A DNA stretch of 64,000 nt from assembly GCF_018390635.1 (NCBI RefSeq), contig NZ_JAHBGE010000018.1, forward strand, positions 1 through 64,000. Direction: 5' to 3'. Source of the DNA: Ancylobacter lacus (GTDB taxonomy: Bacteria > Pseudomonadota > Alphaproteobacteria > Rhizobiales > Xanthobacteraceae). Of this stretch, positions 1 through 64,000 are shown one piece after another. The stretch's first letter is position 1. Each line of letters starts with the position of its first letter. The position numbers were made by a program, and so were the translations under genes. Below the pieces are notes generated by a model, which saw only the letters and a list, made by a program, of their open reading frames with translations, had not been told where the DNA came from and ran no database searches.

Positions 1-320
1 CGGGGCTCGGGGTGTTCGGGGTGATGGGCGGGCAATACCAGGCCGCCGGCCACGCGGCGCTGCTCTCCGGCCTGCTCGACCAGGGGCTGGACCTGCAGGC
101 CGCGATCGACGCCCCCCGCGCCTTCGGCTTCAACGGCACCCTCGAGATCGAACCCACCCACCCCGAACACGTCCTCGCCGACCTCCGGGGCCGCGGACAT
201 GTGCTGCAGCCCGCCGCCAAGCCGATCGGCGGGGCGCAGGTCATTCTGGTGGACCACGCCCGTGGCTGCCTGATCGGCGGTTCCGACCCGCGCAAGGACG
301 GCTGCGCGCTCGGCTTCTGA
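1..320 (+). CDS. ggt: Gamma-glutamyltransferase, C-terminal fragment (cut by window start)
   Basis: The frame is open from the first bases and encodes about the last 105 residues of a gamma-glutamyltransferase small subunit. It reads GVMGGQYQ near the start, then a typical 'DAPR' stretch (dAaidAPRaf) and ends in GGSDPRKDGCALGF, the usual C-terminus of this family. The family cleaves gamma-glutamyl bonds, for example of glutathione, usually in the periplasm. The N-terminal part and the catalytic threonine lie outside the window, so activity cannot be judged. A second, complete member of the family is at 58395-60206. Confidence 0.85.
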   Translation, partial: GLGVFGVMGGQYQAAGHAALLSGLLDQGLDLQAAIDAPRAFGFNGTLEIEPTHPEHVLADLRGRGHVLQPAAKPIGGAQVILVDHARGCLIGGSDPRKDGCALGF

Positions 321-382
321 GGGCCGGCTCCGGCGTCCGGCCGCGCGGCGGGCACATACGCCGCCGCGCGCGCCCTCGCCCG

Positions 383-407
383 ACCGGCGGCACGGAGCCG
401 CCGGTTA
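383..407 (+). terminator. Hairpin, possible terminator of the preceding gamma-glutamyltransferase gene
   Basis: ACCGGCGGC at 383-391 pairs perfectly with GCCGCCGGT at 397-405 around a 5-nt loop. Only two T follow, so the U-tract is poor. A weaker 6-bp hairpin (GGCCGG at 322-327 with CCGGCC at 337-342) lies directly behind the stop codon. Confidence 0.4.
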
Positions 408-465
408 TGGAACCCGCACCCCGGTGCCGCCGTTGATGGGCAGTTTCACCAGACGGGGGCTACCC

Positions 466-717
466 ATGGAAGACGCACAGATCGGCTGGATCGCGGCCAT
501 CATCATCGGCGGCCTCGCCGGCTGGATCGCTTCCAGCGTGATGAAGAGCGATACCGGCCTGTTCCTCAACATCATCCTCGGCATCATCGGCGCCGCGGTG
601 GCGAGCTTCCTGTTCGGCCTGCTGGGCGTGAGCTTCGGTGGCTGGGTCGGCTATCTCGTCGCCGGCATCGTCGGCGCCTGCATCCTCATCTGGGGGGCGC
701 GGGCGATCCGCAGCTAG
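466..717 (+). CDS. GlsB/YeaQ/YmgE family small membrane protein
   Basis: An 83-residue, very hydrophobic protein with about three membrane segments (roughly residues 5-22, 30-49 and 56-76), rich in the glycine patterns (GGLAGWIAS, NIILGIIGA) of the transglycosylase-associated/GlsB family (PF04226). Members are general-stress inner-membrane proteins of unclear function. The ATG at 466 is preferred over the ATG at 424 because the family begins immediately before the first helix and a purine-rich GACGGGGG lies upstream. It is a single-gene unit between two unrelated genes. Confidence 0.85.
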   Translation: MEDAQIGWIAAIIIGGLAGWIASSVMKSDTGLFLNIILGIIGAAVASFLFGLLGVSFGGWVGYLVAGIVGACILIWGARAIRS

Positions 718-905
718 GCCGGACGCGCCGGAGGAGCCGGGCGGCCGCGCCGTCCGGCTCCCGGCGACGTCGCCCGCCGCCCACGGGCGACCGAACGCCA
801 CCACTCGCAAAGCCGCTACCCGAAGCCGCCGCCCAGACAAAGCCGCCACTGCAGCCCGCTGGCGCGGGGCGGGCGGAATCCCCATTTCCAGGGCCGAGAC
901 AGCAG

Positions 906-1841
906 GTGCCCGTGCCCCCTTCCCTCCCCGCCGCCCGCCCCACGGCCGACCTTCCGGTGCGCCGGGTCGGCGTCGAGATCGAGTTCACCGCGCTGCCGGT
1001 GTCGGCGGCCGCCGCGGCCCTCGCCGACCGCTTCGGCGGCACGGTCGAGGCGGAGGACGCCCACGCCGTGCATCTGCGCGGCGGCGCGCTGCCGGATGCC
1101 TGCATCGAGCTCGACATCCGCCACGTCCATCCCCACCGCCGCGCCGGCGCGCCGCGGCTGGTGCCGCCGGCCCGCGCGGCGGCGCTGCTGGGCGCGGCGA
1201 TCGGCCCTTTCGTGCCGCGTGAGCTGGTTCTGGCGCCGCTGCCGAGCGACCGGCTGGCGCGGATCGACGAGGCGCTGGCGACGCTGAACGCCGCCGGCGC
1301 CCGGGGGCTGGGCGGCACGCTGCTGGATTCGCTCGGCCTGCATTTCAACATCGAGCAGACCGAGCCCGACGCCCGGCGCATCGCCGCGGTGCTGAAGGCG
1401 TTTCTTCTGCTGGAGCCGTGGCTGCGGGCGGCGGCCGCGCCCGATCTCGCCGCGCGGCTCCACCTGCCGCCGGCCTATCCCGCGCGCTACATCGCCAAGG
1501 TCCTCGCGCCCACCTACTGGCCGGGGCTCGACGAGCTGGCGGCGGACTACCTCGCCGACAATCCCACCCGCAAGCGCGCGCTCGACCTGCTGCCGCTGCT
1601 GCTGCACCACGGGCCGCGGGCGCTCGCCGCCCGCGCCTCCGGCAAGGTCAAGCCGCGCCCCTCCTTCCACTACCGGTTGCCGCGCGCCTTCGTCGGCCGG
1701 CCGGGCTGGAGCATCCTGCCGGACTGGGCGCTGTGGCAGGCGGTGGAGCGGCTCGCCGCCGATTCCGGGGCGCTGGCGCGGCTCGGCGCCGGGCACGAGC
1801 CGGGGCAGATGATCGACGGCAGCGATCTGCTGCCCGGCTGA
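906..1841 (+). CDS. Amidoligase family protein
   Basis: A 311-residue protein matching the amidoligase/COOH-NH2 ligase fold (PF12224, a glutamine-synthetase/ATP-grasp-like group). VGVEIEF at residues 21-27 is the signature first strand with the metal-binding glutamates, and LHFNIE at 145-150 is the second metal/ATP motif. Family members form amide bonds in peptide tailoring or cell-surface chemistry; the substrate is unknown. They usually sit beside a glutamine-amidotransferase-like gene, and none is seen here, so the gene looks orphaned. The start is a GTG at 906; a second GTG at 912 is equally possible. Confidence 0.75.
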   Translation: MPVPPSLPAARPTADLPVRRVGVEIEFTALPVSAAAAALADRFGGTVEAEDAHAVHLRGGALPDACIELDIRHVHPHRRAGAPRLVPPARAAALLGAAIGPFVPRELVLAPLPSDRLARIDEALATLNAAGARGLGGTLLDSLGLHFNIEQTEPDARRIAAVLKAFLLLEPWLRAAAAPDLAARLHLPPAYPARYIAKVLAPTYWPGLDELAADYLADNPTRKRALDLLPLLLHHGPRALAARASGKVKPRPSFHYRLPRAFVGRPGWSILPDWALWQAVERLAADSGALARLGAGHEPGQMIDGSDLLPG

Positions 1842-1885
1842 CCAGCCCGCGTTCCGGCACGGCCGAGCCTCCGCCCGGCGGGAAC

Positions 1886-2542
1886 TCAGCGCGGTCTGGC
1901 GCCTTCCGCGAAGAGGGCGAAGGCCCGTCGCAGATAGAGCCGCCAGTCCTCGAAATCCGGCCAGGCCCAGTCCCGCCCGGGCCGGGTCACGATGGCGCCG
2001 AAGGCCACGTCCATCAGCATGCGGGCGGCGGTGGGGATGTGGTCGATCCGCACCCGCCCCAGCGCCTGCTGGCGTTCCAGCCACGCGACGACCAGCGCAT
2101 GGGTGGCCGTACGGCCGCGGCTTTCCAGCAATTGCTCCAGCTCGGGAAACGGCGCCAGATCGACCATCAGCACCCGGATGAAGCTGAGACGCCTGCGGTT
2201 GCGCGCATCGTCGAGGTCGATGCAGAACAGCCGGCCCAGCGCCTCGGCCAGCGGCAGCGCGTCATATTCGGGACGGATGTCGATCATGCTCTGGCGGTGC
2301 TGGTCGATCACCGCGCCCATCAGCGCCAGCTTGCCGGGAAACAGCCGGTAGAGCGTCTTCTTCGAGATGCGGCAGCGCGCCGCCACCGCGTCCATGGTCA
2401 TGCCGGCATAGCCGGTCTCGCAGACCAGATCGAAGGCCTGCGCCACGATCCGCTCCTGCTGCACCTCGTCCGCCACAACTTTCGGCCGGCCGCGCCCGCG
2501 CGGCGCCAGCCCTGGTCCAGCTTTATCACGTTCTCTCAGCAT
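1886..2542 (-). CDS. TetR/AcrR family transcriptional regulator, probable efflux repressor
   Basis: A 218-residue protein with an N-terminal TetR helix-turn-helix (IVAQAFDLV..GYAGMTMDAVAARCRISKKTLYRLF, about residues 30-75) and an all-helical ligand-binding C-terminal domain. It is divergent from the RND efflux operon starting at 2659, the usual layout of an AcrR/NalC-type local repressor, so it probably represses that operon and itself; this is inferred from position. The ATG at 2542 was chosen because the regulator core begins soon after it; in-frame starts at 2617 and 2596 would add a basic N-terminal extension that overlaps the likely efflux promoter. Confidence 0.85.
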   Translation of the reverse strand: MLRERDKAGPGLAPRGRGRPKVVADEVQQERIVAQAFDLVCETGYAGMTMDAVAARCRISKKTLYRLFPGKLALMGAVIDQHRQSMIDIRPEYDALPLAEALGRLFCIDLDDARNRRRLSFIRVLMVDLAPFPELEQLLESRGRTATHALVVAWLERQQALGRVRIDHIPTAARMLMDVAFGAIVTRPGRDWAWPDFEDWRLYLRRAFALFAEGARPR

Positions 2543-2596
2543 CTTGCCCACCCGCTGGGTGTCCCTAGCACGGCCTCCGCCCCTCGGAATCGCCAT

Positions 2597-2631
2597 TTGA
2601 CAGGAGACAACCTGCAAAATATGGATACTAT
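2597..2631 (+). promoter_or_regulatory. Probable promoter of the RND efflux operon
   Basis: A perfect TTGACA lies at 2597-2602 inside an unusually AT-rich stretch between the divergent TetR and efflux genes. TATGGA at 2620-2625 (17-nt spacing) or TACTAT at 2626-2631 could serve as -10. CTATT at 2628-2632 and a downstream AATAG form a weak inverted repeat that might be part of an operator; this is only suggestive. Confidence 0.45.
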
Positions 2632-2658
2632 TGAGTTTCGTAAATAGAGGGTCCTCCG

Positions 2659-4017
2659 TTGACCGCCCCCTTTCGCTTCACGGCTTCCGCCCGCCCCCTC
2701 GCCAGCCCTTGCGCCCCCGTCCCCGCACCGCGGGACCGGCCGGGCAACGGCCGGTCCCGCTCCGCATGGCGTCGGCCCGGGCTGCTCGCCAGCCTCCTCG
2801 CCGCGGCGCTGCTGGCGGGATGCAACCCGTCCCAGCAGGGCGGCGGGCCGCCCGGCGCCAACGGCCGGCCGGAGGTCGGCGTCGTCACCGTCCACCCCCA
2901 GTCCGTCGCCATCACCGCGGAAATGCCGGGCCGCACCACCGCCTCGCTGGTCGCCGATGTGCGGCCGCAGGTCGGCGGCATCATCACCTCGCGGCTGTTC
3001 GAGGAGGGCAGCGAGGTGAAGGCGGGCGACGCGCTCTACCAGATCGACCCCGCGAGCTATCAGGCCTCCCACGACAGCGCCGCCGCCAGCCTCGCCAAGG
3101 CGCAGGCCGCGGTGCCGAGCGCGCAGGCCAAGGTCGAGCGCTACCAGGGGCTCATCAAGCAGAACGCGGTGAGCAAGCAGGACTATGACGACGCCGTCGC
3201 CTCGCTCGACCAGGCCAGGGCGGACGTCGCCTCCGCCAAGGCCAGCCTCGACACCGCGACGATCAACCTCGCCTACACCCGCATCACCGCGCCGATCGGC
3301 GGGCGCATCGACAAATCCTCGCTGACGCCCGGCGCGCTGGTGACCGCCAGCCAGGACACCGCGCTGACCACCATCCGCACGCTCGATCCCATCAATGTCG
3401 ACGTCACCCAGTCCAGCACCAACCTGCTGAACCTGCGGCAGGCCATTCGCGAGGGCCGCATCAAGGTTGCCGGCGAGGGCGTGAAGGTGCGGCTCAAGCT
3501 CGACAACGGCACGCTCTACCCGCTGCCGGGGACGCTGGAATTCTCCTCGTCCTATGTCGACCAGACCACCGGCACCTATGGCGTGCGCGCCCAGTTCCCC
3601 AACCCCGACCGGCTGCTGCTGCCGGGCATGTATGTGCGGGCCATCATCGAGGAGGGCGTGTCGCCCGACAGCTTCCTGGTGCCCCAGCGCGGCGTGACCC
3701 GCAACACCAAGGGCGAGCCGGTCGCGCTGGTGGTGAATGCCGACAGCAAGGTCGAGCAGCGCGTCCTCACCGTCTCGCGCAGCGTCGGCAACAACTGGCT
3801 GGTCGACACCGGCATCCATGACGGCGACCGGGTGGTCGTGGAAGGCAGCCAGTTCGTCCGGCCCGGCCAGGACGTCACCGCGGTGGACGTGGTGGTGGAC
3901 GACACCACCGGCGAGGTGCGCGAGCGCGGCCAGCAGAGCGCGGCACCGGCCGCGCCGGGCGCGGCCCAGGCCTCCGCACAGGCCGGTGCCGCCGCGCCGG
4001 CCGCGGCGCAGAACTGA
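2659..4017 (+). CDS. RND efflux periplasmic adaptor lipoprotein (AcrA/MexA type)
   Basis: A 452-residue membrane-fusion protein that links the inner-membrane pump to the outer-membrane channel. A hydrophobic signal segment at residues 41-54 ends in the lipobox LLAG-C55. It is followed by the split biotinyl-lipoyl hairpin ([20 protein letters not shown] and [19 protein letters not shown]), a coiled-coil alpha-hairpin between them, then beta-barrel and membrane-proximal domains. The C-terminus is an Ala/Gln-rich tail (about 420-452). The only plausible start is the TTG at 2659, with AGAGGG upstream; no ATG or GTG precedes the signal peptide. First gene of a three-gene operon, 11 nt before the pump gene. 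Confidence 0.93.
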
Positions 4018-4028
4018 GGGCCGCCACC

Positions 4029-7000
4029 ATGTCGCGTTTCTTCATCGACCGGCCGGTCTTCGCCTGGGTCATCGCGATCCTGATCATGCTCGGCGGCGTG
4101 CTGGCGCTGCGCACGCTGTCGATCGCGCAATACCCGCAGATCGCCCCCACCACCGTCAGCGTCACCGCCAGCTATCCCGGCGCCGACGCCCAGACCGTGG
4201 AGAATTCGGTGACCAAGGTCATCGAGCAGGGCATGACCGGCATCGACAATCTCGACTACATGTCGGCCACCTCGACCTCGACCGGCCAGGCCACCATCAC
4301 CCTGACCTTCACCACCGGCGCCGATCCCGACATCGCGCAGATGCAGGTGCAGAACAAGCTGCAGCTCGTCACCTCGCAGCTTCCCTCGGTGGTGCAGACC
4401 AACGGCATCTCGGTGGAGAAGGCCTCGGACGGCTTCCTGCTGGTCATCGGCTTCGTCTCGACCGACGGGCGCATGTCCTCGACCGACGTGTCCGACTATG
4501 TCGACTCCACGCTGAACGACACGCTGAAGCGCATCGACGGGGTCGGCTCCACCACCCTGTTCGGCTCCTCCTACGCCATGCGCATCTGGCTGGACCCGGA
4601 CCGGCTGGCGAAGTACCAGCTCATGCCGAGCGACGTCGCCACCGCCATCGAGGCGCAGAACACCCAGGTGTCGGCGGGCCAGCTCGGCGGGCTTCCCGTC
4701 CGCACCGGCCAGCAGCTCAACGCCACCGTCACCGCCCGCTCGCGCCTGCAGACGCCCGAGCAGTTCCGCAACATCATCCTGAAGAGCACCACCGACGGCT
4801 CGCTGGTGCGGGTCAACGACGTCGCCACGGTCGAGCTGGGGGCGGAGAGCTACACCACCTCCTCGCGCTACAACGGCATGCCGGCCGCCGGTCTCGGCGT
4901 CAACCTCGCCACCGGGGCCAACGCCATCAGCACCGCCGAGGCGGTGAAGGCGGCGATCGAGCGGATGCGGCCGACCTTCCCGGAAGGGATGGAGGTGGTC
5001 TATCCCTACGACACCACGCCCTTCGTCGTGCTCTCGATCGAGGAGGTGGTGCGCACGCTGTTCGAGGCCATCGTCCTCGTCTTCGTGGTGATGTTCGTCT
5101 TCCTGCAGAATGTCCGCGCCACCCTCATTCCCTCGCTGGCGGTGCCCGTGGTGCTGCTCGGCACCTTCGGGGTGCTGGCGCTGTTCGGCTATTCCGTCAA
5201 CACGCTCACCATGTTCGCCATGGTGCTGGCCATCGGCCTGCTGGTCGACGACGCCATCGTCGTGGTCGAGAACGTCGAGCGGGTGATGGAGGAGGAGGGC
5301 CTCCCGCCGAAGGAGGCCACCCGCAAGTCGATGGGCGAGATCACCGGCGCGCTCATCGGCATCGCCACCGTGCTCTCCGCGGTGTTCCTGCCGATGGCGT
5401 TCTTCGGCGGCTCGGTGGGCGTCATCTACCGCCAGTTCTCGGTCACCATCATCTCGGCGATGATGCTGTCGGTGCTGGTGGCGCTGGTGCTCACCCCGGC
5501 GCTGTGCGCCACCCTGCTGCGCCCGCCGAAGGAGCATGCCCGCAGCCGTGGCTTCTTCGGCTGGTTCAACCGCGGGTTCGAGCGCACCAGCGCCGCCTAC
5601 CGTTCCGGCACGGCGGGAATCGTCGCCCGCTCCGGCCGGTTTCTGGTGGTGTTCCTCGCCATCGCCCTCGGCATGGGCTGGATGTTCGCGCGGCTGCCCT
5701 CCTCCTTCCTGCCCGACGAGGACCAGGGCATTCTCATCGCCATGGTGCAGCTTCCGGTCGGCGCCACCGCGGACCGCACCGAGAAGACGCTGGGCGAGGT
5801 GCGCAGCTATTTCCTCGACCACGAGAAGGACGCGGTCGAGAGCGTCTTCACCGTCAACGGCTTCGGCTTCAGCGGCCAGGGCCAGAATCTCGGCATCGCC
5901 TTCGTGCGGCTGAAGCCCTTCGACGAGCGCCGCTCGCCCGCCGTCGCCGCCGCGGCGGTCGCCGGCCGCTCGATGGGGGCGTTCTCGACCATCCGCGACG
6001 CCCGGGTCTTCACCCTCGCCCCGCCCGCCATCCAGGGCATGGGCAATTCCAACGGCTTCAGCCTCTACCTTCAGGACCTCGCCGGCGCCGGCCACGAAAA
6101 GCTCATGTCCGCACGCAACCAGCTGCTCGGCATGGCGGCGCAGGACCATCGCCTCATCGCCACCCGGCCCAACGGGCTGGAGGACGAGCCGCAATTCGTC
6201 GTCGACATCGACCAGGAGAAGGCGAGCGCGCTCGGCGTCGCGCTGGGCGACATCAACGACACCCTCTCCACCGCCTGGGGCAGCACCTACGTCAACGACT
6301 TCCTCGACCGCGGCCGGGTGAAGAAGGTCTATCTGCAGTCGGACGCGAATTTCCGCATGCAGCCGGAAGACCTCGCCAAGTGGGAGGTCCGCAACTCCAA
6401 CGGCGACATGGTGCCGTTCTCGGCCTTCGCCTCCACCCGCTGGACCTTCGGCTCGCCCCGGCTGGAGCGCTTCAACGGCGCCTCGGCGGTGGAGATCCAG
6501 GGCCAGGCGGCGCCGGGCGTCTCCTCGGGCGCGGCGATGGACGCGGTGGAGGGCATCATCGCCCACCTGCCGCCGGGCTACGCCTATGAATGGACCGGCC
6601 TGTCGCATCAGGAGCGGCTGTCCTCCAACCAGGCGACGGCGCTCTACGTCATCTCGCTGCTGGTGGTCTTCCTCTGCCTCGCCGCGCTGTACGAGAGCTG
6701 GTCGATCCCGTTCGCGGTGCTGCTGGCGGTGCCGGTCGGCGTGTTCGGCGCGCTGCTGGCGGCACAGCTCTTCGGCCAGACCAACGACGTCTACTTCAAG
6801 GTCGGGCTGCTCACCACCATCGGCCTCGCCGCCAAGAACGCGATCCTCATCGTCGAATTCGCCATCGAGCGGCAGGCCCATGGGATGGGGCTGGTCGAGG
6901 CGACGCTCGACGCCGCGCGCCAGCGGCTGCGCCCGATCCTGATGACCTCCTTCGCCTTCATCCTCGGCGTGACGCCGCTCGCCATCGCCAGCGGCGCCGG

Positions 7001-7199
7001 CTCGGGGGCGCAGAACGCCATCGGCATCGGGGTGATGGGCGGCATGATCGCCGCGACCGTGCTCGGCATCTTCTTCGTGCCGCTGCTGTTCATCGTCGTC
7101 AGCCGGCTGTTCCGCCGCGCGACGCCCGCGAGCGCCTCGGCGGAGCCGCCGCCGGCCGCCCCGCTCGCCACCACCGACGCCGGAGCGGGGACGCCATGA
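4029..7199 (+). CDS. RND multidrug efflux permease (HAE1 family, AcrB/MexB type)
   Basis: A 1056-residue inner-membrane proton-drug antiporter of full family length. It starts with the canonical [17 protein letters not shown] first helix. The proton-relay residues are present: D407 and D408 in [13 protein letters not shown] (TM4) and K936 in [13 protein letters not shown] (TM10). Two large periplasmic loops are present. It works with the adaptor upstream and the outer-membrane channel downstream; the latter overlaps it by the ATGA tetranucleotide. The C-terminus carries a short Ala/Pro-rich tail. Substrates cannot be deduced from sequence. Confidence 0.95.
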
Positions 7200-8854
7200 C
7201 CGCGCCCCACCCCGTCGCCTCCCGCCCTCACGCGCCCCGCCCTCACGCGCCCGTTGACTCCATGCCCGGTGAACCGATGACGGCCCAACCGCTGCCCGCC
7301 CCCCTCGCCGCCCGCACCCGCCCCGCCCGGCCCACGCCGCGCCTGACCGCCGCCCTGCTGCTGGCCGGGGCGCTGGGCGGCTGCGCGGTGGGGCCGGACT
7401 ACAAGGCGCCCGGCCTCGCCGTGCCGGCAAGCTGGGGCAACGGCAAGGCCGGCGTCATCGCCACCGGCACGCCCTCCCCCGCCAACCAGCCGCCCCGGCT
7501 CGGGCGCTGGTGGGAGCGGCTCAACGACAAGACGCTGAACGGCTTTATGGAGGAGGCGGTCGCCGGCAATCTCGACGTCGCCACCGCCAAGTCGCGGGTG
7601 CGTGAGGCCCGCGCCAGCCGCAAGCAGGCGCTTGCCGCCCTTGCCCCGACGCTCACCGGCTCCGGCCAGTATCTGCGCACCGACAATGGCAGCAACGTCT
7701 CGGCCGGCACCGGCGACGTGCAGGTGGCGGGGCCGTTCGATTCCTACACCGCCGGCCTCGACGCGAGCTGGGAACTCGACCTGTTCGGCGCCAACCGCCG
7801 CGCCGCGGAGGCGGCGAAATACGGCCTCGACGCCTCCGAGGAGAGCCTGCGCAACACGCTGCTGACGCTGGTCGGCGATGTCGCCACCAACTATGTCGAG
7901 GCGCGCGGCTATCAGGCCCGCATCGCGCTGGCGCGCCGCACCGCGGCCTCGCAGCGCGAGACCGCCGCCCTCACCCGCACCAAGTTCCAGGCCGGCTCGG
8001 CCTCGGCGGTCGATCTCGCCAATGCCGAGGGACAGGCCGCCAGCACCGAGGCGGACATTCCCCAGCTTCAGGCCTCCTACCAGCAGACGGTGAACCAACT
8101 CGCCATCCTGCTCGGCCAGCCGCCGGCGGCGCTGAACGAGCGGATGGCGCGCACCGCGCCCATTCCCCGGCCGCGCGCCCCCATCCCCACCGGGGTGCCG
8201 GCCGACATCCTGCTGTCGCGGCCCGACGTGCGCCTCGCCGAGCGGCAATACGCCCAGTACACCGCCAAGGTCGGCGGAGCGGAAGCCGCCCGCTACCCCG
8301 ACGTCAGCCTCACCGGGGAGATTTCCACCTCGGCCTCGCAGGTCGGCGATCTCGGCAAGAGCTCCAACATAAGCTGGAACTTCGGCCCCAGCGTCAGCGT
8401 GCCGATCTTCAACGCCGGCAGCCTGCAGGCGGCGGTGGAATACGCCCAGGCGCAGCGCGACGAGTATTTCCTCGCCTACCGGTCCTCGGTGCTGACCGCG
8501 CTGCAGGATGTCGAGAACGCCTCCGTCTCGCTGCAGCAGGAGCGCATCCGCAACCGCAGCCTCGCCGCCTCCGCCAATTCCTACCGGCAGGCCGCCTCGC
8601 TCTCGCGCAGCCTGTACCAGTCGGGCTCGTCGAGCTTCCTCGACGTGCTGGATGCCGAGCGCTCGCTCTATTCGGCGGAGGATTCCTACCTCCAGAGCCA
8701 GGTGCTCATCACCACTGACTATGTCGCGCTCAACAAGGCGCTCGGTGGCGGCTGGGACGGCACGGTGGACACCCGCACGCCCGAGGTCGTCGACGACATG
8801 GGCCCGCGCTTCGTCTCCGCCGACTGGGCGCAGCAGTTCGCCCGCCGGGAATGA
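7196..8854 (+). CDS. NodT-family outer-membrane efflux lipoprotein (TolC/OprM type)
   Basis: Outer-membrane channel completing the tripartite pump. It has the NodT-family lipobox LGGC followed by [11 protein letters not shown], two outer-membrane-efflux repeats and the [13 protein letters not shown]-type motif. The ATG at 7196 overlaps the permease stop (ATGA), giving 552 residues, but this adds a low-complexity His/Pro N-terminus containing a duplicated RPHAP; the ATG at 7277, or 7262, gives a more normal lipoprotein signal peptide and may be the true start. Last gene of the operon; it converges with the LuxR gene 39 nt downstream. Confidence 0.9.
7222..7251 (+). repeat. Perfect 15-bp tandem duplication
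   Basis: CCGCCCTCACGCGCC occurs at 7222-7236 and again at 7237-7251, encoding RPHAP twice if translation starts at 7196. It lies between the possible starts of the efflux lipoprotein gene, which weakly supports the downstream start at 7277. Confidence 0.9.
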
Positions 8855-8893
8855 GCCGGGCCGCGCCGGCTCCACATGCGCGCGGGCGCCGCA

Positions 8894-9727
8894 TCACATC
8901 GCGCGGCGCTCGGCGAAGAAGGTGGTGATCAGCTCGCGCTCGGTGGTGATGTCGAGCTTGTTGTAGAGCCGGTGCTTGTGGTTCTTCACCCCGCCGACGC
9001 TGATGCCCAGCCGCGCCGCGATGGTGGCGTTGGCGTGGCCGTTGAGCGCCAGCGCGAGAATCTCGGTCTCGCGGCCGGTCAGGCCGTGGCGGCGGCGGAA
9101 CCGCTCGATGTCGGCGGCCTCGTCCGCCTCGCCCTCTCCCGCCGCCGGGGCGATGGCGAGATGGCCCTGGTGCAGCACCGCGAAGAGCTGCTGAAGCTCG
9201 CAGGCCACCTCCACCTCCTCGCGGCTGAAGGGCTGGCCGCGCCGGTCGAGGCACAGCGCGAGGCAGGCGTGGTCCGCGGCAGGCAGCAGGATGGCGAGTT
9301 CGTCCTTGATGCCGAGCAGGGTGTCGACATAGCGCCCGTAGGGCTCGCTCAGCGCGCCCCCGTCGCGCAGCGCGGCGAGGCTGAAGGCGCGCACCGGCTC
9401 GGCGCTGGCCGAGACGCGGCAGATCGGGTCCAGCTCCCACAGCCGGGCCATGTAGGTGGTCTTCGCCGGCCCGCCCATTCCCTCGTCGATGAGGATGCGC
9501 GGGCGCCGTCGCGGCCGGTAGCGGGCGACGATGCAGAAATCGGCCGGAATCAGCGCCCGTGTCGCCGCGGTGAGCCGGGTGTAGAACTGCTCGGTGCCGG
9601 CGGCGGCGGCCGCGCCCGCCAGCAGCCCGCCCCAGCCCGGGGCGAGCCCGGCCCCTGCGGAAGGCCGCCCGGCGGCGCCCGGCACGACCGCGGGCGGCAC
9701 GGAACGCGCATTGCTCGTGATCTTCAT
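8894..9727 (-). CDS. LuxR family transcriptional regulator
   Basis: A 277-residue protein with a C-terminal LuxR/FixJ-type helix-turn-helix: LTGRETEILALALNGHANA, then TIAARLGISVGGVKNHKH and RLYNKLDI (about residues 215-265). The N-terminal ~190 residues have no receiver-domain Asp pocket and no recognisable autoinducer-binding motif; they may be a sensory GAF-like fold. The ATG at 9727 is preferred over the adjacent ATG at 9730 because it leaves better spacing to the GGGAGG sequence. It is divergent from the ABC/hydantoinase-like operon starting at 9897 (169-nt gap) and probably controls it. Confidence 0.85.
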   Translation of the reverse strand: MKITSNARSVPPAVVPGAAGRPSAGAGLAPGWGGLLAGAAAAAGTEQFYTRLTAATRALIPADFCIVARYRPRRRPRILIDEGMGGPAKTTYMARLWELDPICRVSASAEPVRAFSLAALRDGGALSEPYGRYVDTLLGIKDELAILLPAADHACLALCLDRRGQPFSREEVEVACELQQLFAVLHQGHLAIAPAAGEGEADEAADIERFRRRHGLTGRETEILALALNGHANATIAARLGISVGGVKNHKHRLYNKLDITTERELITTFFAERRAM

Positions 9728-9896
9728 CATCCCTCCCGAAAGGCAAGGACCGGGCCAGCGCGCCGGCCGCCGCCGCGCCGGCGCTGGTATCCCCGGTCAC
9801 CATAGGGCCGGCGCGGCGGCTGCGCTAAACAGGGCGGCGAGCCGGAGCCCCGCCCGCCGACCGGCGCCCACCCAGAGCCCCTTTCGGAGAGCGTCG

Positions 9897-11027
9897 ATGA
9901 TCCGCCGTGCGCCGTCCCTCACGAGCCCGAGCCTGAGCCGCCGCGACGCGCTGCGCCACGCCGGCACCGCCGCGCTGTTCGCTGCCCTCGCCGGCAGCGT
10001 CGATGTCAGCCGCCCGGCCTATGCCGGCACCGAGAAGCTCACCGGCCCGCTCAACGTGCTCGCCTGGGCGGGCTATGACGATCCCGAGCTGATGAAGGGC
10101 TTCACCGAGGCCACCGGGGTCGAGCTGAACGTGAAGGAAGCCGACAGCAACGGCGCCCAGCTCGATCTGGTGCGGGCCGGCACGGTGAAGTTCGACGTCA
10201 TCAACCCGGACGCGGTGTGGACCGCCAAATTCGCCAGGGCCGGCCTCACCCTGCCGATCGACCCGGCGAGCCTGCCCTCCATGGGCGACTTCTTCCCGAT
10301 GTTCCGCAACCGGCCCGAGACGATGTACGAGGGTAAGCTGTATGGCGTGCCGACCCGGTTCGGCGTCAACGGCTTCGTCTACTGGCCCGACAAGATTTCC
10401 CCCGCCTCGGCGCGCGAGGCCGCCCTGGCGTGGGACCCCGCGCTGAAGGAGCGGGTCGAGATCATCGACTGGCCCGAGCTCTATCTCTGGATGGCCGGGC
10501 TCTGGCTCGGCATGCCCGCCCCCGAGACCGCCACCGGCCCGGAGCTGCAGAAGATCCTCGACCGGATGATCGCCTTCCGTCCCAACATGCGGGCGCTGCA
10601 GGCCGACATGGGCACGGTGAAGTCCGACCTCGTGAACCGCGAGGCCTGGATGGTGTGGGGCGCCTCCAGCGACAATGTCGCGACCACCGCCAAGCTCGCC
10701 GGCGCCAATGTCGAGCTGACCATTCCCGACCAGGGCGGCGCGATGTGGATGGAGACGCTGCAGATCGTGCGCGGCACCGAGCATCTCGCCTCGGCGCTGG
10801 CCTACGTCAATTACATGACCAGCGCCAAGGCGGCGAAGCAGATGGCCTGGGGCGCCGACAAGTTCGCCGTGACCAACGCCAAGGTGATGGAGCTGCTCAC
10901 CGCCGAGCAGGTGAAGATCCTGGGTCTCGACAAGATCGAGGAATGGGCCTCCAAGTGCCGGATGAGCCAGGCCCCGGTCGACGAGGCGGCGTGGGCCGAC
11001 GCCTGGCAGCGCTTCAAGACCGCCTGA
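9897..11027 (+). CDS. Spermidine/putrescine-type ABC transporter substrate-binding protein
   Basis: A 376-residue periplasmic binding protein related to PotD/PotF (extracellular solute-binding family 1/8). The N-terminus carries a twin-arginine-like SRRDAL motif before a hydrophobic stretch and a SRPAYAG cleavage region. The mature protein starts with LTGPLNVLAWAGYDDPELMKGF, the usual first strand of this group. It is the first gene of a unit containing two permeases and an ATPase. The polyamine-binding acidic residues cannot be assigned, and relatives bind many cationic or zwitterionic ligands, so the ligand is open. Start chosen at ATG 9897 behind a GGAGAG sequence. Confidence 0.88.
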   Translation: MIRRAPSLTSPSLSRRDALRHAGTAALFAALAGSVDVSRPAYAGTEKLTGPLNVLAWAGYDDPELMKGFTEATGVELNVKEADSNGAQLDLVRAGTVKFDVINPDAVWTAKFARAGLTLPIDPASLPSMGDFFPMFRNRPETMYEGKLYGVPTRFGVNGFVYWPDKISPASAREAALAWDPALKERVEIIDWPELYLWMAGLWLGMPAPETATGPELQKILDRMIAFRPNMRALQADMGTVKSDLVNREAWMVWGASSDNVATTAKLAGANVELTIPDQGGAMWMETLQIVRGTEHLASALAYVNYMTSAKAAKQMAWGADKFAVTNAKVMELLTAEQVKILGLDKIEEWASKCRMSQAPVDEAAWADAWQRFKTA

Positions 11028-11082
11028 TTTTCCGGCCCCGCCCGCTCCCGGCGCCCGCCGGGGCGGGCGCGGCGCCGCAGCG

Positions 11083-11862
11083 ATGGACTTTCCCGTGATG
11101 ACCCACACCGCCCCCGGCCACCGCCCCATCCGCCTGCGCGTCGTCGTGCCGGTGCTCGACAGCCGCGAGCTGGTCGGCAAGGCCGAGGCGGAATACCGCG
11201 GCTTCGCCCGGCCGGGCACGGAGGTTTCCGCCGTGCCGCTCGCCCGCGGCACCCACTCGATCGAGGCGGAATTCGACAGCGCGCTCGCCGCGCCGGAAAC
11301 CATCCGCCTCATCATCGAGGCGGAAGCCGCCGGCATCGACGCGGTGTCGATCTGCTGCTTCACCGATCCCGGCCTCGCCGCCGCGCGGGAATGCGTGTCG
11401 ATCCCGGTCATCGGCGAGGGCGAGGCGGCGCTGCACGCGGCGGCCATGCTTTCCATGCGCTTCACCGTGGTCATCACCGAGACGCCGCTGTTCCCGCTCA
11501 TCCGCCGGGTGGTGCACCGCTACGGACTGTCCGACCGCCTCGCCTCGGTGCGGGCGGCGGGGGCGAGCGTGCTGGCGCTGGACGAGACGCGGCTTCCCCA
11601 CCTCATCGCCGAATGCACCGACGCGGTGGAGCGCGACGGCGCCGAATGCATCGTCATGGGGTGCACCGGCACCGGCTTCGACATGGCCGCCGAGGTGGAG
11701 AGCGCGCTGGCGGCCCGCTTCGGCGTCCATGTCCCGGTCATCGATCCCGGCCGGGTGGCGGTGGCGATGGCGGAAGCCTTCGTCGGCGCCGGGCTGCGCC
11801 ACAGCAAGCTGACCTACCCCCGCCCCGCCTTCGCCCGCCGCGAATACGGCTTCGCCGGATGA
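11083..11862 (+). CDS. Asp/Glu/hydantoin racemase family protein
   Basis: A 259-residue protein of the Asp/Glu/hydantoin racemase superfamily, with the two expected catalytic cysteines: one in SICCFTDPG (around residue 88) and one in VMGCTGTG (around residue 193). Such enzymes interconvert enantiomers of amino acids or 5-substituted hydantoins without PLP. It sits between the substrate-binding protein and the permease genes, so its substrate is probably the imported compound. Its stop overlaps the permease start (ATGA at 11859). An alternative start is the ATG at 11098. Confidence 0.8.
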   Translation: MDFPVMTHTAPGHRPIRLRVVVPVLDSRELVGKAEAEYRGFARPGTEVSAVPLARGTHSIEAEFDSALAAPETIRLIIEAEAAGIDAVSICCFTDPGLAAARECVSIPVIGEGEAALHAAAMLSMRFTVVITETPLFPLIRRVVHRYGLSDRLASVRAAGASVLALDETRLPHLIAECTDAVERDGAECIVMGCTGTGFDMAAEVESALAARFGVHVPVIDPGRVAVAMAEAFVGAGLRHSKLTYPRPAFARREYGFAG

Positions 11863-12737
11863 GCGCGCCCGGCCCCGCCGCGCGCCGCGCCCGCCGTCTC
11901 GCCGCGGCCGGGCTGGCGCCGCTGCTGCTCTGGCAGTGCCTGTTCTTCCTGGTGCCGGTGGGCATTCTGGCGGTCATCAGCGTGTGGTCGATGGAGAACT
12001 ACCGGCTGACGCCCGACCTGACGCTGGCGAACTACACCGCCGCGCTGGGCAATGCCGCGGTGTGGCGCAGCCTGCTGCTCTCGGTGCGCACCGCGCTGTT
12101 CGTCACCGTGGCCTGCGGGCTTCTGGCCTATCCCATCGCCTATTTCATCGCCCGCAAGGTCGGCCGCCGGCTGCGCCTCGTGCTGCTGGTGGCGGTGGTG
12201 GCGCCGTTCTGGATCAGCATCGTCATGCGCATCGCGGCGTGGCGCATCCTGCTCGGCGAGCATGGGGTGATCAACCAGTTCCTTGTCGGCACCGGGCTAA
12301 TCGAGGCGCCGCTCGGCATCCTGCTTTATTCCCCGCTCTCCACCATGATCGGGCTGGTTTACGCCTATCTCCCGCTCTACGTGCTGCCGCTCTACGCCGC
12401 CATCGACCGCATCGAGCAAAGCTGGATTGACGCCGCCAAGGACCTGAACGCCGGCCCGCTGCGGGCGTTCTGGGAGGTCACGCTGCCGCTGTCCCTGCCG
12501 GGGCTCGTGGTCGGGGCGGTGTTCTGCTTCATCTTCGGTCTCGGCGAGTTCGTCACCCCGGCGCTGCTCGGCGGGGGCAAGCAATTGCTGCTCTCGCAGA
12601 TCATCCAGGATCAGTTCCAGCGCCGGCAGGACTGGCCGGGCGGGGCGGCCATCGCCATGGTGCTGATGGCGATGGTGATGGGCCTGCTGGCGGTCTCGAT
12701 GCGCTGGCTGCGGCGGGCGAGCGGAGAGCGGCCATGA
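11859..12737 (+). CDS. ABC transporter permease (PotB type)
   Basis: A 292-residue inner-membrane protein with about six membrane helices and the permease EAA-loop (DAAKDLNAGPLRAFWEVTLPLSLPG) that docks on the ATPase. It matches the PotB/CysTW permease group. It overlaps the racemase gene upstream and the second permease gene downstream by ATGA in both cases, so all are probably translationally coupled. Confidence 0.92.
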   Translation: MSAPGPAARRARRLAAAGLAPLLLWQCLFFLVPVGILAVISVWSMENYRLTPDLTLANYTAALGNAAVWRSLLLSVRTALFVTVACGLLAYPIAYFIARKVGRRLRLVLLVAVVAPFWISIVMRIAAWRILLGEHGVINQFLVGTGLIEAPLGILLYSPLSTMIGLVYAYLPLYVLPLYAAIDRIEQSWIDAAKDLNAGPLRAFWEVTLPLSLPGLVVGAVFCFIFGLGEFVTPALLGGGKQLLLSQIIQDQFQRRQDWPGGAAIAMVLMAMVMGLLAVSMRWLRRASGERP

Positions 12738-13546
12738 GCCTGCGCCGCCTGCTGCCCTCCGCCGGCCTGCTGGCCTTCACGGCCTATGCCGCCCTCATCT
12801 ATCTCTTCCTCTACCTGCCGATCGCGGTGATCGCGCTGTTCGCCTTCGATTCCCGGGCGATCTCCGGCCTGCCGCTGGCGGGCTTCACCACGCAATGGTT
12901 CGCCGCCGCCTTCGCCGACCCGGCGCTGGCCGGCTCAATGGCGACCAGCGCCCGGCTGGCGGCCGCCTCGGCGCTGCTGGCCACCGCGCTCGCCATGCCG
13001 GCGGCGATGGTGCTGGCGTGGTTTCCGCTGCGCTGGAAATCGGCCGTGCTGGCGCTGATGCTGGGGCCGGTGGTGCTGCCCCCGCTGGTGCTCGGCCTCG
13101 GCCTCGTGATGCTGGCGCGGGCCGCCCCCGGCATGATCGGCGAGCCCGCCATCATCATCGCCCACGCCACCATGACGTCGAGCTATGCCGCGCTCATGCT
13201 CTATTCCCGCCTGCTCGGCTTCCGCCGCTCCTACATCGAGGCGGCGATGGACCTCGGCGCGACGGAATGGGTGGTGTTCCGCGAGATCGTCCTGCCGCTC
13301 ACGGCGCCGGCGCTGGTCGCGGTGTTCCTGCTGGCCTTCACCGACGCCTTCGGCGAATTCATCGTCGCCTGGTTCGTGGCCGGCTTCACCAAGACGCTGC
13401 CGATCGTGATCTGGACCTCGCTGCGGCAGGTCATCTCGCCGAAGATCAACGCCGTCTCCACCCTCATCATCGCCGCGACGCTGCTGCTCAGCGTCGCCAG
13501 CCAGCTCTGGATTCTCCGCCAGGCCGGCCGGGCCCGGGAGTCCTGA
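12734..13546 (+). CDS. ABC transporter permease (PotC type)
   Basis: A 270-residue permease with about six helices and the EAA-loop EAAMDLGATEWVVFREIVLPL. It pairs with the preceding permease to form the channel of the importer. It ends 3 nt before the ATPase gene. Confidence 0.92.
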   Translation: MSLRRLLPSAGLLAFTAYAALIYLFLYLPIAVIALFAFDSRAISGLPLAGFTTQWFAAAFADPALAGSMATSARLAAASALLATALAMPAAMVLAWFPLRWKSAVLALMLGPVVLPPLVLGLGLVMLARAAPGMIGEPAIIIAHATMTSSYAALMLYSRLLGFRRSYIEAAMDLGATEWVVFREIVLPLTAPALVAVFLLAFTDAFGEFIVAWFVAGFTKTLPIVIWTSLRQVISPKINAVSTLIIAATLLLSVASQLWILRQAGRARES

Positions 13547-13549
13547 TCC

Positions 13550-14623
13550 ATGTCGCGGAGCGAAGGCGTGACCCTCGCCGGGGTCGTCAAGCGCTATGAG
13601 GGCCATCTCGCCGTCGCCGGCGTCTCGCTGGAGGTGCCGCGCGGCGCCTTCGTCACCCTGCTGGGGCCGAGCGGCTGCGGCAAGTCCACCCTGCTGCGCA
13701 TGATCAGCGGCTTTGCCGAGCCGACCTCCGGCGACATCCGCATCGGCGGCGCCTCGGTGGTCGGCCTGCCGCCCTACCGCCGCGACACCGCGATGGTGTT
13801 TCAGGACTACGCGCTGTTTCCCCACCGCACCGTTGAGGAGAACCTCGCCTTCGGCCTGCGCATTCGGCGGATGGACAAGCCGGCCATCCGCGCCCGGGTG
13901 GCCGCGATGCTGGAGATGCTCGGCCTCGCCGGGCTCGGCGGGCGGCGGGTGTCGGAGATTTCCGGCGGCCAGGCCCAGCGCGTCGCCCTCGGCCGGGCGC
14001 TGGTGGTGGAGCCGGCGGTGCTGCTGCTCGACGAGCCGCTCGGCGCGCTCGACCTCAAGCTGCGCAAGCAGATGCAGGCGGAGCTGAAGCGGCTGCACCG
14101 CGAGCTCGGCCTCACCTTCATCGCCGTGACCCACGACCAGGAAGAGGCGCTGAACCTCTCCGACTTCATCGCGGTGATGAATGCCGGCCGCATCGAGCAG
14201 TACGGCACGCCGGAGGAGGTCTATGCCCGGCCGGCCACGCGCTTCGTCGCCGATTTCGTCGGCGAGGCCAATCTGGTGCCGGCGACGGTGGAGCCGGACG
14301 GGCTGCGGCTGGAGGACGGCACCCGGCTGCCGCTGCCCGAGGGCGGGCCGGGCGCCGTCCGGGCCGCCGCCGGGGCCGCCGTCACCCTCGCGGTGCGGCC
14401 GGAAGCGGTGGAGGTGCACGCGGCCGCCACGGGGACGCGGCCCGGCCTCGCCGCGCGGGTCGAGGAGGTTCTCTATTCCGGCGCGGCGCGCCGGGTGATC
14501 GGCCGCACCGCGGCCGGCACGCGGCTGACCTCGCTGCAGCCGGGCGCGGCGGCGCCGCCGGAGCGCGGCAGCCTCGCCACCTTCTCATGGGCGCCGGCGG
14601 CGTCGTGGATCATCCCGGCCTGA
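13550..14623 (+). CDS. ABC transporter ATP-binding protein (PotA type)
   Basis: A 357-residue ATPase with Walker A (GPSGCGKST), Q-loop (VFQDYALFPH), ABC signature (SGGQAQR), Walker B (LLLDEPLGALD) and H-loop (AVTHDQEEA), followed by a C-terminal TOBE regulatory domain (about 270-355). Completes the importer with the binding protein and permeases upstream; DUF917 follows after 25 nt. Confidence 0.94.
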   Translation: MSRSEGVTLAGVVKRYEGHLAVAGVSLEVPRGAFVTLLGPSGCGKSTLLRMISGFAEPTSGDIRIGGASVVGLPPYRRDTAMVFQDYALFPHRTVEENLAFGLRIRRMDKPAIRARVAAMLEMLGLAGLGGRRVSEISGGQAQRVALGRALVVEPAVLLLDEPLGALDLKLRKQMQAELKRLHRELGLTFIAVTHDQEEALNLSDFIAVMNAGRIEQYGTPEEVYARPATRFVADFVGEANLVPATVEPDGLRLEDGTRLPLPEGGPGAVRAAAGAAVTLAVRPEAVEVHAAATGTRPGLAARVEEVLYSGAARRVIGRTAAGTRLTSLQPGAAAPPERGSLATFSWAPAASWIIPA

Positions 14624-14648
14624 GGCCGGCCTTTCGGAAAGAGCCTTC

Positions 14649-15752
14649 ATGCGAGAGATCGAGGCGGACGAGCTGGAGGCGCTGGCGATCGGCGCCGGCG
14701 TGCTCGGCACCGGCGGCGGCAACCACCCGCATCTGGAACTGATGTGCGCGCAGGAAGCCTATGCGCGCGGCAAAAGGGTGCGGATGCTCGACCCCGCCGA
14801 GCTGGACGACGACGCCCGCGTCGCCGTGCTGGCCTTCATGGGGGCTCCTCTGGTCACCAAGGAGCGGCTGCCCGAGCCGGTCTCGGCCTGCCGCGCCGTG
14901 CGGCTGATGGAGGCCCATGTCGGCCGCCGCTTCGACGCGGTGATGTCGGTGGAGATCGGCGGGGAGAACGCCTTCCTGCCGCTGCTGGTGGGCATGGAGC
15001 TCGACCTGCCGGTGGTCGATGCCGACGTCATGGGCCGCGCTTTCCCGGAGGTGCAGATGACCAGCTTCGCCATTCGCGGCCTGCCTATGGCCCCCTTCGC
15101 CATCGCCGACATCCGCGACAACGCGCTGATCATCGCCCACGCCGAGAACGCCGGCTGGACCGAGCGGCTCGGCCGCAGGGCGGTGGTGGAGCTGGGCTCC
15201 ATCGCCGGCACCTGCGGCGCGCCGCGCACCGGGGCCGAGGTGAAGGCGCATGCCATCCTCGGCTCGACCAGCCGGGCGATCCGGCTCGGCCGCGCGGTGG
15301 AGCGGGCGCGCCGCGCCCATGCCGACCCGGTGGCCGCTATCCTCGCGGCGGAGAGCGGCGCGCTGCTGCTGCGCGGCAAGGTGGAGGACGTCTCGCGCCG
15401 CATGGCGGAAGGCTTCGTGCGCGGGCAGGCCCGGCTCGGCGGCACCGGGACCGACGCCGGCCGCACCCTGCTGATCGACTTCCAGAACGAGTTCTCCGCC
15501 GCGCGCGAGGACGGCGCGGTGCTGGCCAGCGTGCCCGACCTCATCACCATCCTCGACGCGGTGACGGGCGAGGCGATCGGCGCCGAGGTCATCCGCTACG
15601 GCCAGCGCGTGGCGGTCATCGCCCTGCCGGCCGATCCCATCATGACCAGCCCGGCCGGGCTCGCGGCGGTGGGGCCGCGCGCCTTCGGCTTCGATTTCGA
15701 CTACACGCCCTTTGCGCGGCGCGCCGGCGCGGGCGGGGAGGCACGGCCATGA
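14649..15752 (+). CDS. DUF917 family protein, hydantoinase/oxoprolinase partner
   Basis: A 367-residue protein of the DUF917 family (PF06032). It has the conserved N-terminal LGTGGGNHP motif, a central PVVDADVMGRAFPEVQM and a GYxxxxA-like metal-rich C-terminal half. DUF917 proteins are nearly always encoded next to a hydantoinase/oxoprolinase N-terminal-domain protein, as here (ATGA overlap at 15749), and are thought to form one enzyme with it. The reaction is unknown; ATP-dependent opening of a cyclic amide is the family expectation. Confidence 0.85.
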   Translation: MREIEADELEALAIGAGVLGTGGGNHPHLELMCAQEAYARGKRVRMLDPAELDDDARVAVLAFMGAPLVTKERLPEPVSACRAVRLMEAHVGRRFDAVMSVEIGGENAFLPLLVGMELDLPVVDADVMGRAFPEVQMTSFAIRGLPMAPFAIADIRDNALIIAHAENAGWTERLGRRAVVELGSIAGTCGAPRTGAEVKAHAILGSTSRAIRLGRAVERARRAHADPVAAILAAESGALLLRGKVEDVSRRMAEGFVRGQARLGGTGTDAGRTLLIDFQNEFSAAREDGAVLASVPDLITILDAVTGEAIGAEVIRYGQRVAVIALPADPIMTSPAGLAAVGPRAFGFDFDYTPFARRAGAGGEARP

Positions 15753-17275
15753 AGCGCATCGGCATCGATGTCGGCGGCACCAACACCGACGGCGTGCTGC
15801 TGGACGGCACCCGCATCCTCTCCCGGGTGAAGACCGCCACCACCGCGGACGTCACCACCGGCGTGCGCGCCGCGCTGGCGCATGTGACGGCCGGCGCCGA
15901 TCCCGCCGGCCTCGCCGGGGTGATGATCGGCACCACCCATTTCACCAATGCGGTGATCGAGCGGCGCGGGGTGGAACGGGTCGCGGTGGTGCGCATCGGC
16001 CTGCCCGCCGCGGCGGTGCTGCCGCCGTTCACCGGCTGGCCGGCGGATCTGCGCCGCGCGGTGGAGGGGCCGGTCTTCATGCTGCGCGGCGGCCACGAGT
16101 TCGACGGCCGGCCGATCGTGCCGTTCGATGCCGAGGGCATGCGGCAGGCCGCCCGCGCCATCGCGGCGAGCGGGGTCGGCTCGGTCGCGGTCTGCGCGGT
16201 GTTCTCCCCCCTCACCGCCGCGGCGGAGGAGGAGGCCCGGGCGATCCTGGCGCAGGAGGCCCCCGGCGTCGCCGTCACCCTCTCCAGCGCGCTCGGCCGC
16301 ATCGGGCTCCTCGAGCGGGAAAACGCCGCCATCCTCAACAGCTGCCTGCACGGGCTCGCCCGCCGCACCGTCGCCGCCTTTCGTGACGCCATCGCCGCCA
16401 GCGGCCTCGCCGCCCCGCTCTACATCACCCAGAACGACGGCACCGTGGTGGTGGCGGAGGTGGCGGAGCGCTTTCCCGTGCTCTGCTTCGCCTCGGGCCC
16501 CACAAATTCCATGCGCGGCGCCGCGCTGCTCTCCGGCCGGCAGAACGCCATCGTGGTCGATGTCGGCGGCACCACCAGCGATGTCGGCGTGCTGGAGGGT
16601 GGCTTTCCCCGCGAGGCCAACAGCCGGGTCGACATTGGCGGGGTGCGCACCGTGTTCCGCATGCCGGACGTGGTCTCGATCGGGCTCGGCGGCGGCACCC
16701 GGGTCAGCACGGCGCCGTTCGGCATCGGGCCGGAAAGCGTCGGCTTCCGCATCCGCGAGGCGGCGCGGGTGTTCGGCGGCGACACCCTGACCCTGACCGA
16801 CATCGGCGTCGGCCTCGGCCTTGCCGCCATCGGCAGCCCCGCCCGGGTGGCGGGCCTCGATCCGGCGCTGCTGGCCCGCTGCCGCGACTGGATCCGCACC
16901 GCGCTGGAGGAGGTCATCGACCGCATGAAGACCAGTGCCGCCCCGGTTCCGGTGGTGGCGGTGGGGGGCGGCGCCTTCCTGGTGCCGGAGACGCTGGCGG
17001 GCGTCAGCGAGGTGGTGAAGGTGCCGGATGCCGGCGTCGCCAATGCGGTGGGCGCGGCCATGGCGCAGGTCAGCGGCGAGGTCGACCGCATCTTCCACGA
17101 CATGCCGCGCGAGGAGGCGGTGGCCCGCGCCCGCGCCGTCGCCGAGGCGCGGGCGGTCGAGGCGGGCGCGCAGCGGGAAAGCCTGGTGCTGCTCGACGTC
17201 GAGGACCTGCCGCTCGCCTATATTCCCGGCGACGCGCGTCGGGTAAGGGTGAGGGTGGTGGGCGACGTCCGGTGA
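15749..17275 (+). CDS. Hydantoinase/oxoprolinase family protein (HyuA-like, short form)
   Basis: A 508-residue ASKHA-fold protein with both phosphate-binding motifs: DVGGTNTDGVLLDG at the N-terminus and VVDVGGTTSDVG at about residues 268-279. It is shorter than 5-oxoprolinase or HyuA (about 690 residues), which fits the class that pairs with DUF917. Members use ATP to open hydantoins, 5-oxoproline or related lactams. With the racemase upstream, this suggests breakdown of a chiral cyclic amide taken up by the ABC importer; the substrate is not determined. Confidence 0.88.
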   Translation: MKRIGIDVGGTNTDGVLLDGTRILSRVKTATTADVTTGVRAALAHVTAGADPAGLAGVMIGTTHFTNAVIERRGVERVAVVRIGLPAAAVLPPFTGWPADLRRAVEGPVFMLRGGHEFDGRPIVPFDAEGMRQAARAIAASGVGSVAVCAVFSPLTAAAEEEARAILAQEAPGVAVTLSSALGRIGLLERENAAILNSCLHGLARRTVAAFRDAIAASGLAAPLYITQNDGTVVVAEVAERFPVLCFASGPTNSMRGAALLSGRQNAIVVDVGGTTSDVGVLEGGFPREANSRVDIGGVRTVFRMPDVVSIGLGGGTRVSTAPFGIGPESVGFRIREAARVFGGDTLTLTDIGVGLGLAAIGSPARVAGLDPALLARCRDWIRTALEEVIDRMKTSAAPVPVVAVGGGAFLVPETLAGVSEVVKVPDAGVANAVGAAMAQVSGEVDRIFHDMPREEAVARARAVAEARAVEAGAQRESLVLLDVEDLPLAYIPGDARRVRVRVVGDVR

Positions 17276-17301
17276 GCCCGCCCGGACCGTGAGCCTGCGC
17301 G

Positions 17302-18534
17302 ATGGACCTAGCCCCCCTTCCCCCCGACGTGACCCTGGCGGATGTCGAGGCCGCCGCCCGCCGCATCGCCGGCGCGGTGCCGCAGACCCCGTTCGTCCAC
17401 TCGCAAACCCTGTCGGACAAGCTCGGCGCCGAGGTGTGGCTGAAGTTCGAGAACCTCCAGTTCACCGCCTCCTTCAAGGAGCGGGGGGCGCTGAACAAGC
17501 TGCTCTCGCTCGCCGAGGACGAGAAGGCGCGCGGCGTCATCGCCGCCTCCGCCGGCAACCATGCCCAGGGCGTGGCCTATCACGCCCGCCGCGCCGGCAT
17601 CGCGGCGACCATCGTGATGCCGACCACCACGCCGAATCTCAAGGTCGAGCGGGTGCGCGAGCACGGCGCCCGGGTGGTGCTGCACGGGGCGGATTTCGCC
17701 GCGGCCGCGGCCGAGATGGGCCGGCGCGCCGCCGAGGAGGGGCTGACCGTGGTCCACCCCTTCGACGATCCCGCCATCATCGCCGGCCAGGGCACCGCGA
17801 CGCTGGAGATGTTGCAGGCCGTGCCCGCGCTCGACACGCTGGCGGTGCCGGTGGGTGGCGGCGGGCTGATCGCCGGGGCGGCGGTGGTCGCCCGCGCGCT
17901 GCGGCCGTCCCTGCGGGTGGTCGGGGTGCAGTCGGAGATCTTCCCCGGCATGGCGCGGGCGGTCGGCGGTTTCACCGGGGAGCCGATGCCGGGCTCCTCG
18001 GTCGCTGAGGGCATCGCCGTGACCGACCCCGGCCAGATCACCCGGCGCATCGTGAAGGCGGGCGTCGACGCCATCGCCGTGGTCGGCGAGGACGCCATCG
18101 AGGAGGCGATCGCCCTCGTGCTCGGCGTCGAGAAGACGCTGTGCGAGGGCGCCGGTGCCGCCGGCATCGCCGCCATGCTGGCGCGGCCCGACCTGTTCGC
18201 CGGCCGCCGCGTCGGCGTCATCCTCTCCGGCGGTAACATCGACACCCGGGTGCTGGTCGCGGTGCTGCAGCGCCATCTCACCCGGGCCGGACGCATGGTC
18301 CGGGTGCGGGCCGAGCTGCCGGACCACCCCGGCGCGCTGGCCCGGCTCACCGCCGTGGTGGCGGCGCAGGGCGGCAACATCTACGAGCTGCGCCACGAGC
18401 GTCTCGCCGCCGCCAGCCGCGCCAAGGAAAGCTCGGTGTCGCTGGACGTGGAGCTGCGCGACCCCGCCGACCTGCCCACGCTGATGGACAGCCTCGCCGC
18501 CGAGGGCTTCCGCGTCCGCCGCGACGAGTTCTGA
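17302..18534 (+). CDS. Threonine/serine ammonia-lyase (PLP-dependent), with C-terminal ACT domain
   Basis: A 410-residue fold-type II PLP enzyme. The Schiff-base lysine is K59 in FTASFKERGA; SAGNHAQGVA binds substrate and PLP, and VPVGGGGLIAG binds the phosphate. One ACT-like domain (about 335-410) gives the length of biodegradative/regulated threonine dehydratases. The family converts threonine or serine to a 2-oxoacid and ammonia; related enzymes act on 3-hydroxyaspartate. Its place at the end of the hydantoinase-like operon, 26 nt behind it, suggests it deaminates a beta-hydroxy amino acid released by that pathway rather than serving isoleucine synthesis. Confidence 0.85.
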   Translation: MDLAPLPPDVTLADVEAAARRIAGAVPQTPFVHSQTLSDKLGAEVWLKFENLQFTASFKERGALNKLLSLAEDEKARGVIAASAGNHAQGVAYHARRAGIAATIVMPTTTPNLKVERVREHGARVVLHGADFAAAAAEMGRRAAEEGLTVVHPFDDPAIIAGQGTATLEMLQAVPALDTLAVPVGGGGLIAGAAVVARALRPSLRVVGVQSEIFPGMARAVGGFTGEPMPGSSVAEGIAVTDPGQITRRIVKAGVDAIAVVGEDAIEEAIALVLGVEKTLCEGAGAAGIAAMLARPDLFAGRRVGVILSGGNIDTRVLVAVLQRHLTRAGRMVRVRAELPDHPGALARLTAVVAAQGGNIYELRHERLAAASRAKESSVSLDVELRDPADLPTLMDSLAAEGFRVRRDEF

Positions 18535-18549
18535 CCGCCCGACGCCGCC

Positions 18550-19896
18550 TCAGAGCGCGGGCCGCGCCGCGAAGCCGAGCACCCGCTCCACCCCCGCGGC
18601 GATGGCGAGCAGCTCGGCGTCGCGGTCCCGCCGGCCGAGAAGCTGGAGCCCCACCGGCAGGCCCTCGCTAAGCCCGCACGGGATCGTCACCACGGGATGG
18701 CCGGTCATGTTGCCGAGGCCGAGGGCGAGCATCTCGTGCTCGCCTTCATCCGCCATCATGTCGGGATCGCCGGCCGGGGCGACGAAGGGGACGGTGGGCG
18801 ACACCACCACGTCGACCTCCTCCAACAGCCGGTCGACCGCCGCGCGCAGCGACCGGCGCATCCTCTGCGCGTCGAGATAGGCGAGCGCCGGCACCGCCTC
18901 CCCTGCCTCGATCTGGCGGCGAGTGCCCTCGGCATAGCCGTCGATGGCCGCACCACCGAGGCCGCGATGCACCCCGGTCGCCTCCGGCAACAGCACGGTC
19001 ATCAGCTCGGCGTTGCAGTCCGCGATGCCCTCGATGACGACGTCGCCGATGCGGGCGCACCGGCCGGCCAACCGGGCCACCGCCGCGTCGAACGCGCGCT
19101 GCACCCCGGGCGTGACCGCCGGATGTTCCACATGGGCGGCCAGCACGCCGACCCGCACCCCGGCAAGATCGATGTCCGGTGCGGGCATGGCGCGGCCGGC
19201 GAGCACCGAGAGCAGCAGCCGGGCGTCCTCCACCGAGCGCGCCAGCGGCCCCGCATGGTCGAGCGAGGCGGCCAGCGGAAACACCCCCTCCAGCGGCACC
19301 AGCCCGAAGCTCGGCTTCAGCCCGACAATGCCGCAATAGGCCGCCGGCGCGCGGATGGAGCCGCCGGTGTCGGTGCCCACCGCCAGCGTCGCCAGCCCCG
19401 CCGCCACAGCCGCCGCCGAGCCGCCGGAGGAGCCGCCCGAGGTGCGGGCCGGATCGAACGGGTTGTTGGTCTGGCCGAAGGCGGGATGGGCGACGCCATA
19501 GGCGAATTCGAGCAGGTTGGTCTTGCCGATGAGGATCGCGCCCGTCTCGCGCAGCCACGCCACCAGCGCCGCGTCCTGCGCCGCGACGACCGGCGGCACC
19601 GCGCCGGTGGCGAAGCTGGTGGGCTGGCCGGCGACGTCGATCAGGTCCTTCACCGCCACCGGCACGCCATCCAGCGGACCAAGCGGCGCCCCCGCCCGCC
19701 AGCGGGCGGCGGAGCGCGCGGCGTCCTCCCGCGCGTCGGCGGCGGCGACATGGATGAAGGCGTTGAGCACGGGATCCAGCCGGGCGATGCGCTCGATGTG
19801 CTGTTCCACCACCGCCTCCGGCCGAAGCCGCCCGCTGGCATAGGCGTTGACGAGGGCACCGGCGGAGAGAAACGGCACGGGCGGATGGTCGGTCAT
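18550..19896 (-). CDS. Amidase (amidase signature family)
   Basis: A 448-residue amidase-signature hydrolase. The catalytic Ser-cisSer-Lys triad is visible: Lys in VPVAVKDLID, the cis-Ser in SGGSSGGSAAAVAAG, and the nucleophile in GTDTGGSIRAPA. The family hydrolyses amides, including carbamoyl and aryl amides and Asn/Gln-tRNA intermediates; with no GatB or GatC nearby this is a metabolic amidase. It converges with the threonine dehydratase gene (16 nt apart) and may belong to the same nitrogen pathway. The ATG at 19896 is preferred; a GTG two codons upstream is possible. Confidence 0.88.
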   Translation of the reverse strand: MTDHPPVPFLSAGALVNAYASGRLRPEAVVEQHIERIARLDPVLNAFIHVAAADAREDAARSAARWRAGAPLGPLDGVPVAVKDLIDVAGQPTSFATGAVPPVVAAQDAALVAWLRETGAILIGKTNLLEFAYGVAHPAFGQTNNPFDPARTSGGSSGGSAAAVAAGLATLAVGTDTGGSIRAPAAYCGIVGLKPSFGLVPLEGVFPLAASLDHAGPLARSVEDARLLLSVLAGRAMPAPDIDLAGVRVGVLAAHVEHPAVTPGVQRAFDAAVARLAGRCARIGDVVIEGIADCNAELMTVLLPEATGVHRGLGGAAIDGYAEGTRRQIEAGEAVPALAYLDAQRMRRSLRAAVDRLLEEVDVVVSPTVPFVAPAGDPDMMADEGEHEMLALGLGNMTGHPVVTIPCGLSEGLPVGLQLLGRRDRDAELLAIAAGVERVLGFAARPAL

Positions 19897-20044
19897 GGAC
19901 ACTCACGGGAGATCGGCGGAACGCAGTCGAACGGATGCTGCACCGCCATTCCTTAGAGTCTGTTGAATGACAGCCATCCGACAGCGGCGAGGGAACCGCC
20001 GGCGGGCCACACGGCTTGTCCCGCGCAACCCGGGAGCCCCAAGC

Positions 20045-20230
20045 ATGAGCGATGCCAGCATCAATGAAAGCCTGCCCTCCGCCGCCGACGGGCTCGACCC
20101 CGCCCGTTCCGGGCGCGCCGGCCGCAGCGTGTACGGGGTGGATGCGCGCCGCGCCCTGACGATGGCGGTGGCGGCGGCGCTGTCCGCCGGCTTCGCCGCC
20201 GGCCGTCTCGCCGGCGGGCGGCGGGGCTGA
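20045..20230 (+). CDS. Small hypothetical protein with one C-terminal membrane segment
   Basis: A 61-residue protein I do not recognise. The first 40 residues are polar; residues 40-57 are hydrophobic (ALTMAVAAALSAGFAAGRL) with small residues spaced for helix packing. A GGGAGCC sequence lies about 10 nt upstream of the ATG. Coding status rests on the ribosome-binding site and GC-rich third positions only. It could be read as a small anchored stress protein like its DUF2934 and DUF892 neighbours, but that is a guess. Confidence 0.5.
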   Translation: MSDASINESLPSAADGLDPARSGRAGRSVYGVDARRALTMAVAAALSAGFAAGRLAGGRRG

Positions 20231-20327
20231 GAGGCCGTTCTCTCACCAGACCGCCGGCGAGGCGGAAGCGTCCCGCCGGCCGCCACGAGGCCGTCGCGCC
20301 GCGGCCTGAGCCGCGGCGCGGCCGTGC

Positions 20328-20669
20328 TCAGCCGGAAGGCTGGGCGTTGGGGTCCTCGTCGGCGCCGATCGCCGGCAGCATGCCGCTTCCCGCGGTGGAG
20401 TCGGGATTGGTGAGTTCGGGCCGGGCGTGCGGGCCGGCCGGCGGCATGTCGTCGAGATCGTCGGCGCCGGCCTCGCCCGTGGCGGAGGGCCCGGATGCGG
20501 CGCCAAGGTCGCGCTCCGCCTCCAGCCAGTGCGCTTCGGCCCGGCCCTCCGGCCGGCCCTCGCTCTCCCACCGGGCATGGGCGCCGGCGCGGATCGCGTC
20601 CTCGCGGGCGGCGTGGTCGTCGGCTGTGGTCTCCTCGGAGATGGCGGGGTGGCTGTCGGGGCTCGTCAT
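20328..20669 (-). CDS. DUF2934 domain protein
   Basis: A 113-residue acidic protein. Residues about 22-55 (REDAIRAGAHARWESEGRPEG..AEAHWLEAERDL) match the DUF2934 motif, a short helical unit common in rhizobia and of unknown function. The C-terminal half is low complexity, rich in Asp, Pro and Gly. The ATG at 20669 has a GGAGAGAG sequence just upstream and is preferred to the longer frame from 20780, which lacks domain similarity. It is divergent from the ferritin-like gene at 20935. Confidence 0.75.
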   Translation of the reverse strand: MTSPDSHPAISEETTADDHAAREDAIRAGAHARWESEGRPEGRAEAHWLEAERDLGAASGPSATGEAGADDLDDMPPAGPHARPELTNPDSTAGSGMLPAIGADEDPNAQPSG

Positions 20670-20934
20670 ACGCTCTCTCCACCGTGTGGTGCGGCAGCCC
20701 TTTGCTGTCGTTGCGCAACAACCGGCTCGGACAGGCCAAGGTTCCCGTCCGGCGCGGCGGGCGCCGGCCCCGGGCGGCACCCATCAAATGATGCAACTTG
20801 TTGTACTATCGACAAAGTTGGCACCGCCGGCAGGAGGGAACATCGCCCCGCCGGGGCCGTTGTCCCGGCACCGCCGCCTTCCGAAGCGGCACCCAGCCGC
20901 GCCCCATGCGGCCCCCCTTATCCAGGAGCTCCCC

Positions 20935-21453
20935 ATGTCCTCCGCCGACGAGACCCCCCGCTCGCTCTTCGTGGTCGGGCTGCGCAATGCCCACGCGATG
21001 GAAAAGGAAGCCATCGCGATGATGGAGCGGCAGATCGCCTCCATCGAGAAGTACCCGGAGATGAAGGCGAAGCTGGAAGCCCATCTGCAGGAGACCCACG
21101 GCCAGCATCAGCGTCTCGACCGCATCCTCGACGAGCTGGGCGAGGACCGCTCCGCCTTCAAGGACATGGCGATGAACCTGATGGGCAATGTGAACGCGCT
21201 GACCGCCAGCATGGCCGACGACGCGATCCTGAAATCCACCTTCGCCAATTTCGCCTTCGAGAACTTCGAGACCGCCGCCTACAAGTCGCTCATCCGCATG
21301 GCGGAGCTGGACGGCCACACCGCGGCGATCCCGCTGCTGGAACAGTCGCTGTCCGAGGAACTCGCCATGGCCCGCTGGATCGACGAGCATGTCGACGACG
21401 TCACCACGCGCTACGTGACCGTCTCCCATGCCGGCCACGACGCCAGCCTCTGA
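20935..21453 (+). CDS. Ferritin-like DUF892 (YciE/YciF-type) protein
   Basis: A 172-residue, almost fully helical protein of the DUF892 family, a ferritin-like four-helix bundle. Paired Glu and His residues (MEKEAIAMMERQ, QETHGQHQRLD, EELAMARWIDEH) could bind a di-metal centre. Family members are induced by osmotic and general stress in enterobacteria and rhizobia. A strong AGGAG lies 8 nt before the ATG. A paralogue of the same family is at 51772. A symmetric hairpin follows. Confidence 0.8.
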   Translation: MSSADETPRSLFVVGLRNAHAMEKEAIAMMERQIASIEKYPEMKAKLEAHLQETHGQHQRLDRILDELGEDRSAFKDMAMNLMGNVNALTASMADDAILKSTFANFAFENFETAAYKSLIRMAELDGHTAAIPLLEQSLSEELAMARWIDEHVDDVTTRYVTVSHAGHDASL

Positions 21454-21467
21454 GCCGACCGACGCAT

Positions 21468-21500
21468 GAAAAAGGGGTAGCCGCCGGCCACCCCTTTGTC
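21468..21500 (+). terminator. Intrinsic terminator between convergent genes
   Basis: AAAGGGGT at 21471-21478 pairs with ACCCCTTT at 21490-21497 around an 11-nt loop. An A-run precedes the stem and T residues follow it, so it can act on both strands, ending the DUF892 gene and the leftward propeller gene. Confidence 0.75.
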
Positions 21501-21524
21501 GTGCCGATGCCCCGTCCGGCCCGG

Positions 21525-22847
21525 TCAGGCCGGCGTGACGCGCCAGATGCAGTCGCCGACGTCGTCCACCACCAGCAGGCCGCCCCGGCGGTCGACCAGC
21601 ACGCCCACCGGCCGGCCCAGCGCCTTGTCGCCGACCCGGAACCCGCCGAGGATTTCCTCCGGCTGGCCCGCCGGCTTGCCGTCGGCGAAGGGAACGAAGA
21701 TCACCCGATAGCCCGAGGGCGGGTTGCGGTTCCACGAGCCGTGCTGGCCGATGAAGACGCCGTTGCGGAAGCGGGCGCCGAAGCGGTCGTCGTCCACGAA
21801 GGTGAGGCCGAGCGAGGCGGTGTGGGAGCCGAGCGCGTAATCCGGCTTCAGCGCGGTGGCGACGAGGTCCGGCCGCGGCGGCTTCACCCGCTCGTCCACC
21901 GTGCGGCCCCAGTAGCAATAGGGCCAGCCGTAGAAGGCGCCATCCTTCACCGAGGTCATGTAGTCCGGCACGAGGTCATCGCCGATCTCGTCGCGCTCAT
22001 TGACGCTGGTCCACAGTTCGCCGGTCACCGGGTTCCAGTCCATGCCCACCGGGTTGCGCAGCCCGGAGGCGAACACCCGCACCGCGCCGCTGGCGATGTC
22101 GACCTCGAGGATGGCGGCGCGGTTCACCTCCTCATGCAGGCCGAACTCGGCCACGTTGGAATTGGAGCCGACGCCGACATAGAGCTTGGTGCCGGCCTTG
22201 TTGGCGACGAGGCTCTTGGTCCAGTGGTGGTTGCGGCCGGCCGGCAGGTCGCACACCTTCACCGGGGCGGCGGTGATGCGGGTGGCGCCGGGCTCATAGG
22301 GAAACCGCACCAGCGCGTCGGCATTGGCGACGTAGAGCTGATCGCCCACCAGTGCCATGCCGAAGGGGGAATGCAGCCCCTCCAGGAACGGCACCTTGAT
22401 TTCCGCCACGCCGTCGCCGTCGGCGTCGCGCAGCAGGGTGATGCGGTTGGCGCTCTTCACCCCCGCGCCGGCCCGCACCAGCACGAAGCCCATCGCCCAC
22501 CAGCGCAGGCTGAAGATGCCGGCCGGCGAAGGCGGCGCCGCCGTCTCCGCGACCAGGATGTCGCCGTTCGGCAGCTCGTAGACCCAGCGGGGATGGTCGA
22601 GAGAGTCGGTGAAGGTGTTCACCCGGAAACCGGCGGCGGGCCTGGGCTGCTGGCCCGGTCCCCAGCCCACCGCATGGGCGATCTTCATGATGGGGATGAG
22701 GGTCGGCTTCGGCTTGGGCAGGTCCGGCAGGTCGCCATAGCCCTGCTCCTCCCGCAGCGCGGGCTGCTTGCGCAGATCGGTGAGCAGATGCGCCACCGTG
22801 GTCACGCAGGCGCCTAAAAAGCCGGCGATCTTCACATAGTTTGCCAT
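21525..22847 (-). CDS. Sorbosone-dehydrogenase-like / PQQ-dependent sugar dehydrogenase beta-propeller
   Basis: A 440-residue protein with one N-terminal hydrophobic segment (about 5-22) followed by a six-bladed propeller of the glucose/sorbosone dehydrogenase family (PF07995/PF22807). Blade motifs include HSPFGMALV, GRNHHWTKSL, LRNPVGMDWNP and GQHGSWNRNPPSGYRV. Family members oxidise sugars or aldoses in the periplasm with PQQ; no PQQ synthesis genes are in the window. The ATG at 22847 is preceded by AAGAGGGATGG. Divergent from the LuxR regulator at 23058; the FNR/FixK-type box between them is about 170 nt from its start. Confidence 0.82.
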   Translation of the reverse strand: MANYVKIAGFLGACVTTVAHLLTDLRKQPALREEQGYGDLPDLPKPKPTLIPIMKIAHAVGWGPGQQPRPAAGFRVNTFTDSLDHPRWVYELPNGDILVAETAAPPSPAGIFSLRWWAMGFVLVRAGAGVKSANRITLLRDADGDGVAEIKVPFLEGLHSPFGMALVGDQLYVANADALVRFPYEPGATRITAAPVKVCDLPAGRNHHWTKSLVANKAGTKLYVGVGSNSNVAEFGLHEEVNRAAILEVDIASGAVRVFASGLRNPVGMDWNPVTGELWTSVNERDEIGDDLVPDYMTSVKDGAFYGWPYCYWGRTVDERVKPPRPDLVATALKPDYALGSHTASLGLTFVDDDRFGARFRNGVFIGQHGSWNRNPPSGYRVIFVPFADGKPAGQPEEILGGFRVGDKALGRPVGVLVDRRGGLLVVDDVGDCIWRVTPA

Positions 22848-23015
22848 ATGACCATCCCTCTTGCCCGAAAAACCCCGGCGCTCTCGCCGAACACCGGCCG
22901 CCGGCACCATCCGCCATCGGCCCCCGCCCGGTGCTACCACCAAATCCGGCCGCCGCGAAAGCCGTCCTTTGGGCGGCGCGGCCCGTCGCCCAACCCTAAC
23001 GGCATGCATGTTGCA

Positions 23016-23029
23016 TTGATTTGGATCAA
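23016..23029 (+). promoter_or_regulatory. Perfect FNR/FixK/Anr-type operator
   Basis: TTGAT-TTGG-ATCAA at 23016-23029 is a perfect dyad matching the consensus bound by oxygen-responsive CRP/FNR regulators (FixK in alphaproteobacteria). It lies 28 nt upstream of the ATG of the LuxR gene, close enough that binding could overlap the promoter core, and 168 nt from the divergent sorbosone-dehydrogenase-like gene. Confidence 0.75.
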
Positions 23030-23057
23030 GCTCATTTCTCAGGCAGGAGGGACACCG

Positions 23058-23750
23058 ATGGCCGGTACTGAACTCCGCAAGCGGCAGTTCATCGACAGCA
23101 CCATGCATCTGCTGGGTGACACGCTCGGCGCCACGCGCCTCACCTATTACTCCGTCGATGCCGACAAGAACCTCTACGACTTCGTCAGCTACCGGATGCC
23201 GGCGGATTTCCTGCGCACCTATGTGCGGGAGATGCACGCCGTCGATCCGCTGCATGTCCGCCGCCTGCGCTCCGAGACGGTGGCGCGGATGGACGAGATA
23301 TGCCCGCGCACCCCACCCTCCGACGTCGAGGAATATGAACGCTTCCTCCGGCGCTTCGACGTCGAGCACGCCGTCGACTTCATCTTCCGCCGCGAGGGGG
23401 AGATCAAGGCCGGCCTGTCGGTGATGTGGACCAGCCACGACCGGCCGCCCGACGATGCCCTGTTCCAGCTCGCCGAACGGCTGCACGGCTACATCGAATT
23501 CAACCTGATGGAGCATTTGCCGCTGCCGCGGGAGGACCCCCGTACCCGCGCCATGCGCATGTTCCACCTCACCCGCCGCGAGGCGGAGGTGGCGAACCTG
23601 CTGTGCTGCGGGCGCACCAACGCCGACATCGCCGGGTGCCTCGGCATCGGCCTCGCGACGGTAAAGACCCACCTCGTCCACATCTTCGAGAAGGCCGGCG
23701 TCGAGAACCGCTCCGGCCTCGTGGCGCGGCTGGCGGCGGCGCAGCACTGA
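23058..23750 (+). CDS. LuxR family transcriptional regulator behind an FNR-type box
   Basis: A 230-residue protein: an N-terminal ~155-residue region with aromatic-rich strands (LTYYSVDADKNLYDFVSYRM), resembling the GAF/autoinducer-binding fold of LuxR regulators but without clear AHL-pocket residues, then a C-terminal helix-turn-helix (LTRREAEVANLLCCGRTN, DIAGCLGIGLATVKTHLVH). The ATG at 23058 follows GGCAGGAGGG at a good distance; the longer in-frame ORF from 22848 would run through the regulatory box. No luxI-type synthase is present, so if it binds a signal it is an orphan receptor. Confidence 0.85.
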   Translation: MAGTELRKRQFIDSTMHLLGDTLGATRLTYYSVDADKNLYDFVSYRMPADFLRTYVREMHAVDPLHVRRLRSETVARMDEICPRTPPSDVEEYERFLRRFDVEHAVDFIFRREGEIKAGLSVMWTSHDRPPDDALFQLAERLHGYIEFNLMEHLPLPREDPRTRAMRMFHLTRREAEVANLLCCGRTNADIAGCLGIGLATVKTHLVHIFEKAGVENRSGLVARLAAAQH

Positions 23751-23806
23751 CGGCCGGCCGGGGGCATTGCCCTGGCGCGGGCGCCTGACCTCCCCGGGAG
23801 GCGCCC

Positions 23807-24793
23807 TCAGGGCGCCCGGAAGCCGATGCGCCCCCGCACCGCGTCGAAGGCGATCTCCATGTGGCGGAACACCAGGCCGCCGGCATTGAAGCCGAGCACG
23901 CCGCCATGGGGCGGGGCGTAACGGTAGCGGTTGCGCCACGGCGCGCGGCCGGCGGTCACCGCCAGCGTCATGCCCGCCTCCGGCACGCGGGTGGTGACGA
24001 GGGCGCCGCGCCGCACCGGCCGCCCCACCGGGTGATCCGGCACCTCGAAGCTGCCCAGCGCCGCCCCGGTGTCGAACACGGTGCCGTCGCAGCCTTCCGG
24101 TCCGCCATCCACCGAGAAGCAGGTGCGCACGCTCTTGGTGTTCCACGCCTTCAGCCCCGGCGGCTGCTGGCCGTCGGGCAGCGCGGCGAAGGGCGCGAAG
24201 GAGAACCCGGCCAGATTCGCCTCGGTGAGGCCGACCACGAGGTGTGGCGACAGCCCGGGCCGGGCGAGATCGTCCGCGGCGACGATGAAGCCGTTGCCGA
24301 ACGGAGCGGGAAGCTGCGCCAGCGGGTTGAAGGCGGCATCGGGCATATAGGCGACGCCCATCACCCCCTTTTCCCCGCCGCGCCAGCCGGGGCAATCGGG
24401 CTTCGAGGGCTTGCAGCCGACCGACTGCACCACCTGGATCGCGATCTCCCGCTCGGTGGCGACCGCGGGGTCCGAGCCGGGAAAGGCGACCCTGGCGTAG
24501 CCGAGCACGCCGCGCAACACATTGCCGCTGGTATAGGAATAGGTGACGGGAATGTCGGTCAGCCGCACCTCGGGGCCGACCGCGCTGGCGAGGATGCGCA
24601 GGCCGGTGGAGCCGGTGTCGAGCAGCACCTCGCCCGGCGCGCCGCCGCCCACGGCCACCGTCACGAAATTGGAAAAGCCGCTGCGGTCCGGCCGGGGCTG
24701 GAGGGGAATGCGCGCGCTCTCCGCCGCCGCCGCCGGCCCGGACGCCAGCACGGCCGGCACGACCAGCGCCATGACGAAACGAGCGATGCCCAT
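23807..24793 (-). CDS. Secreted pepsin-like protein with two DTG motifs
   Basis: A 328-residue protein with an N-terminal signal peptide (MGIARFVMALVVPAVLASG..AAAAE). The mature part has two lobes, each with an aspartic-protease-like active-site triad: LLDTGSTGLRI at about residues 57-67 and VFDTGAALGSF about 180 residues later. Spacing and duplication resemble pepsin-type (A1) proteases and the bacterial DUF3443 family. Four cysteines (GCKPSKPDC; RTCF; EGC) could form disulfides. Likely a periplasmic or secreted peptidase or a non-catalytic relative. Converges with the LuxR gene and has no operon partner. Confidence 0.7.
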   Translation of the reverse strand: MGIARFVMALVVPAVLASGPAAAAESARIPLQPRPDRSGFSNFVTVAVGGGAPGEVLLDTGSTGLRILASAVGPEVRLTDIPVTYSYTSGNVLRGVLGYARVAFPGSDPAVATEREIAIQVVQSVGCKPSKPDCPGWRGGEKGVMGVAYMPDAAFNPLAQLPAPFGNGFIVAADDLARPGLSPHLVVGLTEANLAGFSFAPFAALPDGQQPPGLKAWNTKSVRTCFSVDGGPEGCDGTVFDTGAALGSFEVPDHPVGRPVRRGALVTTRVPEAGMTLAVTAGRAPWRNRYRYAPPHGGVLGFNAGGLVFRHMEIAFDAVRGRIGFRAP

Positions 24794-24860
24794 GGCTTGC
24801 CTCCCCGTCGTGCCGCCGGCGCGCCGCCGACGATCGGCGCCACCCTAATACCTGAGCGCG

Positions 24861-24923
24861 CGGTTTCAACCGCCCCGCCGCCTCCACCGAACGGAGGAGC
24901 CGCGTCCACCGTTCGGTTGATTG
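24861..24923. promoter_or_regulatory. Cluster of TetR-type operator-like inverted repeats upstream of the DUF2182 gene
   Basis: Two CCG-N2-CGG dyads, CCGAACGG (24887-24894) and CCGTTCGG (24909-24916), are centred 22 bp apart, two helical turns. The second lies in the longer ACCGTTCGGTTGATTG at 24908-24923, which recurs at 25937-25952. CGGTT-TC-AACCG at 24861-24872 is a further inverted arrangement of the same half-sites. The cluster ends 34 nt before the DUF2182 start. Confidence 0.6.
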
Positions 24924-24957
24924 CCGGGACGGGTGCGGCGGCGCGAGCCTTGACGCC

Positions 24958-25911
24958 ATGTCCGCTTGCGCCGGCACCGCCGCACGAGCGGGGTCCGCCG
25001 AGGAGATCGCGCCGTCCATGCCGCAGCCGCCCCTTCCCCAGCCCGCCGGCACCGCGCCCGGCCGCCGCAACGGCGCGGCGCGGCAGGCCATAGCCGCTGC
25101 CCTGCCGGGCGCGGCGTGCCGGGATGTCGGCGCGGCCGGCGCCGCCGCCCGCCACGCCGCGGCGCGGATGGAGCTTCTGCTGCCGCCTCTCGCCATCGTC
25201 GCCGCCGGCTGGGCCGGGCTGCTGCTCGCCTGCGGCTCCGGCGCCCTTGGCGGGGAAGCCGGCGTCGGCTTCGCCGGGGATATGCGGCCGGGGAGCTTCG
25301 GCGGCGAGGCCGCGCTGCGCGCGATCCTGGCCCCGCTGTGCGGGCCGGGCGCCGGCCTTGCCGATCTGCCGCGGCTGTGGCTCCACGCTGTCGCGATGTG
25401 GCTCGCCATGGCGGCGGCGATGATGCTGCCCTGCGCGGTGCCGGCCTGGCAGGCGCTGGCGGGGGAACGCGACCGCCACGCCGGCCATGGCTTCCTGCTC
25501 GGCTACGCCGGGCTGTGGGTGCTGGTGGCGGGCGCCGCCGCGAGCGTCGAGACGGTGCTGCGCCTCGCGTTGCCGGCCGGGTCCGCCGTGCTGGTGCCGC
25601 TCGCCATGGCGCTTCTCGCCGCCGCCGCCTTCGCCGGCGCGGCAGGGCTGCCCGCCCACACTCATGTCGAACGGCCGGACCCGGCGCGGCCGGTGCGCAG
25701 CGGCTTCGCCTATGGCCGGGCCTGCCTGCCCGCCGACGCCGGCCCGATGCTGCTGATGCTGGTTCCCGGCGCCATGAGCCCGCCCATCCTGCTGGCGCTG
25801 ACCGGCGCCATGCTGGCGCTGCGGGCGGCGGGCAGCGCCCGCCTCGCCCGCGCCGGCGGGCTGGCGCTGGGGCTGGCCGGCCTGTTCTGGGGTCTCGCCA
25901 TGCCGAACTGA
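24958..25911 (+). CDS. DUF2182 family integral membrane protein
   Basis: A polytopic membrane protein with about six hydrophobic segments. AMWLAMAAAMMLPCAVPAW and the later CLPADAGPMLLMLVPGAMSP fit the DUF2182 'predicted metal-binding membrane protein' family, whose met-rich first motif is (M)AMMxP. The ATG at 24958 gives 317 residues with a 65-residue non-membrane N-terminus; the ATG at 25168 (MELLLPPLAIV) would start directly before the first helix and is a serious alternative. The shared operator-like repeat suggests co-regulation with the copper amine oxidase downstream; a role in copper supply is conceivable but unproven. Confidence 0.65.
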   Translation: MSACAGTAARAGSAEEIAPSMPQPPLPQPAGTAPGRRNGAARQAIAAALPGAACRDVGAAGAAARHAAARMELLLPPLAIVAAGWAGLLLACGSGALGGEAGVGFAGDMRPGSFGGEAALRAILAPLCGPGAGLADLPRLWLHAVAMWLAMAAAMMLPCAVPAWQALAGERDRHAGHGFLLGYAGLWVLVAGAAASVETVLRLALPAGSAVLVPLAMALLAAAAFAGAAGLPAHTHVERPDPARPVRSGFAYGRACLPADAGPMLLMLVPGAMSPPILLALTGAMLALRAAGSARLARAGGLALGLAGLFWGLAMPN

Positions 25912-25932
25912 TCCACCGCCGCCGCCACCCTC

Positions 25933-25952
25933 ATCAACCGTTCGGTTGATTG
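25933..25952. promoter_or_regulatory. TetR-type operator upstream of the amine oxidase gene
   Basis: ATCAACCG-TT-CGGTTGAT at 25933-25950 is an 18-bp dyad with perfect 8-bp arms. It lies between the DUF2182 stop (25911) and the amine oxidase start (26065). Its right half is identical to the repeat upstream of the DUF2182 gene (24908-24923). The form AACCG-N2-CGGTT is typical of TetR-family operators. Confidence 0.7.
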
Positions 25953-26064
25953 GCGCGCCTTCCATTTGCCCGATGATACCCACCGACGCCGGCAGGCCGG
26001 ACCCGTTTGCGGTCGTGAATGACCGCGAGACGGCCGGCCCGGCGCCCAGCACAGGAACAGCAGA

Positions 26065-28053
26065 ATGCTGCGCATCGTCGATCAGGCCGTGACCGGTCAG
26101 TCCTCCGCCTTCGAGCACCCGCTCGACTCGCTGACCGCCGCCGAGATTTCGCGCGCCGCCGCCATCATCCGCCAGCATTACGGCTTCGGCGACGACCTCC
26201 GCTTCGAGACCATCGATCTGGTGGAGCCGCCCAAGGAGGTGGTCCGCGCCTTCCAGCCGGGCGATCCGATCACCCGCATCGCCCGCTACAACGTCTACAA
26301 GCGCGCCACCACCGGCGTGCACACCGGCAAGGTCGACCTCGGCACCGGCGCGGTTATCGAGGCGACCTTCCTGCCCGACGCCAAGCCGATGATCTCGCCC
26401 GAGGAGTTCCTCCTCATCGAGGAGGCCGCCAAGGCCGATCCGCGCTTCAAGGCCGCCATCGAACGGCGCGGCATCACCCGCTACGACCTCGTCTGCGTCG
26501 ACCCGTGGACCGCCGGCCAGTTCGGCCTGCCCGACGAGCAGGGCCGCCGCGTCGCCCACACCTTCGTATGGATGCGCATGGGCGAGCTCGACAACTACTA
26601 CGCCCACCCGGTCGAGGGCATCAACGTGGTGGTGGATGTCGACACGCTGGAGGTGGTGCGGATCGACGACCACTTCGAGGCGAGCGGCGACTACATCCCG
26701 GTTCCCGAGACGCCGCTGAACTTCGAGCACACGCTGATCCCGGAATTCCGCGAGCCTTCCTCCGCGCTCGACGTGGTCCAGCCCAACGGCCCGGGCTTCA
26801 CGGTCGAGGGCAACAAGATCACCTGGGAGAACTGGGACGTCCGCGTCTCGTTCAACGGGCGCGAGGGCCTCGTCCTCAACAACCTCGCCTACACCATCGC
26901 CGGCAAGCGCCGCCCCATCCTCTACCGCGCCTCGCTGGCGGAGATGGTGGTGCCCTATGGCACGCCGGAGCGCTCGCATTACCGCAAGAACGTGTTCGAC
27001 AGCGGCGAATACGGCTTCGGCCGGCTGGCCAACTCGCTCTCGCTGGGCTGCGACTGCCTCGGCCACATCCACTATTTCGACGTCGCCCTGCCCGACATCA
27101 TGGGCAACCCGCGCATCATCGAGAACTGCATCTGCCTGCATGAGGAGGACGCCGGCCTCGGCTGGAAGCACTACGACTTCCGCTCCGACCGCACCGAGGT
27201 GCGCCGCCTGCGCAAGCTGGTGATCTCCTCCATCACCACGGTGGGCAACTACGAATACGCCTCCTACTGGTACCTCTTCCAGAACGGCACCATCGAATTC
27301 GAGATGAAGGCGACCGGCATCATCAACACCGCCGCCTGCAAGCCCGGCACCCCGCAGAAATACGGCACCGAGGTCGCGCCCGGCGTGGTCGGCCACATCC
27401 ACCAGCACGTCTTCTCCGCCCGGCTCGACATGGAGGTCGACGGACCGAACAACACGGTGGTGGAGTGCAACACCTACGCCGTGCCCACCGGGCCGGAGAA
27501 CCCGATGGGCAACGCCTTCTACATCGAGGACCGCCCGCTGAAGACCGAGGAGGAGGCCAAGCGCTGCGTCGACTACGAGACCATGCGCTACTGGAAGATC
27601 ATCAACCCCGAGGCGAAGAACTGGGTCGGCAAGCCGACCGGCTACAAGCTGGAGACGCCCTCGGCGGTGAAGTTCTACACCGACCCGAACTCCTGGTCCG
27701 GCCGGCGCGGCGGCTTTGCCTACAACCACCTCTGGGTCACGCCGTTCAGCCCGGAGGAGCGCTACCCCGCCGGCGACTTCGTCAACCTGTCGGAGGGGGG
27801 CCAGGGCCTGCCGGCCTGGACCGCGCAGAACCGCCCGATCGAGAACACCGACCTCGTCGTCTGGCACAGCTTCGGCCTGCACCATCTGCCGCGCCCGGAG
27901 GACCACCCGGTGCAACCCTGCGTGATGTGCGGCTTCAAGCTGATGCCGGTCGGCTTCTTCGACCAGAATCCGATCATCGACCTGCCGCCTGGCAAGAACC
28001 ATGCAAGCCGCTCGACCACCGGCGAGGGCGGCGGTTCCTGCTGCCACGGCTAA
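26065..28053 (+). CDS. Primary-amine oxidase, copper/topaquinone type
   Basis: A 662-residue copper amine oxidase, full length for the family. Y396 in the NYEY motif is the topaquinone precursor, D312 in FDSGEYG is the catalytic base, and the copper ligands are H444 and H446 in HIHQHVF plus H607 in LHHLPRPEDHP. These enzymes convert primary amines to aldehyde, ammonia and peroxide. No clear signal peptide is seen, so it may be cytoplasmic or exported otherwise. The C-terminus ends in an unusual GGSCCHG tail. It heads a unit with a polyamine-type importer, which suggests that a biogenic amine or polyamine is imported and oxidised. Confidence 0.95.
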   Translation: MLRIVDQAVTGQSSAFEHPLDSLTAAEISRAAAIIRQHYGFGDDLRFETIDLVEPPKEVVRAFQPGDPITRIARYNVYKRATTGVHTGKVDLGTGAVIEATFLPDAKPMISPEEFLLIEEAAKADPRFKAAIERRGITRYDLVCVDPWTAGQFGLPDEQGRRVAHTFVWMRMGELDNYYAHPVEGINVVVDVDTLEVVRIDDHFEASGDYIPVPETPLNFEHTLIPEFREPSSALDVVQPNGPGFTVEGNKITWENWDVRVSFNGREGLVLNNLAYTIAGKRRPILYRASLAEMVVPYGTPERSHYRKNVFDSGEYGFGRLANSLSLGCDCLGHIHYFDVALPDIMGNPRIIENCICLHEEDAGLGWKHYDFRSDRTEVRRLRKLVISSITTVGNYEYASYWYLFQNGTIEFEMKATGIINTAACKPGTPQKYGTEVAPGVVGHIHQHVFSARLDMEVDGPNNTVVECNTYAVPTGPENPMGNAFYIEDRPLKTEEEAKRCVDYETMRYWKIINPEAKNWVGKPTGYKLETPSAVKFYTDPNSWSGRRGGFAYNHLWVTPFSPEERYPAGDFVNLSEGGQGLPAWTAQNRPIENTDLVVWHSFGLHHLPRPEDHPVQPCVMCGFKLMPVGFFDQNPIIDLPPGKNHASRSTTGEGGGSCCHG

Positions 28054-28198
28054 AGACGCTCCGCGCCGGCGGCGGCGACGCCCGCCGGTGCGGAACCCAT
28101 CGACAGTCACGCCGGGCGAGCAACGACCCGGCGGCCACCTTCCGGACGAGCACGGGTCGCGCCGACACCTCTCAGGGCGGCCACAACAGGGGACAGCA

Positions 28199-29371
28199 AT
28201 GAAGCGGAAGAACCTTCTGCAGTCGTTCAGCCAGTCGCGGCGCGAATTCCTGCACATGTCGGCGGCGATTGCCGGCAGCATCGCGGCGTCGTCCACCATG
28301 TCGCGTTCCGCCTTCGCGGCGCGCGAGAACGAATTGAACATCTATTGCTGGGAAGGCTACAACTCCGACAAGGTGCTCGACCCCTTCCGCAAGGAATTCA
28401 AGACCAACGTCAAGGCCCAGGGCCTGATCTCCGACCCCGACGCGGTGAACAAGCTGCGCGCCGGCGAGACCAAGGTGTGGGACATCATCAACCTGAACAA
28501 CGCCTGGGGCCGGCGCCAGCTCTTCCCGGAAAACCTCATCGTCCCGCTCGACCAGGCCCGCTTCAAGCCCAAGTGGGACATGGTGCTGCCGGAGTTCAAG
28601 TGGCCCTATTACTGGGCAATGTCGAATGACGGCAAGAACCTGCTCGGCATGGTGCAGCGCTTCGGGCCCTCCGGCGTCAACGTCAACACCGACAAGATCT
28701 CCCGCGAGACGGTGCAGAACGACGGCTACGAGATCTTCCTCGCCGACGACTTCAAGGGCAAATACGCGGTGCTGATGTATGACGACTGGGTCATCATGCA
28801 TCTGTGCATGGCCTGCGGCTTCAGCCCGTTCGACAACCTCTCCGACGCGCAGATCGCGACCTACGAGACCGCGATGCGCAAGCTGATCAACAACGCCGCC
28901 TTCCTCAGCGACGACATGAACGCCATCGCCCTCGGCATGGTGAACGGCTCGATCATCGGCTCCTTCCCCGGCAGCACCTACACCGTCTCGGCCGCCCGCT
29001 TCGACGGCAACGCCAATCTGCGCTGCGTGATCCCGAAGAAGGGGCCGAACAACAAGCCCGGCGTCTGCTGGATGGAGCTGACCTCCACCGTGAACAACCC
29101 GGAGCTGTCGCCCCGCGCGGCGGACTTCCTCGAATATTGCTACCGCCCGGAGGTCTGCAAGAACGTGTCCTTCGCCGAGGGCACCTACAACCCGGTGACC
29201 CAGATGGGCGACAAGCGGGTGATGGCGCTCTATTCCAAGGAAGAGCTCGACGCCATCCAGTTCGACACGCTGGACGAGGACATGGCGCTCTGCTCGGACT
29301 TCGACATCATCCCGAACTACCCCAAGCTGCACGAGATCTTCGCGACCGCGGTGCGCGAGCGCAAGGCCTGA
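28199..29371 (+). CDS. Amine/polyamine-type ABC transporter substrate-binding protein
   Basis: A 390-residue periplasmic binding protein of the PotD/PotF group. The N-terminus has a twin-arginine signal (SRREFLHMSAA..., SAFAAREN cleavage region). ELNIYCWEGYNSDKVLDPF is the first strand and its Trp is typical of polyamine binders. Cys residues are unusually frequent (about eight). It is encoded 145 nt after the amine oxidase and 109 nt before the ATPase; the second gap holds an imperfect GC-rich hairpin, as often seen behind binding-protein genes. Confidence 0.9.
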   Translation: MKRKNLLQSFSQSRREFLHMSAAIAGSIAASSTMSRSAFAARENELNIYCWEGYNSDKVLDPFRKEFKTNVKAQGLISDPDAVNKLRAGETKVWDIINLNNAWGRRQLFPENLIVPLDQARFKPKWDMVLPEFKWPYYWAMSNDGKNLLGMVQRFGPSGVNVNTDKISRETVQNDGYEIFLADDFKGKYAVLMYDDWVIMHLCMACGFSPFDNLSDAQIATYETAMRKLINNAAFLSDDMNAIALGMVNGSIIGSFPGSTYTVSAARFDGNANLRCVIPKKGPNNKPGVCWMELTSTVNNPELSPRAADFLEYCYRPEVCKNVSFAEGTYNPVTQMGDKRVMALYSKEELDAIQFDTLDEDMALCSDFDIIPNYPKLHEIFATAVRERKA

Positions 29372-29480
29372 CCCCCCGGCAGCCTCCGTCGCGGCGGGGC
29401 CCACCCGCCGCGGCCCCGTTACGGGCCGGGCGCCTTCGGGAAGCCCGGTCCCGCCCACCGACGCAGGGGAACGCAACCTC

Positions 29481-30593
29481 ATGGCAGAAGCCGCCCAGAG
29501 CCTGAAACCGCCCGAACCGGCCGGCCAGCCGATCCTTCAGCTGCGCAATGTCGACCGCATCTTCGACAGCTTCGCCGCGGTCGACCGCATCACCCTCGAC
29601 ATCTACGAGCGCGAGTTCTTCACCATCGTCGGCCCCTCCGGCAGCGGCAAGACCACCATGGTCCGCATGCTGGTGGGCATGGACAAGCCGACCAATGGCG
29701 ACATCCTGCTGCGCGGCGAGCGCATAAACGACGTGCCGGCCAACAGGCGCCCCACCTGCATGGTGTTCCAGTCGCTGGCGCTGTTCCCCCACCGCACCGT
29801 CGGCCAGAACATCGAATTCCCGCTGAAGATGCGCGGCGTCGACGCCGCCACCCGCCGCAAGCGGGCGCTGGAGCTGCTCGACCAGCTCCGCCTGCCGCAG
29901 AGCTATTACGGCAAGATGGTCACCCAGTGCTCCGGCGGCGAGCGCCAGCGCGTGGCCCTCGCCCGGGCGCTGGCCTTCGACCCCGAGATCCTGTTCTTCG
30001 ACGAGCCGCTTTCGGCCCTCGACTACCGGCTGCGCAAGCTGCTGGAGAAGGAGCTGAAGGACATCCACCGCGAGACCGGCAAGACCTTCGTCTACATCAC
30101 CCACTCGCTGGAGGAGGCGATGGTGATGTCGGACCGCATCGGCGTGATGAATCGCGGCCGCTTCGTCCAGATCGGCACCCCGCGCGAGATCTACGGCAGC
30201 CCGCACAGCCGCTTCGTCTCCGAGTTCATGGGCGAGGTGAACGTGATCGAGGTGCGCGGCGAGGCCGGGGCGGTGGTCGATGCCGCCGGCACCCGCTTCG
30301 CCACGCCGGTGGTCGCCGCCGACTTCGACACCGGCACGCTGGTGGTGCGGCCGGAGGATGTGCGCTTCGTCGGCGCCGGCGAGAGCGCCGACAACCGCCT
30401 CACCGGGGTGATCTACAACGAGTACCTGCTCGGCTCGCGGGTGCAGTATCAGGTCCGCGTCGGCGAAGGGCAGACCTTCCTGGTGGAGAAGCTGCGCGAC
30501 CAGATGCCCCCCGGCGGCCCCGGCAGCGCCGTCACCATCGGCTGGGACGCCCGGGATTCCATGGTCTTCCCGGCCAGCCGCCTCCAGCAGTGA
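29481..30593 (+). CDS. ABC transporter ATP-binding protein (PotA type)
   Basis: A 370-residue ATPase: Walker A GPSGSGKTT, Q-loop VFQSLALFPH, signature SGGERQRVALARAL, Walker B ILFFDEPLSALD and switch His in YITHSLEEA, then a TOBE domain from about residue 285. Energises the importer formed with the permeases at 30668 and 31602. Confidence 0.94.
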   Translation: MAEAAQSLKPPEPAGQPILQLRNVDRIFDSFAAVDRITLDIYEREFFTIVGPSGSGKTTMVRMLVGMDKPTNGDILLRGERINDVPANRRPTCMVFQSLALFPHRTVGQNIEFPLKMRGVDAATRRKRALELLDQLRLPQSYYGKMVTQCSGGERQRVALARALAFDPEILFFDEPLSALDYRLRKLLEKELKDIHRETGKTFVYITHSLEEAMVMSDRIGVMNRGRFVQIGTPREIYGSPHSRFVSEFMGEVNVIEVRGEAGAVVDAAGTRFATPVVAADFDTGTLVVRPEDVRFVGAGESADNRLTGVIYNEYLLGSRVQYQVRVGEGQTFLVEKLRDQMPPGGPGSAVTIGWDARDSMVFPASRLQQ

Positions 30594-30667
30594 ACGGGCC
30601 GCGGCCCTCCGGCCGCTGGCACGTTTCGCGCATGGAACCGGTCGACCTCTTATCCACGGAGACAACA

Positions 30668-31597
30668 ATGAGCCGTGCGAGCGACTTCGCGGCCGAAGCG
30701 CCGGCCCCGCTCCGGGCGATCCGCGCGCCCTCGCGCCTCGCCAGCCTCGGCCGGTGGTTCGCCGAGCCGGGCGTCGTGGCGGCGGCGCCGCTGGCGCTGC
30801 TGATGCTGGGGGGCTTCCTCGGCCCGCTGCTTCTGGTGGTCGTCTTCGCCTTCATGCCGGGCGGCACCTTCTCGATCCTCCAGGTGCCGACGCTGGCGAA
30901 CTTCGTCGAGATCGTCGCGAATTCCTATTACCTCTCCTTCCTCGCCTCGCTCTGGCTGGCGGCGCTCACGGTGGTGATCTGCCTCGTCGTCTGCTACCCC
31001 GTAGCCTTCGCCATGGTGCGGGTGTTCGGCCGGCACGGCAGCATACTGGCGCTGCTCATCACCGCGCCGCTCTTCGTCGCCGACAATCTGCGGCTGATGG
31101 GCTGGGTATTGTTCCTGGTGAAGGGCGGCGTGGTCTCCGGCTCGCTGCAGACCTGGTTCGGCATCGAGGTGGACTCGATGCTCTACACCTCCGGCGCCAC
31201 CCTGTTCGGCCTCGTCTACATCTACCTGCCCTTCATGCTGTTCCCCATCATCATGGGCATCTCCATGGTGCCGGAGCAGATGCGGGAAGCCGCCTTCGAC
31301 CTCGGCGCCACCCGCTTCCAGGTGCTGCGCGAGGTGGACGTGCCGCTCGCCATGCCCGGCATCCTCATCGGCTCGCTGATGACCTTCATCCTCGCCGCCG
31401 GTTCCCTCACCGAGGCACGCACGCTGGGCGGCAACGCCGTCACCATGATCGCGATGGACATCCAGAAGGAGTTCGGCTTCGCCCAGAACTGGCCGAAGGG
31501 CTCGGCGCTGGCGGTGCTGATGATCCTGCTGGCCGGGGCGCTGGCCGTCACCGCGCTGAAGCGCATCGACCTCGACCTGATCTTCGGACGGAAGTGA
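30668..31597 (+). CDS. ABC transporter permease (PotB type)
   Basis: A 309-residue permease with six predicted helices and the EAA-loop EAAFDLGATRFQVLREVDVPLAMPG. The ATG at 30668 behind GGAGACAAC is chosen; an in-frame ATG at 30632 would add 12 residues. The second permease gene begins 4 nt after the stop. Confidence 0.92.
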   Translation: MSRASDFAAEAPAPLRAIRAPSRLASLGRWFAEPGVVAAAPLALLMLGGFLGPLLLVVVFAFMPGGTFSILQVPTLANFVEIVANSYYLSFLASLWLAALTVVICLVVCYPVAFAMVRVFGRHGSILALLITAPLFVADNLRLMGWVLFLVKGGVVSGSLQTWFGIEVDSMLYTSGATLFGLVYIYLPFMLFPIIMGISMVPEQMREAAFDLGATRFQVLREVDVPLAMPGILIGSLMTFILAAGSLTEARTLGGNAVTMIAMDIQKEFGFAQNWPKGSALAVLMILLAGALAVTALKRIDLDLIFGRK

Positions 31598-31601
31598 CCC
31601 C

Positions 31602-32417
31602 ATGAACAGCACCGGCCGCGGCGTCCGCTTCCTCTATGCCTGCCTCATCGCGGCGTTCCTGCTGCTGATGTACCTGCCGATGGTGACCATCGCGCTGGCC
31701 TCGTTCTCGCGCACCCGCTACTTCCGCTTCCCCATCCCGGCGTGGTCGACCAACTGGTACGCCGAGGTGTTCGAATCGCTGTCGATCCGCAACTTCTTCT
31801 GGACCTCGGTCATCATCGCGGTGCTGGTGGGGCTGATCTCGACGGCCCTGGCCTTCTTCGGCGCGCTGGCCTTTGCCCGCTACCGCTGGAAAGGCCGCAA
31901 GCTGTTCCAGAAGATCGTCATCCTGCCGATCCTGTTCCCCCAGGCGGTGCTGGGGCTGGCGCTGCTGCTGTGGTTCACCGCCATCGGCATCACCCCGAGC
32001 TGGCAGACCGCGGTGTTCGCCCATATCGTCTGGATCGCGCCGATCACCACGCTGATCATCGCCATCCAGGTCTATTCCTTCGATCCCGCCTGGGAGGAAG
32101 CCGCCTTCGACCTCGGCGCCACCCGCCTGCAGGTGCTGCGCGAGGTGACGCTGCCGATCCTGACGCCGGGGCTGATCGCCGGCTTCTTCTCGGCCTTCCT
32201 GCTGTCCTGGGCGAATTTCCCGCTCTCGATGTTCTCCAGCGGCGCCGACCAGACCATTCCCGGCTGGATCAGCGCCAAGGTGCAGGCGGGCTACACCCCG
32301 CAGGTGCCGGCGGTCGGCACGCTCACCATGCTGGCGGCGGCGGTCATCATGGGCGCCGGCTACGGGCTGGTCGTGCTGCAGGCCCGGCGTCGGGCGCGGG
32401 CCGAGGCGGCGGGCTGA
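31602..32417 (+). CDS. ABC transporter permease (PotC type)
   Basis: A 271-residue permease with six helices and the EAA-loop EAAFDLGATRLQVLREVTLPILTPG, nearly identical in its loop to the preceding permease. Last gene of the amine oxidase/importer unit; a strong terminator follows. Confidence 0.93.
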   Translation: MNSTGRGVRFLYACLIAAFLLLMYLPMVTIALASFSRTRYFRFPIPAWSTNWYAEVFESLSIRNFFWTSVIIAVLVGLISTALAFFGALAFARYRWKGRKLFQKIVILPILFPQAVLGLALLLWFTAIGITPSWQTAVFAHIVWIAPITTLIIAIQVYSFDPAWEEAAFDLGATRLQVLREVTLPILTPGLIAGFFSAFLLSWANFPLSMFSSGADQTIPGWISAKVQAGYTPQVPAVGTLTMLAAAVIMGAGYGLVVLQARRRARAEAAG

Positions 32418-32466
32418 GGAAGAAGCGGCCCCCCGCGGCTTTCGCGAAACCCAGCGCACCCATGGA

Positions 32467-32495
32467 AAAGGCGGCCGCGCGGCCGCCTTTCTTCG
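32467..32495 (+). terminator. Intrinsic terminator of the amine importer operon
   Basis: AAAGGCGGCC at 32467-32476 pairs perfectly with GGCCGCCTTT at 32481-32490 around a GCGC loop, followed by CTTCGTT. The symmetric A/T ends would also let it stop the leftward SDR transcript. Confidence 0.85.
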
Positions 32496-32528
32496 TTCCC
32501 GCCCTCCCCGCGCCGCCGGGGAACCCCC

Positions 32529-33299
32529 TCAGTGCATCCACAGCCCGCCGGTGACGTTGATCGACTGGCCGGTCATGTAGGACGCCTCATCCGAGGCGAG
32601 GAAGGCGACCACCCGGGCGATGTCGTCCGGCACCCCCACGCGCCCGAGCGGGATCAGCGCCTCGCGCTCCTTCGCGGTCGGCAGTCCCTGCTCGACGGAG
32701 CGGGCATCGGCGTCGCTGCGCATCCTGGTGCCGACGATGGTGCCGGGGCAGACCGCGTTGACGGTCACGCCATGCGGCGCCAGCTCGCCCGCCAGTGCCT
32801 GCGTCAGCCCGATCACCGCGAATTTCGAGGCGGAATAGGCGGAGTAGTTCGGCTTGGCGATCTTGCCGAACCAGGAGGCGGTGTTGATGATCCGGCCGCT
32901 GCGGCGCGCGATCATCTCCGGGATCACCGCCTTGCAGATATGGAAGACCCCGTCGGCATTGATGCGGAACACCTCGCGCCAGTCCTCGACGGCCAGCTCG
33001 ATCACCGGCCCGACCCGCACGATCGCGGCGTTGTTGGACACGATATCGACCGGCCCCAGCGTGGCGCGCGCCTGCGCCACCGCCGCGCCCGCGGCGTCGG
33101 GGTCGCCGACATCGGCGGCCAGCGCCAGCGCCCGCCGGCCGAGCGCGCGCACCTCGGCCGCCGTCTCCTCCGCCCCGGCGGCGTCGATGTCGAGAAGGGC
33201 GACGTCGCAGCCCTCCTGCGCGAAGCGGGTGGCGATGCGGCGGCCGATGCCGGCGCCGGCGCCGGTGACCAGCGCCACGCGGCCGTCGAGACTGTACAT
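32529..33299 (-). CDS. Short-chain dehydrogenase/reductase (last gene of the liv operon)
   Basis: A 256-residue classical SDR: TGAGAGIG nucleotide motif, NNAA at about residue 89, catalytic Ser in NTASWFG and the YSAYSASK Tyr-Lys pair, and a substrate-loop PGTIVGT. Members oxidise or reduce alcohols/ketones with NAD(P). It lies 11 nt behind livF in the same direction, so its substrate is probably derived from the compound imported by the Liv system. A second SDR is in the divergent arm (39539). ATG at 33299 chosen at the start of the Rossmann strand. Confidence 0.9.
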   Translation of the reverse strand: MYSLDGRVALVTGAGAGIGRRIATRFAQEGCDVALLDIDAAGAEETAAEVRALGRRALALAADVGDPDAAGAAVAQARATLGPVDIVSNNAAIVRVGPVIELAVEDWREVFRINADGVFHICKAVIPEMIARRSGRIINTASWFGKIAKPNYSAYSASKFAVIGLTQALAGELAPHGVTVNAVCPGTIVGTRMRSDADARSVEQGLPTAKEREALIPLGRVGVPDDIARVVAFLASDEASYMTGQSINVTGGLWMH

Positions 33300-33310
33300 G
33301 GGCGGCTCCG

Positions 33311-34060
<750 letters not shown>

Positions 34061-34795
34061 GATACGCCTCCTGCACTTCGGTGTTGGCGCGGATGTCGGC
34101 GGCGGTGCCCTGCGCCAGCACCCTCCCCCGGTTCATCACGACGATGGTGTCGGAGATGGCCATGATGAGCTTCATGTCGTGCTCGATCAGCACCATGGCG
34201 AGGCCCGGGGCGCGCAGGGCGAGGATGTGCTGCTTGAGCTGCTCGGTCTCGCCGTGGTTCAGCCCCGCCGCCGGCTCGTCGAGCAGCAGCACGCGCGGCT
34301 CGCACACCACGGCGCGGGCCAGCTCCACCAGCTTCTGCTGGCCATAGGCGAGGCTGCCGGCGTTGCGCTGGGCATACGCGGCGAGGCCGAGCTTCGCCAG
34401 CACCGCGTGGCACTTCTCCCGCCGCGCCTCGGCGGCGGCGCGCCCGGTGAGGCCGAAGGTGTCGGCCACCAGCGGGGCGATGCCGGACGGCACCAGCGCC
34501 ACCTCCAGGTTCTTCAGCACGCTCATGCCGTCGAACAGCCGGATGTTCTGGTAGGTGCGGGACAGGCCGGCATGGGCGATGCGGTGCTTGGGCAGCTTCT
34601 GCAGCTCGACCTCGCCGACGAGGATGCGGCCGGAGGAGACGCTGTAGGAGCCCGCCGCCATGTTGACGAGGGTCGACTTGCCCGCCCCGTTCGGCCCGAT
34701 CACCGCGGTGATGATGCCCGGCTTCACCTCGAAGGAGACGTCGTCCACCGCCTTCAGCGCGCCGAACTGCTTGGTCACATGATCGAAGCGCAGCA

Positions 34796-35776
34796 TCAGC
34801 CCCCTCCCAGCCGGCGCATCAGCCAGCTCGGCCCGTAGTCGCGCGCGATGAGGCCGCGCGGGCGGGCGAGGATGACCAGCACCAGCGCCATGCCGTAGAG
34901 CAGCAGGCGGTAATCGGCCCAGGCCCGCAGCAGCTCGGGCACCAGGATCAACAGCGTCGCGCCGAGCAGCGCGCCGAACGGGTTGCCGAGCCCGCCCACC
35001 ACGATCACCAGCACGATGACCAGCGACTCCCAGAAAGTGAAGCTCTCCGGCGAGACGAAGCGCTGCATGGCGGCGAAGATGACGCCGCACGCCCCGCCGA
35101 TCATCGCCGAGGTGCCGAAGGCGACGAGCTTCACCCGGGTGGTGTCGATGCCGCAGCCGCGCGCCGCGTCCTGGTCCTCGCGCACCGCCGCGAGCGCGGT
35201 GCCGAGCGCGCTTTCCTGGATCCGCCAGACGAAGAGGAACGCCACCGCGAGCAGGCCGACCAGCAGGTAGAGGAAGTCGAGCGGGGTCGCCAGCGTCCAG
35301 CCGAACAGGGTCGCCTCGTCGATGCGGGCGATGCCCTGCGGGCCGTTGGTGAGCCCGTCCAGATTGTTCATCAGCACCCGGATGATCTCGCCGAAGCCCA
35401 GCGTGACGATGGCGAGGTAGTCGCCGCGCAGCCGCAGCACCGGGATGCCGAGCAGGATGCCCGCCAGCCCCGCCAGCCCCGCGCCGATGAACAGCACCAG
35501 CGCGAACGGCAGGTGGATGTCGAACTGGCCGGAGGCCAGCAGCGCCCAGCTATAGGCGCCGATGGCGTAGAACGCGACGAAGCCGAGATCGAGCAGGCCG
35601 GCATAGCCGACCACGATGTTCAGCCCCAGCCCGAGCACGGCATAGAGCAGGATCATGTCGAGCACGCGCAGCGGGTAGGTCGGCAGGAAATGGCCGATCA
35701 CCAGCACCAGCGCGGGCACCGCCAGCAGCGCGGCCGCGCCGCGCACCGGATTCAGCCGGGGATGGGCCTCAGAAGT
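34796..35776 (-). CDS. livM: Branched-chain-amino-acid-type ABC transporter permease (LivM)
   Basis: A 326-residue permease with about nine to ten membrane helices and the LivM-type signature GLNIVVGYAGLLDLGFVAFYAIGAY and GDYLAIVTLGFGEIIRVL. The GTG at 35776 (MTSEAHP) overlaps the livH stop by 8 nt and fits the family better than the in-frame start at 35809. Ends in 1-nt overlap with livG. Confidence 0.92.
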   Translation of the reverse strand, partial: TSEAHPRLNPVRGAAALLAVPALVLVIGHFLPTYPLRVLDMILLYAVLGLGLNIVVGYAGLLDLGFVAFYAIGAYSWALLASGQFDIHLPFALVLFIGAGLAGLAGILLGIPVLRLRGDYLAIVTLGFGEIIRVLMNNLDGLTNGPQGIARIDEATLFGWTLATPLDFLYLLVGLLAVAFLFVWRIQESALGTALAAVREDQDAARGCGIDTTRVKLVAFGTSAMIGGACGVIFAAMQRFVSPESFTFWESLVIVLVIVVGGLGNPFGALLGATLLILVPELLRAWADYRLLLYGMALVLVILARPRGLIARDYGPSWLMRRLGGG

Positions 35777-36710
35777 CACTCTTGTACACCATGGTTTCCT
35801 CGCTGACATGCTCGCCGAGCAGGCCCGCGGGGCGGAACAGGAGGATGAGCACCAGCACCGAGAAGGCGAAGATGTCGCGATATTCGGTGCCGACCAGCCC
35901 GCCGGTGAGCACCGGCATCCAGGCGGTGCCGAAGGTTTCGATGATGCCGAGCAGGAAGCCGCCGAGCACCGCGCCGGGAATCGAGCCGATGCCGCCCAGG
36001 ATCGCGGCGGTGAACGCCTTCATCCCGATGACGAAGCCCATGGTGAAGCTGGCGACCCCGTAGAACGAGGAATAGAGGATGCCCGCCACCGCGCCGAGGC
36101 CGGGGCCGATGAAGAAGATGAGCGAGATCGCCATGTTGGGGTTGATGCCGACCAGCGAGGCGGTCTCGGCGTTCTCCGCCACGGCGCGGATGCGCACGCC
36201 GAGCGTGGTGCGGTTCACGAACAGCTCCAGCCCCACCATCAGCACCACCGCCACCGTGAAGATGGTGATCTGCTTGTAGGTGACGATGGCGCCGAACAGC
36301 TCCACCACCCCGTTCGGCAGGAAGGAGGGGTAGATCAGCGGCCGCCGGCCGGCGATCAGCATCACCGCGTTCTGGATCACCACCGCCATGCCGAGGGCGG
36401 AGAGCATCGGCGCGAGGCGCGAGGTGCCCCGCAGCGGGCGATAGGCCACGATCTCGACGCTGACGCCGATCAGCCCCACCGCGACGAAGGTGACGAGCCC
36501 CACCGCGACGCCGCCCAGCGGATGCCCCGCCACCCCCAGCGCGCCCGCCAGCCCCAGCCCGATGAAGGCGCCGGCGGTGAACAGCTCGCTATGGGCGAAG
36601 TTGATGAGGCGCAGCACGCCATAGACCATGGTGTAGCCCAGCGCGATCAGCGCGTAGATCGAGCCGACCGTGAGGGCGTTGATGGTCTGCTGGAGGATCA
36701 GGGAGCCCAT
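35769..36710 (-). CDS. livH: Branched-chain-amino-acid-type ABC transporter permease (LivH)
   Basis: A 313-residue permease with about eight helices; the N-terminal LQQTINALTVGSIYALIALGYTMVYGVLRL stretch and GMKAFTAAILGGIGSIPGAVLGG are LivH hallmarks. It follows livK after a 144-nt gap that contains a strong hairpin (36804-36842). Confidence 0.93.
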   Translation of the reverse strand: MGSLILQQTINALTVGSIYALIALGYTMVYGVLRLINFAHSELFTAGAFIGLGLAGALGVAGHPLGGVAVGLVTFVAVGLIGVSVEIVAYRPLRGTSRLAPMLSALGMAVVIQNAVMLIAGRRPLIYPSFLPNGVVELFGAIVTYKQITIFTVAVVLMVGLELFVNRTTLGVRIRAVAENAETASLVGINPNMAISLIFFIGPGLGAVAGILYSSFYGVASFTMGFVIGMKAFTAAILGGIGSIPGAVLGGFLLGIIETFGTAWMPVLTGGLVGTEYRDIFAFSVLVLILLFRPAGLLGEHVSEETMVYKSDF

Positions 36711-36803
36711 GGGCAGGTTCCTTGCCGGGCCGGCGGGGCCGCGCGGCCGGTGGAGGGCACGCCGGGCGGCGGGCGGGAGGCCCGCGCCAGGCGGCGGAAA
36801 GGG

Positions 36804-36842
36804 GCGCTGTCCCGGCGGTAAGGGGGGTCACCGGGACAGCGC
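36804..36842 (-). terminator. Intercistronic hairpin between livK and livH (attenuator or stabiliser)
   Basis: GCGCTGTCCCGG (36804-36815) and CCGGGACAGCGC (36831-36842) form a perfect 12-bp stem with a 15-nt loop, starting 12 nt behind the livK stop. On the minus strand it is followed by CCCCTTTCC, a weak T-tract. It could stop most transcripts or protect the livK message so that binding protein exceeds permease. Confidence 0.75.
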
Positions 36843-36854
36843 GGGGAAACGGCC

Positions 36855-37958
36855 TCACTTCACCAGCGAGAACCCGTTGCCCTTGACGGCGTAGAGGAAG
36901 ATGAACGGCTTCTGCAGCTCGCCCGCCGGGGTGAAGGCGACATGGCCGACGATGCTGTCGAAGTCGCTCTTGGCGATGGCGTCGACGAGGGCGGCGCGCG
37001 ACAGGGCCGGGGCCTTCTTCATCGCGTCGATGACGATGGTCGCCTCGACGAAGCCATAGGCGGAATAGGGGCCGGGCTCCTCGCCGAAGGCGGCCTTGTA
37101 GTCGGCGGCGAAGGTCTTCAGCGCCGCGGAGGAGTCGTAGGGCGGCGCCTGGAAGGAGACCACCGCGCCCTCGGCGGCGGGGCCGGCGGCGGCGATGAAG
37201 TCCGGCGTGAAGGCGCTGTCGGCGGCGAAGAAGGTGGCGGTGATGCCAAGCTCGCGGGCCTGCTTCACGAACAGCCCGACCGCCGGCATGACGCCGCCGA
37301 AATAGATGACGTCCGGCTTCTCGGTGCGCAGGGTGGTGAGCAGCGCGCTGAAGTCGACATCGGTCGGGGTGATGCCGGAGAAGGAGGTCACCGTGCCGCC
37401 GCCCTTGGTGAAGGTGTCGCGGAACACTTCCGCCACGCCCTGGCCGAAGGCGGCCTTGTCGTGGACGATGGCGGCCTTCTTCGCCTTCAGCGTGCCGAGG
37501 GCGTATTCGGCCGGCGCGGCGCCCTGCGAGAGGTCGTTGGCGATGGGGCGGAACAGGTTCTTGTAGCCGGCCTTGGTGACCTTGGGGTTGGAGGAGTTGG
37601 TCACCTGCGGCAGGCCGCAGCGGTTATAGACATCGGACGAGGGAATGGTGACGCCCGAGTTGAAATTGGCGATGACCGCCAGGATGTCCTTGTTGTCGCA
37701 GAACTTCTGCGCGATCAGCGTGCCCTGCTTGGGATCGCCGCCGTCGTCCTCGCGCAGCAGCACCAGCTTCTGGCCCTGCACGCCGCCGGCGGCGTTGGCC
37801 TGACGCACGGCGAGCTCCATGCCGTTCTGCCAGGTGGTGCCGAACAGCGCCTCGGCGTTGGAGGTCGGGCCGGCGGTGCCGATGAGGATATCGGCCCGGG
37901 CGGCGCCGGCGAGAGCGGTCGCGGCGAGCGCGGCGAGCAGGATGGTTTTCAGCTTCAT
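36855..37958 (-). CDS. livK: Liv-type ABC transporter substrate-binding protein
   Basis: A 367-residue periplasmic type-I binding protein (Leu/Ile/Val-binding family). Signal peptide MKLKTILLAALAATALAGAARA, then DILIGTAGPTSN as first strand, the NSGVTIPSSDVY and TNSSNPKVT ligand-loop motifs and PDVIYFGG in lobe two. The family also binds amides, aromatic acids and hydroxyproline-like ligands; the gene context argues for the substrate of the divergent catabolic operon. ATG 37958 chosen at the signal peptide. Confidence 0.92.
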   Translation of the reverse strand: MKLKTILLAALAATALAGAARADILIGTAGPTSNAEALFGTTWQNGMELAVRQANAAGGVQGQKLVLLREDDGGDPKQGTLIAQKFCDNKDILAVIANFNSGVTIPSSDVYNRCGLPQVTNSSNPKVTKAGYKNLFRPIANDLSQGAAPAEYALGTLKAKKAAIVHDKAAFGQGVAEVFRDTFTKGGGTVTSFSGITPTDVDFSALLTTLRTEKPDVIYFGGVMPAVGLFVKQARELGITATFFAADSAFTPDFIAAAGPAAEGAVVSFQAPPYDSSAALKTFAADYKAAFGEEPGPYSAYGFVEATIVIDAMKKAPALSRAALVDAIAKSDFDSIVGHVAFTPAGELQKPFIFLYAVKGNGFSLVK

Positions 37959-38039
37959 GTCAGTCCCCACTGTTGGCCGGCCCTGTTGTCGCGGGCCTCT
38001 TGACGGTCGGGGTGCCAACACGGGCCGGCATCCCGGAAT

Positions 38040-38714
38040 TCAGGCGATGTCGCGCTCCACCGCCCGGCGGCTGTCGGCCAGCGAGGCGACGAGGTTGCGG
38101 GAGACCCGCCGGATATGGGCGCGCAGCGTGTCGACGCCGCGCCGCGTGTCGCGAAGCCGGGCGAAGGCCACCAGCGCCTGGTGGTCCGCCTGCTCGCGCT
38201 CGACATCCTTGGCCACCGCGATCTGCAGGTTGACGTAGCGGTTGGCGTTGTCGTGCACCGTGCGCAGCAGCCTGAGCGCGATGCGGTTTCCGCTCGGGCG
38301 GTACAGCGCCTCGTGGAAGCGCCAGTTCAGCTCGCCCCAGTTCTCGACGTTCCCGATGCGGATCGACTCGTCGATGATCGCCTCGGCACGGCTGAAATCC
38401 TCTTCGGTCAGGCACGGAATGGCGGCCTCGAACAGCCAGGTTTCCAGCCGCTCGCGGATTTCGAACAGTTCCTCGATCTCGGCGAGCGACAGCGAGGAGA
38501 CCACCGTCCCCTTGTGCAGCTCGGAGACCACCAGGCCTTCCGCCTCGAGCTGGCGGATGGCCTCGCGCAGCGGAACCCGGGAGACGCCCAGCTCGCCGGC
38601 CAGCTTTTCCTGCCGGAGCGGCGCGCCCTCGGCGAGCTGCCCCGTCAGGATCTGCCGCCGAAGTTCGGTGACGATCTGGTCCGTCAGCGACTGGCGTCCG
38701 ATTTTGGCACTCAT
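38040..38714 (-). CDS. GntR/FCD-family transcriptional regulator of the catabolic island
   Basis: A 224-residue GntR regulator: winged helix at about residues 8-72 (ILTGQLAEGAPLRQEKLAGELGVSRVPLREAIRQLEAEGLV) and an FCD effector domain with the metal-binding pattern of Asp/His residues (about 90-215). FCD regulators usually respond to organic or amino acids. It lies between livK (81 nt downstream) and the divergent catabolic operon, with two identical palindromes in its upstream region, so it most likely represses both arms and itself. ATG at 38714 is preferred to the GTG at 38750, which lies beyond the first palindrome. Confidence 0.9.
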   Translation of the reverse strand: MSAKIGRQSLTDQIVTELRRQILTGQLAEGAPLRQEKLAGELGVSRVPLREAIRQLEAEGLVVSELHKGTVVSSLSLAEIEELFEIRERLETWLFEAAIPCLTEEDFSRAEAIIDESIRIGNVENWGELNWRFHEALYRPSGNRIALRLLRTVHDNANRYVNLQIAVAKDVEREQADHQALVAFARLRDTRRGVDTLRAHIRRVSRNLVASLADSRRAVERDIA

Positions 38715-38730
38715 TCCGGCAGCTCCATAT

Positions 38731-38745
38731 TGAATACGATATTCA
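38731..38745. promoter_or_regulatory. GntR-type operator 1
   Basis: TGAATA-CGA-TATTCA, a perfect 6-bp-arm palindrome 16 nt upstream of the GntR start codon. An identical palindrome with a different spacer occurs 108 bp away (38839-38853). Confidence 0.75.
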
Positions 38746-38838
38746 GTCACGATGAACGAACAAGCTCAAATGATGAGCATTATTCCGCGATATATGCCTA
38801 ATTTTTGGACTTTCTCACCGACCATCTCCCGCATACGC

Positions 38839-38853
38839 TGAATATTGTATTCA
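38839..38853. promoter_or_regulatory. GntR-type operator 2
   Basis: TGAATA-TTG-TATTCA, with the same arms as operator 1, located 61 nt upstream of the cupin gene start. The AT-rich stretch between the two sites (38746-38838) is the likely bidirectional promoter region. Confidence 0.75.
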
Positions 38854-38914
38854 AAACGGCCGTCCACGAGGTAACGCGGACAGGCCGGGAGATGGACAAG
38901 CGGAGCTTAAGGAC

Positions 38915-39439
38915 ATGGCCGAGCAGGCAAGCGATGCCTCCCCCTATGGCGAGGTGCTGGTGAGGCAGCCGGGCGAGGCGACCAGCTATTGGCAGCCCGT
39001 GCCGGCCAATGGCCAGATCGAGGTCATCTTCGCCCCTCACGTCGTCCCCATGGAGCATCCCATCGGCTTCGGCACCCAGACCGTCCCGCCCGGCGGCTAT
39101 GTGCGCGAACACGCCCACGACCGCAACGAGGAGGTGATCTTCGTCGTGCGTGGCAAGGGCCGTGCCGTCATCGACGGCGTCAACCACGTGATGCAGCCGG
39201 GCTCGGCCTTCTTCGTCGGCAAGAACCGCCGCCACATGTTCATCAACGAGGGCAGCGAGGACATCGTCTGGACCTGGCTCATCGTCCCGAACGGGCTGGA
39301 GGACTTCTTCCGCCTCATCGGCCGCGAGCGGGTGGCCGGCGAGCCGGCGCCCGAGCCCTTCCCCCGCCCGGAGAACGTGCTGGAGATCGAGCGCAGCACC
39401 GTCTTCGCCGCCCAGCCCGCCGACCAGCGCCAGCCCTGA
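38915..39439 (+). CDS. Cupin-domain protein
   Basis: A 174-residue single-domain cupin. Motif 1 is PPGGYVREHAHDRNEEVIFVVRG (metal ligands His and Glu) and motif 2 is PGSAFFVGKNRRHMF. Small cupins act as isomerases, dioxygenases, decarboxylases or ligand sensors; the function here is not known. First gene of the rightward catabolic operon, directly behind operator 2. Confidence 0.85.
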   Translation: MAEQASDASPYGEVLVRQPGEATSYWQPVPANGQIEVIFAPHVVPMEHPIGFGTQTVPPGGYVREHAHDRNEEVIFVVRGKGRAVIDGVNHVMQPGSAFFVGKNRRHMFINEGSEDIVWTWLIVPNGLEDFFRLIGRERVAGEPAPEPFPRPENVLEIERSTVFAAQPADQRQP

Positions 39440-39445
39440 GCGGGC

Positions 39446-39464
39446 GGCGGCAGTGGCTGCCGCC
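39446..39464 (+). terminator. Hairpin between the cupin and SDR genes
   Basis: GGCGGCAG at 39446-39453 and CTGCCGCC at 39457-39464 form a perfect 8-bp stem with a TGG loop just behind the cupin stop. There is no T-tract, so it is more likely an attenuator or processing signal than a true terminator. Confidence 0.4.
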
Positions 39465-39538
39465 CGCCCCGCCGCCATCGGCTTCCGCTGCCCGGCCGCC
39501 GGCCCCCGGCCGTGCGGCGCCCCATTTTCGAGGATTCC

Positions 39539-40291
39539 ATGCGTCTGAAGGACAAGGTCGCGATCATCACCGGCGCCGCCGCCGGCATTGGCGAGGCCGC
39601 CGCGCAGATTTTCGTCCGCGAGGGGGCCCGCGTCCTCCTCGCCGACCGCAACGGCCCGGGCGTCGCCCGCGTCGCCGAACGGCTCGGCCCGCAGGCCGCC
39701 GCCATCGAGGTCGACGTCGCCCGCAGCGCCGACGTCGCCCGCATGGTGGCGGAGGCGCAGCGCCGCTTCGGCCGGCTCGACGTGCTGGTGAACAATGCCG
39801 GCTACGGCATTCCCGGCACCGTCGTCACCACCGAGGAGGACGCCTGGGACGCGCTCATGGCGGTGAACCTCAAGGGCGTGTTCCTCTGCTGCAAGCACGC
39901 CATCCCGGTGATGGCGGCGCAGGGCGGCGGCACCATCGTGAACACCGCCTCCAACGTCGCCACCGTCGGCATCTTCGACCGCGCCGCCTATGTCGCCTCG
40001 AAGGGCGGCGTCGCCGCGCTGACCAAGGCGATGGCGCTCGACCACGCCGCCGAGCGCATCCGCGTCAACTGCGTCGCCCCGGGCGTCACCTGGTCCACCT
40101 ATTTCGACAAGATGGTGGCCGAGCATCCCGACCCCGAGGATTTCAAGGCCAGGCTCAAGGCGCGCGCGCCGGTGAACCGCTGGGCCGAGCCGATCGAGAT
40201 CGCCAACGCCATATTGTGGCTGGCCTCGGACGAGGCCTCCTTCGCCACCGGCGCCATGTTCACCGTCGACGGCGGCATGTCGGCGTGGTGA
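39539..40291 (+). CDS. Short-chain dehydrogenase/reductase
   Basis: A 250-residue classical SDR: TGAAAGIG nucleotide motif, D at the end of strand two (LLADRNG) suggesting NAD(H), NNAGYG, NTASNVAT with the catalytic Ser, and the AAYVASKGG Tyr-Lys pair; C-terminal FTVDGGMSAW. Start ATG 39539 follows GAGGA. The next gene begins just after or overlapping its stop. Confidence 0.92.
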   Translation: MRLKDKVAIITGAAAGIGEAAAQIFVREGARVLLADRNGPGVARVAERLGPQAAAIEVDVARSADVARMVAEAQRRFGRLDVLVNNAGYGIPGTVVTTEEDAWDALMAVNLKGVFLCCKHAIPVMAAQGGGTIVNTASNVATVGIFDRAAYVASKGGVAALTKAMALDHAAERIRVNCVAPGVTWSTYFDKMVAEHPDPEDFKARLKARAPVNRWAEPIEIANAILWLASDEASFATGAMFTVDGGMSAW

Positions 40292-40311
40292 GCGCGGCGG
40301 GAACCGGGCCG

Positions 40312-41121
40312 ATGCGCGCGACGACCCCCCCGCATGTCGGGCTGATCGGCTTCGGCGCGATCGGCCGCGACCTCAATGCGCGCCTCGCCCGCGGCTCCGG
40401 TTCCCTCCCCGCCCTGCGCCAGACCCTGCTGCTGCGCCACCCCCCGGCCGAGCCACCGGTGTCCGGCACCGCGGTGGTGGAAAGCCTCGATGCCCTGCTC
40501 GACGCCCGCCCCGCGCTGGTGGTGGAAGCGGCCGGGCAGGCGGCGGTGGCGGAGCTCGGCCCGCCGCTGCTGGCGGCCGGCGTCGACCTGCTGGTTGCCT
40601 CCTCCGGCGCGCTCGGCGAGCCGGCCCTGCTCGCCCGGCTGCTGGCGGCGGCGGAGCGGGGCGGCGCCCGGCTGGTCGTGCCCTCCGGTGCGATCGGCGG
40701 ACTGGACTATCTCGCCGCGCTGCAGGGCGAGCCCGACGCCCGCATCCTCTACACCTCGCGCAAGCCGGTGGCGGCGTGGCGGGACGAGCTGGCCGCCGCC
40801 GGTCACGACCCCGCCCGGCTCGAACGGCCGGTCACGCTGTTCGAGGGCCGCGCCACGGAGGCCGCCCGGCTCTACCCGCGCAATCTCAATGCCGGGCTCA
40901 CCGTCGCCCTCGCCGCCGGGGCGGAGCGGACCACGGTGCGGGTGGTGGCCGATCCCGCCTGCACCGAGAACACCCACGAGATCGAGGTGGAAAGCCCGCT
41001 CGGCCGCGCCGGGCTGCGGTTCGCCAACACCCCCTCCCCCGCCAACCCCAAGACCTCGGCCCTCACCGCCGCCAGCCTCGCCGCGGCGGTGCGGCGCCAC
41101 TTCGCCACCCTCGCGCTCTGA
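40312..41121 (+). CDS. Aspartate dehydrogenase family protein
   Basis: A 269-residue enzyme matching L-aspartate dehydrogenase (NadX-like): Rossmann GLIGFGAIGRDL, central SGAIGGLDYLAAL, the YTSRKP substrate motif, catalytic H222 in ENTHEIEVESP, and the terminal NPKTSALTAASL signature. The family oxidises L-aspartate to iminoaspartate with NAD(P). Here no nadA/nadC is near, so a catabolic role on aspartate or a substituted aspartate is more likely than NAD synthesis. ATG 40312 used; a GTG at 40288 overlapping the SDR stop (GTGA) is the alternative. Confidence 0.85.
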   Translation: MRATTPPHVGLIGFGAIGRDLNARLARGSGSLPALRQTLLLRHPPAEPPVSGTAVVESLDALLDARPALVVEAAGQAAVAELGPPLLAAGVDLLVASSGALGEPALLARLLAAAERGGARLVVPSGAIGGLDYLAALQGEPDARILYTSRKPVAAWRDELAAAGHDPARLERPVTLFEGRATEAARLYPRNLNAGLTVALAAGAERTTVRVVADPACTENTHEIEVESPLGRAGLRFANTPSPANPKTSALTAASLAAAVRRHFATLAL

Positions 41122-41135
41122 AGGAACGCCGCCCC

Positions 41136-42362
41136 ATGTCCCGCATCCTCGTCATCGGCGCCGGCATCGTCGGGCTGTGCTGCGCCAACGCGCTGCGGGC
41201 GGAGGGACGCGAGGTCATGGTGCTGGACCGCGACCCGGCGGGCGACAAATGCTCCTTCGGCAACGCGGCGGGCATCGGCGTCACCGAGATCATCCCCGCC
41301 TCGGTGCCGGGGCTGGCGTGGAAGGTGCCGGGCTGGCTGCGCGACCCGCTGGGGCCGCTGTCGCTGCGCCCCGCTTATCTGCCGAAGCTGGCGCCCTGGC
41401 TGCTGCGCTTCCTGCGCCACGGCACCTGGAGCGAGGTGGAGCGCATCGCCGCCGCGCTCGCCACCCTGTCCGGCCGGACCTACAAGGACCTGCTGCCGCT
41501 GCTGGACGAGATCGGCCTTGGCGGCGATCTCCGCCCGGTCGGCGCGCTGTGGGCCTATGAGACCGCGGCTGGCTTTGCCGCCGATGCCCGCTTCCGCGCC
41601 ATCCGGCGGCAGCACGGGCTGGTCTGCGAGGAGATCAGCGGGGCCGAGGCCCGCGCCCTTGAACCGGCGCTGGGCGAAGCGGTGCGCCACGCCATGTTCA
41701 CCCCGCAATGGTCGCATGTCGCCGACCCCCGCCGCATCGTCGACCGGCTCCGCCGGCATGTCGAACAGCGCGGCGTCACGGTCGCCCGCGGCGAGGCCAC
41801 CGCGATCTTCGGCAACGAACTGCTGCTCGCCGACGGGCGCCGGCTCGACTTCTGCCATCTGGTGGTGGCGGGCGGGGCGTGGTCCGGCCGGCTGGCGGGC
41901 AGCCTCGGCGACCGGGTGCTGATCGAGAGCGAACGCGGCTACAACACCACCCTGCCCACCCCCGGCGTCACGCTGTCCCACGAGGTCATCTTCGCCGAGC
42001 GCGCCTTCGTCGCCACCCCGATCGACGCCGGGCTGCGCATTGGCGGGGCGGCGGAATTCGCCGGCCTCGACGCCCCGCCCAACTACGCCCGCTCCGACGC
42101 GCTGGCGCAGCTCGCGACGCGCTACCTGCCGGGGCTGAACACCGCCGGCGGCACCCGCTGGATGGGCCATCGCCCCACCACCGCGGATTCGCTGCCGGTG
42201 ATCGGCACCTCGCCGCGGCGGCCGGATGTCGTCTACGCCTTCGGCCACGGCCACACCGGGCTCACCTTCGGCCCCACCACCGGGCGGCTCGTCGCCGAGC
42301 TGGTCGCCGGCCGGCCGACCTCGGTGGATGTCGCCCCCTTCAGCATCGCCCGCTTCCAGTAG
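41136..42362 (+). CDS. FAD-dependent D-amino-acid/hydroxyproline dehydrogenase (DadA-like)
   Basis: A 408-residue DAO-family flavoprotein: ILVIGAGIVGLCCANAL FAD motif, second strand ending VLDRDP, CSFGNAAGIG loop, and C-terminal RWMGHRPTTADSLPVIGTSP with YAFGHGHTGLTFGPTTG. Close in type to DadA and to the cis-4-hydroxy-D-proline dehydrogenase that follows hydroxyproline epimerase in other bacteria. It is immediately upstream of a proline-racemase-family epimerase, supporting oxidation of the epimerised D-amino acid to an imine. Membrane electron acceptor likely. Start follows AAGGAA. Confidence 0.9.
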   Translation: MSRILVIGAGIVGLCCANALRAEGREVMVLDRDPAGDKCSFGNAAGIGVTEIIPASVPGLAWKVPGWLRDPLGPLSLRPAYLPKLAPWLLRFLRHGTWSEVERIAAALATLSGRTYKDLLPLLDEIGLGGDLRPVGALWAYETAAGFAADARFRAIRRQHGLVCEEISGAEARALEPALGEAVRHAMFTPQWSHVADPRRIVDRLRRHVEQRGVTVARGEATAIFGNELLLADGRRLDFCHLVVAGGAWSGRLAGSLGDRVLIESERGYNTTLPTPGVTLSHEVIFAERAFVATPIDAGLRIGGAAEFAGLDAPPNYARSDALAQLATRYLPGLNTAGGTRWMGHRPTTADSLPVIGTSPRRPDVVYAFGHGHTGLTFGPTTGRLVAELVAGRPTSVDVAPFSIARFQ

Positions 42363-42372
42363 GAACCCACCG

Positions 42373-43374
42373 ATGAACCCGCACACCTTCCTCTGCATCG
42401 ACGCCCACACCTGCGGAAACCCGGTGCGCGTGGTGGCCGGCGGCGCGCCGCTGCTGCCCAACGTGCCGATGGCGGAGAAGCGGCAGATCTTCCTGCGCGA
42501 CCACGACTGGGTCCGTCAGGCGCTGATGTTCGAGCCGCGCGGCCACGACGTCATGTCCGGCTCGATCCTCTATCCCCCCTCGCGGGAGGATTGCGAGCTG
42601 GGGGTGCTGTTCATCGAGGTCTCGGGCTGCCTGCCCATGTGCGGGCACGGCACCATCGGCACGGTGACAGTGGCGCTGGAACAGGGCTTCGTCGTGCCGC
42701 GGGTCGAGGGCCGGCTGGCGCTGGAGGTGCCGGCCGGGCGGGTCGAGGTGGAATACCGCCGCAATGGCCGCTTCGTCGACGAGGTGCGGCTCTACAACAT
42801 CGCGTCCTATCTCCACGCCGAGGGGGTGAAGGTGACGGTGCCCGGCCTCGGCGAGCTGGTGGTGGATGTCGCCTACGGCGGCAATTTCTACGCCATCGTC
42901 GAGCCACAGCCGAACTTCGCCGGGCTCGACAGCCTGTCCGCCGCCGACATATTGCGGCTGTCCCCGGTGGTGCGGGAGGCGGTGCAGGCCGCCGTCGCCC
43001 CGGTGCACCCCGAGGATGCCCGCATCCACGGCGTCAGCCATGTGATGTGGGCGGACGGGCCGAAGCACCCGGAGGCGGATGCCCGCAACGCGGTGTTCTA
43101 CGGCGCCAAGGGCATCGACCGCTCGCCCTGCGGCACCGGCACCTCCGCCCGCATGGCCCAGCGCGTCGCCAAGGGGCTGCTGCAGGCGGGCGACAGCTTC
43201 GTGCATGAGAGCGTCATCGGCACGCTGTTCCACGGCCGGGTCGAGAGCGCGGCCAGCGTCGGCGGGCGCCCTGCCATCCGCCCCAGCATCGGCGGCTGGG
43301 CCCGCATCTATGGCCACAACACCATCACCGTGGACGAGCGCGACCCGCTCGCCTTCGGCTTCCAGCTCGCGTGA
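42373..43374 (+). CDS. 4-hydroxyproline epimerase (proline racemase family, Cys/Cys)
   Basis: A 333-residue PLP-independent epimerase. Both catalytic cysteines are present: C90 in PMCGHGTIG and C253 in SPCGTGTSA. The Cys/Cys pair and the CGHGTIG motif are the pattern of hydroxyproline 2-epimerases and proline racemases; the flanking DadA-like dehydrogenase and DapA-like lyase favour trans-4-hydroxy-L-proline to cis-4-hydroxy-D-proline. A paralogue with Ser in the first position is at 46456. Confidence 0.88.
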   Translation: MNPHTFLCIDAHTCGNPVRVVAGGAPLLPNVPMAEKRQIFLRDHDWVRQALMFEPRGHDVMSGSILYPPSREDCELGVLFIEVSGCLPMCGHGTIGTVTVALEQGFVVPRVEGRLALEVPAGRVEVEYRRNGRFVDEVRLYNIASYLHAEGVKVTVPGLGELVVDVAYGGNFYAIVEPQPNFAGLDSLSAADILRLSPVVREAVQAAVAPVHPEDARIHGVSHVMWADGPKHPEADARNAVFYGAKGIDRSPCGTGTSARMAQRVAKGLLQAGDSFVHESVIGTLFHGRVESAASVGGRPAIRPSIGGWARIYGHNTITVDERDPLAFGFQLA

Positions 43375-43381
43375 GGCGGCG

Positions 43382-43696
43382 ATGATCCTCGAGGAGCGCG
43401 ACTACCACATCGTCCCCGGCCGGATGGCCGATTTCCTCGACGCCTACGAGACGCTCGGGCTCGACATCCAGAAGCACTTCCTCGGGACGTTTCTCGGCCA
43501 TTTCGTCAGCGAGATCGGCGAACTCAACCATGTCGTGGCACTCTGGCGCTACGAGAGCATGGCCGAGCGCGAGTCCCGCCGCGCGGCCATGCTCGCGCAC
43601 GAGCCCTGGCAGACCTATCTCGCCGCGATCCGGGGCATGATCCAGAGCCAGCAGACGCGCATCCTGGCGCCGACGCGGCTTTCGCCGATGCGGTGA
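43382..43696 (+). CDS. NIPSNAP family protein
   Basis: A 104-residue ferredoxin-like fold protein of the NIPSNAP family: IxERDYHIVPGRMADFLDAYE at the start and GELNHVVALWRYESMAERESRRAAM, with the conserved Asn-His and Trp-Tyr. Function of the family is unclear; members occur in catabolic operons for aromatic and amino-acid derivatives. It sits 7 nt after the epimerase gene and 37 nt before the mutase-like gene. Confidence 0.85.
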   Translation: MILEERDYHIVPGRMADFLDAYETLGLDIQKHFLGTFLGHFVSEIGELNHVVALWRYESMAERESRRAAMLAHEPWQTYLAAIRGMIQSQQTRILAPTRLSPMR

Positions 43697-43733
43697 GACC
43701 GATGCCCGCCCCACCCGCGCCGAGGATGCCCCG

Positions 43734-45518
43734 ATGAGCCTGCCGCCCCTGCCGCCCCGCGACCAGCTCGTGCCGCCCCGGCTGCCCCCGGGGGCGGAAC
43801 TGCTGGCGGCGGGCCGGGCGCTGGCGCGGGACTGGCAGGTGGGGCGCAACGCCTTTCTCGACGCCGCCGGCGTCGCCTGCGAGGCGGACTACAAGCGCCG
43901 CGCCGCGGGCGAAGGCCGCATCATGCAGCACGCCCATATCGGGTTCCGCTCGGTGGAGCGCACGCTCGGCGCCATCGCCGAGGTGCACGGCACCTGCGCC
44001 GCCCGGGGCGTCACGGTCGACCGCTTCGGCATCACGCTCGACTGGTCGATGGGCTATCCCCCGGCCGAACGCCGCGCCCGCCCGCGCGGCACCGGCATCG
44101 TGCTGGAGGGGCCGGAGGATTTCGCCCGCATCACCAACGCCGCGCCGGCCGCCGCCCATTTCGGCGACTTCATGATGGGGCTGCCGGGCGCGCTGGAGAA
44201 TGTGAAGGCGGCGCTGGCGGCGGGGGCCACCGCGCTCGGCAATCTCGGCCAGTATTTCACCTTCCGCCTGCCGGACTGGGACGACGACGTCGCCACCACC
44301 GAGGCCACCGTCACCGCGCTGGGGCTGATCGCCGCCCAGCCGGTGGAGGTGCTGGTGCATTCCAATCTCGACGACGGCTTCGCCGGGCTGTTCGCCGACA
44401 TGAGCTCGGCGCTCGGCATGGTGCTGGTGGAGAAATACATCGTCGAGACGCTGATCGGCGCCCGCGCCTCCCACTGCTTCGGCCACCATTTCACCGCCCC
44501 GCTGGTGCGCCTCGCCTTCCACCGCGCATTGGCCAGCGTCAGCGAGGGCAGCGTCGGCACCATGATCTTCGGCAACACGGTGAGCTACAAATCCGTGCCG
44601 GCCGGCAATTTCGCCAGCCTCGCCTCCTATCTCCAGGCCGACATCTGGGCGCTCGGGCGCACCCACACCGGCCACGCCGTCAACCCGGTGCCGGTGACGG
44701 AGAACGAGCGCATCCCCGATACCGACGAGATCATCGACGCCCAGACCTTCGCCCACCGCCTCGCCGAGCATGCCCGCGCCGCCTCCGGGCTGGTCAACCA
44801 CGCCGAGGTCGACGCGCTGGCGGACCGGCTGGTGGAAGGCGGGCGCCGCTTCGCCGCCCGCACGCTGGCGGGGCTGGCCGAGATCGGCATCGACACCGGC
44901 GACGCCGCCCAGCTCATGCTGGCGCTGCGCCGGCTCGGGCCGAAGCGGATGGAGGCCGCCTTCGGCGCCGGCGCGCCCGATCCGCAGGCCTGGGGCGGGC
45001 GGCGCGCCCTCGCCCTCGCCGAATGGGTGGAGGAGCTGGAGCACGAGGCCCGCCGCTGGGCCGGGGCCATCCCGCCCGCCGACGCCGCCCGGCTGAAGGC
45101 GGCCGGCCTCACCGCCATCGTCGCCTCCAGCGACGTCCACGAGCACGGCAAGAACCTCGTGGAGCGAACCCTGCGCCATCTCGGCGTCACCCCGCTCGAC
45201 GGCGGCACCTCGGTGGATGCCGACGACCTCGCCGCGGCGGCGGTGGCGGCGGGCGCCGACGTCATCGCCATCTCGACCTATAACGGCATCGCCCTGCGCT
45301 ATGCCCGGGAGGTGACCGAGGCGCTGGCCCGGCTCGGCGCCGCCATCCCGGTCTGCATCGGCGGGCGGCTCAACCAGATCCCCGAGGACTCCAACTCAGG
45401 GTTGCCGGTGGACGTCACCCGCGAGATCGCCGCCCTCGGGGTGACGCCCTGCGCCACGCCGGCTGCACTCATCCTCCACCTCACCGCACTCATCGAACCG
45501 ACACAGGAAACGCCATGA
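43734..45518 (+). CDS. Fused B12-dependent mutase-like protein (glutamate-mutase E/S-like)
   Basis: A 594-residue protein with two parts. Residues about 1-440 look like a TIM-barrel catalytic subunit: GNLGQYFTF, the HCFGHHFTAP stretch and LGRTHTGHAVNPVPVTENER resemble the arrangement of methylaspartate mutase chain E, though only distantly by eye. Residues about 455-575 are a B12-binding domain: D467-V-H469-x2-G472 (base-off lower-ligand motif DxHxxG), ISTYNG and CIGGRL, all as in glutamate mutase chain S. In clostridia these are separate proteins; here they are fused in the order E-S. Stop overlaps the next start by ATGA. Substrate unknown: glutamate or a substituted dicarboxylic amino acid is a reasonable guess. 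Confidence 0.75.
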   Translation: MSLPPLPPRDQLVPPRLPPGAELLAAGRALARDWQVGRNAFLDAAGVACEADYKRRAAGEGRIMQHAHIGFRSVERTLGAIAEVHGTCAARGVTVDRFGITLDWSMGYPPAERRARPRGTGIVLEGPEDFARITNAAPAAAHFGDFMMGLPGALENVKAALAAGATALGNLGQYFTFRLPDWDDDVATTEATVTALGLIAAQPVEVLVHSNLDDGFAGLFADMSSALGMVLVEKYIVETLIGARASHCFGHHFTAPLVRLAFHRALASVSEGSVGTMIFGNTVSYKSVPAGNFASLASYLQADIWALGRTHTGHAVNPVPVTENERIPDTDEIIDAQTFAHRLAEHARAASGLVNHAEVDALADRLVEGGRRFAARTLAGLAEIGIDTGDAAQLMLALRRLGPKRMEAAFGAGAPDPQAWGGRRALALAEWVEELEHEARRWAGAIPPADAARLKAAGLTAIVASSDVHEHGKNLVERTLRHLGVTPLDGGTSVDADDLAAAAVAAGADVIAISTYNGIALRYAREVTEALARLGAAIPVCIGGRLNQIPEDSNSGLPVDVTREIAALGVTPCATPAALILHLTALIEPTQETP

Positions 45519-46429
45519 CCCGCTGGACCGGAGTCTTCCCCGCCGTCACCACCAAGCTGCGCGAGGACCAGAGCCTCGACCTCGCCGCCACCCAGGCCAG
45601 CCTCGACCGGCTGATCGCCAGCGGCGTCTCGGGCGTCATCGTGCTGCCCATGCTGGGCGAGAACGCCTCGCTGAAGGCGAGCGAGCGCGAGGCCGTGATC
45701 CGCGCCGCCAGGGAGGTGGTGGCCGGCCGGGTGCCACTGCTCTCCGGCCTCGCCCATGTCGCCACCGCCGACGCGCTGGAGGCGGCGCGGCACTATGAAA
45801 GCCTTGGCGCGGAAGGGCTTATGGCCTTCCCCTCGATCGCCTACAAGAGCGACCCGCGCGAGACCGCGGCGTGGTACCGCGCGCTCGGCACCGGCTGCGG
45901 CCTGCCGATCATGATCTACAACAACCCCATCGCCTATGGCGTCGACGTCACCCCGGCGATCCTGAACGAGCTGGCGGATGTGCCGGGCATCGTCTGCATC
46001 AAGGAGGAAACCGGCGACATCCGCCGCGTCACCGACATCTACAACGCCTGCGGCGACCGTTTCTCGGTGTTCTGCGGCGTCGACGACCTGCTGCTGGAAA
46101 GCGTGGCGCTGGGCGTCACCGGCTGGGTGTCGGGCATGACCAACGCCTGGCCGGTCGAGTGCGTGGAGCTGTTCAACCTCTGCGCCGCCGGAAATTTCGC
46201 AGCCGCACGAGAGCTTTACCGCATCCTCACCCCCGCCTTCCACCTCGATACCGACGTCAAGCTGGTGCAGTACATCAAGATCGCGGAGAGCGTGACCTAT
46301 GGCGCGCCGGAATGGGTCCGCGCCCCGCGCCTGCCGCTGGTCGGGGAGGAGCGCGCCCGCGTGCTCGCCGTCATCGAGGCGACGGTGGCCGCGCTGGCCG
46401 GCCGTCCCGCCATCCGCTCCGCCGCCTGA
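45515..46429 (+). CDS. DapA-family lyase (pyrroline-4-hydroxy-2-carboxylate deaminase-like)
   Basis: A 304-residue (beta/alpha)8 Schiff-base enzyme of the dihydrodipicolinate synthase family. The Schiff-base lysine is K163 in GIVCIKEETGD, and Y134-like IYNNP and the GENASL loop are present. TGVFPAVTTKL at the N-terminus is typical of the subgroup next to hydroxyproline epimerases, whose members deaminate 1-pyrroline-4-hydroxy-2-carboxylate to 2-oxoglutarate semialdehyde. An aldolase role on another oxoacid is possible given the B12 mutase neighbour with which it overlaps. Confidence 0.82.
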   Translation: MTRWTGVFPAVTTKLREDQSLDLAATQASLDRLIASGVSGVIVLPMLGENASLKASEREAVIRAAREVVAGRVPLLSGLAHVATADALEAARHYESLGAEGLMAFPSIAYKSDPRETAAWYRALGTGCGLPIMIYNNPIAYGVDVTPAILNELADVPGIVCIKEETGDIRRVTDIYNACGDRFSVFCGVDDLLLESVALGVTGWVSGMTNAWPVECVELFNLCAAGNFAAARELYRILTPAFHLDTDVKLVQYIKIAESVTYGAPEWVRAPRLPLVGEERARVLAVIEATVAALAGRPAIRSAA

Positions 46430-46455
46430 CAACACCCGAACCGAGCGAGGCCGAA

Positions 46456-47505
46456 ATGCGCTTCAGCCGCATGATCACCGTCGTCGGCGCCCATGCGGCC
46501 GGCGAACTCAACGAGGTCATCACCGGGGGCGTGCGCGACGTCCCCGGCCGCACCATGTTCGAGAAAATGCAATATGTTCAGGCACATCGCGACGAGCTGC
46601 GGCAGTTCCTGCTGAACGAGCCGCGCGGCCGCGTCACCCAGTGCGTGAACCTCGTGCTGCCGCCGACGACGCCGGAGGCCGATGCCGGCTTCGTCATCAT
46701 CGAGTCCGACTATTACGTCCCGATGAGCGGTACCAACACCATCTGCACCGTCACCGCCCTGCTCGAAACCGGCATGATCCCGATGCAGGAGCCGGTCACC
46801 GAGCTGACGCTCGAGGCACCGGCGGGCCTCGTGAAGGTGCGCGCCGAATGCCGCGACGGCAAATGCGTGAACGTGACCTTCGACAATGTCGCCGCCTTCG
46901 TCTTCGCCCTCGACGCCCCGGTGGACGTGCCCGGGCTCGGCCGCATCACCGTCGACGTCGCCTATGGCGGCATGATCTACTGCCTCGTCGACGCCGCCGC
47001 GCTGGGCTATCGGCTGGAGCTGAAGGAGGCCGGCGAGCTCGTCGAGGTCGGCGAGCGGATCAAGAAGGCCGCCGCGGAGCAGATCCCCTGCGTGCACCCG
47101 GAAAATCCCGAGATCCACACCATCAACCAGACCCTGTTCGCCGGGCCGCTGGAGCGGACTGCGGACGGGCTGACGGCGAAGAACACCGTCATCGTCTCGC
47201 CGGGCCGGCACGACCGCTCGCCCTGCGGCACCGGCACCTGCGCCCGCATGGCGGTGCTGCACGCCCGTGGCCAGCTTGCCCTCGGCGAGCGCTTCCTGCA
47301 CCGCTCGCTGATCGGCACCGAGTTCACCGGCCGGCTGCGCGGCACCGCGGAGGTAAAGCGATTGCCCGGCGTTCTACCCACCATTACCGGCCCGGCCTGG
47401 ATCACCGCTTTCCATCAATATGTGCTTGACCCGACTGACCCTTTTCCGCTCGGATTCAGGCTCGGCGACACCTGGCCGGGCTACACCGGAGAGCAGCCGA
47501 CCTGA
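46456..47505 (+). CDS. Proline racemase family protein, Ser/Cys type
   Basis: A 349-residue paralogue of the epimerase at 42373. The first catalytic position is S91 (PMSGTNTICT) instead of Cys, and the second is C257 (SPCGTGTCA). Ser/Cys members exist in the family and include hydroxyproline epimerases of different regiospecificity; Cys/Thr would indicate trans-3-hydroxyproline dehydratase, which this is not. It may act on another stereoisomer or on a 3-hydroxy analogue. Follows the DapA-like gene by 26 nt. Confidence 0.85.
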   Translation: MRFSRMITVVGAHAAGELNEVITGGVRDVPGRTMFEKMQYVQAHRDELRQFLLNEPRGRVTQCVNLVLPPTTPEADAGFVIIESDYYVPMSGTNTICTVTALLETGMIPMQEPVTELTLEAPAGLVKVRAECRDGKCVNVTFDNVAAFVFALDAPVDVPGLGRITVDVAYGGMIYCLVDAAALGYRLELKEAGELVEVGERIKKAAAEQIPCVHPENPEIHTINQTLFAGPLERTADGLTAKNTVIVSPGRHDRSPCGTGTCARMAVLHARGQLALGERFLHRSLIGTEFTGRLRGTAEVKRLPGVLPTITGPAWITAFHQYVLDPTDPFPLGFRLGDTWPGYTGEQPT

Positions 47506-47518
47506 CCGGAGGACTTCC

Positions 47519-48304
47519 ATGCCGCAACTCACCGCGTCGGACGGCTGCCGGGTCCATTACGACGTCGCCGGTTCGGGCGAGGCGGTGGTGCTGATTCCGG
47601 GGCTCGGCGGCGACGGCCGGTTCTGGGAACCGGTGGCGGCGCTGCTGGCCGACCGCTTCCGGCTGATCCTGGTGGATCATCGCGGCGCCGGGCGCAGCGA
47701 CCGCCCGCTCGGCCCCTACAGCCTCGCCCGGATCGCCCGGGACGTGACGGAAATCCTCGACGCGGAAGCGCTGCCGGCGGCGCATCTGGTCGGCCACTCC
47801 ACCGGCGGCGCCATCGTCCAGACGCTGGCGCTGGACGCCCCGGCCCGCGCCCGCCGCCTCGTCATCAGCGGAAGCTGGCCGGCGGCGGATGTTCGCTTCC
47901 GCCTGCTGTTCCAGGCCCGTCTCGCCCTGCTGGAGCAGAACCAGCCGGAGATCTACCAGGCCTTCACCCATGTGCTCGGCTACCCCGCGGAATGGCTGGC
48001 GACGCATGAACACGCCCTGGCCGGCGCGGTGGAGCGGGCGCGGGCCACGCTTTCGCCGCTCGACGTGACCGCCGCCCGCATCCGCATGCTGCTGGAGCAT
48101 GACCGGCTCGCCGACCTGCCGCGCATCGCCGCGCCGACGCTGGTGCTGGGCGCGCCCGACGACGAGATGGTGCCCTACAGCCATTCCGTGGAGATCGCCG
48201 CGCAGGTGCCGGGCGCGGTGCTGGAGCCCATTCCGGGCGGGCATTTCTTTCCCCGCGTCGACCCCGCCCGCTTCGCGGCGCTGGTCGGCGATTTTCTCGG
48301 CTGA
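47519..48304 (+). CDS. Alpha/beta-fold hydrolase
   Basis: A 261-residue hydrolase: oxyanion-hole VLIPGLGGDGRFW, nucleophile elbow GHSTGG with S94, acid in APDDEMVP and His in GGHFFPR. It resembles 3-oxoadipate enol-lactonase and RutD-type aminoacrylate hydrolases, so lactone, ester or amide cleavage is possible. Start follows CCGGAGGAC. Last gene of the catabolic operon, ended by a hairpin. Confidence 0.88.
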   Translation: MPQLTASDGCRVHYDVAGSGEAVVLIPGLGGDGRFWEPVAALLADRFRLILVDHRGAGRSDRPLGPYSLARIARDVTEILDAEALPAAHLVGHSTGGAIVQTLALDAPARARRLVISGSWPAADVRFRLLFQARLALLEQNQPEIYQAFTHVLGYPAEWLATHEHALAGAVERARATLSPLDVTAARIRMLLEHDRLADLPRIAAPTLVLGAPDDEMVPYSHSVEIAAQVPGAVLEPIPGGHFFPRVDPARFAALVGDFLG

Positions 48305-48318
48305 CACCCCAACAGAAA

Positions 48319-48346
48319 GGGCCGCCCGCGGGTGCGGCGGCCCCTT
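48319..48346 (+). terminator. Terminator at the end of the catabolic operon
   Basis: GGGCCGCC at 48319-48326 pairs with GGCGGCCC at 48336-48343, followed by CTT. It is preceded by AAA, so the symmetric structure could also serve the convergent DUF2778 gene. Confidence 0.6.
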
Positions 48347-48411
48347 GCAATGCTTTATGCAGAAAACCTCGCGCGTTGCGGGGCCGCCCTGGGCCGGCTC
48401 CCGCGCGCCGG

Positions 48412-49608
48412 TCAGCGGCTGCGGGCGCTGGTCAGCCAGGCGATGAGCGGGTTGGTGGAGGAAGGCTGCTTCTGCAGGCTTTCCACGACGATGATCTGGT
48501 TCACCTCGCCCCGCTTATAGGCGGCGAGGAACCGCTCATACTCGCGGAACGAGATGCAGCCATTGGAGTCGCCGCGCGGGCCCAGCATGTAGGTGTGCGC
48601 CAGGATGCCGTCGCGGCCATACATCTTGCCATCGCCGATCGGCGTCATCCGCAGCGCCTCGACGCCGTGGAACAGCGACTCGCGCATGGTGAGCCTGTAG
48701 GTGTTCGGCGGCGTCGGCCCGCGCATCTTCACGTGCTTGTAGCGCGGATTGTCGAACATCTCGCCATAGCCGGAATGGGCTTCCAGCTTCGCCCCGCTCG
48801 GCATGTACACCACCCTGGCGGTGATGTCGTAGACGGCGTAGCGGTCGCCGCGGCCCGGCAGGGTCACCTGGTCGCCCACCTTCGGCTCGGCCGGCTCGTC
48901 ACCCAGCGGCTTGTCCGCCGGGTTGAGCGCCGCGACCTTCGGCTTGGTGTCGGGCGAAACCTCGGCGTCGTCGGCTTCGGCCGCGGCCTTCATGTCGGAG
49001 GGCCGGGGCGGCGGCGCCACCGCGAGCTGCTCGGCGGAATTGGGATCGTCCGGGGTGTCGTTGGTCGGCAGCCGGCCGGACACCAGCGGGTTCGACGCCG
49101 GCAGCGGCACGGTGCGCGCCGTCTTCACCACCGGCGAGGGCATGGGAACCGGAATGACCGCGAGTTCGTTGGTCTCGGCCGGGTTGCCTTCGACGGACAG
49201 CACGCCGACCGAAGGGTCCGCCTCGGCCGGCGCCGCGACCGGCCCCAGCGAGGCCATGACGAAGGGCGCGGCCGGACGCGCCGCGGTGCGCAGCGGAACG
49301 GTCTGCATCTCGGCGGCGAACAGCCAGCCGGACGGCAGGATAACGATGCCGGCAGCCCGGTAGTTGCCGATATCGGCAACGCTGGCGACACGCACCGGCG
49401 GCGGGGCGGGGGCTGGCGCCTCCACCTGCTCCACCGGGTGAGCCGACGGATTAGGGGCGGCGGCGAAGGACACCCGGCCGAAGGCCCAGGCACCCGCAAG
49501 GGTGGCGCCCGCCACCACCACGGCGCCGACAGCGCCGGCGGTGATGATTCGGGCGTAGGAGGGCCCTGCAGTGCCGGGGCGGGGCTCGGTCTTGGCCGTG
49601 TACGTCAT
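48412..49608 (-). CDS. DUF2778 (Tlde1-like L,D-transpeptidase) membrane-anchored protein
   Basis: A 398-residue protein: short cytoplasmic N-terminus, one membrane segment (ITAGAVGAVVVAGATLAGAWAF, about 20-42), a long Pro/Ala-rich linker (about 50-235) and a C-terminal DUF2778 domain. The L,D-transpeptidase-like catalytic residues are visible in HTYMLGPRGDSNGCISFREY (His, Ser, Cys). Salmonella Tlde1, a type VI effector, shares this domain, but in rhizobia such proteins are chromosomal, anchored and without effector context, so envelope remodelling is more likely. The ATG at 49608 is used; a GTG three codons upstream is possible. Confidence 0.82.
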   Translation of the reverse strand: MTYTAKTEPRPGTAGPSYARIITAGAVGAVVVAGATLAGAWAFGRVSFAAAPNPSAHPVEQVEAPAPAPPPVRVASVADIGNYRAAGIVILPSGWLFAAEMQTVPLRTAARPAAPFVMASLGPVAAPAEADPSVGVLSVEGNPAETNELAVIPVPMPSPVVKTARTVPLPASNPLVSGRLPTNDTPDDPNSAEQLAVAPPPRPSDMKAAAEADDAEVSPDTKPKVAALNPADKPLGDEPAEPKVGDQVTLPGRGDRYAVYDITARVVYMPSGAKLEAHSGYGEMFDNPRYKHVKMRGPTPPNTYRLTMRESLFHGVEALRMTPIGDGKMYGRDGILAHTYMLGPRGDSNGCISFREYERFLAAYKRGEVNQIIVVESLQKQPSSTNPLIAWLTSARSR

Positions 49609-50062
49609 GTTCCTCACAGTGCGACAAGATCACGAGCCGAGGCGCCCGTAGAGCTTACCAATCCTGCCCCCCTGGTCAAATCATGGACAACCGGCACGCG
49701 TGCGCCGGACATCCGGGATCGGCTGCCTGCCCGGCACGACCCCACCGCCCATCGGGCGATAGCTAAAATGCTATGCAAGTTTAGGCAACAAATCATTAAT
49801 GCCGCCCTCCTCCGGGGCAACCCCCGATCGACCTGCGCCAGGATGGACCTTTCCGAACGTCAGGGGGATGCGTTCAATCAAGCGGCGCTTGCGCGAGGGC
49901 CGCACCCTGAACGGCCGCACTGCGACATAATGCAGCGGCGCATGAGAGGTGATATGCAGAGGTAGCACACTTTAATGTCCCGCGCGCCGAATCCTGCAAC
50001 CCTACGCCGCAACATCGCTGTTTCAGCGGCGGTGGAGGTGTGGCCCCCGGTTTCACCCCGCT
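49609..50062. other. 454-bp intergenic region between divergent genes
   Basis: No convincing gene is seen; the short ORFs here lack ribosome-binding sites and similarity. The stretch 49755-49800 is clearly AT-richer than its surroundings and contains a 5-bp inverted repeat, ATAGC-TAAAAT-GCTAT (49759-49774). It probably holds promoters for the DUF2778 gene (leftward) and the diguanylate cyclase (rightward). Its lower GC suggests a regulatory rather than coding role. Confidence 0.5.
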
Positions 50063-51571
50063 ATGGATGGCGCCGTGCGCATGAGGAGCATCACACCTCC
50101 ATCATCCGAGGCCGTCGGCCGGCACCTCGCTCTCGGCAGCGTGGTGGCGGCGGCGGCGGTTCTCCTCGTCATTGCCGCCGTGCTGTGGCAGAGCCGCTCC
50201 GACGCATGGGATCGCGCCAATCTCGCCGGCGCCAATCTCGCCCAGGCCCTGAGCGAACAGATCGGGCGTTTTCTCCAGGGTTATGCCAACGGCCTCGAAC
50301 TTCTGAGCCTGCAGTTCGAGGATCCCGCCTTCAGCGCCACCTCGTCGGAAGCCCGGCACCGGCTGCTCACGACGCTGGGAAGCTCGTCGGAGTTCGTGTC
50401 GGCCGTGCTGGCGCTGGATGCGCAGGGCAATGTCATCCTCAGTTCGCGGCCGGTGCCGGCCGGGGCCAATCTGGCCGACCACGACTTCTTCACCGTGCAT
50501 GCCGCGCACGCCGGTCTCGGCACCCATATCAGCCAACCCTTTCCCGCGCTGCTCGGCGACGAGGCGTGGGGCATCGCGCTCAGCCGCCGGCTGAACGACC
50601 GTGAGGGCCAGTTCGCCGGCGTGGTGGTGGTGGCGCTGCGGCTGGACTTTGCGCGCGCGCTGATGCGCCGGCTCAAGCTGGAGCCGGACGACGCCGTCAT
50701 CTTCCTGAACGATCGCGGCATCCTGCTGATGCGCGACCCCTCGATCGACGGCAATGGCGACACCGGCCGGGACATGTCCGGCACCAGCAACGCGCAGGCC
50801 TTCATTGCCGCGCAGGCCGGCAGCCTGAGCGCGCCCTCCCAGATGGACGGGGTGGTTCGGCTGTTCAGCTTCACCCATGTCGACCGCATGCCGCTGGTGA
50901 TCGCCGTGGCGGCGTCGGTCAACGGCCTGCTGGCGCCGTGGCGCCAGCGCGCCGCGGTGATCGGCGCGGTGGCCCTGGCCATCAGCCTGGCGCTGGTGGC
51001 GCTCGCCTTCCTGCTGCGGCGGGAACTGCGCAGACGCAGCCGGGCCGAGGGCGAGCTCGCGCTCCTCGCCGTCACCGACGGGCTCACCGGCCTCGCCAAC
51101 CGCCGGCGCTTCGACCAGGTGCTGGCGCGGGAATGGGAACGCGCCGGCCGCACCGGCGCGCCGCTCTCGCTGCTGATGATCGACGTCGACCACTTCAAGC
51201 GGCTGAACGACCGCTATGGCCATGCCACCGGTGACATCATGCTGCAGTTCATCGCCGGCGTGATCCGCCAGTGCGCGCTGCGCCCGGGCGACCTGTGCGC
51301 GCGCTATGGCGGCGAGGAATTCGCCGTGGTGCTGCCGGACACCGACGCCGACGGCGCGACCTTCATGGCCGAGCGCATCCGCTCCTGGCTGGGGCGCAGC
51401 GTCCCGCCGCAGACCATCGTGCCCCGCCCGCCGGTCCCCACCGTGTGCATCGGCATCGCCACCCGGCGGGCGGACCACCACCGCGAGGTCGCCGACCTGC
51501 TCGCCGCGGCGGATGCGGCGGTCTATGCCGCGAAGGATGCCGGCCGCAACTGCGTGGTTCTCGCGAGCTGA
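50063..51571 (+). CDS. Membrane-bound diguanylate cyclase (Cache sensor plus GGDEF)
   Basis: A 502-residue protein: TM1 about 22-42, a periplasmic Cache-type sensor domain (about 45-290, with VSAVLALDAQGNVILSS and DHDFFTVH), TM2 about 295-318, and a GGDEF domain. The active site is GGEEF at residues 416-420, and the inhibitory I-site RxxD (R407-P-G-D410) lies five residues before it, so it should be an active, product-inhibited cyclic-di-GMP synthase. The signal sensed is unknown. A CTG-rich start region makes ATG 50063 or 50081 (MRSITPP) both possible. Confidence 0.92.
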   Translation: MDGAVRMRSITPPSSEAVGRHLALGSVVAAAAVLLVIAAVLWQSRSDAWDRANLAGANLAQALSEQIGRFLQGYANGLELLSLQFEDPAFSATSSEARHRLLTTLGSSSEFVSAVLALDAQGNVILSSRPVPAGANLADHDFFTVHAAHAGLGTHISQPFPALLGDEAWGIALSRRLNDREGQFAGVVVVALRLDFARALMRRLKLEPDDAVIFLNDRGILLMRDPSIDGNGDTGRDMSGTSNAQAFIAAQAGSLSAPSQMDGVVRLFSFTHVDRMPLVIAVAASVNGLLAPWRQRAAVIGAVALAISLALVALAFLLRRELRRRSRAEGELALLAVTDGLTGLANRRRFDQVLAREWERAGRTGAPLSLLMIDVDHFKRLNDRYGHATGDIMLQFIAGVIRQCALRPGDLCARYGGEEFAVVLPDTDADGATFMAERIRSWLGRSVPPQTIVPRPPVPTVCIGIATRRADHHREVADLLAAADAAVYAAKDAGRNCVVLAS

Positions 51572-51584
51572 CAGCGCCATTCCG

Positions 51585-51634
51585 GCCCGCGCGCCCCTCT
51601 TCAAGCCCGCGCGCCCCTCTTCAAGCCCGCGCGC
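51585..51634 (+). repeat. 20-bp tandem repeat, 2.5 copies
   Basis: GCCCGCGCGCCCCTCTTCAA at 51585-51604 is repeated exactly at 51605-51624 and half repeated at 51625-51634. It lies just behind the diguanylate cyclase stop, in non-coding DNA. Confidence 0.9.
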
Positions 51635-51771
51635 GGCACCGCTGCCGCACCGGGCTACGGCGCGCCGCCCCGTCGCCACGGGCGGCGCCGGGGCTTCTGC
51701 CTGACGGACCGGAACATAGCCGCGAAGGCCGCGTTCTCGGAGCAGCCAACGCGGCCAACCGGAGGACCCCC

Positions 51772-52254
51772 ATGAAAGACCTCAACGATCTTTTCGTCCA
51801 CCTGCTGAAGGACGTCTATTACGCCGAGCGCCAGATCCTCAAGGCGCTGCCCAAGATGGCGAAGGCGGCCGGGACGGCCGAGCTGAAGAAGGCGTTCGAA
51901 AGCCATCGCAGCGAGACCGAGGGCCAGATCGAGCGCCTGCAGCAGGTGTTCGAAATGATCGAGAAGCCCGCCCGCGGCATCAAGTGCGAGGCCATCGAGG
52001 GCCTCGTCGAGGAGGCCAAGGAAGTGATGGAGGAAGCCGAGACCCCCGAGGTCATGGATGCCGGCCTGCTCGCCGCCGGCCAGGCCGTGGAGCATTACGA
52101 GATGGCCCGCTACGGCACGCTGATCGCGTGGGCCGGCCAGCTCAACCTGCCCAAGGCGGCCAAGCTGCTGGAGCAGAACCTCGTCGAGGAGAAGAACGCC
52201 GACAAGCTGCTGAGCGACATCGCGCTGCGCGCGGTGAACAAGAAGGCGGCGTGA
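51772..52254 (+). CDS. Ferritin-like DUF892 (YciE/YciF-type) protein
   Basis: A 160-residue helical protein with the canonical DUF892 start MKDLNDLFVHLLKDVYYAERQILKALPKMA and C-terminal EKNADKLLSDIA. The conserved Glu and His residues (YYAERQ, SHRSETEGQ, AVEHYEMARY, EEKNAD) form the ferritin-like di-metal pattern. Stress-associated family. GGAGG lies 9 nt before the ATG. Closer to the classical YciF type than the paralogue at 20935. Followed by a strong terminator. Confidence 0.88.
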   Translation: MKDLNDLFVHLLKDVYYAERQILKALPKMAKAAGTAELKKAFESHRSETEGQIERLQQVFEMIEKPARGIKCEAIEGLVEEAKEVMEEAETPEVMDAGLLAAGQAVEHYEMARYGTLIAWAGQLNLPKAAKLLEQNLVEEKNADKLLSDIALRAVNKKAA

Positions 52255-52320
52255 GCGTTGGGGGGACGGCAGGGCGGCGTGCCGCGCCTCCTGCCCGTTT
52301 CCCTTCCTCTCTCCTCCCTC

Positions 52321-52350
52321 AGCCGGACGGCGGTGCCGTCCGGCTTTTTC
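52321..52350 (+). terminator. Strong intrinsic terminator
   Basis: AGCCGGACGGC (52321-52331) and GCCGTCCGGCT (52335-52345) form a perfect 11-bp stem with a GGT loop, followed by TTTTC. Ends the DUF892 transcript. Confidence 0.92.
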
Positions 52351-52396
52351 ATGCCTACCCGCCCGCGCGGGTGCCCCATGGCCGCCCGGCGCCGCC

Positions 52397-53431
52397 TCAA
52401 CCCTGCCGGCGGCTGACGATGCGGGCGAGGATGTCGGCGCGGCCGGACGGGGAGCGGGCGCTGCGCAGTTCCTCGGCGAAGCCCGCCAGCACCCCCTCCT
52501 CGAAGGCCGAGACGACGGCGGCGTGGACATAGGAGGTGCGGCACACGCTCGGCGTGTTGGCCAGCGTCTCGGCGACCGAGGTCACCGCCGCCACCACCTG
52601 CGAGCGGCGCGCCCGCGCGCTGGCGGCGGGCGCCGCGGCCGCCAGCATCTCCAGCGCCCCGACCGAGGCGACCAGCGTGCGGAAGTCCTTCAGCGACAGC
52701 GGCCGCCCCGCCATCTGCCGCAGGAAGGCGTTGGCATCGCCCGCCCGCACCGGGTGTGCCCGGCCCTCGACGTCGCGGTACTGGAACAGCCGCGGGCCCG
52801 GAATCGTCATCAGCGCGCAGACCACCCGGACGAAGCGGGGCTCGCACACCTCCTTCACCACCTTCCGGCCGCCCTTGGCGCGGAACGACAGCGTCACCTT
52901 GCCCGGCTCCAGCCGCACATGCCGCTTGAGCAGTGTGGTCGCCCCGCGCGTGCCGTTGTCGCGGGCATAGGCATCGCTGCCCGCCCGCATCGCGGTCAGC
53001 GCCACCAGCTCCAGCACCGCGGCGAGGGCGAAGTCGCGGCCGCGCCCGGGGTCGGCCAGCCGGCGGCCGAGCCCACGCCGGATCGCCGGCAGGGCGCTCG
53101 CGAGGTCGCTCAGCCGGCGGGCCTTCAGCGCCTCGCGCACCCGGGTCCAGTCGGGGTGATAGCGGTATTGCAGCCGTCCCGCCGCGTCCTCCCCCACCGC
53201 CTGCAGGTGGGCCTGCGGGTCGGCGGCGTAGCGCACATTGCGGTAGGCCGGCGGCACCGCGAGGCCGCGCAGCCGCGCCAGCACCTCGGCATCGCGGATC
53301 GGCCGACCCTCGGCGTCGCGGAAGCTGAAGCCGGTGCCGGCACGGCGCCGGGTCAGGGTGAGATCGGCGGGCGAGACGAAGACCAACCCGTGCTTGCGGG
53401 CGAGGCTGCGGGTAAGGGAGCTTCTGCGCAT
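52397..53431 (-). CDS. DNA topoisomerase IB (poxvirus/eukaryotic type)
   Basis: A 344-residue bacterial type IB topoisomerase. The N-terminal domain has FVSPADLTLTRRRAGTGFSF and GLAVPPAYRNVRYAADPQAHLQAVG; the catalytic domain has ALTAMRAGSDAYARDNGTRGATTL (Arg), KxxRTLVAS-type KDFRTLVASVGAL and the active Tyr Y301 in TSYVHAAV. It relaxes supercoils by nicking one strand through a 3'-phosphotyrosine. Common in soil alphaproteobacteria, often near DNA-repair Ku/LigD genes, which are not seen here. ATG at 53431. Confidence 0.92.
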   Translation of the reverse strand: MRRSSLTRSLARKHGLVFVSPADLTLTRRRAGTGFSFRDAEGRPIRDAEVLARLRGLAVPPAYRNVRYAADPQAHLQAVGEDAAGRLQYRYHPDWTRVREALKARRLSDLASALPAIRRGLGRRLADPGRGRDFALAAVLELVALTAMRAGSDAYARDNGTRGATTLLKRHVRLEPGKVTLSFRAKGGRKVVKEVCEPRFVRVVCALMTIPGPRLFQYRDVEGRAHPVRAGDANAFLRQMAGRPLSLKDFRTLVASVGALEMLAAAAPAASARARRSQVVAAVTSVAETLANTPSVCRTSYVHAAVVSAFEEGVLAGFAEELRSARSPSGRADILARIVSRRQG

Positions 53432-53623
53432 GACTGAATCCGCCGGGCCGAGGTGGCCCGCACGGCCAACGTGCGATGGGCCGCCGCGTTCCGGCCGGCC
53501 CTGTTGCCGCCAAGGCACATCCCGTCCGCCAGCGCGGGGAGGTCCCTTTTTCCAAGGCAAGATCGCTTGTCGTTTCGACCGAATGCAGACGAGATAGCCG
53601 CCAGTAATGCGGGGGCATTCGGA

Positions 53624-56600
53624 ATGGATATGCGGGCGGTTGCCATAGAGGATTCGCGCGGCGGTTCCTTTGATGAGCGGGCGAGGTTGTTGCGTCGCCG
53701 TCGTGCCGGCTGGATGGCATCGACCGCACTGTTCGCCGGTGTCGCCGGGCTGGCCGGCGGAATGCTGTCCCCCGCACGCGCGGCGGACGCCGGCTGCTAC
53801 GCCCAGCCCACCCCGGCGGGCGAGCCGACCAGCTATGTCTGCTCCGGCACGACCACCCTTCCCCAGGTCATCTGGGAGAGCGGCGCCATCGCCGCCTCGA
53901 CGACGGCGGGCTTCTCCGTCACGACCGAGAACGCCGACGCCCTGTTCATCGCGGCCGGCGGCGCGAGCTATATCGACATGGAGCAGTCCTCCCTCACCGC
54001 CACCCGCTCGGGCGGCGACGGTTCGGCGAACGCCCTTCGGATCGACAGCGAGGGGCATGTGCTGGTGGAGAGCAATGGCAGCTTCTCCGCCGACGACACC
54101 GCGCTGGTGCTGCGCAACACCGCCGACACCGGCGGCGTCAGCGCCTTCCTGTACGGCCCCGTGAGCAGCAGCTCGGCCGCCGGCATCGACGTGGTCAATC
54201 ATGGCGCGTCCGGCATCAACCTCAATGTCGCGAGCGTTTCCGGCGGCACGTCCGGCATCACGCTCGAAAACCACGCGGGCCTCGCCGGTATCACCGCCTC
54301 CGATGCCATCACCGGCGGCGGCGACGGCATCTATGTGTGGAGCGACGGCGCCGGCGTGGCGCTCGAGCTGCAGGCGGTCACCGGCGACGCCAATGGCATC
54401 CGCATCGTCAACGCCGCCGGCCCGACGGTGATCGAGGCGGAAGGCACCGTTACCGGCGGAGAGGGCATCGGCATCTGGGTGCAGCAGGGCATCGTCGTCG
54501 AGAACGGCGGGACCGACCGGATCGCCGCCCCGGGCAGCCTGAAGGCGGAATCGTCGTCCGAGGTCAGCATCACGGCCGGCGACGTGAGCGGCACGGTCGC
54601 CGGCATCCAGGTGGTGAACCATCTCGACAGCGACACCAGCATCACGAGCACCGGCAGCGTCACCGCCACGGTGAGCCTCGACCCGGAAGAGGATCCGGTG
54701 AGCTACGGCATCGATGTGTCGCAGCTCGGCCATGGCGACGTCACCCTCACCGCCGGCACCGTGACCGGCGACACCGCCATCCGGGTGGTCAACAGCGGGG
54801 GCGGCGATATCGCGATCATTGCCACCGACGTCACGGCGGGGGCCGTCGGCATCCAGGCCGAGAATTCCGCCGGCGGCGCGATCTCGATCACCGCCGGCGA
54901 CGTCACCGCCGGAACCTCCGGCGCCGCGCATGATGGCATCAGCGCGACCCTCGGAACCGGGAACACGCTCGGCGACGACGGGAGCACAGCGGCAGCGCTC
55001 ACCATCGATGTCACCAGCGTCACCGCCACCGGGACCGGCATCGCGGTGACCAACGCCACCGACGGCCCCTCCACCGTGACGGTCGAAGGGGCGGTCAGGG
55101 CCACCGGGGGCGATGGCATCCGCCTCACCAGCAGCAGCGGCGACATCGACATCGCCGCGGGCGATGTGGACGGCAGCCTGTCCGGCATCACCGCGGGCAA
55201 TTGGGGCGACGGCGACACCATCATCACCGTCACCAACACGGTGCGTGGCGGCAACGGGCAGGCCATCACCGTCAGCGGCGTTGACGGCGACATCTCGGTC
55301 GGCGCCGGCCGGGCAGAAGGCGCGATCACGGTGTGGCGCTATGGCGTCGGCGATGTCGCCATCACCGCCGATGAGGTGACCAACAGCGCCGGCTACGGCA
55401 TCGGCGTCAATGCCGGCGGCTGGGGCGACGTGGTGCTCGATCTCGGCAATGTCACGGGCGCGACCGACGGCATCGTGATCGACAATGCCGGGGGCGCCAC
55501 CGCCGTCATCGCCACCGGCACGGTGACGGGAACGACGGGCGACGGCATCTCCATCGCCCAGGAGGTCGAGGACGGCGGCGACGCCGGCCGCCGCGCCACC
55601 CGCGACGACCCGGAGTCCGGTGTGGTGGTCGACGTGGCCGCCGTGAACGGCCAGGCCAACGGCATCGTGGTGGAGAACGGCGGCGACGGCCCGGTCGCCA
55701 TCAGCGCCGGCAGCATCACCGCCGGCACCGGCGCCGGGCTCTCGGTGGAAACGCTCGATGGCGGCGTGGTCATCGATGTCGGCACGGTCAGCGCCGGCGA
55801 GGACGGCATCGACGTCATCGCCGATGGCGGGCCGGTCACGATCAACGCCGCGGGCGCGGTTTCCGGCGGCAGCGGCACCGGCGTCTATATCCTCGTCAAC
55901 GGCCTCGGCAGCGAGGGTCATGGCGACATCGACCTGTCGCTCGCCAGCGTCTCGGCCTATTCCACCGGCATCTATGTCTACAGCGACGGCCCCGGCACGG
56001 TGAGCGTCGCCGCGAGCGGTCCGGTCGTCAGCACCGCGAGCGACGGCATCGGCATCGTCTCCTATGGCGGCGACATCGCGGTGTCGGCGGGCGATGTCCG
56101 CGGCAACAGCGGCATCGCCATCGGCAGCTATGGCACCGGCAATGTCGACCTCTCCGTGAGCGGCACCGTCACCGCGGCCTCCGGCCCCGGCGTCTTCATC
56201 GTCTCCAGTGTCGGCGCGGTCTCGGCGTCGCTGCGTTCGGTCACCGCCACGCTCGATGCGGTGTCGGTGAGCGCGGGTGGCGGCATCGCCATCGCCAGCA
56301 CCGGCACCCTCACCAGCCAGACCGGCAGCGGCGTCGTCGCTCAGCACCAGCCGCCGGGCGGCGAGGCCGCGACGGACAGCCTCCCCGCCGGCAACATCGC
56401 CGTCGATGTCACCAATGTCGCCGCCGCCAACATCGGCGTCCTCACCTCCAATGGCGGGACGGGGACGACCGCCATCACCACCCGCGGCCTCGTCGCCGGC
56501 GGCCTGCAGGCGATCAGCGCCACCTCCACCGGCGGAGCGGCGGTGACGATCACCAACACCGGCACGCTGGGCACCGCCTCCGGCGCGTTCGACGCCATCG

Positions 56601-58354
56601 CCATCGAGACGGTGGACAGCACCACGAGCCTGGTGAATGCCGGCGCGCTGGTCGGCGCCATCAGCTTCGGCGACTATGCCGACACCGTCACCAACAGCGG
56701 CACCTGGCAGACCGGCGGCACCAGCACCTTCGGCGCCGGCAGCGACAGCCTCGTCAACGCCGCCGGCGCCAGCCTGGTGGTCGCCAGCGCCGCCGACCGG
56801 GCGGAAACCACGGTGTTCGCCGGGCTGGAGCAGTTCACCAATGCCGGCACGCTCTCGCTGCACGATGGCGGCGCCGGCGACACGGTGGAATTCACCGGCA
56901 ACGCCACCTTCCAGTCCGGCTCGGTGGTCGTGATCGACCTTGGCCCGGCCAGCAGCGACCGCGTGCTGGTCGACGGCACCGCCACGCTGCAATCCGGCGT
57001 GACCCTCGCGGTGAATGTCGCGGCCAGCACCCATGCCGGCGAGAGCTTCACCGTACTCACCGCCGCCGGCGGCCTGACCGGCACCTTCGGCACCCTCGCG
57101 CCGATCTCCAGCTTCCTCGGCCTGCAGGCCAGCTACGACGCGCAGAACGCCTATGTCGAGGTGGTGCAGGCGCGCGACTTCGTCGACGCCGCGGTGACGC
57201 CGAACCAGATCGCGGTGGCGCAGGCGCTGGACAGCCTGCCCGTCACCAACACGCTCTACGACGCGGTGGCGGCGCTGCAGACCGACGCCGAGGCGCAGCA
57301 GGCCTTCGACCTGCTCTCCGGCGGCATCTATGCGTCCACGCCGTCCCTGCTGATGATGGACGCCCATTTCGTCCGCGACACCATGTTCGGGCGGATGCAC
57401 GACGTCTTCACCCCCGAGCTCGGCAGCTCCGGCATCAGCGTCGCCCCGCTCGGCTATGCCGAGCCGGCCCCGAAGGCGGCGGGCCCCTTCGCGGTGAAGG
57501 CGCCGGCCGCGCCGGTAACGGCCGAACAGCCCCGCTCCGCGGTGTGGACGCAGGCGTTCGGCTCCTGGGGCTCGATCAATGGCGACGGCAACGCCTATGG
57601 CATCGACCGCAGCGGCGGCGGCTTCTTCATCGGCGCCGACACCGCGGTGACGGACAACATCCGCGCCGGCGTGCTGGGCGGCTACACCACCACCAGCTTC
57701 AGCGTCGACAGCCTCGATTCCTCCGGCGACAGCGACACCGTGCATGCCGGCGGCTTCGTCGCCGGCCAGTGGGGCGGGCTCGGCCTGCGCGGCGGCGGCG
57801 CCTATGCGTGGAGCGATGTCTCGACCTCGCGCTCGGTGGCGTTCTCCGGCTTCGCCGACCAGCTCAGCGCGGATTACGACGCCAGCACCGCCCAGCTCTT
57901 CGGCGAGATCGGCTACCGCTTCGAGAAGGGCCCGGCGGCGCTGGAGCCGTTCGCCGGGCTGTTCTATGTCCGCGTCCACACCGACGGCTTCACCGAGCAG
58001 GGCGGCGAGGCCGCGCTGACGGCGCAGAGCAGCACCACCGACACCAGCTTCAGCACACTCGGCCTGCGCGGCGCGTATAGCTGGCAGGCCGGCGCTGGCC
58101 TCTTCACCGCGCGCGGCCTGCTGGGCTGGCAGCACGCCTTCGGCGACACCACGCCGGAATCCACCCTCGCCTTCTCCAGCGGCAGCGATTTCGTCATCGC
58201 CGGGGTTCCCATCGCGGAGAATGTCGCCCTCATCGGCGTCGGGCTCGACTACGCCGCCTCGGAGCGGATGACCTTCGGCCTCGCCTATGACGGCCAGTTC
58301 GGCGACGGCTCGGACGATCAGGGCGTCACCGCCCGCTTCGCCCTGCGGTTCTGA
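53624..58354 (+). CDS. Large autotransporter (type Va) with degenerate repeat passenger
   Basis: A 1576-residue surface protein. An extended signal region (about 1-56: a charged stretch ending ARLLRRRRAG, then the hydrophobic WMASTALFAGVAGLAG and AGGMLSPARAA) precedes a passenger of about 1240 residues rich in Gly, Ala, Ser, Thr and Val with many imperfect units such as VTAGTVTGD and SAGDVRGN, predicted right-handed beta-helix. A C-terminal beta-barrel (about 1303-1576, from VWTQAFGSWGSINGDG) ends in RFALRF with the terminal Phe. Adhesion or biofilm roles are usual. Start at ATG 53624, or 53630; the longer frame from 53453 lacks support. Confidence 0.88.
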   Translation: MDMRAVAIEDSRGGSFDERARLLRRRRAGWMASTALFAGVAGLAGGMLSPARAADAGCYAQPTPAGEPTSYVCSGTTTLPQVIWESGAIAASTTAGFSVTTENADALFIAAGGASYIDMEQSSLTATRSGGDGSANALRIDSEGHVLVESNGSFSADDTALVLRNTADTGGVSAFLYGPVSSSSAAGIDVVNHGASGINLNVASVSGGTSGITLENHAGLAGITASDAITGGGDGIYVWSDGAGVALELQAVTGDANGIRIVNAAGPTVIEAEGTVTGGEGIGIWVQQGIVVENGGTDRIAAPGSLKAESSSEVSITAGDVSGTVAGIQVVNHLDSDTSITSTGSVTATVSLDPEEDPVSYGIDVSQLGHGDVTLTAGTVTGDTAIRVVNSGGGDIAIIATDVTAGAVGIQAENSAGGAISITAGDVTAGTSGAAHDGISATLGTGNTLGDDGSTAAALTIDVTSVTATGTGIAVTNATDGPSTVTVEGAVRATGGDGIRLTSSSGDIDIAAGDVDGSLSGITAGNWGDGDTIITVTNTVRGGNGQAITVSGVDGDISVGAGRAEGAITVWRYGVGDVAITADEVTNSAGYGIGVNAGGWGDVVLDLGNVTGATDGIVIDNAGGATAVIATGTVTGTTGDGISIAQEVEDGGDAGRRATRDDPESGVVVDVAAVNGQANGIVVENGGDGPVAISAGSITAGTGAGLSVETLDGGVVIDVGTVSAGEDGIDVIADGGPVTINAAGAVSGGSGTGVYILVNGLGSEGHGDIDLSLASVSAYSTGIYVYSDGPGTVSVAASGPVVSTASDGIGIVSYGGDIAVSAGDVRGNSGIAIGSYGTGNVDLSVSGTVTAASGPGVFIVSSVGAVSASLRSVTATLDAVSVSAGGGIAIASTGTLTSQTGSGVVAQHQPPGGEAATDSLPAGNIAVDVTNVAAANIGVLTSNGGTGTTAITTRGLVAGGLQAISATSTGGAAVTITNTGTLGTASGAFDAIAIETVDSTTSLVNAGALVGAISFGDYADTVTNSGTWQTGGTSTFGAGSDSLVNAAGASLVVASAADRAETTVFAGLEQFTNAGTLSLHDGGAGDTVEFTGNATFQSGSVVVIDLGPASSDRVLVDGTATLQSGVTLAVNVAASTHAGESFTVLTAAGGLTGTFGTLAPISSFLGLQASYDAQNAYVEVVQARDFVDAAVTPNQIAVAQALDSLPVTNTLYDAVAALQTDAEAQQAFDLLSGGIYASTPSLLMMDAHFVRDTMFGRMHDVFTPELGSSGISVAPLGYAEPAPKAAGPFAVKAPAAPVTAEQPRSAVWTQAFGSWGSINGDGNAYGIDRSGGGFFIGADTAVTDNIRAGVLGGYTTTSFSVDSLDSSGDSDTVHAGGFVAGQWGGLGLRGGGAYAWSDVSTSRSVAFSGFADQLSADYDASTAQLFGEIGYRFEKGPAALEPFAGLFYVRVHTDGFTEQGGEAALTAQSSTTDTSFSTLGLRGAYSWQAGAGLFTARGLLGWQHAFGDTTPESTLAFSSGSDFVIAGVPIAENVALIGVGLDYAASERMTFGLAYDGQFGDGSDDQGVTARFALRF

Positions 58355-58394
58355 GGCTCGATCCTGACACCGGGGCGGGCGCCCCGGCGCCCGC

Positions 58395-60206
58395 CTATTC
58401 CCCGATGGCGAGGCCCTCGCGGCGGGGATCGGCGGCGCCGACCAGGCCCTGCGGGGTGATGGCGATGGCCTGCACGCCGGAGGTCATCTCCGCGCTCTTC
58501 ACCGCAAAGCCCATCTGCCGCAGCGCCGGGGCCAGCGCCTCGGCGGGCGAGCCCTTCTCGATCTCCACCGCGTCGAACCGCGCCAGCACATTGGGCGCGG
58601 CGATGGCGCGGGCGAAATCCATGCCCCAGTCGAGATGGGCGATCAGCGTCTTGGCGACATAGCCGATGATCTGGCTGCCGCCGGGAGAACCCAGCGCCGC
58701 CGCCGGCCGGCCCTCGCGCAGCACGATGGTCGGCGTCATCGAGGAGCGCGGCCGCTTGCCCGGCTCCACCCGGTTCGCCACCGGCACGCCCTCCTGCTGG
58801 CTGGCGAAGGAGAAATCCGTCAGTTCGTTGTTGAGCAGGAAGCCGCCGGCCATCAGCCGCGAGCCGAAGCCGTTCTCGATGGTCGAGGTCATGGAGAGCA
58901 CGTTGCCGGAAGCATCGACGATGACGAGATGGGTGGTGGAGGGCAGCTCCAGCGCCGCGCCGTCCGCGCGCGGCGGCGCGGCCATGGCGTGGTCCCAGGT
59001 CGGGTTGCCCGGCGCGACCTGCGGCAGCGCGTCGCCGCTGCGCAGCAGCGCGGCGCGGCCGGCGAGATAGGCCGGCGCCAGCAGGCCGCGGGTGGGCATC
59101 GGCACGAAGTCGCTGTCGGCCATGTAGCGGCCGCGATCGGCGAAGGCGAGGCGCGAGGCATTGGCGATCAGCCGCCAGGCCTCGGGCGAGTCCGGCCCCA
59201 ACGCCGCGAGGTCGAAGGGCTCCAGCATGCCGAGGATCTGGCCGAGGGTGAGCGCCCCGGAACTCGGCGGCCCCATGCCGCAGACATCGAAGCCGCGATA
59301 GGGCGCGCAGACCGGCGCGCGCTCCTTCACCCGGTAGGCGGCAAGGTCCTCCGCCGCCAGCACGCCCGGATTGCCCGGCGCCTGCCGCACCGTGCGCACG
59401 ATCTCGGCGGCGAGCGGGCCGGAATAGAAGGCGCGGGCCCCCTCCCCGGCCAGAGCCCGCAGCGTTTCGGCATAGGCCGGGTTGCGCAGCGTCGTCCCGG
59501 CGGCGAGCGGCGCGCCGGCGGCGTCGAAGAAATAGTCCCGCGTCGGGGCAAAGCGCTTCAGCGCCTCGCCTTCCCCGGCGATCAGCCCGGCAAGCCGCGG
59601 CGACACCGGGAAACCCTGCTCGGCCAGCCGGAGGGCGGGCGCGAACAGGCCGGCCCAGCCGAGCCGGCCATAACGGCGATGCACGCTCTCCAGCAGCGCG
59701 GGAATGCCGGGCACGCCGACCGAACGACCGCCCACCACCGCGTCCATGAAGCCGAGCGGCTCGCCCTTGTCGTTCTGGAACAGGGTCGGGGTGGCGGCGG
59801 CCGGCGCGGTCTCGCGGCCGTCGAAGGTGGTGAGCCGCTGCTCGGCGGCGTCCCAATAGACCAGGAAGGCGCCGCCGCCGAGACCGGACGATTGCGGCTC
59901 CACCAGCCCCAGCACGAGCTGGGCCGCCACCATGGCGTCGACCGCGCTGCCGCCGGCGCGAAGCTGCGCGGCCGCCGCCTCGCTGGCGAGCGGGTTGGCG
60001 GTCGCCACCATCCAGCGGGCGCCGGTCACCGCCGGCTTCGGCGCCAGCGCCCCGGCCCGCTCCGGCGCCAGCGTGTCGGAGGCCTGCTGTGCCCCGGCCG
60101 TGGGCAGGCCGAGTCCAAGAACCAGCGGCAGGGCCAGCACGACGGCCAGCGCCGCGCGCCGCACCGCCGCCCCGTTCGCGGCGCAAGCATCAGGCAGGCT
60201 CGGCAT
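58395..60206 (-). CDS. ggt: Gamma-glutamyltransferase, periplasmic
   Basis: A 603-residue precursor. Signal peptide about residues 1-40 ([23 protein letters not shown]). Large subunit motifs [25 protein letters not shown] and [13 protein letters not shown]; the nucleophile T424 starts the small subunit at [18 protein letters not shown], with [10 protein letters not shown] and [11 protein letters not shown] oxyanion/substrate motifs following. Autoprocessing at T424 gives the mature heterodimer. Starts at ATG 60206 behind AAGGAGGG. Single-gene unit; a second family member ends at 320. Confidence 0.94.
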
Positions 60207-60355
60207 GGCACCCTCCTTGGAAAGCGGCGCGAAAACGGCACGGGGAATGCATGACACCGAACATGTCACACCGTAACCGGATGTGAAAACAGCGCGCATT
60301 CGGTGGGGTGACGAATCAAATAAAACAGTTAAGCTCAATCCTGTCGTCAACAACC

Positions 60356-60449
60356 GAAAGGAGGTGATCCAGTGTCTGATCGTCTTGATCCGCGGTCGTC
60401 GGTATTCGTGACCTGGACACTTGCCTCTTGCGAGGTCCGCGCCGCGTAA
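60356..60449 (+). CDS. 25-codon small ORF with 16S-complementary ribosome-binding region
   Basis: A GTG at 60372 opens a 25-codon frame ending at TAA 60447-60449 (the feature begins at the ribosome-binding region). The peptide starts [15 protein letters not shown] and ends LASCEVRAA. The 17 nt at 60356-60372, GAAAGGAGGTGATCCAG, are the exact complement of the conserved 3' end of bacterial 16S rRNA, an exceptionally strong Shine-Dalgarno, with 7 nt from AGGAGG to GTG. A GC-rich hairpin follows about 60 nt after the stop, so a short transcript of about 200 nt is plausible. Function unknown: leader peptide, small protein or ribosome-binding RNA. Confidence 0.5.
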
Positions 60450-60506
60450 AGCGACGTGTTTCGCTCCGCCTCACGGGGCGGTTACCGGACCGGACCGCGG
60501 TCTGAC

Positions 60507-61043
60507 ATGGGAGGGGCTGCTCGCAAGGGCAGCCCCTCCTCCTTATTCAACTTCTTTCCTGCGGACGCGCCACTGAAACCGATCCTGATCTATATCGACG
60601 CGGACGCCTGTCCGGTGAAGGACGAGACCTACAAGGTCGCCACCCGCCACGGCATCAAGGTGCTGCTGGTGGCCAATAGCTGGATCGCCGTGCCCCATGG
60701 CATCGAGGTCGAACGCGTGGTGGTGGGCGCCGGGCTGAACGTGGCCGATGACTGGATCGCCGAACGGGCGGTGGAGGGCGACGTCGTCGTCACCGCCGAC
60801 GTTCCGCTGGCCGCACGCTGCGTCGCCACCGGCGCGGAGGTGCTGGCGCCGAATGGAAAGGCCTTCTCGCCGGCCTCCATCGGCCTTCAGCTCGCCACCC
60901 GCAACCTGATGCAGGATCTGCGCGAGGCCGGGGCCGTGACCGGGGGGCCGCGGGCCTTCTCCCCGCGCGACCGGTCGGAATTCCTCCAGGCGCTGGAGCG
61001 CGCGGTGGTTCGGCTGAAACGAAAGGGCTTTCCCGCGCATTGA
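60507..61043 (+). CDS. DUF188/YaiI family protein
   Basis: The conserved part, [18 protein letters not shown] to the C-terminus (about 158 residues), is a full YaiI/YqxD family protein (PF02639), a PIN-like fold with the [21 protein letters not shown] and VVTADVPLA acidic motifs; possibly a nuclease-like protein of unknown role. The start is uncertain: the domain should begin near 60573, where only a CTG ([14 protein letters not shown]) is available; the nearest standard start is ATG 60507 inside the preceding hairpin, adding about 22 unrelated residues. Coordinates use 60507. Confidence 0.8.
60510..60548 (+). terminator. Terminator-like hairpin behind the 25-codon ORF
   Basis: GGAGGGGCTGC (60510-60520) and GCAGCCCCTCC (60529-60539) form a perfect 11-bp stem with an 8-nt loop, followed by TCCTTATTC, a weak T-tract. 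The only ATG for the downstream DUF188 gene (60507) lies at the foot of this stem. Confidence 0.65.
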
Positions 61044-61067
61044 GGCGGTAACCGGGAGACATCGACC

Positions 61068-61826
61068 ATGCTGCAGGCCTGCCTGAACGGTGCACGCACC
61101 ACAGAGTTCCACCCGCAGACGCCGCTGACCCCGGCGGAGCTGGCGCGCGACGCGCGACGGGCCGTGGATGCCGGCGCCACCGAGCTGCACCTCCACCCGC
61201 GCGGGGCGGATGGCCGCGAGACGCTGGAGGCCGGGGCCGTCGCCGCCGCGCTGGACGCGGTGCGGGCGGCGGTGCCGGGCACGCCGATCGGCCTTTCCAC
61301 CCATGCCGGCATCGCCCCCGGCGGCCGCGGCCGGCTCGACGCGGTGGCGAGCTGGCGGGTGCTGCCGGACTATGTCTCGGTGAACCTGATCGAGGAAGAT
61401 GCACCTGACATGATCGCCCTTGCCCTTTCGAAGGGCATCGGCATCGAGGCCGGGCTGTGGTCGGCGGCGGATGCCGAGCGTTTCGTGAAGCTGGAGGACG
61501 CGCGGCGCTGCCTGCGCATCCTCATCGAGATCAACGAGCAGGACACCGCCGAAGGGCTGGCGGCGGCGGCGACGATCCGGCTGGTGCTGGCGCGCGCCAG
61601 CCTCGACGTGCCGGTGCTGCAGCACGGCTTCGACGCCACGGTCTGGCCGCTCTACCAGGACGCGCTGATGCGCGGCCTCGACAGCCGCATCGGGCTGGAG
61701 GACGGCCGCGAGCTGCCCGACGGCACGGTGGCGCAGGACAATGCCGAACTGCTGAAGGCGGCGGTGCGGCTCGCCCGCGTGCCGCCCAACCTGCGGCCGG
61801 AAGCGGTGCCGGGCGGGGTAGCCTGA
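61068..61826 (+). CDS. BKACE family (beta-keto acid cleavage enzyme, DUF849)
   Basis: A 252-residue (beta/alpha)8 enzyme of the 3-keto-5-aminohexanoate cleavage family (PF05853): LNGARTTEFHPQTPLTP at the N-terminus and the zinc-binding HLHPR motif (H41 and H43), with STHAGI later. The family cleaves beta-keto acids with acetyl-CoA into an acyl-CoA and a CoA-linked acetoacetate. It lies 24 nt behind the DUF188 gene, perhaps by chance. The protein is shorter than typical members (about 275-300), lacking part of the C-terminal region, and its substrate is unknown. Confidence 0.82.
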   Translation: MLQACLNGARTTEFHPQTPLTPAELARDARRAVDAGATELHLHPRGADGRETLEAGAVAAALDAVRAAVPGTPIGLSTHAGIAPGGRGRLDAVASWRVLPDYVSVNLIEEDAPDMIALALSKGIGIEAGLWSAADAERFVKLEDARRCLRILIEINEQDTAEGLAAAATIRLVLARASLDVPVLQHGFDATVWPLYQDALMRGLDSRIGLEDGRELPDGTVAQDNAELLKAAVRLARVPPNLRPEAVPGGVA

Positions 61827-61899
61827 GGGCGGACCACGATCGCGGTCGGGACGGGCTCAGGCCGGGCGCGGCGGTGCGACCCGGCGGACGCGGCACACC

Positions 61900-62532
61900 T
61901 CAGCGCGGGCCGGTCGGAATCAGCGGCGCGACCTCGCGGTCGCTGGCCCGCGCGCTCTGCCGAAGCCCCGCCGCCACGCCGTCGCGGTCGGCCTCCGGCC
62001 GGTTCTGGCTCATCTTGCGCTTGCCTTCGAGCCGCGCGATCGGCAGCCGCACCCCGACGATGCCGCGGAGCTGGGCGGCGATGAAGGCCTCCGGCGCGTC
62101 CGCGACACGCCAGGGCTGAGCGCGTTCCTGCTCGTGCAGGTCGGTCAGACGGGCCACGGCCTCGAGCAGCCGCGCGCTGTCGTCGAAGAATTCGACCGGG
62201 CCATAGGCGTGCACGGCGACATAGTTCCAGGTCGGCACGACCTTGCCGTGCTCCTGCTTGGAGGCATACCAGGACGGCGTGACATAGGCGTCCGGCCCGG
62301 TGAACATCGCCAGCGCCGGGCCGAGCGGCGGCGCCTGCCACTGCGGGTTGGCCCGGGCGAGATGGCCGTAGAGCACGCCGTGCTCGCCTTCCCCGTCATC
62401 GAGGAACAGCGGCAGCGGCGTCGCCACCGGCCCGTCGGCGGTGGCGGTGACGAGCGTCGCCAGCCGCGCCGCGCGGAGGATCCGGCGCAGGCTCGCGGGG
62501 TCGTCCTCCCGGAAGGCGGGCGGGGTGTACAT
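61900..62532 (-). CDS. PaiB-like FMN-binding negative regulator
   Basis: A 210-residue split-barrel flavoprotein of the PaiB family (PF04299): MYTPPAFREDDPASL start, GPVATPLPLFLDDG, YGHLARANPQW and the signature SWYASKQEHGKVVPTWNYVAVHAYG, then LVGxLP-like GIVGVRLPIARLEGKRKMSQN. Bacillus PaiB is linked to protease and sporulation control; in proteobacteria the role is unclear. The end is Arg/Ala-rich. ATG at 62532 in its own short transcript; converges with the BKACE gene. Confidence 0.9.
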   Translation of the reverse strand: MYTPPAFREDDPASLRRILRAARLATLVTATADGPVATPLPLFLDDGEGEHGVLYGHLARANPQWQAPPLGPALAMFTGPDAYVTPSWYASKQEHGKVVPTWNYVAVHAYGPVEFFDDSARLLEAVARLTDLHEQERAQPWRVADAPEAFIAAQLRGIVGVRLPIARLEGKRKMSQNRPEADRDGVAAGLRQSARASDREVAPLIPTGPR

Positions 62533-62618
62533 GGCGGCACCTCGGTGAGCGGGGCAGGAGATCGTAGCGCACCGCCGCGCCGGCTGTCACGACGCCGCCA
62601 CTGCCGCAACCTCCCGCC

Positions 62619-62846
62619 TCAGGAGCGCAACTCCAGCCTCTCCACGGTCAGCGTGCCGACGGACAGCCGGTCGACCCGCGCCTCCACGATCCGCAGCCGC
62701 CGGATCGCCACCGCGCCGATGGCGATGGCGCCGATGGCGAGCGCACCCACGGCGAGCGTCCCGAGGCCCAGCGCCCCGACCGCCCCCGCCCCGACCGCCG
62801 CCTTCTCGACGGCGATGGGCGGCAGCCTGTTCCCGGCCCGTTTCAT
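62619..62846 (-). CDS. Small protein of about ten five-residue repeats
   Basis: A 75-residue protein. From about residue 21 to the end it can be read as consecutive pentads with hydrophobic first and fourth positions: VGALG, LGTLA, VGALA, IGAIA, IGAVA, IRRLR, IVEAR, VDRLS, VGTLT, VERLE. The first half is Gly/Ala-rich and could cross a membrane, while the second is charged. Such periodicity suggests a quadrilateral beta-helix like pentapeptide-repeat proteins, although the A(D/N)LXX consensus is absent. ATG at 62846 has AGGAAAGG upstream. I do not recognise a named family. Confidence 0.6.
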   Translation of the reverse strand: MKRAGNRLPPIAVEKAAVGAGAVGALGLGTLAVGALAIGAIAIGAVAIRRLRIVEARVDRLSVGTLTVERLELRS

Positions 62847-62961
62847 GATGTTGCACCTTTCCTGCGGCACCGTGCGCGGTATCACCGCCTGCCGCAGGAT
62901 AGCGCAGAGGTTTCCGCCCGGAAGGCCCGCTATGCGCCGGTGGCGATCCGGCATCGATCGC

Positions 62962-62990
62962 CGATGGCCTCGGGCGAAATGAGGCCATCG
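62962..62990 (-). terminator. Hairpin downstream of the phosphoenolpyruvate carboxylase gene
   Basis: CGATGGCCTC (62962-62971) and GAGGCCATCG (62981-62990) form a perfect 10-bp stem with a 9-nt loop, 72 nt behind the ppc stop. No T-run follows on the minus strand, so it may be a Rho-dependent pause or message-stabilising structure. Confidence 0.45.
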
Positions 62991-63062
62991 ACCAGATCGT
63001 TGAACACACTGGTGTCCCGCATATGGGGCGACACGCCCGGCCGGCCCGCGCCGCCAGCCCCC

Positions 63063-64000
63063 TCAGCCCGAATTCCGCAACCCCGCCGAGATGCCGTTGA
63101 TGGTGAGCTGGATGCCCTGCAGCACCTTCTCGTCGGTGTCGTTGCCGCGATAGGCGCGCAGCAGGCCGACCTGCACGTGGTTCAGCGGGTCGATATAGGG
63201 GAAGCGGTTGCGGATGGAGCGGTCGAGCGGGGGGTTGTTGGCGAGCAGCTTGGGCTGCTGCGAGATCGCCAGCAGCGCGTCGATCGCCTGCTGGTGCTCC
63301 ACCCGGATGCGCCCGAAGATGCTCTCGCGCAGTTCCACATCCTCCACCAGCTCGGCATAGCGCGAGGCGATGGCGATCGAGCTCTTCGAGAGCACCATGT
63401 CCATGTTGGAGAGCTGGGTGCGGAAGAACGGCCACTCCCGGTACATCTCCTGCAGCAGGGGCAGGCCGTCCGGGTTCTTCGCCAGCCACTGCTTCACCGC
63501 CGTGCCGAAGCCGAACCAGCCCGGCAGCATCAGCCGGCACTGCGCCCAGGAGAACACCCAGGGAATGGCGCGCAGATCCTCGATCCGCCGGGTCTTCTTG
63601 CGCGAGGCCGGGCGGGAGCCGATGTTCAGCGTCGCGATCTCGTTGATGACGGTGGATTCCCAGAAATAGTCCTCGAAGCGCGGGGTCTCGTAGACCAGCC
63701 CGCGATAGGCCGCGAAGGCGGCGTCGGACAGCGCCTCCATCACGGTGAGGTATTCCTCGCGCGGGGCCTTGGCGTCGCCGGAGAGCAGCGTCGCCTCCAG
63801 CGTGGCGGCGGCCAGCGTCTCCAGATTGCCGCGCCCCACCGCCGGGTTGGAGTATTTGGAGGAGATGATCTCGCCCTGTTCGGTGATGCGGATCAGCCCC
63901 TGCACCGCGCCGCCGGGCTGGGCGAGGATGGCGTCGTAGCTCGGCCCGCCGCCGCGACCGACCGAGCCGCCGCGGCCGTGGAACAGCCGCAGCCGCACGC
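63063..64000 (-). CDS. ppc: Phosphoenolpyruvate carboxylase, C-terminal third (cut by window end)
   Basis: The frame is open to the right edge and encodes about 312 C-terminal residues. The glycine-rich catalytic loop [14 protein letters not shown] lies at the edge, followed by the family's [34 protein letters not shown] and the C-terminal [14 protein letters not shown], with the final [11 protein letters not shown] tail that carries the effector/substrate site. Adds bicarbonate to phosphoenolpyruvate to form oxaloacetate, the anaplerotic step. The N-terminal two thirds are outside the window. Confidence 0.96.

Follow-up and report, generated by a model that had tools for sequence, protein, structure and literature searches.

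To our knowledge, few kinds of AdoCbl carbon-skeleton mutase have been recognised, and with each of them a new type of reaction came to light. The one whose barrel lies closest in fold to that predicted for the protein described here is glutamate mutase (GlmE/GlmS; PF06368), in which a claw of R66, R149 and R100 together with E171, Y177 and Y181 surrounds the substrate, as described in PMC9545868, and for which PMC4682846 describes MutL as a reactivating chaperone. The hydroxyproline route has been described with steps catalysed by DAAO-, DHDPS- and aldehyde-dehydrogenase-family enzymes (PMC4113996, eLife 2014), and the words B12, cobalamin and mutase are absent from the main text of that article.

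The gene under study lies in an operon of the window, by which is meant the whole 64,000-nucleotide stretch of Ancylobacter lacus DNA analysed (71% G+C). The operon and its flanking transport genes comprise the following features.

33311-34060: ABC ATPase
34796-35809 and 35769-36710: ABC permeases
36855-38021, minus strand: branched-chain-amino-acid-type ABC binding protein
38040-38750, minus strand: divergent GntR/FCD regulator
38915-39439, plus strand: cupin (PF07883, E 1e-16)
39512-40291, plus strand: short-chain dehydrogenase (PF13561, E 3e-66)
40312-41121, plus strand: aspartate dehydrogenase (AspDH) homologue (PF01958, E 1.5e-28; PDB 2dc1, E 5e-31)
41136-42362, plus strand: FAD-dependent D-amino-acid oxidase/dehydrogenase family (DAO; PF01266; best NCBIfam model PRK00711, below cut-off)
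42373-43374, plus strand: 4-hydroxyproline epimerase, proline racemase family (NF010578, 569 bits against a cut-off of 376)
43388-43696, plus strand: NIPSNAP-domain protein, start codon uncertain (PF07978, E 2.6e-26)
43734-45518, plus strand: putative single-chain B12-dependent mutase of a seemingly undescribed family, 594 aa (open reading frame, PF02310, relatives, predicted fold)
43911-44723, plus strand: predicted TIM-barrel part of the mutase, residues 60-330, nearest fold glutamate mutase chain E (barrel-only model pLDDT 93.2; Foldseek 6h9e_B, E 1.4e-8)
45114-45389, plus strand: B12-binding domain, residues 461-552 (PF02310, E 4.1e-11, over cut-off)
45132-45149, plus strand: D467-V-H469-E-H-G472 cobalt-ligand motif (direct sequence reading)
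45515-46429, plus strand: DapA-family lyase/deaminase, ATGA-coupled to the mutase gene (PF00701, E 6e-50)
46456-47505, plus strand: second proline-racemase-family enzyme (PF05544, E 5e-127; six matching NCBIfam models, all below cut-off)
47519-48304, plus strand: alpha/beta hydrolase (PF00561, E 1.7e-30)

The best NCBIfam model for the second racemase homologue is trans-3-hydroxyproline dehydratase (427 against a cut-off of 550), and the AspDH homologue passes one NCBIfam subfamily cut-off (186 against 177) and falls short of the seven others listed. Aldehyde dehydrogenase, the usual last enzyme of hydroxyproline breakdown, was not found among the genes scanned in the window's cluster.

The frame at 43734-45518 on the plus strand has 594 open codons with a codon-position G+C of 0.74/0.52/0.94, the pattern of a real gene, and its stop codon overlaps the DapA-family start as ATGA at 45515-45518, as an earlier note on this DNA had read it. 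The motifs ISTYNG and CIGGRL lie where that note had placed them behind DxHxxG, and the B12 domain they mark is matched by PF02310 (E 4e-11), as it is in 43/43 aligned members of the family (Pfam). Each of 48 diverse members has D467, H469, G543 and G544; S514 is kept in 46 of them and G472 in 44, the remaining four having alanine. The family carries the DxHxxG...S...GG motif of the AdoCbl barrel mutases, although this motif is common to corrinoid methyltransferases as well. By analogy, His469 would be the cobalt ligand in a His-on/base-off arrangement. One copy of the mutase gene was found in its own genome, which also encodes a CobA-family adenosyltransferase that makes AdoCbl; Rfam at gathering score gave no match in the window, so no B12 riboswitch was found there.

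The structure models were built on alignments of the mutase family alone, and the AlphaFold2 model of the whole chain has a pLDDT of 90.6 and a pTM of 0.91. All seven PDB matches of the barrel-only model with E<=0.001 are AdoCbl-mutase barrels (Foldseek; next match E 1.1e-3), two of them glutamate mutase E in first place (6h9e_B and 1cb7_B), three lysine 5,6-aminomutase, one ornithine 4,5-aminomutase and one methylmalonyl-CoA mutase, and by this comparison the predicted fold is that of a mutase-type TIM barrel. As mutase barrels stand on top and neither methionine synthase nor any methyltransferase occurs among the 50 barrel-only matches listed, a mutase is favoured over a methyltransferase. 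The whole-chain model is matched by methylmalonyl-CoA mutase (E 8e-13), ornithine 4,5-aminomutase, glutamate mutase E and then methionine synthase, in that order, and the best superpositions, on methylmalonyl-CoA mutase, have an rmsd >10 Å, so that the position of one domain relative to the other is unconfirmed. At the sequence level PF06368 and PF01642 match 0/43 aligned members at E<=1, these members having scattered weak Pfam matches besides the B12 domain. Pfam scans of the single sequence and searches of NCBIfam and of PDB sequence profiles likewise returned the B12 domain and scattered weak matches only, and no barrel match of significance emerged when hhalign compared the family profile with those of MutE (from 3, then 10 sequences) and methylmalonyl-CoA mutase. 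The mutase identity is thus supported by the predicted fold. The earlier note had described a single chain in which a B12 domain follows a mutase-type barrel, which the model supports; the distant likeness of that barrel to glutamate mutase E is clear in the fold comparison with 6h9e_B and not significant in the profile comparisons, the proposed search of the N-terminal part against methylaspartate mutase E and other B12 barrels having matched none of the 43 members. Of the barrel facing a B12 domain that the note had envisaged, the barrel itself is modelled with confidence (pLDDT 93.2) and its arrangement with the domain is unconfirmed.

Methylmalonyl-CoA mutase, the top whole-chain match, has the same layout of a barrel followed by a B12 domain in one chain, but hhalign aligns the B12 domain only, PF01642 finds none of the 43 members and none of the genes scanned in the window's cluster is CoA-linked. 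Glutamate mutase provides the best barrel match and a B12 domain of the same type, and its MutL helper adjoins two members of a sister clade of the present family, whereas no profile match is found, the arginine claw is not visible and the gene partners are others. The domain order also differs, barrel-B12 in the present family against B12-barrel in the fused MutE proteins of loci L090, L091 and L126. In an alignment of ten MutE sequences (Peptoclostridium, Ensifer, Prevotella, Gemmobacter, Fusobacterium, Streptomyces, Methylobacter, Roseibium and two more genomes) R66, R100, R149, E171, Y177, Y181, K326 and E330 are each kept in at least nine of the ten rows (Peptoclostridium numbering); K326 and E330 we take to be positions with a possible role. 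The family barrel is placed on MutE weakly by hhalign (prob <1%), and the registers serve only as hints. One such non-significant register sets Arg66/100/149 of GlmE opposite H/Q68, I100 and H142, position 68 being H or Q in 26/27 rows, while E171 lies opposite G169, the residue that precedes the invariant N170, and Y177 faces F177. Another weak register sets E330 opposite E323, which is kept in 28/28. The arginine claw has likely been lost in the present family.

These comparisons bear on the proposal that the protein is a true glutamate mutase with fused E and S parts, converting glutamate to 3-methylaspartate ahead of oxidation by AspDH and cleavage by DapA. GlmE being the best barrel match, an aspartate-type dehydrogenase gene near 48/81 loci and MutL beside two sister-clade members speak for it, but with PF06368 matching 0/43 members and H/Q68, I100, H142 and G169 at the claw and E171 places of a non-significant register we regard it as improbable. 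The genome itself encodes neither MutE nor methylaspartate ammonia-lyase (the latter over cut-off in 2/26 genomes searched, one just at the cut-off) and has no MutL over cut-off, and real MutE proteins are found apart from the family in the same class, with true MutE operons in rhizobia. The glutamate-like substrate suggested in the earlier note is therefore not upheld, PF06368 being unmatched, the claw not visibly kept and the ammonia-lyase missing from the genome.

A glmS-mutL-mutE-methylaspartate ammonia-lyase operon is present on an Ensifer adhaerens plasmid (L128:3116-7744), and fusions in which an S-like domain precedes the MutE barrel occur in two Pseudomonadota genomes (L090:1477-3420 and L091:1480-3465) and on a Roseibium plasmid (L126:395-2389), the front domain being recognised by eye and PF06368 being matched for L090 and L091. 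The description of such mutases as mainly clostridial and haloarchaeal two-chain enzymes is to that extent incomplete.

Five histidines, H66, H142, H209, H251 and H314, lie in or next to strands of the predicted barrel and are kept in 43, 43, 43, 33 and 44 of the 48 diverse members (H66 falls in a gap in one row and H251 is Asn in 11). All five are lost in a sister clade of four members (L113, L157, L158 and L159), which are 31-33% identical to the window protein and still have D214, E323 and R326 together with the greater part of the B12 motif, three of the four having Ala for G472. The clade forms one group with support of 100/100 in a midpoint-rooted tree in which L159 has a long branch. 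The loss of the histidines as a whole set suggests a joint function, of which lining the pocket would be the simplest. MutL directly adjoins the sister-clade gene in two of the four members, L158 (PF13941, E 1.6e-135) and L157, where the two genes overlap as ATGA. Of 26 genomes searched, only these two (G721 and G791) have MutL over cut-off and five more have weak matches below it; none of the other 24, the window's own included, has MutL over cut-off, the genomes of L113 and L159 give no match, and MutL was not seen near genes of the main subfamily. Both MutL genomes belong to one family (f151), so the adjacency may represent one event. The front half of a long open reading frame in L157 has no Pfam match and seems spurious, the MutL gene lying in another frame.

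Gene neighbourhoods were compared in 81 loci, those of 80 relatives plus the short one of the window itself, and in a larger set of 111 loci with known repeats (L117=L027, L124=L004, L081=window). The AspDH homologue occurs in 48/81 loci, the cupin in 47/81 and the alpha/beta hydrolase in 41/81, and a P5CR-like reductase is encoded in 48/81. At >=45% identity the first and second racemases (ProR1 and ProR2) are each found in 16/81 loci, DAO in 15/81 and DapA in 14/81; rhizobial clusters have in their place an acetoin-dehydrogenase-like E1 with its E2, an enzyme resembling carnitine dehydrogenase, and further proteins. As only a minority of loci include the racemases, DAO and DapA, hydroxyproline was rejected as the general substrate, and the hydroxyproline pathway, which the earlier note had taken as context, is not supported as a general one. 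Its dehydrogenase partner fares better, as a P5CR-like and/or AspDH gene lies within the fetched stretch of 92/111 loci; the neighbourhood survey it proposed thus yields a frequent dehydrogenase partner and hydroxyproline genes that are local. The 111 loci divide into 40 with a P5CR-like gene and without AspDH, 27 with AspDH alone, 25 with both and 19 with neither, the last including some short stretches and the window's own short locus, whose AspDH is cut off. The P5CR-like gene is adjacent, within 400 bases of the mutase gene, in 35 loci, and in L115, L118 and L120-L123 the two genes are same-strand neighbours that lack the remainder of the cluster, and on inspection by eye the genes flanking them in L120-L122 resemble housekeeping ones. 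The one reductase tested, that of L039, scores below every curated P5CR cut-off (133.6 against 254 bits at best), and 52/65 P5CR-like reductases carry the motif PGG[IL]T, where ProC has PGGTT; from this score and motif, the substrate of the reductase may be other than P5C. The window's own genome has only distant homologues of the P5CR-like reductase (31% and 30%), and AspDH would appear to replace it in the window operon.

Other neighbours of the mutase gene include a homologue of PhyH-type Fe/2-oxoglutarate dioxygenases, found in 11/111 loci (L036, L046, L050, L066, L068, L070, L071, L161, L163, L166 and L169), dimethylglycine-dehydrogenase-like genes at L168:39-1892 and L171:4159-6618, a Rieske gene at L114:6740-8116 and arginase-family genes at L079:2438-3430 and L069:7188-8153. 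The dimethylglycine-dehydrogenase-like, Rieske and arginase genes are possible hints of a methylated or guanidino substrate. No one named substrate (betaine, opine, ornithine-derived or hydroxyproline-derived) was retained, the neighbours pointing several ways.

A corrinoid methyltransferase of MetH- or MtaBC-like kind, with a methyl-donor barrel that methylates the B12 domain and acts on N-methyl compounds, would accommodate the dimethylglycine-dehydrogenase-like and Rieske genes of these three loci. Methionine synthase shares the B12 motif and B12-domain sequence with the family, the domain scoring about equally with MetH and with mutases, and it appears among the whole-chain Foldseek matches from rank 23. 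However, a barrel of methyltransferase kind is unmatched among the 50 barrel-only matches listed and the MetH cap domain was not detected by Pfam in the 43 members, which leaves this proposal with a low probability. Clusters for ornithine fermentation have a dehydrogenase beside the mutase, and an aminomutase that uses PLP, as ornithine 4,5- and lysine 5,6-aminomutase do, would fit that adjacency, the barrel fold (barrel-only matches 3-6), the arginase-family genes and an ornithine-cyclodeaminase-family gene <6 kb from the L113 copy, but it is the least probable alternative, as a clear PLP-lysine candidate is absent, the sole strongly kept lysine of the B12 domain, K473 (44/48), stands directly behind DxHxxG, a place at which PLP attachment would not be expected, and no second subunit was recognised among the scanned neighbours.

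We consider it likely that the protein is a single-chain AdoCbl-dependent radical mutase of its own family, related in fold to the superfamily of glutamate mutase, the aminomutases and methylmalonyl-CoA mutase. The chain would be laid out as a substrate barrel, a helical linker and a B12 domain of Rossmann fold, in which His469 would bind the cofactor base-off. By analogy with other barrel mutases, binding of the substrate would close the barrel and trigger Co-C homolysis, upon which the 5'-deoxyadenosyl radical would abstract hydrogen from the substrate, a small polar compound in a pocket that H66, H142, H209, H251 and H314 probably line, a neighbouring group would undergo a 1,2-shift and the hydrogen would be returned. 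The partner dehydrogenase, AspDH here and the P5CR-like enzyme in many relatives, would handle the product or the precursor by removing or setting the amine as an imine, and downstream cleavage would depend on lineage, with DapA in the window and the acetoin-dehydrogenase-like E1/E2 in rhizobia. The AdoCbl chemistry, the pocket role of the histidines and the order of steps are inferred, and an amino or imino acid, though not glutamate, is the most likely substrate. The family, which has a barrel sequence, a probable pocket and partners of its own, seems undescribed; searches of open-access PMC brought up no description, although one may exist there or elsewhere. On balance, and with less assurance than for the mutase itself, we favour an undescribed AdoCbl-mutase family whose pocket is lined by histidines and which comprises two or more subfamilies that differ in specificity. 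In alphaproteobacteria it would rearrange an amino or imino acid that is not glutamate and, with its dedicated P5CR-like or AspDH partner, form a widespread catabolic module inserted into different pathways, the hydroxyproline-type one of the window included. Were this so, a B12-dependent step of nitrogen-compound catabolism would be missing from current pathway maps, and the defined partner genes make the module testable.

The family was traced within Pseudomonadota genomes and plasmid records, where its occurrence is patchy among soil, plant-associated and marine alphaproteobacteria. A scan that reaches close relatives only found 89 relatives in genome contigs, and the 80 kept are alphaproteobacteria by record title, with one titled "Proteobacteria bacterium". 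Identity to the window protein is 49-85% for 42 aligned relatives, the nearest named one being from Ancylobacter crimeensis (84%). A full-length copy is present in 21 of 101 genomes, the window's own and those of relatives, and in 14/30 within the genus. A phylum-wide sample has the family in 4/398 genomes, the three besides the window's own being of the same order or class, and a class-wide sample has it in 17/385 (L113 query, E<=1e-20). Separate-chain forms were not found among the 398 phylum genomes, the four with the family each having one frame of 611-651 aa. Nine of 72,556 plasmid records match, on rhizobial plasmids, one of them partially, and near-full-length members in annotated plasmid records are named "cobalamin-dependent protein" or "hypothetical protein" only. 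A local amplification of the module is seen at L160:2285-11278 (genome G763, contig 20), where a tandem array of five family genes, one of which is divided between two frames, is followed by two P5CR-like genes, and one copy has three of the five histidines changed.

Elsewhere in the window there are a copper amine oxidase gene (26065-28053), further ABC transporter genes (29481-30593 and 31602-32417) and a gene for a Tlde1-domain protein (48412-49617, minus strand; PF10908). An autotransporter of 1633 aa is encoded at 53453-58354, and the 1912-aa open frame at 52397-58135 on the strand opposite to it is probably a high-G+C shadow.
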